Position numbers and translations under genes: made by a program | Shown: piece after piece, positions 1 through 36,599 of the stretch | How positions within the stretch are numbered: the first letter of the stretch is position 1 | Layout of the letters: each line of letters starts with the position of its first letter | Notes under the pieces: model-generated | The model's database searches: none | Seen by the model: only the letters and a program-made list of their open reading frames with translations | What the model was told of the DNA's origin: nothing | Assembly (NCBI GenBank): GCA_946415795.1 | Contig: CAMKTW010000002.1 | Location: 1 to 36,599 of the forward strand | Direction of reading: 5' to 3' | Length of the DNA stretch: 36,599 bases | Source: an uncultured Bacteroidales bacterium | Lineage (GTDB): Bacteria; Bacteroidota; Bacteroidia; Bacteroidales; UBA932

Positions 1-903
1 TGGCGTCAAGCCGACAAGTATCACGTCCCCAAGATTGCGTACGTGAACAAGATGGACCGCACCGGAGCCGATTTTCTGGCAGTGGTGGAGGAGATTCACG
101 CCAAACTGGGCGCCAATGCAGTGCCCATCTGTCTCCCGATTGGGGCCGAAGACAATTTCGAGGGAATAATTGACCTTATCGCAATGAAAGCTATTTGTTA
201 CGATAACGGTACCGAGCTCGTCAACTACGAGATTAAGGATATTCCTGAAGAGATGAAAGCCGAGGCTGAAGAGTGGAGAGACAAGCTGCTGGAGACGGTC
301 GCAGAGTTTGACGATGACCTTATGACCAAATTCTTCGACGACCCCGATTCGATATCACAGGAGGAGATAATCGCCGCCCTGAGAAAGGCTACCATCAACA
401 TGTCGGTCGTACCGACCTGCTGCGGTTCGTCTTTCAAGAACAAGGGTGTCCAGTTCCTGCTGGACGCTGTAATCCGTTATCTTCCCAGTCCGCTCGATGT
501 AGGCAGCGTGTTTGGTACAAATCCCAAGACCGGCAATGAAGTAGAGCGCAAGCCCAGCGTGGACGACCCGTTCTGCGCCCTTGTGTTCAAGATTGCCACA
601 GATCCTTATGTAGGCCGTCTCGCCTTCCTGAGGGCATATTCCGGGCGCCTGGATTCGGGCTCCTATGTCCTCAATACCCGTACGGACAAGAAAGAACGTG
701 TTGCACGTCTCTACCAGATGCACAGCAACAAGCAGAATCCGATAGACTTTGTGGAGGCGGGTGATATCTGCGCCGCAGTCGGGTTCAAGGAGCTGCGCAC
801 CGGTGACACTATTTGCGTCGAAGACAAACGAACCCGTTATCGGCGTTGCGGTGGAGCCCAAGACACAGGGCGATATCGACAAGCTCTCGCTGGCGCTGTC
901 TAA
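1..903 (+). CDS. fusA: Elongation factor G, N-terminal-side fragment (5' end outside window, reading frame broken near 829)
   Basis: Frame 1 is open from the first base, so the gene starts upstream of the window. The first residues read as the end of the EF-G GTPase domain, including the G4 motif NKMD at bases 49-60. The G' subdomain and translation domain II follow ([16 protein letters not shown], then [22 protein letters not shown]). EF-G is the translocase that moves tRNA and mRNA through the ribosome. The homologous frame stops making sense after the AAA codon at 826-828, and the remaining residues to the stop at 901-903 are out-of-frame noise. The rest of the protein continues in frame 2 from base 830. 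The family normally has about ten more residues (a PIxLExMxFP-type stretch) at this point, so I infer a small deletion of about 29 bases, not a simple one-base slip. Because fusA is essential, an assembly or consensus error is likely. Confidence 0.9.
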
Positions 904-1714
904 GCTCTCTGAAGAGGATCCTACCTTTACGGTGGAATCGGATCAGGAGACGGGGCAGACAATCATCAGCGGTATGGGTGAGCTTCACCTTGACATCATC
1001 ATAGACCGTCTGCGCCGTGAATTCGGCGTAGAGATTAACCAGGGCGCCCCGCAGGTCAACTACAAAGAGGCCATCCGCGGTACCTTCCAGGTCCACGAGA
1101 CCTTCAAGAAGCAGACCGGCGGTCGTGGCAAGTATGCCGACATCGTGGCGGAATTCTCTCCGGCAGACGAGGGGGTTACCGGTCTTCAGTTTATCGACGA
1201 AGTCAAGGGTGGCAATATCCCCCGCGAGTTTATCCCCGCGGTGGAGAAGGGCTTGAAATCATCTATGTCCAACGGTGTGCTTGCAGGCTACGAACTGGTA
1301 GCTATGAAAGTCCGTCTGCTGGATGGTGCTTACCACCCCGTGGATTCCGATGCGCTGTCGTTTGAGATTTGCGCTCATATGGCATACAAGGAGGCTCTCA
1401 AGAAGTGCTCTCCGGTGCTGATGGAGCCCATTATGAAACTCGAGGTAGTTACGCCGGAAGAGTATATGGGCGATATCGTGGGTGATCTCAACCGCCGCCG
1501 CGGACAGATACAGGATATGGATTCCAAGGGCAACTCCCGCATCATCAAGGCCCTTGTGCCGCTGGCAGAGCAGTTTGGCTATGTCACTGTGCTCAGGACC
1601 CTATCCAGCGGCCGCGCCACCAGTTCTATGGAGTTCAGCCATTACGAACAGGTGCCCGCACCTATCGCAAAAGAGGTTGTGGAGCGTCAGGGACGCATTT
1701 TTATAGGAGAATAA
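749..1714 (+). CDS. fusA: Elongation factor G, C-terminal-side fragment (homologous from about base 830)
   Basis: This is the second half of the broken fusA gene, in frame 2. Real EF-G similarity begins at base 830 with [13 protein letters not shown]; the 27 codons before it only overlap the upstream fragment out of frame. Domain III follows ([19 protein letters not shown]), then domain IV ([15 protein letters not shown]) and the domain V/C-terminal region ([19 protein letters not shown] and [14 protein letters not shown]), down to the TAA at 1712-1714. The C-terminus has the expected length and motifs, so nothing else seems disrupted. rpsJ follows after 19 bases, as expected for a str-operon arrangement. 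If the break is real, the two pieces would not make a working translocase; if it is an assembly fault, this and the upstream fragment are a single gene. Confidence 0.9.
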
Positions 1715-1733
1715 ATTCAAAAACAGTTATATA

Positions 1734-2042
1734 ATGAGTCAGAAAATCAGAATTAAATTGAAATCTTACGACCATGCGTTGGTTGACAAGTCAACCGACC
1801 AGCTCGTAAAGACAGTCAAGAGCACCGGCGCTGTTGTCAGTGGTCCTATCCCCCTGCCTACAGACAAGAAGATCTTCACTGTCAACCGCTCGACTTTCGT
1901 CAATAAGAAAGCCCGCGAGCAGTTCGAACTCAGTTCTTTCCGTCGCCTGGTTGACATCTACTCTTCCAACCCCAAGACTATCGATGCGCTGATGCGCCTC
2001 GAACTTCCCAGCGGTGTGGACGTAGAGATTAAGGTCAATTAG
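1734..2042 (+). CDS. rpsJ: 30S ribosomal protein S10
   Basis: The 102-residue product matches ribosomal protein S10 over its whole length, with the usual start ([14 protein letters not shown]), the VSGPIPLPT segment and the C-terminal [11 protein letters not shown]10 is a small-subunit head protein that also takes part in antitermination as NusE. The ATG lies 19 bases after the fusA stop with no obvious Shine-Dalgarno, which is normal in Bacteroidota. The gene is most likely cotranscribed with fusA. In most bacteria rpsJ opens the S10 operon and is followed by rplC, rplD and rplW. Here it is followed instead by a tRNA gene and terminators, so the ribosomal cluster ends at this point. Confidence 0.98.
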
Positions 2043-2089
2043 TCATAAGAAAAGAAGGCTGACACACTACTAGTTCCGGATAGTTTGCA

Positions 2090-2097
2090 TATATTTG
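2090..2097 (+). promoter_or_regulatory. Bacteroidota -7 promoter element for the tRNA gene
   Basis: TATATTTG fits the TAnnTTTG -7 consensus of the Bacteroidota housekeeping sigma factor. It would place transcription initiation about 5 bases before the tRNA 5' end. No good TTTG -33 box is visible at the usual spacing. Confidence 0.5.
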
Positions 2098-2107
2098 CAC
2101 CGGAAAC

Positions 2108-2181
2108 GGTCCCATAGCTCAGTTGGTTAGAGCATCTGACTCATAATCAGGGGGTCGCAGGATCATGCCCTGCTGGGACCA
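2108..2181 (+). tRNA. tRNA with CAU anticodon (elongator tRNA-Met most likely; tRNA-Ile2 possible)
   Basis: A full cloverleaf can be folded. The acceptor stem is GGTCCCA (2108-2114) with TGGGACC (2174-2180), the discriminator is A2181, and the D arm has AGTTGGTTA. The anticodon stem closes the loop CTCATAA, with CAT at 2142-2144. The T stem is GCAGG/CCTGC around loop 2162-2168. CCA is not encoded, as is common in this phylum. The acceptor starts with a G-C pair and the anticodon stem lacks the three G-C pairs of initiator tRNA, so this is not tRNA-fMet. CAU can also be a lysidine-modified tRNA-Ile2. The T loop reads ATCATGC in place of a TTC-type loop, which is unusual. Confidence 0.9.
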
Positions 2182-2219
2182 CAAGAAAAGAGACGGCAAA
2201 TCACCGTCTCTTTTCTTGT
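2181..2219 (+). terminator. Long perfect hairpin immediately downstream of the tRNA
   Basis: ACAAGAAAAGAGACGG (2181-2196) is exactly complementary to 2204-2219, giving a 16-bp stem with a 7-base loop. It begins at the tRNA discriminator base. The descending arm holds CTTTTCTT but no uninterrupted T tract follows, so it may act in termination and/or as a 3' processing structure for the tRNA. Confidence 0.7.
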
Positions 2220-2289
2220 GCTTGGCGGGCTCTGGCGGAGCCCGGTATCATTAGGGCTCTCCTCTAAGCCTTTGCGTCGCAAAGCGCCG

Positions 2290-2311
2290 GCCGCAGAGAT
2301 GCGGCTTTTTT
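2290..2311 (+). terminator. Rho-independent terminator at the end of the fusA-rpsJ-tRNA unit
   Basis: The stem GCCGCA (2290-2295) pairs with TGCGGC (2300-2305) around a GAGA loop and is followed directly by six T residues. Together with the upstream hairpins, this shows that the ribosomal/tRNA transcription unit ends here. The rest of 2220-2379 holds a second small inverted repeat (GGGCTC/GAGCCC) and no open reading frame. Confidence 0.75.
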
Positions 2312-2379
2312 GTGATTTTTTTGTGGTCAGTGGTCAACCGTCAAAAGTTATTGTCAGTCCATTACAGGAATGTAAAAAA

Positions 2380-2916
2380 CTATAGTGGTTGCAATTTGTA
2401 GCCGAGGGTGTGGAGCCCAATGGAAGCTGCGAGAGTGAAAAGGGTGTCTATCGTGGCCAGGACGGCCTGGAAAGCGGCTGTGCTGCCGGCTTCGAGACCG
2501 GCGTGCATCAGATAGCTGTAGGCCTCATCTGCCAGGGAGCGCATCCTGGAGGCCAGGGTCTCGGCCTCTTTGCTGCCCAGTGGCATACCCAGCAGGTGCT
2601 CCGTGATGTGCTCGTCCATATAGTCGAACCCCTTCTCGCCGCAGAAAAACTTGTAATCCTTGGAGGAATATTGCATCCAGTCGGTGTCCCAGCACCAGGC
2701 GACAGCTGTGCCCAGATATGCCGCCCAGGCGAGCACCACTTCTGGATAACCGTTGAATTCCGGAACGGCGTCGGCCAGGAATTCGGGAGCCATAGACTGC
2801 CATTTATCGTCCAGATCGGGAGTCTGAAGCAATTCGCCGCCAAGGAGGGCCTTGCTGCGGCATATCTTCATAAGATGCTGCGCAAGCCCCTTTTTATAGT
2901 CAGAAACTGTCTCCAT
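2380..2916 (-). CDS. Conserved hypothetical helical protein
   Basis: The 178-residue protein has no signal peptide and I do not recognise a named domain. Sequence features are a Trp- and Tyr-rich middle (AWCWDTDWMQYSSKDYKFFCG), an acidic helix with MDEHITEHLLG, and a C-terminal Ala/Leu-rich segment (residues about 145-172) that could be an amphipathic or membrane-touching helix. It is the last gene of a minus-strand series. Its ATG is only 9 bases after the stop of the AspT-like transporter, so the two are probably cotranscribed. An equally long antisense frame (2389-2931, plus strand) is rejected, because the minus-strand product has normal protein composition and operon spacing. Function unknown. 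Confidence 0.75.
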   Translation of the reverse strand: METVSDYKKGLAQHLMKICRSKALLGGELLQTPDLDDKWQSMAPEFLADAVPEFNGYPEVVLAWAAYLGTAVAWCWDTDWMQYSSKDYKFFCGEKGFDYMDEHITEHLLGMPLGSKEAETLASRMRSLADEAYSYLMHAGLEAGSTAAFQAVLATIDTLFTLAASIGLHTLGYKLQPL

Positions 2917-2925
2917 ACAGATATA

Positions 2926-4584
2926 TTATAGTGCCGCCAGTATCAACAGCTGAGCTGCAAGCACCCTGAGGAACATAGTGAGGGGGTAAACAGTAGCGTA
3001 GTTCACGGAGGTGTAGTCGGTGCCGTACTGGCTCTGGGCAAACGAGAGCGCCGCAGGGTCTGTGGTGCCGCCCGCCACAAGGCCGCAGATCTCATAGAAA
3101 TCGAGCCTGAGGACAATTCTTGCCAGTAGTATGACGGCCGCCACCGGTATCAGGGTGATAAGGGCGCCGTAAAGTATCCACCAATAACCTCCTGTGGCGA
3201 GACTGCCCACAAAAGTGCGTCCGGCGTCCAGGCCGACCGCCGCCATAAAGAAGGATATGCCTATCTCACGAATCATCATATTGGCGCTCACGGTGGTGTA
3301 TGTGGTAATCTTAAGCTTGGGGCCGAAGTATCCCAGCAGGATGGCAATCAATAGCGGACCGCCGGCCAGACCCAGTTTTATTGGCTGGGGGATACCCGGA
3401 ATGGTCAAGGGGATACTGCCAAAAATCACACCCACGGCAATACCAAAGAATATCGGCACCAGATTGGGATGAGTAAGCGTTTCCGGCTTGTTGCCCACGA
3501 TTTGGGCTACCAGCTGGATGTTCTCTTCAGTACCGACCACCTGGATGCTGTCACCCACCTGAAGTCTCAGGCCTGGTCTGCCCACCAGCTCGATACCGGA
3601 ACGTATCACGCGCGTAACGGTGACATTGTAGTTTTTCCTGAATCCCAGTTCAAAAAGATGTTTGCCGGTGAGGGAAGATTTTGTGATGGAGAGACGGCGG
3701 GACACCATATTGGAGTCCATTTTCTGCCAGTCCTGCTGATGCATCGGAACCTCTTTGCCAAAGATTATGCGGACAGTATCCACATCCTTGTGGTCTGTGA
3801 CGATAAGCAATCTGTCCCCTTCGTGAAGCACTGTCTCCGGCCCGGGAACGGAGATTTCACCGTCGTGGAGGATTCTTGAAGCCACAAAACCATCGCCCAT
3901 ATTGGCCGTCACTTGCGAGATGGTCTTGCCAAACACAGCGGGATTACTCACCTGGCAATGCATACGGCGGGCTGTTTCGCCGGTGTCGTGCATCTCGTCC
4001 AGAATGGCCTTCTCCTTTTCCAGATCTATCTTGAACAGCGATTTAAAGAGCAGGAGCATAACGATTACGCCCAGCACTCCGATTGGATAGGTTACGGCAT
4101 AAGCTGATGCCATCACAGAACTGTCCACAGGGGCATTTACCGCTCCGGAGAGAGTCTGCTGGGCAGCACCCAGCCCGGGAGTGTTGGTCACCGCACCCGA
4201 CATAACGCCAGTGAGAGTCACAAAGTCCAATCCGGTGGTAAGATGCAACACTACGGTGACAGCCACCGCCAGCGATACCAGCAGTATCGCCAGCAGGTTG
4301 AGTTTTACGCCCCCCTTCCTGAACGAGGCAAAAAAGCCCGGCCCGACTTGCAAACCTATTGAAAAGACAAACAGGATCAGTCCGAAATCTTTCATAAACG
4401 ACAGCACCGTAGGGTCGCTGCGGAGTCCGAAATGGCTCAATATGATACCCACGAACAATATCCAGGTGGTACCTATGGATATCCCCCTGATTTTGAACCG
4501 CCCCAGATACAAACCGCCGCCGATTACAGCGGCAAAAAGCAAAATGGAATGGGCTATGCCCGTGCCGGTAAGTATATTCTCCAT
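2926..4584 (-). CDS. AspT/YidE-type membrane transporter with two TrkA-C (RCK_C) domains
   Basis: The 552-residue inner-membrane protein has the duplicated AspT/YbjL/YidE layout. Several hydrophobic spans occupy residues about 10-185, two cytoplasmic RCK_C regulatory domains lie at about 207-280 and 290-365, and a second membrane half covers about 375-552. The signature GAVTNTPGLGAAQ (about 130-142) is mirrored by GGTTDPAALSFAQ near the C-terminus, which is the hallmark of this aspartate:alanine exchanger superfamily. AspT-type members exchange amino acids or carboxylates; the substrate of YidE-like proteins is unknown, so no substrate is assigned. A TATATTTG promoter element lies just upstream (4607-4614), so it may be expressed separately from glsB, whose stop is 33 bases away. 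The downstream hypothetical gene probably shares its transcript. Confidence 0.9.
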   Translation of the reverse strand: MENILTGTGIAHSILLFAAVIGGGLYLGRFKIRGISIGTTWILFVGIILSHFGLRSDPTVLSFMKDFGLILFVFSIGLQVGPGFFASFRKGGVKLNLLAILLVSLAVAVTVVLHLTTGLDFVTLTGVMSGAVTNTPGLGAAQQTLSGAVNAPVDSSVMASAYAVTYPIGVLGVIVMLLLFKSLFKIDLEKEKAILDEMHDTGETARRMHCQVSNPAVFGKTISQVTANMGDGFVASRILHDGEISVPGPETVLHEGDRLLIVTDHKDVDTVRIIFGKEVPMHQQDWQKMDSNMVSRRLSITKSSLTGKHLFELGFRKNYNVTVTRVIRSGIELVGRPGLRLQVGDSIQVVGTEENIQLVAQIVGNKPETLTHPNLVPIFFGIAVGVIFGSIPLTIPGIPQPIKLGLAGGPLLIAILLGYFGPKLKITTYTTVSANMMIREIGISFFMAAVGLDAGRTFVGSLATGGYWWILYGALITLIPVAAVILLARIVLRLDFYEICGLVAGGTTDPAALSFAQSQYGTDYTSVNYATVYPLTMFLRVLAAQLLILAAL

Positions 4585-4606
4585 AAACAGTTGGAAATTC
4601 CGGCCG

Positions 4607-4614
4607 CAAATATA
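4607..4614 (-). promoter_or_regulatory. Bacteroidota -7 promoter element upstream of the AspT-like transporter
   Basis: The minus strand reads TATATTTG in the short gap between glsB and the transporter ATG at 4584. This suggests that the transporter has its own start site as well as read-through from glsB. Confidence 0.5.
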
Positions 4615-4617
4615 TAA

Positions 4618-5670
4618 TTATTTATTTTTCCTCAGCTTGAATCTCTCGAAAATGGCCGTCTTGCGGGAATGCCGGCGTGCTTTGAGCCGTTCCATTGCCT
4701 CGTTTGAGAGCTTGGGGAAACGCTGGCGCACCTTGCGCACCCACTGCCCCAGGGAGGCGGCGGTGTGACGGTCGCGCTTTTCCGGATACATCTCGTTGAA
4801 ACATACCATAATTCCTGTCTCTTCCACATCGGAAAACTCGTCGTTGATAGCAGTACCAAACATTTTCATAGAAGGGGAACTGTTCATATATGAGTTTACC
4901 AGCGGCGGTATGTTTGTACCCAGTTTACGCACCGCCTCCTTGAGGTTGCGGTAGTCTTCCTTGAAGTCGACATCTTTGAGTATCAGATCCATCAGGCGGG
5001 CGTTGGTTTCTGGCATCACCGGCTTTATGGGACGTACCAGCTCCTCCGGATCGGGAAAATGCTTCCAAAGGAAGTGGAGGATTAGGTCCCGGGAAGGACG
5101 GTCGTATGAGGGATACATCGTCATCTTCCCGAAGAAATAGATGACGGAGGGGTGCTCGTTAACCACAGCTCCGATTGCATCCCACAGATTATCAAGAGCA
5201 TAAAGGGCCTTTGCCCCGGCTTTGGAGCTTTGGTATTCCGGGGTTACAAAGCTGCGCCCCAGCTCCATAACGTGCGGCAGGTATTCCTTGATAAAGGTGT
5301 CGCTGAAGTGGAACATATGCGCGGTGGCCAGGCGGGGCTGACCGTTGTCATAAAACTTCACGTCCGGGCCAAGTATATAACGATAACCGCCCAGGATCGC
5401 TTTGGACTCCGGGTCCCACACCACAATCTGCTTGTAGGGGACATCCATCGTATCAAACTCGTCGATATCTATGCTCAGGCCGCTGCTGCCGCCCGCCCCG
5501 CGGAACGATATCTCACGCAGGCGGCCCACCTCCCTCATCACGTTTGGCGAGTCGTGGGCATCTATTACATATATCAGGTTCCCGCCCTTGTTTGTTTCAC
5601 ACAACATCTTGGCGGGGGTGAGTTCCGTCTCCAGAAGGTCGATGCTTACGGGATCGATAATCTTTTCCAT
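4618..5670 (-). CDS. glsB: Glycine N-acyltransferase-like GNAT protein (glycine lipid synthesis)
   Basis: The 350-residue cytoplasmic protein belongs to the OlsB/hemolysin-like acyl-ACP N-acyltransferase group. The diagnostic core is visible: RLREISFRGAGG near residues 49-60, KQIVVWDPESKAILGGYRY near 80-100, and MELGRSFVTPEYQ around 135-147. In Bacteroides thetaiotaomicron, GlsB adds a 3-hydroxyacyl chain to glycine and GlsA then O-acylates the product to make glycine lipids. Here the gene starts 2 bases after the stop of the PlsC-like glsA on the same strand, the same pairing. The basic C-terminal tail (ARRHSRKTAIFERFKLRKNK) may help membrane association. The identity rests on family plus neighbourhood; ornithine lipid synthesis (OlsB) is the main alternative. 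Confidence 0.85.
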   Translation of the reverse strand: MEKIIDPVSIDLLETELTPAKMLCETNKGGNLIYVIDAHDSPNVMREVGRLREISFRGAGGSSGLSIDIDEFDTMDVPYKQIVVWDPESKAILGGYRYILGPDVKFYDNGQPRLATAHMFHFSDTFIKEYLPHVMELGRSFVTPEYQSSKAGAKALYALDNLWDAIGAVVNEHPSVIYFFGKMTMYPSYDRPSRDLILHFLWKHFPDPEELVRPIKPVMPETNARLMDLILKDVDFKEDYRNLKEAVRKLGTNIPPLVNSYMNSSPSMKMFGTAINDEFSDVEETGIMVCFNEMYPEKRDRHTAASLGQWVRKVRQRFPKLSNEAMERLKARRHSRKTAIFERFKLRKNK

Positions 5671-5672
5671 AG

Positions 5673-6500
5673 CTAAAGGGAATATGCCTGTTCACGGACC
5701 CACGCCGCCCACTCGGCAGGAGTCTTGCTGCCATCAAACGTCTCCGGGGGGATAGGTTTGCCGAATGTAATCTTGAATGTCTTGTGCTGGTTGCGATAAA
5801 GCTCGTCGGGGAGGAAAATCATCGCAAAGTTGAATTTCAACTTTAGAAACTTGCAGATGTTGGCCACATTGTAGAACCGGTTGCTGTTGCGTCCTTCAAA
5901 ATGCACCGGCACAATCCAGCGTCCGGTGGCACGGCTCATCTGTATGAAATTTTTTGTCCAGGGGAGGTCCTGGATCTTCCCCTTTATCTTGCGGGAACAG
6001 AGGCCTGCGGGGAAAACCACCATATTGTTGTCCGACTGATACGCCTCCTTGATGAGCGCGGGAAGGTTACGGGCCTGTCCACCGGTCTTGTTGATGGGGA
6101 TGCAGATGGGGGCCAGCCCTTTGAGCGCCATCAGGAAGTCGTTCACCATCAGGCGTACATTGGGACCGAATTTCTCGCCCACTACACCGGCAACAGCAAC
6201 GCCGTCCACGCCGCCCAGCGGGTGGTTGCTGGCAAACGTCATCCTTGCCCCTTCCGGAACCACCACATTCTCCAACCCGTGGACATCCAGGGTAACGTCC
6301 AGATACTTGACGCTCTCCGAGCAAAAGTCGGTGCCTTCATACCCCTTGGTAGCCATAACGTTCAGGAAATCCTGATGGATGAACCTCTTTATCCAGTTGG
6401 TAATCCATTTGGGTATCTTTTTCCCGGGAAATTTGGCCGACACTACTTTATCCACATCAAAAGCCCAATCCGGCCTGGGGACAACTGCTTTCTCACTCAT
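5673..6500 (-). CDS. glsA: PlsC-like O-acyltransferase (glycine lipid synthesis)
   Basis: The 275-residue protein is of the 1-acylglycerol-3-phosphate acyltransferase superfamily. The catalytic box is at residues 92-100, NHPLGGVDG. An EGRNSNRFYNVAN segment (glycerophosphate-site-like) follows further on, and the C-terminus has FGKPIPPETF. The spacing from His93 to Asp99 is five residues, one more than the classical HX4D box. Paired with the GNAT gene it fits GlsA, which O-acylates N-acyl-3-hydroxyacyl-glycine. The stop is 2 bases from the glsB start, so the two are translationally coupled. A TAAATTTG promoter element lies 23-30 bases upstream of the ATG. PlsC proper is the alternative, but its substrate would normally not be predicted by this neighbour. 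Confidence 0.83.
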   Translation of the reverse strand: MSEKAVVPRPDWAFDVDKVVSAKFPGKKIPKWITNWIKRFIHQDFLNVMATKGYEGTDFCSESVKYLDVTLDVHGLENVVVPEGARMTFASNHPLGGVDGVAVAGVVGEKFGPNVRLMVNDFLMALKGLAPICIPINKTGGQARNLPALIKEAYQSDNNMVVFPAGLCSRKIKGKIQDLPWTKNFIQMSRATGRWIVPVHFEGRNSNRFYNVANICKFLKLKFNFAMIFLPDELYRNQHKTFKITFGKPIPPETFDGSKTPAEWAAWVREQAYSL

Positions 6501-6522
6501 ACACCGTTACGTTTTACAGAGT

Positions 6523-6530
6523 CAAATTTA
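6523..6530 (-). promoter_or_regulatory. -7 promoter element for glsA-glsB
   Basis: The minus strand reads TAAATTTG, matching TAnnTTTG and giving a leader of roughly 15 bases before the glsA ATG at 6500. It sits back to back with the plus-strand element at 6552-6559, so 6501-6606 is a divergent promoter region. No convincing -33 box was found. Confidence 0.5.
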
Positions 6531-6551
6531 GTTAAAATTACAAAACGGCTT

Positions 6552-6559
6552 TATATTTG
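6552..6559 (+). promoter_or_regulatory. -7 promoter element for the cysteine hydrolase/GT4 pair
   Basis: TATATTTG fits the Bacteroidota -7 consensus and lies 47 bases before the ATG at 6607. A weak -33-like TTTAG is present about 20 bases upstream (6527-6531). Confidence 0.55.
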
Positions 6560-6606
6560 CAACAACTTTCTGTCGTATCATTATTAACCTACTTTATTCT
6601 ACTAAA

Positions 6607-7149
6607 ATGAAGAAGTATGCAGTAATTGTCGTTGATATGCTCAACGATTTTGTGACGGGCCCCATTGCAGACCCGCGAGTTCATCACATCATTGAGCCCA
6701 TCAAGCAGCTCTGCGAAAAGGCTCGCAAAGCGGGAGTTCCGGTGATTTATGCGAACGACTGCCATACCCCTGAGATTGACAAGGAGTTCCGCGTATGGGG
6801 TTCCCACGCAGTAGAGGGTACAAAGGGAGCTGAGATTATTGACGAGCTCAAAGCCCAGAGCGGTGACTATGTAATCCCCAAGAAGACCTACAGCGGCTTC
6901 TTTGAGACCACTATGGAGCGCGTGCTTCGCGAACTTGGCGTGGACACTGTCGTCATCACCGGATGGCAGGCCGACTGCTGCTGCCGCCATACCAGTGCCG
7001 ACGCTTTCTTCCGCGGCTTTGACATCGTTGTTCCGCGCGAAACCACCGATACCACATCTGAAGAGGCTTACCAGGGCGCTCTCGAATACATAAAGAACAT
7101 CTACGGCGGCACTATCTGCAACCTGGAGGACCTTCCTTTCTGGAAATAA
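6607..7149 (+). CDS. Nicotinamidase-like cysteine hydrolase (isochorismatase family)
   Basis: The 180-residue cytosolic hydrolase has the family's catalytic triad: Asp10 (in VVDMLNDF), Lys92 (IPKKTYSGF) and Cys125 (in ADCCCRHTSADAF, the middle of three consecutive cysteines). It also keeps the metal-binding pattern of nicotinamidases: Asp51-x-His53 (NDCHTPE) and His67 (WGSHAVEGT). That favours an amidase such as nicotinamidase (nicotinamide to nicotinate, NAD salvage) over a true isochorismatase, but I cannot fix the substrate. Length and fold order are normal. The GT4 gene starts 9 bases downstream, so the two probably share a transcript from the promoter at 6552-6559. The run of three cysteines at the active site is unusual. 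Confidence 0.85.
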   Translation: MKKYAVIVVDMLNDFVTGPIADPRVHHIIEPIKQLCEKARKAGVPVIYANDCHTPEIDKEFRVWGSHAVEGTKGAEIIDELKAQSGDYVIPKKTYSGFFETTMERVLRELGVDTVVITGWQADCCCRHTSADAFFRGFDIVVPRETTDTTSEEAYQGALEYIKNIYGGTICNLEDLPFWK

Positions 7150-7158
7150 CCACCTTGT

Positions 7159-8394
7159 ATGAAAGTTGGGCTTTTTATTGACACCTTCTACCCGATGGTG
7201 GACGGTGTCATCAAAGTAGTTGACAATTACGCACGCCGCCTCGCAAAAAAATGCGAGGTGGCAGTGTTTTGTCCCGATATCAAGGGATACGATAAAACAG
7301 AGGACACAAAGTATCCTTACAGGATTTTCCGCTGCTCATCGCTGCCCATTCCCGGGGCGGATTACTCCCTGCCCCTGCCGCTGGCCGACCCCGCTTTCAA
7401 TCTTCCCCTGATAAAGAGCGGACTGGACATAGTCCACATCCACTCCCCTTTTGCAGTAGGAATGGCGGGAACGCTGTACGCCAAGATGCATCAGGTGCCG
7501 GCCGTCGCCACCCTGCATTCCCAGTACCGGCAGGATTTCGAACGGTCGTTCAAGCTGGAACCTACCATAAAGATGGCTATGAACACCCTGATGATGACCT
7601 TCAACTCCTGTGACGAGTGCTGGGCCGTGAATCCCGCTATCAAAGAGCTGTATGTGGACGAATACGGCCTTGCGGCCCCCTGCAAGGTGATGCTCAACGC
7701 CACAGACCATATCCAGGTGGACGACCCGGCAGCGGCCGCAGAGCGCGTCAACCGGCGCTTGGGCATCGCTCCGGAAGAAACTGTATTCCTGTTTGTCGGA
7801 CGCATCAACTTCTTGAAGAACATCGACTTTACGGTGCGCTCCCTCCGGCTTCTTAAAGACCGGGGCGTATCCTTCAAAATGATTTTTGCCGGACAGGGCC
7901 AGGACGAAGACAAGCTCTCCGCACTTGTGGCCTCGCTTGGCCTTGAGAAAGAGGTGATAATGGCCGGCCTCAATAATCGCGAACAATTGCAGGATCTCTA
8001 TTCCCGTGCAAAACTGTTACTCTTCCCATCTATGTACGACGCCAATTCGCTGGTACAGATAGAGGCGGCCTGCCAGGGTACCCCCACCGTTTTTCTGCGC
8101 GGTTCCCGTACCTCCGCCACCGTTACAGACGGCGTCAACGCGCTGATGTCTGACCCCACAGAAGAGGCTTTCGCCGACACTGTCGAATCCATACTGGCCG
8201 ATGAAGGGCGCTACCGCCGCATATGTGCCGCCGCCCGCGAACAGCTTTATCTGGACTGGGACACGGTTGTGGACTCAGTTTACAACAAATACCAGGAACT
8301 CATCTCTGCCAAGAAAGAGCAAATCAAGCACAACCGCCTGGAAAACCGCCTCAAGCAAGCCTTCCTCCCGGATGTCGATGCCCCCACGGATTGA
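7159..8394 (+). CDS. GT4-family glycosyltransferase
   Basis: The 411-residue protein has the GT-B fold. The N-terminal acceptor domain starts MKVGLFIDTFYPMVDGVIKVV and contains HIHSPFAVG. The C-terminal nucleotide-sugar domain contains VGRINFLKNIDF (about 213-224) and SMYDANSLVQIEAACQGTP (about 290-308). The usual E-x7-E motif of GT4 enzymes appears here as D-x7-E. The closest functional classes by motif are lipid glucosyltransferases of the diacylglycerol glucosyltransferase type, and cell-envelope mannosyl/glucosyltransferases. No signal peptide; the basic, Lys/Arg-rich tail (SAKKEQIKHNRLENRLKQ) could help membrane docking. The acceptor cannot be named from sequence. It follows the cysteine hydrolase by 9 bases. 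Confidence 0.88.
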   Translation: MKVGLFIDTFYPMVDGVIKVVDNYARRLAKKCEVAVFCPDIKGYDKTEDTKYPYRIFRCSSLPIPGADYSLPLPLADPAFNLPLIKSGLDIVHIHSPFAVGMAGTLYAKMHQVPAVATLHSQYRQDFERSFKLEPTIKMAMNTLMMTFNSCDECWAVNPAIKELYVDEYGLAAPCKVMLNATDHIQVDDPAAAAERVNRRLGIAPEETVFLFVGRINFLKNIDFTVRSLRLLKDRGVSFKMIFAGQGQDEDKLSALVASLGLEKEVIMAGLNNREQLQDLYSRAKLLLFPSMYDANSLVQIEAACQGTPTVFLRGSRTSATVTDGVNALMSDPTEEAFADTVESILADEGRYRRICAAAREQLYLDWDTVVDSVYNKYQELISAKKEQIKHNRLENRLKQAFLPDVDAPTD

Positions 8395-8476
8395 CATCTG
8401 GCAGACAGGACATTAGCCCATTTTCTGCTGAATCCCTGACAAATCCTTTAGCCATTGCTTATTGTGAATCCACAGT

Positions 8477-8508
8477 ATTGCAATTACTAAAGTATTTATC
8501 TACATTTG
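8477..8508 (+). promoter_or_regulatory. Bacteroidota promoter for the FISUMP lipoprotein cluster
   Basis: ATTG at 8477-8480 (-33-like) and TACATTTG at 8501-8508 (-7, TAnnTTTG) are separated by 20 bases, within the spacing known for this phylum. Initiation would fall near 8515, giving a leader of about 60 bases before the ATG at 8575. Confidence 0.65.
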
Positions 8509-8574
8509 CAAATCTTGGCTTTTTGTCGGCAAGATATCATTAACCCTATATTAAAAAACGAAGTACTTTTTCAT

Positions 8575-11500
8575 ATGAAAAGAAGCTTAACATTAGGCCT
8601 CCTGGCGGTGTTCGCCATCTTCGGTTGCCAGAAGGCTGAGCCGGAAATCCTCACACAGGCAGACAAACAGAAAGCCGCGGTCTTCAGCGCAACTATTGAA
8701 GTGATGGAAGACGGAAACCCCGTGGAGACGAAAACCTCTATGGATACCGATGGCAACGTGCTCTGGAAAAGCGGTGACCAGGTTAGCATCTTTGTCGGCA
8801 GCACCATCAACGAGCACTACCAGGTTACCGATGCGTCCGACGGCAAGACAGCGGCTGCACTGAACAGGGTTGAAAGCCCCGGATTCGTTGCCGGCGGGGA
8901 GATTGATAACAACGTTGCATTCTATCCGTATGCGGCTGCTGCAGAAATAGCAAAGGACGGGGCCTCATATATCATCAGCGGCATAGTTCTTCCTGCAACC
9001 CAATACTATGCAGAAGAAAGCTTTGGAAGCGGGGCGTTCCCCATGACGGCTGTTACAAGTTCGACGCGAGATTATAACCTCAAGTTCAAGAACGTTCTCG
9101 GCGGATTGAAGCTCCAGCTCAAGGGTACGGCCAAAATCACTTCAATAAACATTACCGGCAACAACGGAGAGGTCCTCTGCGGTGAGGCGGCAGTGACGGT
9201 TGCCAACGGAACCGCACCCGCTTTGAGCCTTCCCGACGATTGTACCGACGACAATGCAGATGCGTGTGCCATGACCGTTACCCTCGATTGCGGCACCGGA
9301 GTTCAGCTGAACCCGACGACGGCGACATCGTTTATTATTGCATTGCCTGCCATGACGATGCTCAGCGGCTTCACCGCAAAAGTGACCGATGCGGAAGGTG
9401 CCTCGATGGAGATAATGTCCTCTAAAATACAGACCATCACCCGCTCCAGCCTGCTCAAGATGCCGGCAGTGAATTATGTCGGGACCATACCGGAACCCGA
9501 ATTCGAGTATGTTGACCTGGGCCTGCCCTCGGGTGTGAAATGGGCCGCGTGCAATCTGGGCGCAGATTCACCGGAGGGATACGGAGATTATTATGCCTGG
9601 GGCGAAACGGAGCCTTATTACACTGAAGGCCACAGCCAGGACAATCCTTGCAGCAATTGGCGTACGGGCAGCAGTTCCGGCTATGTCTGGGCTTCTTATA
9701 AATGGTGCGGCGGCAGTGCAACCTCAATGACCCGGTATAACCACCTCAGTGCAAACGGTACGGTGGACAACAAGACTTCGTTAGGCGATTACGACTACAC
9801 GGACGATGCTGCCCGCCAGGCCCTCGGGGGCAGCTGGCGTATGCCCACAGCAGATGAATGGCAGGAGCTGATAGACAACTGCACCTGGACATGGACCACG
9901 CAAAACGGTGTGAACGGAAGGGTTGTCACCGGGCCCAACGGCAACAGCATTTTCCTCCCCGCCGCAGGGACAAGGACAGAAGGGAACCTCTCTGATGCAG
10001 GAGTCTGGGGCAACTATTGGACTTCTTCTCTCCACGCTGCAAACTCAAGCTACGCGGAGAAGGTCAATTTCAGGTCAAATGCTGCTCAGAGCACCAGCAG
10101 GGGTTCACGCTATTACGGCAGGTCAATCCGTCCCGTAACAGATGAAGACATCACTCCAGTGGGCAGCGTGGGCCTCAATAAAGCCAGCACCACAATGACT
10201 GTCGGTGATACCGAGACGCTGACGGCCACGGTCACTCCCTCCGGCGCCACAAACAAGGCGGTCGCATGGCGTTCCAGCGACACCGATGTCGTTACCGTGG
10301 ATGCCAACGGCATGGTGACGGCTCTTTCCACCGGCACGGCAACAGTTGTCGCTGCAGCAAAGAACGGCGGAAAGTCTGCCGTCTGCACGGTGACGGTGAA
10401 TCCTGCAAGTGGCGGCTCCAACGGCCACGATTATGTTGACCTGGGTCTCCCTTCAGGATTGAAGTGGGCTACCTGCAACGTTGGAGCAAGCAGCCCTGAG
10501 GAGTATGGCGATTACTTCGCCTGGGGAGAGACATCTACATATTACAGCAGCCTCGATCCGTTGACCTGGCAAAGCGGCAAGAGCTCCGGCTATAACTGGG
10601 CTTCGTACAAGTGGTGCAACGGCAGCGATACTTCACTGCTCAAGTATAACCACCTTAGTGCAAACGGTACTGTGGACAACAAGACGGAGCTGAGCTGTTT
10701 CAATTATGCCGACGATGCGGCAAGGCAGATTTATGGTGGCAAATGGCGTACACCGACCGACAAAGAGTGGCAGGAACTGATAGACAACTGCACCTGGACA
10801 TGGACAACGCAGAATGGCGTGAAAGGCAGAGTCGTCACCGGCACCAACGGAAAAAGCATCTTCCTCCCCGCCGCCGGGACAAGGACAGGCGTGAACATCG
10901 CCAACTTAGGGAGCTATGGCAATTATTGGTCGTCTTCCCTCCACATGGCAATCCCGAGCTACGCGGAGAAAGTCAGCTTCAGTTCAGGCGAAGCACAGGC
11001 TGTCAGCAGGGGCTGGCGCTATTATGGGCGGTCGATCCGTCCCGTGTGCGAAGAAGGCATCGTTGCCGTAAGCAGCTTGAGTCTCAATAAAGTAAGCATA
11101 ACGCTCGACATAGGCGATACCGAGACGCTCTCGGCTACTGTCAATCCCGCCGGCGCCACAAACAAGTCGGTCGCCTGGAGTTCAGGCAATACTGCCATCG
11201 CCACAGTCAATGCCGGCGGCACCGTGACGGCGCTCTCCGCCGGCACGGCGATAATTGTCGCAACTTCAAAGACCGGCGGTAAGACGGCAGTCTGCACTGT
11301 GACGGTGAATCCCTCCGGTGACGACGGCACGAACGGTCATGCCTATGTTGACCTTGGCCTCCCGTCCGGCGTGAAGTGGGCCACCTGCAATGTCGGCGCA
11401 AGTACTCCGGAAGGCTATGGCGATTATTTCGCCTGGGGCGAAACGGAGCCGTATTATACGAGCGGCCACTCGCAGGATTCCCCCTGCACCAACTGGCGTT

Positions 11501-11985
11501 CAGGCAAGACAGGCTACAATAATGATTCATACAAATGGGGCAGCGGAGGAGATGATGCGCTGGTCACACTTACCAGATATAACACTTGGAGTACAAAGGG
11601 TACTGTGGACAACAAAACCACATTCAGCGATTACGGCTACGTGGACGATGCTGCAAGACAGAATTTCGGAGGCAACTGGCGGACACCGACCTATGCAGAG
11701 TGGACAGAGCTCAGAACAAAATGCACATGGAAGTGGACTACCCGTAACGGAGTGTCCGGCACTCAATTCACCGGGCCCAACGGCAACACCATATTCCTGC
11801 CGGCCGCCGGAACCCGCAGTTATGTCAGTTACTACAACTGGGGGCAAGGCCAGTACTGGTCTGCCTCCCTCAATACGGGTTACCCTACCGCCGCATATAT
11901 GGTTACACTCAGCGATTCATCTATAAGCGAAGATGAGCACATGCCCCGCCAATACGGATACACAATCCGTCCCGTCATAGATTAA
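8575..11985 (+). CDS. Fimbrillin-like/FISUMP/Big_2 surface lipoprotein with three FISUMP modules
   Basis: The 1136-residue lipoprotein starts MKRSLTLGLLAVFAIFGC, with the lipobox cysteine at 18. An in-frame start at 8506 lies within the promoter and is rejected. Residues about 30-300 resemble the fimbrillin-like Mfa family (WKSGDQVSIFVGSTINEHYQV, then VAFYPYAA). Three FISUMP (Fibrobacter succinogenes major paralogous) modules follow at about 311-522, 619-828 and 922-1136, each starting YVDLGLPSG-K and ending in a GR/GYxIRPV motif. Two Big_2 Ig-like domains sit between them (about 528-611 and 833-913). This is an exported, probably surface-exposed protein; binding or adhesion is inferred and no enzymatic motif is seen. 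It is the first and longest of three paralogues, and the next gene begins 9 bases later. Confidence 0.92.
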   Translation: MKRSLTLGLLAVFAIFGCQKAEPEILTQADKQKAAVFSATIEVMEDGNPVETKTSMDTDGNVLWKSGDQVSIFVGSTINEHYQVTDASDGKTAAALNRVESPGFVAGGEIDNNVAFYPYAAAAEIAKDGASYIISGIVLPATQYYAEESFGSGAFPMTAVTSSTRDYNLKFKNVLGGLKLQLKGTAKITSINITGNNGEVLCGEAAVTVANGTAPALSLPDDCTDDNADACAMTVTLDCGTGVQLNPTTATSFIIALPAMTMLSGFTAKVTDAEGASMEIMSSKIQTITRSSLLKMPAVNYVGTIPEPEFEYVDLGLPSGVKWAACNLGADSPEGYGDYYAWGETEPYYTEGHSQDNPCSNWRTGSSSGYVWASYKWCGGSATSMTRYNHLSANGTVDNKTSLGDYDYTDDAARQALGGSWRMPTADEWQELIDNCTWTWTTQNGVNGRVVTGPNGNSIFLPAAGTRTEGNLSDAGVWGNYWTSSLHAANSSYAEKVNFRSNAAQSTSRGSRYYGRSIRPVTDEDITPVGSVGLNKASTTMTVGDTETLTATVTPSGATNKAVAWRSSDTDVVTVDANGMVTALSTGTATVVAAAKNGGKSAVCTVTVNPASGGSNGHDYVDLGLPSGLKWATCNVGASSPEEYGDYFAWGETSTYYSSLDPLTWQSGKSSGYNWASYKWCNGSDTSLLKYNHLSANGTVDNKTELSCFNYADDAARQIYGGKWRTPTDKEWQELIDNCTWTWTTQNGVKGRVVTGTNGKSIFLPAAGTRTGVNIANLGSYGNYWSSSLHMAIPSYAEKVSFSSGEAQAVSRGWRYYGRSIRPVCEEGIVAVSSLSLNKVSITLDIGDTETLSATVNPAGATNKSVAWSSGNTAIATVNAGGTVTALSAGTAIIVATSKTGGKTAVCTVTVNPSGDDGTNGHAYVDLGLPSGVKWATCNVGASTPEGYGDYFAWGETEPYYTSGHSQDSPCTNWRSGKTGYNNDSYKWGSGGDDALVTLTRYNTWSTKGTVDNKTTFSDYGYVDDAARQNFGGNWRTPTYAEWTELRTKCTWKWTTRNGVSGTQFTGPNGNTIFLPAAGTRSYVSYYNWGQGQYWSASLNTGYPTAAYMVTLSDSSISEDEHMPRQYGYTIRPVID

Positions 11986-11994
11986 CCGTGCATT

Positions 11995-14439
11995 ATGAAA
12001 AGATATTTATTAACGGTCATTATTGCCGCGTTGGCGATATGCAGTTGCCGGAAAGTGGAGCCGGAAGATGCCGTATCAGGAGGCGACCGGCAGGCTGCGG
12101 TTTTCAGCGCCACCATGGAAGCCATTGAGGACGCCGCCGTTGTCGAGACCAGGACATCTATGGACAAAGAAGGCAACGTGCGTTGGAAAGGCGGGGACCA
12201 GGTGAGTATCTTTGCGGGGAGCACCATCAACGAGCATTATCAGGTGACCGATGCCTCCGACGGCAAGACATCGGCATCGCTGAACATGGTAGAAAGTCCC
12301 GGTTTCGTCGCCGGCGGAGAAATACCGGTCAACGTCGCTTTTTATCCCTATGCGGCGACCGCAGAAATAGCCAGGCGAGGGGACGTGTACGCCATCAGCG
12401 ACATAGCGATGCCTGCTACCCAGACATACGCGGATGGAAGCTTCGCTAACGGGGCGTTCCCTATGGCGGCTGCTACAAGTTCAACGAACGATTACAATCT
12501 CAAGTTCAAGAACGTGCTCGGAGGAGTGAAGCTCCAGCTCAAAGGTACGGCCACGATTTCTTCGATATCTATATCCGGGAACAACAATGAGATACTTTGC
12601 GGCGCAGCGGTCGTGTCGGTCTCAGCTGCCACCACTCCTGCCGTCAGCCTGACCGATGCATCAGCCACAACCGTAACCTTGAATTGCGGCTCGGGCGTAC
12701 AACTTAACACGACAACGGAGACTTCCTTTATCATTGCCCTTCCGCCGATGACAATGACCGGCGGATTCACGGCAACGGTGACCGATTCCGATGGCGCGTC
12801 TATGGAGATAAAGACCACAAAGTCGCAGACCATAACCCGCTCCAACCTGCTCAAGATGCCGGCTGTGAATTATGTCGGAACGCTGCCTGAGCCCGAACCT
12901 GAACCCACCAGCGACTACGTTGACCTGGGACTCCCTTCCGGTCTGAAATGGGCGACCCGCAACCTGGGTAAAGACGGCTTTGTAAGTTCACCCGAGGATT
13001 ACGGAGATTATTACGCGTGGGCAGACCTGGAGCCTTATTACATCAGCCTCGATCCGTTGACCTGGAAGGACGGCAAGACCGGATACAACTGGGCGTCATA
13101 CACCTGGTGCCAGGGCAGCAACACTACATTGACCAGGTACAACAACAAGAGTGCAAATGGCGATGTGGATAACAAAACGGCATTCAGCGGCTACAATTAC
13201 GCAGACGATGCGGCACAGAAACTTGATGGAGGCAAATGGCGTACGCCGACAGATGCCGAGTGGGCAGAGCTGATAACCAACTGCACTTGGACCTGGACCA
13301 CCCAGAACGGGGTGAACGGATGCCTGGTCAGCGGTTCTAATGGTAAAAGCATATTCCTTCCCGCCGCCGGATGCTGGGTAAGCAACAATACAACAAGTAC
13401 CGATACCGGCGACTGGGGCAACTACTGGGCCGCATCTCTCCATACAGACGACCCGAGATATTCGATGCGCGTGAGCTTCAGCTCGAGTTCAGCCAGCAGC
13501 GTCAGCAGGGGCTGGCGCTACTATGGGCGGTCTATCCGCCCCGTTTACGACGAGGCCATCATTCCCGTCGTCAGTATGAGACTCAACAAGACCAGCCTGA
13601 CCATCGAGGCCGGCAATACAGAAACTCTCACAGTCATAACTTCTCCCGCCAACCCCACAAACAAGGCCGCTGTATGGACCTCAAGCAACACCGGCATCGC
13701 TACCGTCGATAACAACGGTACAGTAAGGGGTATGGCTACCGGCACGGCTACGATTACCGCAACTACCGTGAATGGCGGCAAGACTGCTGTCTGCACAGTG
13801 ACGGTAAATCCCTCAACCCACGCCTATGTCGATTTGGGACTCCCGTCCGGCGTCAAGTGGGCAACCTGCAACCTCGGCGCAAGCTCTCCCGAGGGGTATG
13901 GCGATTATTACGCCTGGGGTGAAACGGCCACCTATTACAGCAGCCTGAACCCGTTGACCTGGAAAAGCGGCAAAACCAGCGGATACACCGGGACCTCATA
14001 CAGATGGTGCGAAGCAATTAACGCGTATGACTATAATATGACCAAGTACAACCCGACCGACCATAAAACAGTTCTGGATCTGGCTGACGATGCTGCCCGC
14101 GCAGAATGGGGCGGTAGCTGGCGCACACCTACCGAAGCGGAGTGGAAGGAACTGCTGAGTAATTGTACCTGGACCAGAACCACTCAGAACGGAGTAAGCG
14201 GGCGCCTTGTCAAAAGCAAGATCAACAACAACAGCATTTTCCTCCCTGCTGCCGGAACCATTCACGACAAAACTCTCGCCGCTACCGGTACCGGAGGCTA
14301 CTATATGTCATCTTCCTTCAATACAAGTCAGCCTATCTATTCGAATTATATGTATTTCGATTATATCTCCCAGCAGGAATTCCTGTATTTCTACCAGGGG
14401 GTTCGCTTCAACGGCCGTTCTGTCCGTCCTGTTATGTAA
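11995..14439 (+). CDS. Fimbrillin-like/FISUMP/Big_2 surface lipoprotein with two FISUMP modules
   Basis: The 814-residue paralogue of the preceding gene has a signal MKRYLLTVIIAALAICSC with the lipid-accepting Cys at 18. The fimbrillin-like domain covers about 30-295 and again has GDQVSIFAGSTINEHYQV and VAFYPYAA. FISUMP modules lie at about 306-516 and 609-814, with one Big_2 domain between (about 520-602: MRLNKTSLTIEAGNTETLTV). The spacer before the first FISUMP module is Pro/Glu-rich (EPEPEPTS). The second FISUMP module is the most divergent, ending GRSVRPVM. A 20-base block (13046-13065) is identical to 10550-10569 in the first paralogue, so recombination or recent duplication of modules is likely. 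It is cotranscribed with its upstream neighbour (9-base gap). Confidence 0.92.
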   Translation: MKRYLLTVIIAALAICSCRKVEPEDAVSGGDRQAAVFSATMEAIEDAAVVETRTSMDKEGNVRWKGGDQVSIFAGSTINEHYQVTDASDGKTSASLNMVESPGFVAGGEIPVNVAFYPYAATAEIARRGDVYAISDIAMPATQTYADGSFANGAFPMAAATSSTNDYNLKFKNVLGGVKLQLKGTATISSISISGNNNEILCGAAVVSVSAATTPAVSLTDASATTVTLNCGSGVQLNTTTETSFIIALPPMTMTGGFTATVTDSDGASMEIKTTKSQTITRSNLLKMPAVNYVGTLPEPEPEPTSDYVDLGLPSGLKWATRNLGKDGFVSSPEDYGDYYAWADLEPYYISLDPLTWKDGKTGYNWASYTWCQGSNTTLTRYNNKSANGDVDNKTAFSGYNYADDAAQKLDGGKWRTPTDAEWAELITNCTWTWTTQNGVNGCLVSGSNGKSIFLPAAGCWVSNNTTSTDTGDWGNYWAASLHTDDPRYSMRVSFSSSSASSVSRGWRYYGRSIRPVYDEAIIPVVSMRLNKTSLTIEAGNTETLTVITSPANPTNKAAVWTSSNTGIATVDNNGTVRGMATGTATITATTVNGGKTAVCTVTVNPSTHAYVDLGLPSGVKWATCNLGASSPEGYGDYYAWGETATYYSSLNPLTWKSGKTSGYTGTSYRWCEAINAYDYNMTKYNPTDHKTVLDLADDAARAEWGGSWRTPTEAEWKELLSNCTWTRTTQNGVSGRLVKSKINNNSIFLPAAGTIHDKTLAATGTGGYYMSSSFNTSQPIYSNYMYFDYISQQEFLYFYQGVRFNGRSVRPVM

Positions 14440-14464
14440 AAACCATTATTTAATACTTTAAAAT

Positions 14465-14590
14465 ATGAAAAAGACAATGAAAACCAGTGTTTACAACGCT
14501 CCTGTATGCGTAGTTCTTTCTGTGGGCGCTCAGGGCGTAATCTGCGGCAGCGAAACTGAAAAGGTGACCGAGACCCAGGGCGAATGGTAG
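14465..14590 (+). CDS. Small 41-residue peptide of unknown function
   Basis: An ATG at 14465 opens a 41-codon frame ending TAG at 14590. The peptide begins MKKTMKTSVYNAPVC and continues with a hydrophobic VVLSVGAQGVICGS block and an acidic, Thr/Glu-rich tail ending TQGEW. It lies 25 bases after the stop of the two-module FISUMP lipoprotein and 24 bases before the start of the one-module paralogue, so it is very likely in the same transcript. Composition (basic start, hydrophobic core with two cysteines, acidic end) is that of a real coding segment. Short peptides with a similar basic-Pro-hydrophobic-acidic plan are familiar beside Bacteroidales surface lipoproteins, but I know of no assigned function. 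Confidence 0.6.
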   Translation: MKKTMKTSVYNAPVCVVLSVGAQGVICGSETEKVTETQGEW

Positions 14591-14614
14591 AACAGGGTAA
14601 ATAGCAGTTTTACC

Positions 14615-16132
14615 ATGAAAAGAATCATATTATCAGCCCTTCTGGTTCCGCTCTTGATAAGCAGCTGCCACAAGGTTGATGCAGACAGTGCTGCCTCCGC
14701 CGACAACCGACAGGCAGTTGTCTTTACCGCCACTATGGAGGCTATAGCTGACGATGCAGCTGCCGTTGACACCAAGACATCCATGGGCAATGGGGGCAGA
14801 GTCCTCTGGAAACAGGGCGACCAGGTGAGTATGTTCTCAGGCAGCACCATCAATGAACGCTACCAGGTCTCCGATGATTCAGATGGCAAAACATCTGCAA
14901 CATTGTACCGGGTTACAAGTCCCGGCTTCGTCGCCGGAGGGGAGTTGCCTGTCAACGTTGCATTTTATCCTTACGCAGCCAGTGCGGGAATCGCCAGAAA
15001 GGGCCAAGGGGCGTATGTCATCAGCGACTTATCGCTTCCCGCAACCCAGAACTGTGCCTTGGAGAGCTTTGGTAACGGAGCCTTCCCGATGGTAGCAGTC
15101 ACAAGTTCGGCTCTTGACAATGAGCTCTTGTTCAAGAACGTTATCGGCGGTCTCAAACTCCTTTTAAAAGGCAATGCCGCCATAACCTCGATCAGCGTAA
15201 CCGGCAATAACAACGAGAAACTCTGCGGCGCAGCGGAGATTACCGTTTCTAACACCGACCTGCCCTCCATCAAACTGACAGATGCTGCAGCCAGTACCGT
15301 GACTCTGGATTGCGGCGACGGTGTCCAGCTTGAAGAGGAAACCGCAACTGCTTTCATCATCGCCCTTCCGCCTGTGACAATGACCAAGGGCTTCACCGTA
15401 ACCGTTACCGACAGCCAGGACAACCAGACGGAGATTAAAACCAATAAAGCTCAGACCATCACCCGCTCCAACCTCCTCAGGATGCCAGCGGTGACAATCG
15501 AGGGCGCTGCGGCCGACGAGCATCAGTATGTTGATCTCGGCCTGACCTCCGGCCTGAAGTGGGCAACCTGTAACATCGGTGCGGACGCTCCTGAAGAATA
15601 CGGCGATTATTTCGCCTGGGCTGAGACAGAACCGTATTACAGCAGCCTGGCACCTCTCGCTTGGAAAGACGGCAAAACCGGATATAGCTGGGGGACATAC
15701 ACCTGGTGCGAAGGCTCTTACAATACCCAGACCAAGTATTGCGTAAGCAATTCTTTCGGCATCGTGGACAACAAGACTGTCCTTGAAGCGGAGGATGATG
15801 CCGCTTATGCCAATTGGGGGAGTAGCTGGCGTATGCCTACCGACGATGAATGGACAGAGCTGATGACTGAATGCGACTGGACCTGGACCACCCTGAACGG
15901 AGTCAACGGCAGGCTTGTCACCGGTCCTAACCACAACAGCATATTTCTGCCTGCTGCCGGCAGTTGGTTTGAAACCGACCTCGAGGATACCGGCGCTGTC
16001 GGCCTCTACTGGTCTTCTTCGCTCGGTACAACTTCTGACTACGGATGGTGTACATCCTTAGACTCGTACAGTCTATTCCACACAAGCTACTGCAGATTCT
16101 TCGGTCAGTCTATACGTCCTGTTAAAGATTAA
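14615..16132 (+). CDS. Fimbrillin-like/FISUMP surface lipoprotein with one FISUMP module
   Basis: The 505-residue third paralogue has signal MKRIILSALLVPLLISSC with lipobox Cys at 18. The fimbrillin-like domain covers about 28-295 (WKQGDQVSMFSGSTINERYQV, VAFYPYAA). A single FISUMP module at about 303-505 starts YVDLGLTSGLKWATC and ends GQSIRPV. It has no Big_2 domain. It closes the series of proteins with 3, 2 and 1 FISUMP modules. The hallmark WTWTTLNGVNGRLVTG and SIFLPAAG blocks are conserved, while the stretch before the terminal IRPV differs strongly from the other modules. A strong hairpin terminator lies downstream at 16161-16193. Confidence 0.92.
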   Translation: MKRIILSALLVPLLISSCHKVDADSAASADNRQAVVFTATMEAIADDAAAVDTKTSMGNGGRVLWKQGDQVSMFSGSTINERYQVSDDSDGKTSATLYRVTSPGFVAGGELPVNVAFYPYAASAGIARKGQGAYVISDLSLPATQNCALESFGNGAFPMVAVTSSALDNELLFKNVIGGLKLLLKGNAAITSISVTGNNNEKLCGAAEITVSNTDLPSIKLTDAAASTVTLDCGDGVQLEEETATAFIIALPPVTMTKGFTVTVTDSQDNQTEIKTNKAQTITRSNLLRMPAVTIEGAAADEHQYVDLGLTSGLKWATCNIGADAPEEYGDYFAWAETEPYYSSLAPLAWKDGKTGYSWGTYTWCEGSYNTQTKYCVSNSFGIVDNKTVLEAEDDAAYANWGSSWRMPTDDEWTELMTECDWTWTTLNGVNGRLVTGPNHNSIFLPAAGSWFETDLEDTGAVGLYWSSSLGTTSDYGWCTSLDSYSLFHTSYCRFFGQSIRPVKD

Positions 16133-16160
16133 CCGTAACCTTTAATAAGTAGCTGCAAGA

Positions 16161-16193
16161 CAAAGGCCCCGGTGCTGAGCGCCGGGGCCTTTG
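16161..16193. terminator. Bidirectional terminator between the FISUMP cluster and the acyltransferase operon
   Basis: CAAAGGCCCCGG (16161-16172) pairs perfectly with 16182-16193, giving a 12-bp GC-rich stem. T-rich flanks on one arm and A-rich on the other allow function in both directions. It sits between convergent genes ending at 16132 (plus) and 16215 (minus). Confidence 0.85.
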
Positions 16194-16214
16194 TAATAAC
16201 GTGTTGTAGCAAAC

Positions 16215-17330
16215 TCAGAATGTCTTCCTGTATGCGCGTCTGCGCATAAATGGAATCGTCTTATACTCCCCGAACAGCGACTGTACCTTATAGTTCTCTT
16301 CAAGCTGAGGATTGAAGATGATGCTCCTGATACCCCTGCGGATGCAGTTTTCGTGGATATGCTTGAACATCAGCACAGGGACTCCGCAAGCCTGATACTC
16401 AGGCAGGACACCTATCAGCAGCGCCTCCAGGGTGTCGTTGTGGCGCAGGGCCCTCAAGATATGAAAGAGGCCGAACGGGAACAACTTCCCCCTGCCCTTC
16501 TTTACCGCCTTGGAGAGCGACGGCACGCAGAACAGGAATCCCGCAGGGCGGTCGTCCTTATCAACCACCACCGCCACGAAATCCTTATCCAGAATAGGCA
16601 CGTATGTTCTCAGATAGTTCTTTATCTGTTTGTCGGTCAGGGGAGAAAAACCCTCCAATGGAGCAAAGGCCTCATTGTAGGCGTGAAATATCTCCATCCC
16701 GTACCGGCGGCACATAGCCTGCATACTCAGGCCTGTGACTGTGTGCACCCCAAACCGCTGCTCTACCAGTGGCGCATACTGGAACATAGGCGGCAGCTGG
16801 GGAGAGACCTCCAAATAGCGCTGGGTCCAGTCGACCTCCTTCTCAAATCCCAGTTTCTCCAGCATAGGGCCATAGTACGGATAGTTGTAAAGGCAGGTGA
16901 AAGGACTCAGATGGTCAAAACCGTCTGTGAGCAGCCCCTCCTTGTCCATATCGGTGAATCCCCAGGGGCCGCGGATTTCGCTCCGGCCGCGCTCCCTGCC
17001 CCAGGCCTGCACAGTCTCTATCAGGGTGCGCAGCACCTCCTCATCCTCTACAAAATCAAGCCAGCCAAAGCGCACGATACCTTCACGGTCATCGGCCTTA
17101 TGGTTGATTATCGCCGCCACACGACCCGCAATACGGCCATCCTTATACGCCAGAAAGCAATCTGCCTCGCAGAAGTCGTATGCTCCGTTCTTGGCGGGAT
17201 TGAAGGTGTCATACTCGTCACCCTGGAGGGCAGGAACCCAGTTGGGACAATCTTTATAGAGCTTTTCGGGGTATGTGATAAATGTCTTAAGCTGGCGGCG
17301 GTTGGCAACCCGGACTATTTCTACTGACAT
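16215..17330 (-). CDS. GNAT-like N-acyltransferase (candidate ceramide-synthase-type)
   Basis: The 371-residue cytoplasmic protein has an N-terminal block (YPEKLYKDCPNWVPALQGDE) and DCFLAYKDGRIAGRVAAIINH typical of a GNAT-like family often left as 'hypothetical'. A second GNAT-like half contains ILDKDFVAVVVDKDDRPAGFLFC and the LIGVLPEYQACGV acyl-CoA/ACP-loop-like motif. Its start overlaps the end of the acyl carrier protein gene by 10 bases, and the acyl ligase lies just upstream, so the three are translationally linked. That context suggests transfer of an activated fatty acyl chain to an amine. Bacterial ceramide synthase (bCerS) is a GNAT-like enzyme found with an ACP and acyl-ACP ligase in other bacteria, and Bacteroidales make sphingolipids, so it is a reasonable candidate. 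No serine palmitoyltransferase gene is present here to confirm it. Confidence 0.75.
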   Translation of the reverse strand: MSVEIVRVANRRQLKTFITYPEKLYKDCPNWVPALQGDEYDTFNPAKNGAYDFCEADCFLAYKDGRIAGRVAAIINHKADDREGIVRFGWLDFVEDEEVLRTLIETVQAWGRERGRSEIRGPWGFTDMDKEGLLTDGFDHLSPFTCLYNYPYYGPMLEKLGFEKEVDWTQRYLEVSPQLPPMFQYAPLVEQRFGVHTVTGLSMQAMCRRYGMEIFHAYNEAFAPLEGFSPLTDKQIKNYLRTYVPILDKDFVAVVVDKDDRPAGFLFCVPSLSKAVKKGRGKLFPFGLFHILRALRHNDTLEALLIGVLPEYQACGVPVLMFKHIHENCIRRGIRSIIFNPQLEENYKVQSLFGEYKTIPFMRRRAYRKTF

Positions 17331-17560
17331 ACTTTCTCTATATAATCAATCACCTCTTTTACCGTTTCAAAGCGGGGAGAACCCTCAAACTTGAATCCGT
17401 ATTTGTTCTCCAGCGCCAGGCTCACCAGCAGGATTGTAAGTGAGTCAAGGCCCAAGTCACGCACCATCTGGGAATCTTCATCTATCCTGGTAAGATCAAT
17501 CGAGGGGCGTATTTGCCAGACTATATCTTTCAGAGATTCAAAAATATCTATTCTTGCCAT
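17321..17560 (-). CDS. Acyl carrier protein
   Basis: The 79-residue acidic protein has the 4'-phosphopantetheine attachment motif DLGLDSLTI, with the modified Ser at residue 40. Helices II and III (LVSLALENKYGFKF, ETVKEVIDYIEKV) are as in ACPs. It differs from housekeeping AcpP (usual DSLDxVELV) and sits between an AMP-forming ligase (10-base gap upstream) and a GNAT-like acyltransferase (10-base overlap downstream). It is therefore probably a dedicated carrier that receives an acyl chain from the ligase and hands it to the acyltransferase. Confidence 0.93.
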   Translation of the reverse strand: MARIDIFESLKDIVWQIRPSIDLTRIDEDSQMVRDLGLDSLTILLVSLALENKYGFKFEGSPRFETVKEVIDYIEKVCQ

Positions 17561-17570
17561 AGCTTATACT

Positions 17571-19061
17571 CTATTGATTACGTAATACCTTCATTGCTCC
17601 GTTGCGCTTGAAGTCATCTTTGCGGACGGTGACTTTAGTCACACGGTGGGTGGTGGGCAGCGTAGCGTTCACCTCATCTACCAGATTCTCAAAATACTTG
17701 ACTACATCCTCCCAGGGGGTCTCGCCAAACTCCTCTATACGGGGATAAATCTCTATCGCTATCACATTGCGTCCGTCCTCTTCTACCTCCTTCACAAGGC
17801 AGTCGCGCAGTTTGCTGCACTTATAGAACGGCTCCTCTATGCTCTCAGGGCTCACATTCTCTCCGTTGGAGAGGATAATCAGGTTCTTGATGCGGCCCAC
17901 GATATACATATAGCCGTCCTCGTCAAAGCGCACCAGGTCGCCCGTCTTAACCCAACCGTCTTCTGTGAGTGTCTCTGCTGTCTTTTCAGGGTCGCCATAA
18001 TAGCCCAGGAACACATTGTCGCCGCGATACCAAAGTTCGCCGTCAACCACCTTGACCTCCTGCTCCGGGTAAATCTTACCCACTGAAGTCGGACGCTCCT
18101 TGACATCGATATTTCCTGAAGTCAGGTTTGCGCCCTCGGTCATTCCGTAGCCCTCAAAGAGGCTCACGCCATAGGTATCAAACTCTGCAATCAACTTGGG
18201 CGGGACATTTGCAGCGCCAGAAATGATATACTTCAGGCGGCCGCCTAAGAACTTGGGGCTGTACATCTTTACCAGGCCCGACATTATCTCGCAGATGCCC
18301 GGCACTGCCACCATACAAGTCGGCTGAATCATCGGGAGCTTGGAGATAGTATCCTTGATATTGGGGCACGCCACCCACTTGGCACCAATCTGCAGCGGGG
18401 TGAGGGTCGAGCATATCAGGCCAAACACGTGGCTCATAGGGAGCACGTGCGCATATACGTGGCAGCCCAGACGCGGTGTGGGGGCATAGCAGCCGTTAAG
18501 GGAGCCGCGCATCAGTGCACGGTGAGGGAGAACCGCACCCTTAGGTGCACCGGTTGTGCCGCCCGTAAAGAAAATTGCGGCGGCATCGTTCTTATCTATA
18601 GTGGCAACCGGAGCCGCCTCTGCAGCACAGTCTGCCGTGTCAATCACTTTGCACGGAACGCCGGCTGCGGCATCTTTGAAATCCTTGCCGGCTGCCAGGG
18701 CCTTCACCCTGAACTTGGCGCAACACCCCGCGATGGCGGGAGCGGGCAGCTGAGAGGGGAGCATCAGGGCCACATATCCTGCGGATGTCACCGCCAGGAA
18801 CATCTCCACTGCCTCGGGTGTAGAATTGTCCAGGATTGCCACGGTATCGCCTTTGGCAAGCCCCAGGGAATTGAGCAACGCGCGCTTGCGTGCCACAAGA
18901 GAGCACATCTCGCCGTAGGTAACGGTGTTTTCCGTGTCGGACAGAGCGGGGAGATCGCGCCATTTTTTCTCAATCCAGGTCACATAATCTGCAAGTGTGG
19001 GGAGATACTCCAACTGAGCGAGTTCCTCGTCAGAGAGCATACTTTTAAAGTAATCTTTCAT
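17571..19061 (-). CDS. AMP-forming acyl-CoA/acyl-ACP ligase
   Basis: The 496-residue adenylate-forming enzyme has the phosphate-binding loop FFTGGTTGAPKG at residues 164-175. Motif A8 is YRGDNVFLGYYGDPEKTAE followed by GWVKTGDLVRFDEDGYMYIVGRIKNLI. The C-terminal catalytic lysine is probably Lys491 (GAMKVLR). It activates a carboxylate with ATP to an acyl-adenylate, then transfers it to CoA or to a carrier protein's pantetheine. The adjacent ACP gene suggests acyl-ACP as product. It is the first gene of the ligase-ACP-GNAT unit, with a TATATTTG promoter element 46-53 bases upstream of the ATG. The substrate chain length is not evident. Confidence 0.92.
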   Translation of the reverse strand: MKDYFKSMLSDEELAQLEYLPTLADYVTWIEKKWRDLPALSDTENTVTYGEMCSLVARKRALLNSLGLAKGDTVAILDNSTPEAVEMFLAVTSAGYVALMLPSQLPAPAIAGCCAKFRVKALAAGKDFKDAAAGVPCKVIDTADCAAEAAPVATIDKNDAAAIFFTGGTTGAPKGAVLPHRALMRGSLNGCYAPTPRLGCHVYAHVLPMSHVFGLICSTLTPLQIGAKWVACPNIKDTISKLPMIQPTCMVAVPGICEIMSGLVKMYSPKFLGGRLKYIISGAANVPPKLIAEFDTYGVSLFEGYGMTEGANLTSGNIDVKERPTSVGKIYPEQEVKVVDGELWYRGDNVFLGYYGDPEKTAETLTEDGWVKTGDLVRFDEDGYMYIVGRIKNLIILSNGENVSPESIEEPFYKCSKLRDCLVKEVEEDGRNVIAIEIYPRIEEFGETPWEDVVKYFENLVDEVNATLPTTHRVTKVTVRKDDFKRNGAMKVLRNQ

Positions 19062-19106
19062 CTTTACAGTATCAATAAGTTATAAGTTTTTTGCCAATGT
19101 AATCTG

Positions 19107-19114
19107 CAAATATA
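19107..19114 (-). promoter_or_regulatory. -7 promoter element for the ligase-ACP-GNAT operon
   Basis: The minus strand reads TATATTTG, with initiation about 40 bases before the ATG at 19061. The T tract of the terminator of the upstream PUL gene abuts it directly, so termination and re-initiation share about 40 bases. Confidence 0.55.
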
Positions 19115-19147
19115 CAAAAAAAGAGGCCTGAAGGTACCTTCAGGCCT
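19115..19147 (-). terminator. Palindromic terminator at the end of the beta-glucan PUL
   Basis: AGGCCTGAAG (19124-19133) is an exact inverted repeat of CTTCAGGCCT (19138-19147) around a GTAC loop; the whole 24 bases form a perfect palindrome. On the minus strand it is followed by a run of T residues. It lies 30 bases after the stop of the last PUL gene. Confidence 0.85.
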
Positions 19148-19177
19148 GATAAGCTCTCTTGTGGTTCCAGAATTTGC

Positions 19178-20815
19178 CTAGTGGCTGAAGCCGAGCCTTT
19201 CGAGGCCGCGGCGGATGTCGGCATCGCGCATGAAGGTGTTCCAGAGCAGGCCGGTGCGCCAGTTCTCTATCATACAGACAATCGGGCCCTGGTCAATGGC
19301 GATGTAACTCTTGGCGAACCACTGATGTTCCAGTGAGAAGGCGTCGTAGAAACCGTAGTCGCCCCAAATCCTGTTGCCAAGTTTGTAATATAAGTATTCC
19401 ATCGCCGCCAAGGATTCGTCTGGAGTGTACGGCATACTGGAAATTGCCGCGGTGGGGGCTATCGTGCCGGTGTCGTTGGTGGGTGAGGATGCGGTATATC
19501 CGTTCCAATAGTCGCTGGCGGTGAGGCCCCAGCAGACGTCGCTGTAACCATAATATCCTTTGGGGTTGGCAGCGCAGTAGGCGTGGTTTATCCTGGAGTG
19601 GGCGACGTTCTGTTCCCAATAGTCGGCGTAAGCATCGCTAAGGTTGCGGGGGTCGAGGCCCAGGAAAGAGTAGTGGGCAAAGAACATCGGGCCGCCGTAG
19701 TCGGGACCCAGCGGCAGGGTGATGTCATAGAACTGCCTGTGGTTTCTGGTACCGGAAGCCCAGCCCTTGTCATAAACCTCTTTCGAAATGGGGTGGGTGG
19801 GAGACGAAGCTGCCAGCACATAAACTATCAGCGCCTCGTTCCAGCCGCGCACCTGCATATTCATCTTCCAGTCGTAGTCGGGCGACCAGTGCCAGTAGAG
19901 CACATCCTGCCCGCTGCGGGTGAAATGGTCCCATTCCACCGCCTCCCAAAGGGAGGTTATGCCGCTGCGGATGGAGGCCTCTGTGTCGTCGCTGCCGTCA
20001 AAGAAGGCGCGCAAGGTGAGCAGCCCCTCCATTAGGAAGGCGGTCTCCACCAGGTCGGCGCCATTGTCGTATGTGCTGAAAGCGATGGTCTTGCCGGTTG
20101 TGCCGTTAAGCCAGTGGGGGAATGCGCCGTGATATCTCACCGCCTTGTTCTGAAGGAACCCGACCACCTTGAGGGCGCGTGCCGCACCCTCTTCGCGGGT
20201 GATGAACCCCCGCCTGATGCCCACAGGGATGGCCATCAGGCCGAAGCCGCTGCCGCCAATGGTGACTGTCTCATCGCTGCCGAGCCTTTCGCGGGCGAGT
20301 CCGCTGGCGGGATGCGCATAGTCCCAGAAATATGCGAAAGTGCGCTCCTGCACCTTGGTGAGCAGTTCGTCGGTGGAGATTCTGGAAAAGACATCCCTGC
20401 TGTCGTCCAGCGCGGTTATGAACGAGAAGGTGAAACCTTCTACCAAATTTACGCCGAAGCCTTCGCCAGCGGCAATACCTATTCTGTATGGGGAGAACTC
20501 GCCCAGGGGATTCCTGGGGGTAAGAACCATTACAGACGGGTCATCGGCATCCAGATGTACTTCAAGTTCGCCTCCGGAGAAGGAGAGACAGGCTGCGACA
20601 GACACTTTGTCTAACTGTATTTCGCGTGAGAAGCTGAGTAAGATTTGCGGCTGCAGCGAGACGCCGTTCACCGTGCCTGACTCGAGAACAGCCTTACCAT
20701 CTATAGTGGCGGATACGACAATGGCTTTGGGAAGTGATTCGGGGCCAACATGCTGGCCGCATGAGGTCACTGCCATAACTATGGTGGCAGCAGCGATATA
20801 ACAAAGTCGGTTCAT
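19178..20815 (-). CDS. GH144-like (glucoamylase-fold, PF10091-type) beta-1,2-glucanase lipoprotein
   Basis: The 545-residue lipoprotein has a lipobox VTSC (Cys19). Residues about 28-135 form an Ig-like (Big_5-type) domain ending FTFSFITALDD. The remaining ~400 residues match the glycoamylase fold of family GH144: YFWDYAHPASGLARERLGS, GGSGFGLMAIPVG, TYDNGADLVETAFL, VLYWHWSPDYDWKMN, and the C-terminal YIAIDQGPIVCMIENWRTG. GH144 enzymes cleave beta-1,2-glucan, either endo or releasing sophorose. As an Ig-bearing lipoprotein placed after susC/susD and a LamG lipoprotein, it is the likely surface-exposed glucanase of the locus. It is the last gene of the PUL. A paralogue without the Ig domain lies at 26261-27544. 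Confidence 0.88.
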   Translation of the reverse strand: MNRLCYIAAATIVMAVTSCGQHVGPESLPKAIVVSATIDGKAVLESGTVNGVSLQPQILLSFSREIQLDKVSVAACLSFSGGELEVHLDADDPSVMVLTPRNPLGEFSPYRIGIAAGEGFGVNLVEGFTFSFITALDDSRDVFSRISTDELLTKVQERTFAYFWDYAHPASGLARERLGSDETVTIGGSGFGLMAIPVGIRRGFITREEGAARALKVVGFLQNKAVRYHGAFPHWLNGTTGKTIAFSTYDNGADLVETAFLMEGLLTLRAFFDGSDDTEASIRSGITSLWEAVEWDHFTRSGQDVLYWHWSPDYDWKMNMQVRGWNEALIVYVLAASSPTHPISKEVYDKGWASGTRNHRQFYDITLPLGPDYGGPMFFAHYSFLGLDPRNLSDAYADYWEQNVAHSRINHAYCAANPKGYYGYSDVCWGLTASDYWNGYTASSPTNDTGTIAPTAAISSMPYTPDESLAAMEYLYYKLGNRIWGDYGFYDAFSLEHQWFAKSYIAIDQGPIVCMIENWRTGLLWNTFMRDADIRRGLERLGFSH

Positions 20816-20820
20816 AGTGA

Positions 20821-20846
20821 CGGCAGGGAGATCCCTCCCCCTGCCG
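20821..20846 (-). promoter_or_regulatory. Hairpin just upstream of the distal GH144-like gene
   Basis: CGGCAGGG (20821-20828) pairs with CCCTGCCG (20839-20846) around a 10-base loop, ending 5 bases before the ATG at 20815. It has no T tract, so it is more likely an mRNA stability or translation-modulating structure than a terminator. Confidence 0.5.
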
Positions 20847-20857
20847 CCTGAAAAACA

Positions 20858-21730
20858 TTACATAAGAGCGATTGCAACCTCTTCTTTGCGGAGAGCCTGA
20901 ATCTCGGCCTCGGTGAGAGCCTTGTTGTAGATACGGAGCTCGTCGATGCTGCCGGAGAAGAAGCTCATCCAGTCTGCTGCACCTGCGTAGGTCTCGATCC
21001 AGGATGCCCAACCACCTACATAGAAAGCATTTGCATCAGAAGGAACGCATTTGCCCCAAGGCATCATGTCGCCGAATTCAGCATCCTTAACCTTGACGCC
21101 GTCCACATAGAGTGCCCATGCACCGGTAGATGCAGTGTAGGTATAGGCGAACTGGAACCAGGAGTTGTATTTAGCGAAAGCTGCATCCCATGTGTCGAGC
21201 CACATATTGGTTTCGCTGTCGTCGGCCTTCTTGAACATTATGCGGCCGTTGACCTGCTGCCTCTCGACGCCAGTCTCTTCGTCAACACCCTTGTTGTCGA
21301 ACATAACAACCAGAGAAGGCCAGTCCTGAGTGGGGAAGAGCTTGCCGTTAACGGAGAAGAGGCCACCCTTCTGGAAATCTTTGATATTCTTGACCCAGAC
21401 GGTGAAAGTTACATCTTCAAGCTTGCTTAGGGCGTTGTCGGCAGCGAGTTTGAACTTCATGTAAGCTTCATTGTTGTTGCCAGCGGTGTTTACATAACCC
21501 TTGCCGATATAGCCTTCGCCAAAGTCAGCGGCCCCGGCCTTTTTCTCAAAGGTGAAACCCTGGCCAACCTTTACAGCGTTGTCGGCTGCCTCGAAAGGCA
21601 TGTGGAGAACCAGGTTCTCTGCGCAGGTCTTTACCTCGGGAGTAGTGTCTTTAGGGTCATCTTTAGGGGTCTTTTCGCAAGCTGCGAATGCGAACATTGC
21701 AGCGAGTGCAAGTACAAATACTTTTTTCAT
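20858..21730 (-). CDS. LamG/concanavalin-fold surface lipoprotein of the PUL
   Basis: The 290-residue lipoprotein has signal MKKVFVLALAAMFAFAAC (Cys18) and a short acidic linker rich in Asp/Pro/Lys. Residues about 40-275 look like a Laminin_G_3/concanavalin-like domain: LVLHMPFEAADN at the start, FTVWVKNI, WFQFAYTYTASTGAWALYVDGVKV, and a final SGSIDELRIYNKALTEAEI. It lies 35 bases downstream of susD and 42 bases upstream of the Ig-GH144 gene. By position it is a candidate surface glycan-binding protein (SusE/F analogue) of the locus. Catalysis is not excluded, because concanavalin folds also occur in glycosidases, but I see no catalytic pair. Confidence 0.83.
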   Translation of the reverse strand: MKKVFVLALAAMFAFAACEKTPKDDPKDTTPEVKTCAENLVLHMPFEAADNAVKVGQGFTFEKKAGAADFGEGYIGKGYVNTAGNNNEAYMKFKLAADNALSKLEDVTFTVWVKNIKDFQKGGLFSVNGKLFPTQDWPSLVVMFDNKGVDEETGVERQQVNGRIMFKKADDSETNMWLDTWDAAFAKYNSWFQFAYTYTASTGAWALYVDGVKVKDAEFGDMMPWGKCVPSDANAFYVGGWASWIETYAGAADWMSFFSGSIDELRIYNKALTEAEIQALRKEEVAIALM

Positions 21731-21765
21731 TGTGTTGTTGATTTGTTAGTTGGTTGATATTAAGT

Positions 21766-23241
21766 TTAGTAGGTATATCCGGGCGTTGCGGGGAGGAAGG
21801 GATTCAGCTGCCGCTGGGCGGAAGGAATCGGGAACACCTCGTTCTTGCCTGCGGTGAAGCCGAGCGGGCCGAGCACCTTGGCGGCTTTGCCCCAGCGCAC
21901 CAGGTCAAAGAAGCGGTTCTCTTCGAGCGCCAGCTCTGCGCGACGTTCATCGTAGATATTCTCCAGGGAGGCGCTTGTGGCGGCAAGACCGGCACGTGTG
22001 CGCACCTCGTTGAGTGCCATATCGGCAGTGTAGCCGGATGTGGGAGCGATTGCGGCTCCATTGGCCATGGCTTCTGCAAACATCAGAAGCACATCGGCAT
22101 ATCGTATAATCCTCATATTGTGGTCCAGGCCGTAAGCATTGTACGAACGGTTGTTGGTGCGGGTAGGTACATAAACCTTGCCGTTGTAGTAAGGGTTGGT
22201 GCAGGATTCTATCACCACGTCCCCTTCAGCGGTGGTTTCGCCGCGCACAAGCAGGGTCACTTTTTTGCGGATATTGTCGCCACGGGAGTCCAAGAAGTCG
22301 ATAAGATTCTGGCTGGGAACCTTGTACCCCCAACCCTGGAACGGCTCTTTGTTGCCACGGGGTCCCTGGATGAAAGCGTAATAGCAGAGGGGCATGCCGC
22401 CGGTGCTCTGGCCCATGTCGGAGCTCTCTATCTCCATCAGCGACTCTGCGCCGCCTTCGTTCTCTACATTGAAAGCATCTTTGAAACGGCTCATCAGAGA
22501 ATAACGGCCGCTGGCGATAATGAGGTCAGTCAGTCTGGCGGCCTCGTTCCAATCTTCGCGGTACAGCGCAACCTTTGCCTTGAGCGCCATGGCCGTATAC
22601 TTGTTATACCGGCCCTTGTAATCTGTGTGGGAGTCGGGGACCACGGCTATGGCATCGTCCAGATCTTTATAGATAAAGGCATAGACCTCTTCTGGTTTCT
22701 TTGCGTTGGCCGTTGCGAGCTCGTCTGCAGTCATGGTGCGGTCAATGATGGGGACGGTGCCGAACAGGCGCACCAGGTTGAAATATGCGTAGGCACGGAT
22801 TATCTTGGCCTCGCCCCGGCACTCCACCACAGTCTGCCGGCCCGCCTCCGAGGTGATGGCCTCGGCAAACTTGTCCATGGATTCTATTGCATAGTTTGCG
22901 GCAGAAGAGATGTTGTAGAAATAGTTCCACATTGCCTCAACATTGTTGTTGTCGGGGCCGTAGGTGAACTTGTCCAGCTGAGCTACGGTAGGGCCGTCGG
23001 CTTCTGTGGAGCCTTTGTCGGCATCGTCGGAAACAATCTCCATCACGCCGACATAGTTCTGTGCCCATCCTTCACTGAGGCGCATGCTTGCGTAGGCGGC
23101 GCTCACGGGAAGGAACACGTTCTCCGGCTTGGAATAGTCCAGTCCTGCCGAGGGCATGGAGGCCTCGGTGCGGATATCGAGCAAATCGGAGCAGGATATG
23201 GCTGCAAAAGCAGCGAGTATTATGATGATACTTTTTTTCAT
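21766..23241 (-). CDS. SusD/RagB-family outer-membrane lipoprotein
   Basis: The 491-residue lipoprotein starts MKKSIIIILAAFAAISC (Cys17). N-terminal and C-terminal SusD signatures are visible: SCSDLLDIRTEA, ECRGEAKIIRAYAYFNLVRLFG for the TPR-like part, and AELALEENRFFDLVRWGKA with FPIPSAQRQLNP near the end. SusD-like proteins form the lid of the SusC barrel and bind the oligosaccharide at the cell surface. The gene starts 4 bases after the susC stop, the standard tight coupling. Substrate specificity is inferred from the neighbouring GH144/GH3 genes. Confidence 0.97.
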   Translation of the reverse strand: MKKSIIIILAAFAAISCSDLLDIRTEASMPSAGLDYSKPENVFLPVSAAYASMRLSEGWAQNYVGVMEIVSDDADKGSTEADGPTVAQLDKFTYGPDNNNVEAMWNYFYNISSAANYAIESMDKFAEAITSEAGRQTVVECRGEAKIIRAYAYFNLVRLFGTVPIIDRTMTADELATANAKKPEEVYAFIYKDLDDAIAVVPDSHTDYKGRYNKYTAMALKAKVALYREDWNEAARLTDLIIASGRYSLMSRFKDAFNVENEGGAESLMEIESSDMGQSTGGMPLCYYAFIQGPRGNKEPFQGWGYKVPSQNLIDFLDSRGDNIRKKVTLLVRGETTAEGDVVIESCTNPYYNGKVYVPTRTNNRSYNAYGLDHNMRIIRYADVLLMFAEAMANGAAIAPTSGYTADMALNEVRTRAGLAATSASLENIYDERRAELALEENRFFDLVRWGKAAKVLGPLGFTAGKNEVFPIPSAQRQLNPFLPATPGYTY

Positions 23242-23245
23242 GGCC

Positions 23246-26245
23246 CTAGAAATTCATGTTTATACCGAAGGAATAGATGGACTGCATGGGATATACCGAC
23301 GAAGAGTCGATGCCGTTCGCGGTGGGAGAACCGCCGATCTCGGTGGTGAAGCCGTTATAGCCAAACAGGGTCAGGGGGCGCTGTGCAGAGAGATATGCAC
23401 GGATGGTGCCGCTGCCGAATACCTTGTGGAAGGTGTATCCCACCTGGACGTTCTGGATGCGGAACATAGAGCCGTCTTCAACAAAGAAACTGTTGCTCTG
23501 GGCCATCAGCTGCTCTGTGAGCACGCGCGGGGTGGGATATGTGTCGGAGGGTGCGTCCTTGCGCCAAGCGTTCTTATAGAAGTCATAGTCGTAGTTGCCC
23601 TCGGCAAACACCTGTTTGTTGAGACGCTTGCTGTTGAATATCTTGTTGCCGATATTGGAGTTGCAAACCACAGAGAAGTCCCAGTTCTTATAATTGAATC
23701 CAAAGTCAAAACCGAGCATCAGCCAAGGCAGGGGAGAGCCGAGATATGTGCGGTCGGCCTCCGTAATCTTGCCGTCGGGGGTGCCGTCTTCGTTACCGGC
23801 AAAGTCGTGATACTGGAAGAATCCTGCGCCGGTGGTCAGTTGTGTAACGTCGGCCATCTGGGCGTCATATTCGTTCTTGAAAATGCCGTCTACCTGATAG
23901 CCCCAGAAGGCTCCGATGGGGTAGCCCACCTGGGTCATGGTTGCGTAAGCACCGTTGGTGAGGGCTCCGGGGATATTGTCACGTCCTTCAAGTGCGAGCA
24001 CGCGGTTGTGGTTGAAGGTGGCGTTCAAGCCCAGGTTGTAGCCAAAGTCGTCGCCGATATTGTCGGCCCACTTGAGGGCCATCTCCACGCCGGCATTGAG
24101 CACTTTGCCGTTATTTGCGAGCAGGGTTGCCACACCGCCGCCGGTGGCCACGGGTGCATGGAACACAACGCGGTCGGTAACGCGGTAGTAGAGGTCGATG
24201 TCGCCGGAGAGACGGTTCCTTAGGAATGCGAAGTCGGCACCGACGTTGGCCTCGGTCACGACCTCCCACTTGAGATAATTCTGGTAAACCGTCTGAGCTC
24301 CGATACCGTCCACGAGGGTGTCACCAAACACGGCAGAGGAATCCACTCCGGAGTTGCCGGCAATATTGATGTCATTGGCAGGGACATTATCGTTACCGAG
24401 CATACCCCAGCTGGCGCGCAGTTTGAGGAAATCAAAGGTCTTGTTACCCTGCATGAAAGGCTCGTCGGTAACCACCCAGCCCAGACCGATTGAGGGGAAG
24501 AAACCCCATTTCTCCTGGTACTTTGAGCTGCCGTCGGCACGGAATGTCAGTGTTGCCAGATAGCGTCCCTTATAGCTGTAGGTGCCGCGGGTGAAAAATG
24601 ACAGGCCGTTGTAGCGTGAAGCACCGTCGGTCGCATTCTGGTTTTTATAAGAACCGTTCACCAGATAGCGGGCCTGGTCGTCGTAGTCTGGCACGTTGCT
24701 CACCACGCCGCGCAGCCAGCCGTTGTACTGCATACGCAGCGACTGCCCGGCCATAACAGAGAAGTTGTGGTCTCCTATCTGGTCGGCGAAAGTCAGGGTG
24801 TTGTCAAAAATCTGATAAGTGCCGTATGCGTAGGTCTTGTTGAGCGATGATACTGAAGTGCCCTGGGAGCCGCCCACGAAGTGTTCAGGAGTATAACTCT
24901 GCTGGTCGGCAAAGCTGAAGTCAAGGTTGTAGGAAGTTTTGAACTTCAGTTTTTCTGTGATGGTAGCCTCCGCATATATGTTGAACACACTCTTCAGACC
25001 TTTTTCGCGGCTGTTGGTGTAATATGCAGAAGCGGCCGGGTTACCGTATGAGTTGGGGTAACCGTAACGCTGGGGAGAATCAAAAGCGACAGGATACGCA
25101 TCGGTGTTGGCGTCGTTGTAAACGCCGTAAACCGGAGGGTTCACAAAAGCCTGGTAATAAACCCCGGAGTTGGGGTTATGCTGGTTGTGACGGGAAACCA
25201 CGGTGTTGATACCCATCTTTAGCCAGTCAGTCATAGTCTGGTCCAGACGTGCACGCAGGTTAAAACGGTTGTAATTGTTGGTGCAGTAGTTCATGATACC
25301 GTCCTGGTAAAAATAGCTCAGGCCCACCGAGTAGTTGGTCTTTTCAGTGCCGCCCGACAGATCGAGTGAATGGCTGTGGGTGAGAGCGTTATGTACCAGC
25401 TCTTTATACCAGTCTGTGCTGACGCCGTTATAGTCGGCTGCATTCTTTGCAGAGTCGGGATATACCAGGTTGTACATCTCTACATACTGCTCTGTATTGG
25501 CAAGCTTCATAATGTTGGTAGGCACCTGCAAGCCGGCATAGCCCTCGTAGCTTACGCGCACCTTACCCAGGTCGCCCTTGCGGGTGGTGACAATTATGAC
25601 GCCGTTTGCGGCCCGCACACCATAAATGGCAGCTGCCGATGCATCCTTGAGCACGGTAAGAGACTCGATGTCATTGCTGGAGAGAAAGTTAATGTTGTCC
25701 ATAAAAGCGCCGTCAACTACATATAGCGGGTTGGCATAGTCGCCGATGGAGCCCACGCCACGGATCTTTACGGACGGTCCGGCACCAGGGGCGCCGCTCT
25801 GGGTAATCTGTACGCCGCTGACCTTGCCCTGGAGAGCGCTCATCGGGTTGGCGGCCGTCTGGCGGGAGAGTTCTTCACCCTTGACGTTAACGATAGGTGC
25901 GGTGAGGTCCTTGGACTTCTGGGTGCCGTAACCCACGACAACCACCTCGTCCAGGAAGTTGACATCCTCTTTGAGAAGGATGCTTGAAGGGACACTGTTG
26001 GCCGGGAAGGTCTGGGTGGCATAGCCTATGCAGCTCACCTCAACCATTGATTCCGGCCCCGAGACTTTCAGGGAAAAGTTGCCGTCAAAGTCGGTCGAGG
26101 TACCGTTCTGCGTACCCACCTCCATTACGGTGGCGCCTACAACCGGTCCCAGATCGTCCGAGATGACGCCCTTCACCTGATATTGTGCCTGCGCACCCAG
26201 CGCAAACGACAACAGGATCAGTGTTGTGAGGATAAATTTTTTCAT
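23246..26245 (-). CDS. SusC/RagA-family TonB-dependent transporter
   Basis: The 999-residue outer-membrane transporter has signal MKKFILTTLILLSFALGAQA. A carboxypeptidase-regulatory-like domain (YQVKGVISDDLGPVVGATV) comes first, then the TonB-box region VVVVGYGTQKSKDLTAPI, a plug domain (PLYVVDGAFMDNINFLSSNDIESLTVLKDASAAA) and a long beta-barrel to the C-terminal aromatic residue (INMNF). The N-terminal STN domain that links to anti-sigma factors is absent, so regulation through an ECF sigma pair is not expected. It follows the GH144 gene by 15 bases and precedes susD by 4. It should import the oligosaccharide made by the GH144-like enzymes. Confidence 0.97.
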   Translation of the reverse strand: MKKFILTTLILLSFALGAQAQYQVKGVISDDLGPVVGATVMEVGTQNGTSTDFDGNFSLKVSGPESMVEVSCIGYATQTFPANSVPSSILLKEDVNFLDEVVVVGYGTQKSKDLTAPIVNVKGEELSRQTAANPMSALQGKVSGVQITQSGAPGAGPSVKIRGVGSIGDYANPLYVVDGAFMDNINFLSSNDIESLTVLKDASAAAIYGVRAANGVIIVTTRKGDLGKVRVSYEGYAGLQVPTNIMKLANTEQYVEMYNLVYPDSAKNAADYNGVSTDWYKELVHNALTHSHSLDLSGGTEKTNYSVGLSYFYQDGIMNYCTNNYNRFNLRARLDQTMTDWLKMGINTVVSRHNQHNPNSGVYYQAFVNPPVYGVYNDANTDAYPVAFDSPQRYGYPNSYGNPAASAYYTNSREKGLKSVFNIYAEATITEKLKFKTSYNLDFSFADQQSYTPEHFVGGSQGTSVSSLNKTYAYGTYQIFDNTLTFADQIGDHNFSVMAGQSLRMQYNGWLRGVVSNVPDYDDQARYLVNGSYKNQNATDGASRYNGLSFFTRGTYSYKGRYLATLTFRADGSSKYQEKWGFFPSIGLGWVVTDEPFMQGNKTFDFLKLRASWGMLGNDNVPANDINIAGNSGVDSSAVFGDTLVDGIGAQTVYQNYLKWEVVTEANVGADFAFLRNRLSGDIDLYYRVTDRVVFHAPVATGGGVATLLANNGKVLNAGVEMALKWADNIGDDFGYNLGLNATFNHNRVLALEGRDNIPGALTNGAYATMTQVGYPIGAFWGYQVDGIFKNEYDAQMADVTQLTTGAGFFQYHDFAGNEDGTPDGKITEADRTYLGSPLPWLMLGFDFGFNYKNWDFSVVCNSNIGNKIFNSKRLNKQVFAEGNYDYDFYKNAWRKDAPSDTYPTPRVLTEQLMAQSNSFFVEDGSMFRIQNVQVGYTFHKVFGSGTIRAYLSAQRPLTLFGYNGFTTEIGGSPTANGIDSSSVYPMQSIYSFGINMNF

Positions 26246-26260
26246 CAGGTTGAACAGGTA

Positions 26261-27544
26261 TTAATTGTTATAGTAAAATCCGAGTTTTTCAAGGCCTGCG
26301 GCAATTTCAGGGCAGCTGCCGAAAAGGTTCCAGAGCAGACCGCTACGGTAGTTTTCTATCATTACCGCTTCAGGCCCCTGGTCAATAGCCAGATAGTGTT
26401 CAAGCACCTGCCTGTCTTCCGGCAGGGTATAATTGATTGCGTCATAGAAGCCGTAGGGGCCGAAGGTGCGTTTGTCGCCGAGCAGGCGGCGGATGACGGC
26501 CATACTCTCTTCAGGAGTATAGACTATTGAAGACACCGCTGCGGTGGGGCTCACCGTGCCGTTCTCCTCAGGCGTGCCGGGATAGTGGCCGGCATAGCCC
26601 AGCAGGACGTCGTCGCTGCTGGTGAATCCCCAGAAATCCTCTCCCAGCTGCTTTTCCGGGTGGTCCATAGCATAAGCGCGGTGAATCAGGCACTGGTTGC
26701 GGTTGCGCTCAAAGTAGTCGGTATGGCCGTCGCTGAGGCCGCGAGGGTCAAGGCCGAGGAAGGAGTAGTGGGTAAAGAACAGCGGCCCGCCGTAGGGCAT
26801 CCCGATGGTGAGCGGGATGCCGTAGTACTCGTTGCCGTTGTAGTAGTAGGGGCTGGTCTTGTACGACGCCTCGTAGCACTCTCTGGTGATGGGAAAAGTG
26901 GGCGATGATGCCGCCAGAATGTAGGTAATCAGCGTTTCGTCAAAGCCGCGTATGCGGTGGTTCATCTTGAAGCCGTAGTTCTTGGACCAGTGCCAGTAGA
27001 GGCTGTCGGTGGCCTGTGTGTACCAGTTCCACTCTATGCCCCGCCAGAGGCTGTCGCAGCGGGCCTTGATGCCTTCGTCCCCGGTCCACTGACGGGTTGT
27101 GAGGATGCCTGCGGTAAGGAAGGCCGTCTCCACCAGGTCACCTCCGTCGTCGTATTTGCTGAACGGATAAGCCTCGCCGCTGTCGCCGTCGTACCAGTGG
27201 GCCCAGGCGCCGTGGAATCGCTCTATGCGCTCCAGGGAAGAGATGATTTTCTCCAGGCGCCGCTCCCCCTCTTCGCGAGGGTAATAACCCCGCTCGGCGC
27301 CGGCGATTATCGCCATCATACCAAATCCGGTGCCGCCGGTGGTTACTATATTGCCGTGGACGTCATCGTTGCGCTCGCGGGCCATTCCGGTATTGGGCTC
27401 GGCGAATTCTGTAAAATACTTGATGGTGGCCTGCTCGATGCGGTCCAGGATGGCTTCGTCGCTCTCCTGCTTAGGGGTGCAGGCCGGTGTCAAAGTGGCT
27501 ATGGCGATAAGCACTATGGCAAACGCCGTCAATGGACGCTTCAT
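26261..27544 (-). CDS. GH144-like (glucoamylase-fold) lipoprotein, single-domain
   Basis: The 427-residue lipoprotein has lipobox LTPAC (Cys22) and then a GH144-type catalytic domain throughout. Conserved blocks are TGMARERNDD, GGTGFGMMAIIAG, FHGAWAHWYDG, KYDDGGDLVETAFL, SLYWHWSKNYGFKMN, MPYGGPLFFTHYSFLGLDP and YLAIDQGPEAVMIENYRSG. Unlike the paralogue at 19178-20815 it has no Ig domain. It follows the GH3 gene by 3 bases and precedes susC by 15. The two GH144-like enzymes are likely to divide labour, for instance one endo-acting at the surface and one releasing sophorose from chain ends; which does what cannot be read from the sequence. Confidence 0.88.
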   Translation of the reverse strand: MKRPLTAFAIVLIAIATLTPACTPKQESDEAILDRIEQATIKYFTEFAEPNTGMARERNDDVHGNIVTTGGTGFGMMAIIAGAERGYYPREEGERRLEKIISSLERIERFHGAWAHWYDGDSGEAYPFSKYDDGGDLVETAFLTAGILTTRQWTGDEGIKARCDSLWRGIEWNWYTQATDSLYWHWSKNYGFKMNHRIRGFDETLITYILAASSPTFPITRECYEASYKTSPYYYNGNEYYGIPLTIGMPYGGPLFFTHYSFLGLDPRGLSDGHTDYFERNRNQCLIHRAYAMDHPEKQLGEDFWGFTSSDDVLLGYAGHYPGTPEENGTVSPTAAVSSIVYTPEESMAVIRRLLGDKRTFGPYGFYDAINYTLPEDRQVLEHYLAIDQGPEAVMIENYRSGLLWNLFGSCPEIAAGLEKLGFYYNN

Positions 27545-27547
27545 AAG

Positions 27548-29791
27548 TTATTCGTTGTAGGTGAAGGTTGCGTACTCCTGGCAGTCAGATGCGGGCCCGA
27601 TGAACAGGCGGAATTCTCCAGCTTCGGGGCCGAAAGTCAGGTCTTTGCGCCAGAAAGATATAAGTTCAGGAGTTATTTCAAACTCCACGGTGCGGCTCTC
27701 GCCGGGGGCCAGGGTGACGCGCTCAAAGCCCTTGAGCTGCTTGACGGGGCGGGTCACGCTGCCCACCATATCGCGCAGATAGAGCTGAACCACCTCGGTG
27801 CCCTCGCGACTGCCGGTATTGGTTACAGTGGCCTTGGCGGTGATGCTTCCTTTGGGACCGAAGTTATCGGCGGAGAGTTCGGGTTTACCGTAGCTGAAAG
27901 TGGTGTAGGTGAGGCCGTAGCCGAAAGGGTAGAGCGGTTCGTTTTCGCAGTCGAGGTAGCGGCTCTCATATTTGACGCCGGGGTGCACGTATGGCCTGCC
28001 GGTATTCTTCGCATAATAGTAGATGGGGACCTGTCCCAAAGTACGGGGGAATGTCACTGAAAGGCGGCCGCTGGGGCTGGCATCGCCAAAGAGCAGCCGG
28101 GCTACGGCCTCTCCGCCCATGGTTCCTGGGAACCAGGCCTCGAGTATGGCGTCTGCCATACCGCTCTCTTCGCTGAGGTCCAGGGGACGGCCGTTCATCA
28201 GTACAATCGTGACAGGTTTGCCGGTGGCGGCTACGGCCTTGAGCAGTTCAGTCTGGATTTCAGGCAGCCTTATGGATGTGCGGCTGGCCGCCTCTCCACT
28301 CCAGTCGCACGATTCGCCCAGCACCATAATCACCGCCTCTGCGCTGCGGGCAGCAGTTACGGCCGCGCCAAAGCCTGTTTTGACATCTCCGTCAAGTTCG
28401 CAGCCCCTGACGTATATGATTCTGTCAGAATAATCCCTGATGCCGTCCAGTATGCTCTTGACGCCTTCCACCTGGCCGGCGCCGCGCCAGCTGGCCAGCA
28501 GGTCGTCAGCGGAGTCGGCGAGAGGCCCTATTACTGCAATGCGTGCACCCTTTGCCAGCGGCAGGGCGTTGTCGTTCTTGAGCAGTACGCAACTCTCCTC
28601 TGCCAGGGTGCGGGCTGTGAGCAGATTGGCCCCGGTCTTGGTCTCGGCCGCCTCACGCTCTGCGCTGCAGTACCTGAACGGGTCTTGGAACAGCCCCAGG
28701 CGGGCTTTCACGGTGAGCACGCGGCGCACAGCTTCTTCCAGGGTCTTGCGGCTGACCTTGCCCTCTTCCACGGCCTTCTTCAGGAAATCTGAGAAGCCGC
28801 CGCTCTGCATGTCCATATCGTTGCCGGCGTTCAGAGCCTGTATGCTGGCATCCTCCAAATCGCGGCTGGTGCCGTGGTTAATCATCTCCATTATGCCGGT
28901 GTAATCGCTCACCACAAAACCGTCGAACCCCCACTCGTGGCGCAGTATCTCTGTAAGCAGGTGGGAGTTGGCCGTGGCCGGGATGCCGTCGTATTCGTTG
29001 AACGATGCCATAACCGTCTGCGCTCCTGCATCCACCGCAGCTTTGTAGGGGGGCAGGTAGAACTCGCGCAGCCAGCGTTCGCTCATATCCACGGTGTTAT
29101 AGTCGCGGCCGGCGTGGGGTGCCCCGTACGCGGCAAAGTGTTTCACGCAAGCGGCGATAGTCAGGGGGTCTTCAAGATCCTCCCCCTGGTATCCATATAC
29201 CATTGCGCGGGCCACGGCGCTGCCCAGAAAGGCATCTTCACCGGCGCCCTCGCTGATACGGCCCCATCTGGGCTCCACGCATATGTCGCACATTGGGGAA
29301 TAGGTCCAGTGGAGTCCGGCTGCGGCGGCCTCGCGGGCTGCGACGCGGGCGCTCTCCTTTATGAGGGGCATATCCCAGCTGGCGCTGATGCCCAGATTTA
29401 TCGGGAATATGGTGCGGAAGCCGTGGATTACGTCGTAGCCAAATAGCAGGGGAATTCCCAGGCGGGTTTCATTCACCGCAATCTCCTGCAGCTTCCGGGT
29501 GTAATCTGCAGTATAGGCGTTGAAGATATTGCCGCATTTTCCGGCACGGATGTCATCTACATAGCCGTCTCGGATGCTGGGACCGGTGACATCCCAGTCG
29601 GAGGTGTAAAGCACCAGCTGGCCGATCATCTCATCCAGCGTCATTACACGAAGCAGGGAGTCGACTATCGGGTATGTCTTGTTATAGTTGACAGCTCTTG
29701 CCGGGTCGTCTGGCGGGCATACGTCAGGTTTGTTGCCGCAGCATTCTGTCAGCAGCAGGAGAGTCAGGAGGAACAAAAGGATATTTCTCAT
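27548..29791 (-). CDS. GH3 beta-glucosidase (probable sophoro-oligosaccharide hydrolase)
   Basis: The 747-residue exported GH3 enzyme has signal MRNILLFLLTLLLLTECC (possible lipobox Cys17/18). The nucleophile domain carries KHFAAYG and FNEYDG, with the probable nucleophile Asp296 in GFVVSDYTGI. The (alpha/beta)6 domain carries LGESCDWSGEAASR, which would supply the acid/base Glu, and RLSVTFPRTLGQVPIYY. A fibronectin-III-like C-terminal domain follows (GTEVVQLYLRDM, then LAPGESRTVEF). A GH3 of Bacteroides thetaiotaomicron (BT_3567) that prefers beta-1,2-gluco-oligosaccharides is characterised, and here the gene sits next to two GH144-like genes, so the same role is likely: hydrolysis of sophorose and short oligomers in the periplasm. 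Confidence 0.9.
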   Translation of the reverse strand: MRNILLFLLTLLLLTECCGNKPDVCPPDDPARAVNYNKTYPIVDSLLRVMTLDEMIGQLVLYTSDWDVTGPSIRDGYVDDIRAGKCGNIFNAYTADYTRKLQEIAVNETRLGIPLLFGYDVIHGFRTIFPINLGISASWDMPLIKESARVAAREAAAAGLHWTYSPMCDICVEPRWGRISEGAGEDAFLGSAVARAMVYGYQGEDLEDPLTIAACVKHFAAYGAPHAGRDYNTVDMSERWLREFYLPPYKAAVDAGAQTVMASFNEYDGIPATANSHLLTEILRHEWGFDGFVVSDYTGIMEMINHGTSRDLEDASIQALNAGNDMDMQSGGFSDFLKKAVEEGKVSRKTLEEAVRRVLTVKARLGLFQDPFRYCSAEREAAETKTGANLLTARTLAEESCVLLKNDNALPLAKGARIAVIGPLADSADDLLASWRGAGQVEGVKSILDGIRDYSDRIIYVRGCELDGDVKTGFGAAVTAARSAEAVIMVLGESCDWSGEAASRTSIRLPEIQTELLKAVAATGKPVTIVLMNGRPLDLSEESGMADAILEAWFPGTMGGEAVARLLFGDASPSGRLSVTFPRTLGQVPIYYYAKNTGRPYVHPGVKYESRYLDCENEPLYPFGYGLTYTTFSYGKPELSADNFGPKGSITAKATVTNTGSREGTEVVQLYLRDMVGSVTRPVKQLKGFERVTLAPGESRTVEFEITPELISFWRKDLTFGPEAGEFRLFIGPASDCQEYATFTYNE

Positions 29792-29792
29792 A

Positions 29793-29825
29793 TACCTATA
29801 CTTAAATACTTTATAAATATAGGTA
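29793..29825. promoter_or_regulatory. Operator-like inverted repeat just upstream of the GH3 gene
   Basis: TACCTATA (29793-29800) and TATAGGTA (29818-29825) are perfect 8-bp inverted arms separated by 17 bases. The element ends 2 bases before the GH3 ATG (29791, minus strand) and overlaps a -7-like TATATTTA (29814-29821, minus strand). It could be a regulator-binding site controlling the PUL core. No regulator gene is in the window. Confidence 0.45.
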
Positions 29826-29832
29826 CAAAAAA

Positions 29833-29852
29833 GAAATATTCCGAAATATTTC
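29833..29852. repeat. Tandem 10-base repeat in the GH3 upstream region
   Basis: GAAATATTCC (29833-29842) is followed directly by GAAATATTTC (29843-29852), the second being self-complementary. They lie at about -25 to -45 relative to the possible start site near 29808, a typical activator position. Confidence 0.4.
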
Positions 29853-29870
29853 GCGAAGAAAGAGAAAAAA

Positions 29871-30908
29871 TTATCGGTTTACTTCAACACGGACACCCTT
29901 TTCTGAAGATTCAAGGGCGCCGAAAATGGCACGCATAGCGGTGAGGACCTCTCCGCCGCTTACAGGAGGCTGAACGCCTTTTTCAAGGGCGTCTATGAAG
30001 GCGTCCATCACGCCAGATTTGGTCTGGTTGTCGTTGGTCTGGATGCGGTCTATATCCAGCGTCTGGACCGTGCCGTCCTTGCCGATAACCTTGAGCGAGC
30101 AGGCGGGGTCGTCGTAAATACGGATGATGCCTTCTGTGCCGTAAATGATGGTGGAGTTGTCCTCCTGGCCGTAGAAGGTCCAGCTGGCGGTCATCGTGCC
30201 CACTGCGCCGCCGGCCATCTCAAAGATGCATATCGCATTGTCGTCCACACCGATGGGGCTTCCGTCTGCATAACACTTGTCTATAGTGGAGATACGCGCA
30301 GTAACGGCGGTGATGGTGTCGTCCAGGATATACTGTATCAGGTCGGTCTTGTGGATGCCAAGGTCGGCCAGAACGCCCATCACGGCAGCCTTCTTGTCAA
30401 AGAACCAGGTGCCGGGACCGGGGGTGATGCTCCAAGTCTCCGGGCCGGAGTGGCCGAAAGTCGTGCGGAAAGAGACAACCTTGCCGATTGCCCCCTCTTT
30501 TATCAGTTTCCTCGCCTGGGCGTGCGCAAGGGCAAAGCGCTGGTTCTGCCCAATCATCAGATAGCGGCCGTACTGCCTGGAGGCAGCCACCATCCGTTCG
30601 CAATCTTCAATATTGGTGGCCATAGGCTTCTCGCAGAGCACGTGCTTGCCCGCCTTGAGGGCGGCGATGGTGACATCGGCGTGCATATTGTTGGCCACGC
30701 ATACGCTCACGGCATCGATTGTCGGGTCGGCAAGCAAATCTTCCACAGTGTCAAATACTTTTCCGCCATATTTGGCAGCCATCTGCTCTGCCCGTTCCCG
30801 GGCGAGGTCAAAATAGCCCACCAGACGGGCGTTGGGATTGTCAGAATACTCGGGGATATGTCTCACTTGAGAGATTTTGCCGCAGCCGATAATGCCGATG
30901 CCTTTCAT
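29871..30908 (-). CDS. Gfo/Idh/MocA-family NAD(P)-dependent oxidoreductase
   Basis: The 345-residue cytosolic protein has a Rossmann nucleotide site at the start (GIIGCGKISQ). The family EKP motif is at residues 93-95 (LCEKPMATN) and the catalytic Asp182/His186 pair is in LADLGIHKTDLIQYIL. Members oxidise or reduce sugar hydroxyls, for example glucose-type substrates to 3-keto sugars, or act on inositols. It is 80 bases upstream of the GH3 gene on the same strand and may be part of the PUL, either metabolising the released glucose or sophorose or acting independently. There is no signal peptide, so it acts after import. The exact substrate cannot be told. Confidence 0.88.
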   Translation of the reverse strand: MKGIGIIGCGKISQVRHIPEYSDNPNARLVGYFDLARERAEQMAAKYGGKVFDTVEDLLADPTIDAVSVCVANNMHADVTIAALKAGKHVLCEKPMATNIEDCERMVAASRQYGRYLMIGQNQRFALAHAQARKLIKEGAIGKVVSFRTTFGHSGPETWSITPGPGTWFFDKKAAVMGVLADLGIHKTDLIQYILDDTITAVTARISTIDKCYADGSPIGVDDNAICIFEMAGGAVGTMTASWTFYGQEDNSTIIYGTEGIIRIYDDPACSLKVIGKDGTVQTLDIDRIQTNDNQTKSGVMDAFIDALEKGVQPPVSGGEVLTAMRAIFGALESSEKGVRVEVNR

Positions 30909-30969
30909 AGAACAGTTTTTGGTTGATTACGACCATAAAAGTAATAAAATATTTCCTTACCTTAGTGGT

Positions 30970-31758
30970 ATGAAAAGAATTCTTTTGGTATTGACGGTGG
31001 CGGTGATGACCACCTCCTGCGGAGTCCTTGCAAATGTGGATGCCTCCAGAGCACTGTATGGTGCCACAAAAGCGTTGCAGGCGGCCACGATAACCGACGA
31101 GCAGGTACAATCTTATATGAGGCAGTATGTTGCAAAACTGGACGCATCCAACAAGATATGTGCGGCCAACAACTCCTATAGCCGTCGTCTGGCGACCCTC
31201 ACCAAGGGATTGACCGATGTGGACGGGCTGCCGCTCAATTTCAAGGTTTATCAGACAAACCAGGTGAACGCCTTTGCCTGTGCCGATGGCAGCGTTAGGG
31301 TCTATAGCGGCCTAATGGATTTGCTCACCGATGATGAGGTGCTGGGTGTAATTGGCCACGAGATAGGCCACGTGGCGCTGAAACACTCCAAGAAGGAGGT
31401 ACAGAACGCATACCTTACCAGCGCCGTGCTCGACGGCCTGGCATCTACAAGTACCACAATCGCCACCCTGACGGATTCGCAGCTGGGCGCGCTGGGAGAG
31501 GCTGCTCTGAATGCCAGATATTCAAAGAAGCAGGAGAATGAAGCTGATGATTATGGCTATGAATTCCTGAAAACGCACGGGAAGAATCCCGTTGCAATGA
31601 TAAAGAGCTTCCAGAAGATGCTGGCTCTCAAGAATGCCTCCGGTGCGAAATCAAGCAGTGGAGTGAACCAGCTGCTCTCTTCACACCCTGAGCTGGAGAC
31701 ACGCATATCCCGCATCACCCAGAAGGCGATAGCTGACGGATATATTAAAGTAAAATAA
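30970..31758 (+). CDS. M48-family metalloprotease lipoprotein
   Basis: The 263-residue lipoprotein begins MKRILLVLTVAVMTTSC (Cys17). A longer frame beginning at 30877 would run into the divergent oxidoreductase gene, so the ATG at 30970 is preferred. The zinc motif HEIGH is at residues 130-134 and the third ligand is probably Glu191 in QENEADDYG. This matches LoiP/YggG/Oma1-type periplasmic M48 peptidases involved in envelope protein quality control. The C-terminal LLSSHPELETRISRI block is the usual family ending. It is transcribed divergently from the oxidoreductase with 61 bases between the start codons, and ends in a convergent terminator at 31752-31783. Confidence 0.93.
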   Translation: MKRILLVLTVAVMTTSCGVLANVDASRALYGATKALQAATITDEQVQSYMRQYVAKLDASNKICAANNSYSRRLATLTKGLTDVDGLPLNFKVYQTNQVNAFACADGSVRVYSGLMDLLTDDEVLGVIGHEIGHVALKHSKKEVQNAYLTSAVLDGLASTSTTIATLTDSQLGALGEAALNARYSKKQENEADDYGYEFLKTHGKNPVAMIKSFQKMLALKNASGAKSSSGVNQLLSSHPELETRISRITQKAIADGYIKVK

Positions 31759-31783
31759 AAAGAGCGTCGCTCTTGTTTTATTT
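31752..31783. terminator. Convergent terminator between the M48 protease and rubredoxin genes
   Basis: AAGAGC (31760-31765) pairs with GCTCTT (31769-31774), flanked by an A-rich tract on the left and GTTTTATTT on the right, so it can work for both strands. It overlaps the last codons of both genes. Confidence 0.7.
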
Positions 31784-31939
31784 GGCGGGGCTGAAGTCTT
31801 CTTTGCCTACGCCGCACAGGGGGCAAACCCAGTCTGCGGGGAGATCTTCGAAAGAGGTGCCGGGAGCGATGCCGTTATCGGGATCACCGGCTGCGGGGTC
31901 GTATTCATACCCGCAAACGTTGCATACGTACTTGCTCAT
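31778..31939 (-). CDS. Rubredoxin
   Basis: The 53-residue protein has the rubredoxin iron site: [11 protein letters not shown] at residues 5-15 and [12 protein letters not shown] at 38-49 (CxxC pairs Cys6/Cys9 and Cys39/Cys42). The loop [16 protein letters not shown] is typical. The longer in-frame extension upstream is part of the flavodiiron gene's other frame, so the ATG at 31939 is used. It carries one electron to its partner flavodiiron protein, whose stop is only 7 bases away, so the two are cotranscribed. Confidence 0.96.
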
Positions 31940-31946
31940 AATGTGA

Positions 31947-33146
31947 TTATTGGATTCTCTTGACAAATTCGCGTCCATATTCTTCGCACTCGGCGAGAGC
32001 CGCCTCGTCGGGGACCCAGAGAGTGCGCAGGCCGTCATCGACCACCGATATGCCCGCCTCGGTGAGCAGCGCGGAGAGCTGTTTGACGGCTTCGCCGCTC
32101 CAGCCATACGACCCAAACGCCGCACCCGCTTTCTTCTTGAGCTTCATCCCCTTGACCATCTCCATCAAGCCCGCGATGGCGTATGAATGACCGTTGTTGA
32201 TGGTGGGAGAGCCCACAATCAGGGCGCTGGAGTGGAATATCTCCGTGAGGATGTCATTCTTATCCTCCTTGGCAGCGTTGAAGAGCTTCACGACAGTGTC
32301 GGGCGCCGATGCCGTGATACCGCGGGCAATCGCCTCAGCCATCTTCCGGGTGCTGTTCCACATCGTATCATATACAATGGTAACCTGATTCTCGGCGTAA
32401 GCATCAGCCCAAAGAATATATTTTTCTATAATTTTTTCCGGCTCCTTGCGCCAGATTACTCCGTGACTGGGGCAAATGAACGTCAGCGGCAGGTTCATAG
32501 CCAGTATCTCCTTCACCTTGCGGGTCACCATAGGGCAGAAGGGAGCCAGGATGTTGGCAAAGTATTTCTCCGCTTCGGCCATCATCTCCGCTTCAGGGAC
32601 CTCGTCGTTGAAAAGGCTCTCGCTGGCATAATGCTGTCCGAAGCCGTCATTGCTGAACAGGATGCCGCCGCAGCCGTCGTAGTAGCTGAACATAGTATCG
32701 GGCCAGTGGAGCATAGGCGCCTCGATGAAGGTAAGGCTCTCGCCGCCGCCCAAATCCAGTCTGTCGCCAGTCTTGACTTTTACAAAGTTCCAATCCTGGT
32801 GGTAGTGCCCGCGGATAATGGCCTCTCCCTTGGCGGTACAGTATATCGGGGTGCCGGGAATGGCGCGCATCAGCTCAACGAGGGCGCCGGAATGGTCGCT
32901 TTCATTGTGCTGCATAATTATGGCGTCAATCTGCCCTAAATCAATCTCCTGCTTAAGTCTTGCCACGAACTCGCGGTCGTAGGGACCCCACACGGTGTCA
33001 ATCAGAACCGTCTTGGATGCGCCGCGCAGCAGATAGGCGTTGTAGCTTGACCCGCGGCGGGTGCTGAGCTCGTTGCCGTGGAACATTTTGAGCTCCCAGT
33101 CGGTCTTGCCGACCCAAGAGATGTTTTTGGTTATTCTCTTTGCCAT
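31947..33146 (-). CDS. Flavodiiron protein (FprA/ROO, rubredoxin:oxygen oxidoreductase)
   Basis: The 399-residue cytosolic protein has an N-terminal metallo-beta-lactamase-like diiron domain with ligands HNESDHSG (His80, Glu82, Asp84, His85), His147 (MLHWPDT), Asp167 and His228 (CPSHGVIW). A C-terminal flavodoxin domain starts at about residue 252 ([19 protein letters not shown], then VGSPTINNG and GSYGWSGEA). It reduces O2 to water, or NO to N2O, using electrons from rubredoxin, and protects strict anaerobes during brief oxygen exposure. The rubredoxin gene is 7 bases downstream. The ATG follows directly on the stop codon of the BACON lipoprotein gene (0-base gap), so translation is probably coupled. 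Confidence 0.95.
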
Positions 33147-33752
33147 TTAACCAGCCTGGTTTAACACAAGTGTATCTGAGTCGCCTTCAATTGTAAAATC
33201 GACAGTGATTTCCCTTGCCGCATTGGTGGGGTTGGCGGGGATAATGATGCTTACCGTCTCGTTGCCTGTATTGCCGGAAGCGGGTTGAACGGCTACGCCG
33301 GCAGTGTTGCATTTTGCCTTCCACTGGCCGTTGGCGGTGACGATGGCCTTTATCATACCACCTTCTGCGGGAACTGTACCGGCATCTGCAGAGACAGATA
33401 CACAGGGCCTGTAACCCTGGGTGATATAGGCTAATTTGCTGCTGTAACTGTTACCATTGCTGCGGCAGTAGAACTGCACTTTAACACAGGAGGTTGTCCA
33501 GCTGTCTGTGGCAGGGATGGTAATTGTCACCACGTCATCGCCCGCTCCGTTGGCTTTGGAAACGGCAGCATTGCTGCCTTCATCCACAACTACCTTCCAG
33601 GGGAGGTCGGTCATAATCCTGACATCCACGCTCCCGCCAGTATAAGGGACGCTGGACAGGCTGGGCGTTATCTGAATTGTGGGGGAGAAATTCTCCGAGC
33701 AAGCGCAAATCAGCGGCAGGACCGCAATCAGTATTAAAAAGGCTTTCTTCAT
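33147..33752 (-). CDS. BACON-domain lipoprotein
   Basis: The 201-residue lipoprotein begins MKKAFLILIAVLPLICAC (Cys18). The longer frame from 33932 is rejected because it would overlap the divergent lipoprotein gene and lack a signal. Two BACON-like Ig-fold domains are visible: VPYTGGSVDVRIMTDLPWKVV (about 34-54) and VPAEGGMIKAIVTANGQWKAK (about 124-144), each ending in a Val-rich strand with the last LVLNQAG. BACON domains mostly mediate carbohydrate or mucin contact. A TATATTTG promoter element lies 9-16 bases before the ATG. The gene opens the unit lipoprotein-flavodiiron-rubredoxin. Confidence 0.85.
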   Translation of the reverse strand: MKKAFLILIAVLPLICACSENFSPTIQITPSLSSVPYTGGSVDVRIMTDLPWKVVVDEGSNAAVSKANGAGDDVVTITIPATDSWTTSCVKVQFYCRSNGNSYSSKLAYITQGYRPCVSVSADAGTVPAEGGMIKAIVTANGQWKAKCNTAGVAVQPASGNTGNETVSIIIPANPTNAAREITVDFTIEGDSDTLVLNQAG

Positions 33753-33760
33753 ATATACCG

Positions 33761-33768
33761 CAAATATA
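33761..33768 (-). promoter_or_regulatory. -7 promoter element for the BACON-flavodiiron-rubredoxin unit
   Basis: The minus strand reads TATATTTG only 9-16 bases upstream of the ATG at 33752, which implies a very short leader. No clear -33 box is visible. Confidence 0.5.
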
Positions 33769-33807
33769 TTAAATTTTGTGTAACTTCGCCTAGTCAATCT
33801 GATCGGG

Positions 33808-34218
33808 ATGAAAAAGTGGTTCTTATGTGTATGTGAGATGGTTGCCGCCGCTGCCGTTCTGGTGGCGAGCCTCTCTACCGCTTCTTGCGAGAAATACATC
33901 CTTCCACATCTGGATTGCACCCTCGATACCATTTGGGCGCCCCTGGAGGGTGGTTCATATCAGATTTCAATCTCCAGCAATGTCTCGTGGGCGTTTGAAC
34001 TTTCAAGCATCCCCGCGTGGGCATCTGTCGATGTCACTTTTGGCCAGAGCGACTTTGAAGAGGCCGTGTATCCCATCAAGGTTGAGGTCCAGCCCAATGA
34101 TGGCGGATCTGACCGCAACGGGGTAATGAAATACTCTTCCCAGACCCTGTCACGCACTCTGGTAATCAGCCAGAAGGGCCCGGCAACCGGTCAGGACACC
34201 GAAACCACCGCGGAGTAA
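33808..34218 (+). CDS. Small BACON-like lipoprotein
   Basis: The 136-residue lipoprotein has a hydrophobic signal ending SLSTASC (Cys27). One BACON-type domain follows (APLEGGSYQISISSNVSWAFE, then IPAWASVDVT and a closing TLVISQKG), with a short Thr/Glu-rich tail. It is divergent from the BACON lipoprotein at 33147-33752, with 55 bases between the start codons. The downstream lipoprotein begins 6 bases after its stop. The pair could derive from one ancestral gene. Function unknown; a surface-binding role is an inference from the fold. Confidence 0.75.
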   Translation: MKKWFLCVCEMVAAAAVLVASLSTASCEKYILPHLDCTLDTIWAPLEGGSYQISISSNVSWAFELSSIPAWASVDVTFGQSDFEEAVYPIKVEVQPNDGGSDRNGVMKYSSQTLSRTLVISQKGPATGQDTETTAE

Positions 34219-34224
34219 CTCATA

Positions 34225-34833
34225 ATGAAAAAGGTTTGTCTTATACTACTCTCAGGAATATTGATGTTGTCTGCTTGTCACAAGGACATCTGGGACAGGC
34301 TGAACGACCACGAAGAGCGGATCGCCAAGCTGGAAGTTATTTGTAATCAGCTTAACACCAATATCAGTTCTCTGCAGGCCATAGTAAATGCAATCAAAGA
34401 AAGGGATAGTGTAAAAGACGTTGTTCCCGTTATGGATAACGGGACGGTCATAGGTTACACCATTTCATTTACCGCAAGCAATCCAATCACTATTTACAAC
34501 GGCACAGACGGGAACATCCCTCTGGTAGGCATCAGTCAGGACACAGACGGTGTCTGGTACTGGACGCAGGATGGAGAGTGGATACTCGATCCGGATAACA
34601 AAAAAGTCCGTGCTGACGGCATTACCCCTCGTCTGAAGATAGAAGAGGACTTCTGGTGGGTGTCTTACGATAACGGCAAGTCCTGGTCAAAACTGGCTCG
34701 CGCCGCTGACGGGCAAGGCGCCGGAAGTATAATCCAGAATATCCGTCAAGACGAGAACTACGTTTACATAGTTCTCGCCAACGGAGAGGAGATCAAAATC
34801 GCCAAAGGCGGGTTGCACTGGGTTTACGTATAA
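34225..34833 (+). CDS. DUF4988/PL29 N-terminal-domain lipoprotein
   Basis: The 202-residue lipoprotein begins MKKVCLILLSGILMLSAC (Cys18). Residues about 22-65 form a coiled coil (HEERIAKLEVICNQLNTNISS). The rest has the repeated hairpin strands of the DUF4988 family: GTVIGYTISFTASNPITIYNG, GVWYWTQDGEWILD and DNGKSWSKLARAADGQG, with a final YVYIVLANGEEIKIAKG. In larger proteins this module is the N-terminal part of PL29-type surface lyases, but here the protein stops after it with no catalytic domain. It is cotranscribed with the preceding small BACON lipoprotein (6-base gap). A binding or tethering role is inferred. Confidence 0.8.
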   Translation: MKKVCLILLSGILMLSACHKDIWDRLNDHEERIAKLEVICNQLNTNISSLQAIVNAIKERDSVKDVVPVMDNGTVIGYTISFTASNPITIYNGTDGNIPLVGISQDTDGVWYWTQDGEWILDPDNKKVRADGITPRLKIEEDFWWVSYDNGKSWSKLARAADGQGAGSIIQNIRQDENYVYIVLANGEEIKIAKGGLHWVYV

Positions 34834-34908
34834 CCCCGCCGTTTTCTTATGAAACGGCATCATTGAGTTCCAAATGGATTTGGAGTCCTTTAACGGATTC
34901 AACCCCGA

Positions 34909-35358
34909 TTAACGATTGGATAACATAGACCATCCGATTGCTACGTACGATTCATTGTTCCTTACGAAGGGGTAAACAACAGCCATGGTATTATTATCCT
35001 CATTTGAATATACCTCGGTGTTGTTGAATAGCCCTAAATGAGTATATCCTTTTAGATAACGGTTGCCAATTGATTCGACGTCTTCTTCTTTGCCTGGTAA
35101 CAGAACAAGAGTTGAAGAAAGAAATGCTGAGGAGAATTGATAAGCAACCACTGCGAATTCTTTATAGTCTGAGAAATACATGGTGGTTTCATCCTCGGTA
35201 AAATGAGTTTTTCCCATTTTGTCTGCAACTTCAGATCTTGTTTTTCCCCAATCAAGACAAACCTGTTTTCCGGCATCAGTTGAACCGCCGTTCTTTTCAC
35301 ATGCAAAGAAAAAAGCAGAGCAGATAGATAGCGTAATAAGTATAGTGAGACGTTTCAT
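34909..35358 (-). CDS. Hypothetical lipoprotein
   Basis: The 149-residue lipoprotein begins MKRLTILITLSICSAFFFAC (Cys20) and continues with a Gly/Ser/Asp-rich linker. The body (LDWGKTRSEVADKMG, YFSDYKEFAVVAYQFSSAFLSSTLVLL) does not match a family I can name. It is transcribed after the Big_2 protein, with a 4-base gap, so it probably belongs to the same unit and may be a partner protein. The region is more AT-rich than most of the window. Confidence 0.7.
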   Translation of the reverse strand: MKRLTILITLSICSAFFFACEKNGGSTDAGKQVCLDWGKTRSEVADKMGKTHFTEDETTMYFSDYKEFAVVAYQFSSAFLSSTLVLLPGKEEDVESIGNRYLKGYTHLGLFNNTEVYSNEDNNTMAVVYPFVRNNESYVAIGWSMLSNR

Positions 35359-35362
35359 AGGG

Positions 35363-36599
35363 CTATTCTTTTTTATCGGCAGCTTTATATGCCAAGGTTT
35401 TCAATTGTTCTATAATAGGTATTGTATTATTGGTATTATTCTTTTCAGAAACAGGCACCACCGTGATGACAGACTCTGCCGTCAAACCATTTGCTGTGGT
35501 CACCGTGATTGTTACAGAACCTTCGGAAAGACCCTTAACGTATCCAAGTGTGCTGACTGTTGCTATAGATGTATCAGAAGATTTCCAATAGTATTGTGTG
35601 CTGGCATCTTGAGGTGAAAGGGTGCAGGCTAACTTTATGTAATATCCTACGGAGATCGTGGCAGCCTTTTTAACTAATTCGACTTTTGTAGGTGCCACAG
35701 GCTCAGTAACATTTATCCTGCACTCAGAGGATAAACCATTACTTGTTTTAACGTAGATGATGGCTTCGCCTTCATTAACAGCCGATACTACACCATCCTG
35801 TGATACCGAGGCTATATTAGTATTAGAACTGCTCCACGTTAGAGTTGCCTTGGAGTCTTTTGGCTCCATTGTGACTTCGATAGTCCTAGAACTCCCTTTC
35901 GGCATAGATATGGTGGCGGGGATAGAAATCTTATCGGGGAATTGGTAAACAGATACATTACAGGTAGCCTTTTTACCATTGCTGGTGGATACAGAAATAA
36001 TAGTATTTCCGGCACTCACACCGGTAACCAACCCTTCCTGAGAAACAGAGGCGACTTTGGGATTATTCGAAGACCACGTTAACGTTGTAGATGCGTTGTT
36101 TGGCTCCAGATTGGCTTTTAGTTGAAGATTCTCATTTATGGCAATTGAGGCAGATGACTTTGACAATGCAATTGAAGTAGGGTCTACCGAATAAACCGTC
36201 ACATTACAATATGCAGTCAGTCCATTGCTGGTTCTTGCGCAGATAGTGGCGCGCCCTTTAGAATAAGCGGTAACTCTACCGGAGCTTGATACGGATACCA
36301 TTCCATATGAATCGTACGAAGAGACGGACCATTCAACAGAGCTTGTCGCGTCACTCGGATATAACGTAGCTTGTAATTGAATAGATTCGCCAATTGCCAA
36401 TTCTGCATTTCTGGGAAGAACCTCAATACTTGTAGGGTCTGACGCAATTACCGTCACACCACATATTCCCGCAGGCCCCATATTTTGCTCGGCTTTAATG
36501 GCTGTCTCTCCGGCGCTTACGCCTATTATGTATCCGTTGCTAACGTTGGCCACACGCACATCGTCAGACGTCCATGTTATTTTCGGACTTTTACCATAC
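35363..36599 (-). CDS. Multi-Big_2 (bacterial Ig-like) surface protein, C-terminal part; start outside window
   Basis: The minus-strand frame is open to the last base, so only the C-terminal ~412 residues are present. They comprise one partial and four complete Big_2 repeats of about 80 residues, each with a TWSSxxxxIASVS-type strand and a GLV-T-VSAGxxxI-V-TSNG-type strand. The protein ends with a short Asn-rich linker and a Lys-rich tail (IEQLKTLAYKAADKKE). Big_2 domains build extended rods in adhesins and surface enzymes; any catalytic or anchoring part lies upstream, outside the window. A lipoprotein gene follows 4 bases downstream. The local DNA is clearly more AT-rich than the main part of the window, suggesting separate origin. 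Confidence 0.85.
   Translation of the reverse strand, partial: YGKSPKITWTSDDVRVANVSNGYIIGVSAGETAIKAEQNMGPAGICGVTVIASDPTSIEVLPRNAELAIGESIQLQATLYPSDATSSVEWSVSSYDSYGMVSVSSSGRVTAYSKGRATICARTSNGLTAYCNVTVYSVDPTSIALSKSSASIAINENLQLKANLEPNNASTTLTWSSNNPKVASVSQEGLVTGVSAGNTIISVSTSNGKKATCNVSVYQFPDKISIPATISMPKGSSRTIEVTMEPKDSKATLTWSSSNTNIASVSQDGVVSAVNEGEAIIYVKTSNGLSSECRINVTEPVAPTKVELVKKAATISVGYYIKLACTLSPQDASTQYYWKSSDTSIATVSTLGYVKGLSEGSVTITVTTANGLTAESVITVVPVSEKNNTNNTIPIIEQLKTLAYKAADKKE

Follow-up and report, generated by a model that had tools for sequence, protein, structure and literature searches.

A conserved family of short acidic YxxP peptides encoded ahead of surface-lipoprotein genes in Bacteroidales as candidate precursors for RRE-guided maturation

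Results

A 41-residue peptide gene lies between FISUMP-domain lipoprotein genes

The window, which is the whole 36,599-nucleotide stretch of DNA analyzed here from an uncultured Bacteroidales bacterium, carries a run of four genes in which a short peptide gene is third, behind a single TAnnTTTG box (Table 1). TAnnTTTG is the Bacteroidota promoter consensus for the -7 box. The peptide, MKKTMKTSVYNAPVCVVLSVGAQGVICGSETEKVTETQGEW, is 41 residues long and is read from an ATG at 14465 to a TAG ending at 14590, with 25 nt between it and the stop codon of the preceding lipoprotein gene and 24 nt before the next one, exactly as the initial annotation had placed it. The other three genes encode tandem lipoproteins (8575-16132) whose FISUMP domains are joined by Big_2 domains, an arrangement suggesting growth by module duplication, and the first of them has no peptide gene in front. 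The product of the gene downstream of the peptide has the lipobox LLISSC, an N-terminus with FTATMEA..TKTS and the FISUMP-type motif VDLGLTSGLKW, and scores below Pfam and NCBIfam thresholds. Elsewhere in the window, the minus strand at 19178-29791 holds a polysaccharide locus of the SusC/SusD type, in which two Glycoamylase-family proteins and a GH3 enzyme are encoded.

Table 1. Features of the four-gene run, in positions of the window.
Feature	Position	Strand	Basis or remark
Putative TAnnTTTG -7-like box (TACATTTG), ahead of all four genes	8501..8508	+	Sequence reading against the general consensus
Lipoprotein that opens the run, with FISUMP domains plus two Big_2 domains	8575..11985	+	Domain searches
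Upstream lipoprotein, FISUMP domains and one Big_2 domain	11995..14439	+	Domain searches
41-residue precursor-like peptide gene, YxxP family	14465..14590	+	Translation; paralogues and homologues; pN/pS 0.29
Leader-like block Y10-S29 (YNAPVCVVLSVGAQGVICGS), 20 residues, candidate RRE-binding leader	14492..14551	+	Gap-free in 79 members
S29 codon, candidate phosphoacceptor	14549-14551	+	74 of 79 members have Ser at block position 20
Acidic tail ETEKVTETQGEW, candidate mature product	14552..14587	+	pN/pS 0.14 vs 0.42 in the block; acidic tails
Candidate partner lipoprotein, fimbrillin-like N-terminus and FISUMP-type C-terminal domain	14615..16132	+	24 nt downstream of the peptide gene

Since the window holds 345 open reading frames (ORFs) of at least 30 residues, the length of the peptide frame alone is little evidence that it is a gene. 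We found three paralogues in its own genome, a 1.6-Mb assembly that is 73% complete (E values of 9e-18, 2.6e-14 and 8.9e-6), while a search of 100 related genomes returned 18 places in 8 genomes including its own, that is, in 7 of the 99 others. Homologues were also present in further genomes of the same genus and family. Across a 32-codon core in 12 sequences, pN/pS was 0.29, with many synonymous changes all along the core. Given these paralogues, the homologues and the pN/pS value, we therefore regard the frame as a genuine gene that is selected on its amino acids, which is well supported at the level of sequence; the same conservation and pN/pS rule out a chance ORF. The initial annotation had read the frame as an unannotated peptide gene and suggested a dN/dS test, and this reading is borne out by the conservation, by the constraint on the protein and by the lack of any matching model in Pfam, NCBIfam or PHROG. 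Phage origin was also ruled out, as there was no PHROG match and viral contigs encode no relative. Neither is the peptide itself a lipoprotein or a signal peptide: it has no proper hydrophobic signal region, and the residue at -1 of the candidate Cys27 is Ile, as it is in most members of the family, instead of the G, A or S that precedes Cys at the end of a lipobox.

The family combines a fixed leader-like block with a variable acidic tail

A profile of close members (A1) matched in 101 of 300 genomes of the window's family, and a broader profile (A3) extended the reach to other Bacteroidales families. When named genomes were searched with a profile from a narrower alignment, only assemblies called 'Bacteroidales bacterium' were returned, from goat rumen and sheep reticulum. 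We compared 79 distinct members, which were picked by Y/F/W-x-x-P and all have Y, so that the Y and P columns are partly built in while the other columns are not. Common to all is a gap-free N-terminal block of 20 residues, Y-x-x-P ... V-I-[C/A]-x-S, with Y1, P4, hydrophobic residues at 8, 9 and 11, and then V16, I17, C or A18 and S20. Ser occupies block position 20 in 74 members and position 20 or 21 in all 79, while 19 have Ala or Leu in place of the Cys. The initial annotation had described a hydrophobic core in the peptide; the hydrophobic residues are there, alternating in a strand-like block, but they form neither a signal nor a transmembrane segment.

The tails that follow the block are 11-37 residues long in all but two of the 79 members, differ between subfamilies and are net acidic in every member tested. 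Within the window's subfamily, constraint on the tail exceeds that on the block (pN/pS of 0.14 versus 0.42), and this points to the tail as the part of the peptide that does the work. On the alignment, a block of fixed length followed by a variable acidic tail is the leader/core layout of RiPP precursors. These comparisons give good support to the view that gut Bacteroidales have a large family of short acidic peptides, so far unannotated, that are encoded ahead of surface-lipoprotein genes.

Two further groups of loci differ in their tails. In another Bacteroidales family (loci L084-L100 in genomes G409 and G589), G409 has eleven block matches that mostly lack a lipoprotein partner, and tails such as YRNSLWGDDE and SDWSDFE recur; by appearance, the family has a second branch here, made up of orphans. 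In a paralogue (L001, G000:C1:18799-18909 with the ORF around it) and also in L012, the tail continues in frame (TETQGEW-KELMTKCTW) into a FISUMP domain, of which only the C-terminal half is present, as though the GEW of the peptide had been joined to the EWKEL of the domain by a deletion via short homology.

Most relatives in the window's family directly precede a lipoprotein gene

The initial annotation had suggested a search for conserved short frames beside FISUMP or fimbrillin genes in other genomes, and such frames were found. Among members of the window's family with enough sequence, 47 of 54 lie directly upstream of a lipoprotein start, mostly at a spacing of 12-25 nt, while 16 of 23 order-level loci, from other Bacteroidales families, carry the block without a downstream lipoprotein; both counts include lipoproteins with Cys-Gly-Cys lipobox types. 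This strong tie to lipoprotein genes fits the earlier suggestion that the peptide is a partner of the surface lipoproteins, and FISUMP or fimbrillin-like lipoproteins are its direct neighbors and likely partners. The peptide has no domain in common with them, and it lacks both a signal peptide and a usable lipobox. A specific link to FISUMP was ruled out as a general rule, since most relatives precede fimbrillin-like lipoproteins that are not of the FISUMP type. Only members ending in GxW stand ahead of FISUMP genes (13/21 versus 0/58 of the others, p 8e-10), and shared descent of the pair suffices to explain this association.

Many loci have a TAnnTTTG box some 60-95 nt ahead of the Tyr codon, and the transcript there therefore probably begins with the peptide gene, as read from sequence. 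At three loci (L013, L014 and L016), the spacer between peptide and lipoprotein is longer, at 95-100 nt, and that of L014 contains an inverted repeat, CACCACCG...CGGTGGTG, which could form a hairpin in the transcript. The peptide gene persists at L008, where the downstream lipoprotein is a frameshifted remnant, and at L020, where it is absent.

A PqqD-centered cassette recurs in the genus and is encoded in the window's own genome

YxxP is the leader motif that is bound by discrete PqqD-type RREs, i.e., RiPP recognition elements (PMC13381572). Around the PqqD genes of the genus, we found a recurrent cassette of a putative HprK-like kinase, a signal-peptidase-like protease, PqqD, a nucleotidyltransferase (PF14907, NTP_transf_5) and an MsbA-like ABC exporter. 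The kinase-like protein has about 290 residues and a P-loop with an invariant Walker A motif, and its profile matches to PEPCK/HprK are weak (E 4e-4 to 2e-3). The protease, of about 150 residues and of the LexA/signal-peptidase type, matches profiles of signal peptidase I and LexA, has invariant S33, H71 and D86, and adjoins the RRE; the last two components have profile matches at 2.5e-31 for NTP_transf_5 and 4e-62 for the MsbA-like ABC protein. Aligned to PDB 9x8z, the cassette and genus PqqD proteins keep the Asn (15/16) and the Asp (16/16) equivalent to N33 and D70 of LppB. All five genes are present in the genome of the window, on two contigs, with the break at a point where the genes are adjacent in related genomes: C138 carries the protease, kinase and NTP_transf_5 genes, and C21 carries PqqD and, by homology, NTP_transf_5 and ABC genes.

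The window peptide's own locus lies outside the cassette, while some relatives (L140 and L148) do have the precursor inside the cluster. In G019 (C17), two peptide-lipoprotein pairs lead directly into genes for the kinase, protease, PqqD and ABC exporter, and in G002 (C218), a YxxP precursor lies between a radical SAM gene and PqqD-protease-kinase. On contig C119 of the window's own genome, a paralogue, a radical SAM/SPASM maturase and PqqD stand in a row, which is a RiPP-cluster layout. At this locus (L003, G000:C119, 223-1369), the maturase is compact, at 248 aa, and because the peptide frame overlaps its start, the two genes may have suffered damage or have come together recently. Of the peptide matches listed, the 0.21 Mb of sequence retrieved around PqqD genes contains 4, versus 0.2 expected from density (Poisson 7e-5).

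Across the 300 genomes of the window's family, PqqD was found in 95 of 101 peptide-positive versus 82 of 199 peptide-negative genomes (Fisher 4e-21, with kinship ignored), and among high-quality genomes in 57/60 versus 45/85. Tallied by genus, the figures were 8/9 with the peptide versus 8/17 without (p 0.09), and within the window's genus they were 13/15 versus 5/11 (p 0.04). Outside the family, the association was not discriminated (7/8 versus 23/39, p 0.23), and this order-level test is uninformative because PqqD is common there. The protease was present in 5 of 6 order-level peptide-positive genomes tested and in 0 of 14 controls without peptide or PqqD, with a partial match in a fifteenth (G011). 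In two high-quality, nearly complete peptide-positive genomes (G017 and G021), neither PqqD nor the protease was detected. These two genomes are the main evidence against strict dependence on the cassette and call for caution.

Discussion

The closest known parallel is provided by the linear polyphosphorylated peptides (LPP) of the Paenibacillus alginolyticus lpp cluster (PMC13381572). Their core set consists of an SPase-I-like protease, an RRE, an HprK-like kinase, an NTP transferase, an MsbA-like exporter and precursors of 35-200 aa with a variable C-terminus and a conserved N-terminus bearing YxxPxVLxHQxIxFETxxS (PMC13381572). In maturation, the RRE presents the leader to the protease, with Asn and Asp of LppB (N33 and D70) binding the Pro kink and the Tyr of the leader, the precursor is cut after T-1, and polyphosphorylation falls on the Ser at position 3 of the core (Ser3); the type is stated to be restricted to Bacillota, and its biological role is left open (PMC13381572). 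The Bacteroidales peptides likewise have YxxP in a conserved N-terminal leader (Y10xxP13 in the window), a Ser at the end of the motif and a variable C-terminus, and their cassette comprises the same five kinds of gene, among them a putative HprK-like kinase and a discrete PqqD-type RRE with the Asn and Asp. On the other hand, they match the full motif only in part, without HQ and FET, their block has 20 residues versus 19 in LPP, and their host is Bacteroidota and not Bacillota. Whereas LPP precursors lie inside the cluster, the Bacteroidales ones are mostly dispersed through the genome, and in the window's family each is paired with a surface-lipoprotein gene. The window peptide would work like an LPP precursor, but we do not class it as LPP because it lacks the full motif and the in-cluster placement. 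The system would best be described as RRE-guided peptide maturation in a new form, from Bacteroidota, whose precursors are dispersed and linked to lipoproteins.

Two other systems are similar in part. Lasso peptide clusters, including the phosphorylated paeninodin type, also have a [Y/W]xxP leader read by a discrete PqqD (B1) protein, and the best PDB matches of the cassette PqqD are the lasso B1 proteins TfuB1 (6jx3) and TbiB1 (5v1u); in contrast, the cassette proteins that we examined included neither a macrolactam synthetase nor a B2-type protease, and no ring-forming pattern is conserved in the peptide tails. The HPr-rel-A and SynChlorMet cassettes (NCBIfam TIGR04352/TIGR04353, ScmC/ScmD) combine an HprK-like kinase with a PqqD-type chaperone and give weak profile matches, but all of these are far below curated cut-offs and the gene sets differ. 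In the literature searched, which was mostly without subscription journals, we found no published description of this Bacteroidales peptide system.

We propose that the peptide is an LPP-like precursor that is matured in trans, and we give this reading a probability of about 0.6. A PqqD-type RRE encoded elsewhere in the genome would capture Y10-x-x-P13 and the strand that follows, and one cassette (HprK-like kinase, signal-peptidase-like serine protease, PqqD, NTP_transf_5 and MsbA-like ABC exporter) would act on several dispersed precursors. Cleavage of the peptide would fall toward the end of the block, in the region of V25-S29, either about three residues before the Ser, as is LPP practice, or after the Ser by a signal-peptidase cut, which the small residues C/A18 and S20 would suit. 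The near-invariant Ser (S29) may be phosphorylated, and the acidic tail ETEKVTETQGEW would be exported. The peptide would be made from the same transcript as the surface lipoprotein, and the tail is most likely deployed with this lipoprotein. RRE binding, cleavage, phosphorylation, export and lipoprotein contact are all steps that we infer. The idea of a processed peptide, one of the options raised by the initial annotation, fits the RRE-type YxxP leader and the processing machinery encoded in the genome; for a small regulator, another of its options, we found no support of any kind.

Part of the evidence could be accommodated by a small intracellular protein that is never processed and that assists in folding, delivering or regulating the adjacent lipoprotein, its YxxP being convergent. 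The very tight pairing with lipoprotein genes in the window's family (47/54, mostly at 12-25 nt), the way in which tail type tracks FISUMP-type partners (13/21 versus 0/58) and the two peptide-positive genomes without a detected cassette would all suit such a protein. We nevertheless consider it rather unlikely, as the block is fixed in length in a RiPP-leader layout, occurs without a downstream lipoprotein at 16 of the 23 order-level loci and is found in members within radical-SAM/PqqD and protease/PqqD loci. The members that lack a downstream partner, a good number in all, also count against a translated leader ORF that would control lipoprotein expression by translational coupling or attenuation while the peptide itself has no job. 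Such an ORF would explain the short, constant spacing to the next start codon and the position of the peptide as first ORF after a TAnnTTTG box in many loci, where the box stands about 60-95 nt before the Tyr codon, but selection acts on the amino acids, synonymous change is free, constraint is strongest in the tail and no excess RNA-level constraint was seen, which makes this explanation improbable.

A different RRE enzyme could also use the peptide as its substrate, for example, a radical SAM/SPASM maturase such as that beside the C119 paralogue, in which case the product would be cross-linked and not phosphorylated. Both C119 and C218 of G002, where a YxxP peptide gene neighbors a radical SAM gene and PqqD, speak for this, and the conserved Cys of IC-x-S could serve as the cross-link site. 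Yet this Cys is replaced in the 19 members noted above, and radical SAM genes occur at only two of the loci examined, whereas the protease/kinase/ABC cassette is the common type, so that we regard a cross-linked product as highly improbable.

If maturation in trans by the cassette is correct, the Bacteroidota would have a counterpart of LPP. The range of this RiPP type would take in dominant bacteria of the gut and rumen, the widespread and unexplained PqqD/protease/NTP_transf_5/ABC cassette would have a purpose, and a large class of unannotated ORFs of 35-60 residues would be accounted for. Each precursor would also offer a functional handle by pointing to a candidate partner on the cell surface. 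More tentatively, and with odds that we put somewhat below even, a central RRE/protease/kinase/exporter cassette in many Bacteroidales may mature dispersed precursors, with up to 17 matching genes in a single genome and a separate fimbrillin-like or FISUMP lipoprotein linked to every precursor, as a modular system of peptide-plus-adhesin display or signaling in the gut and rumen.
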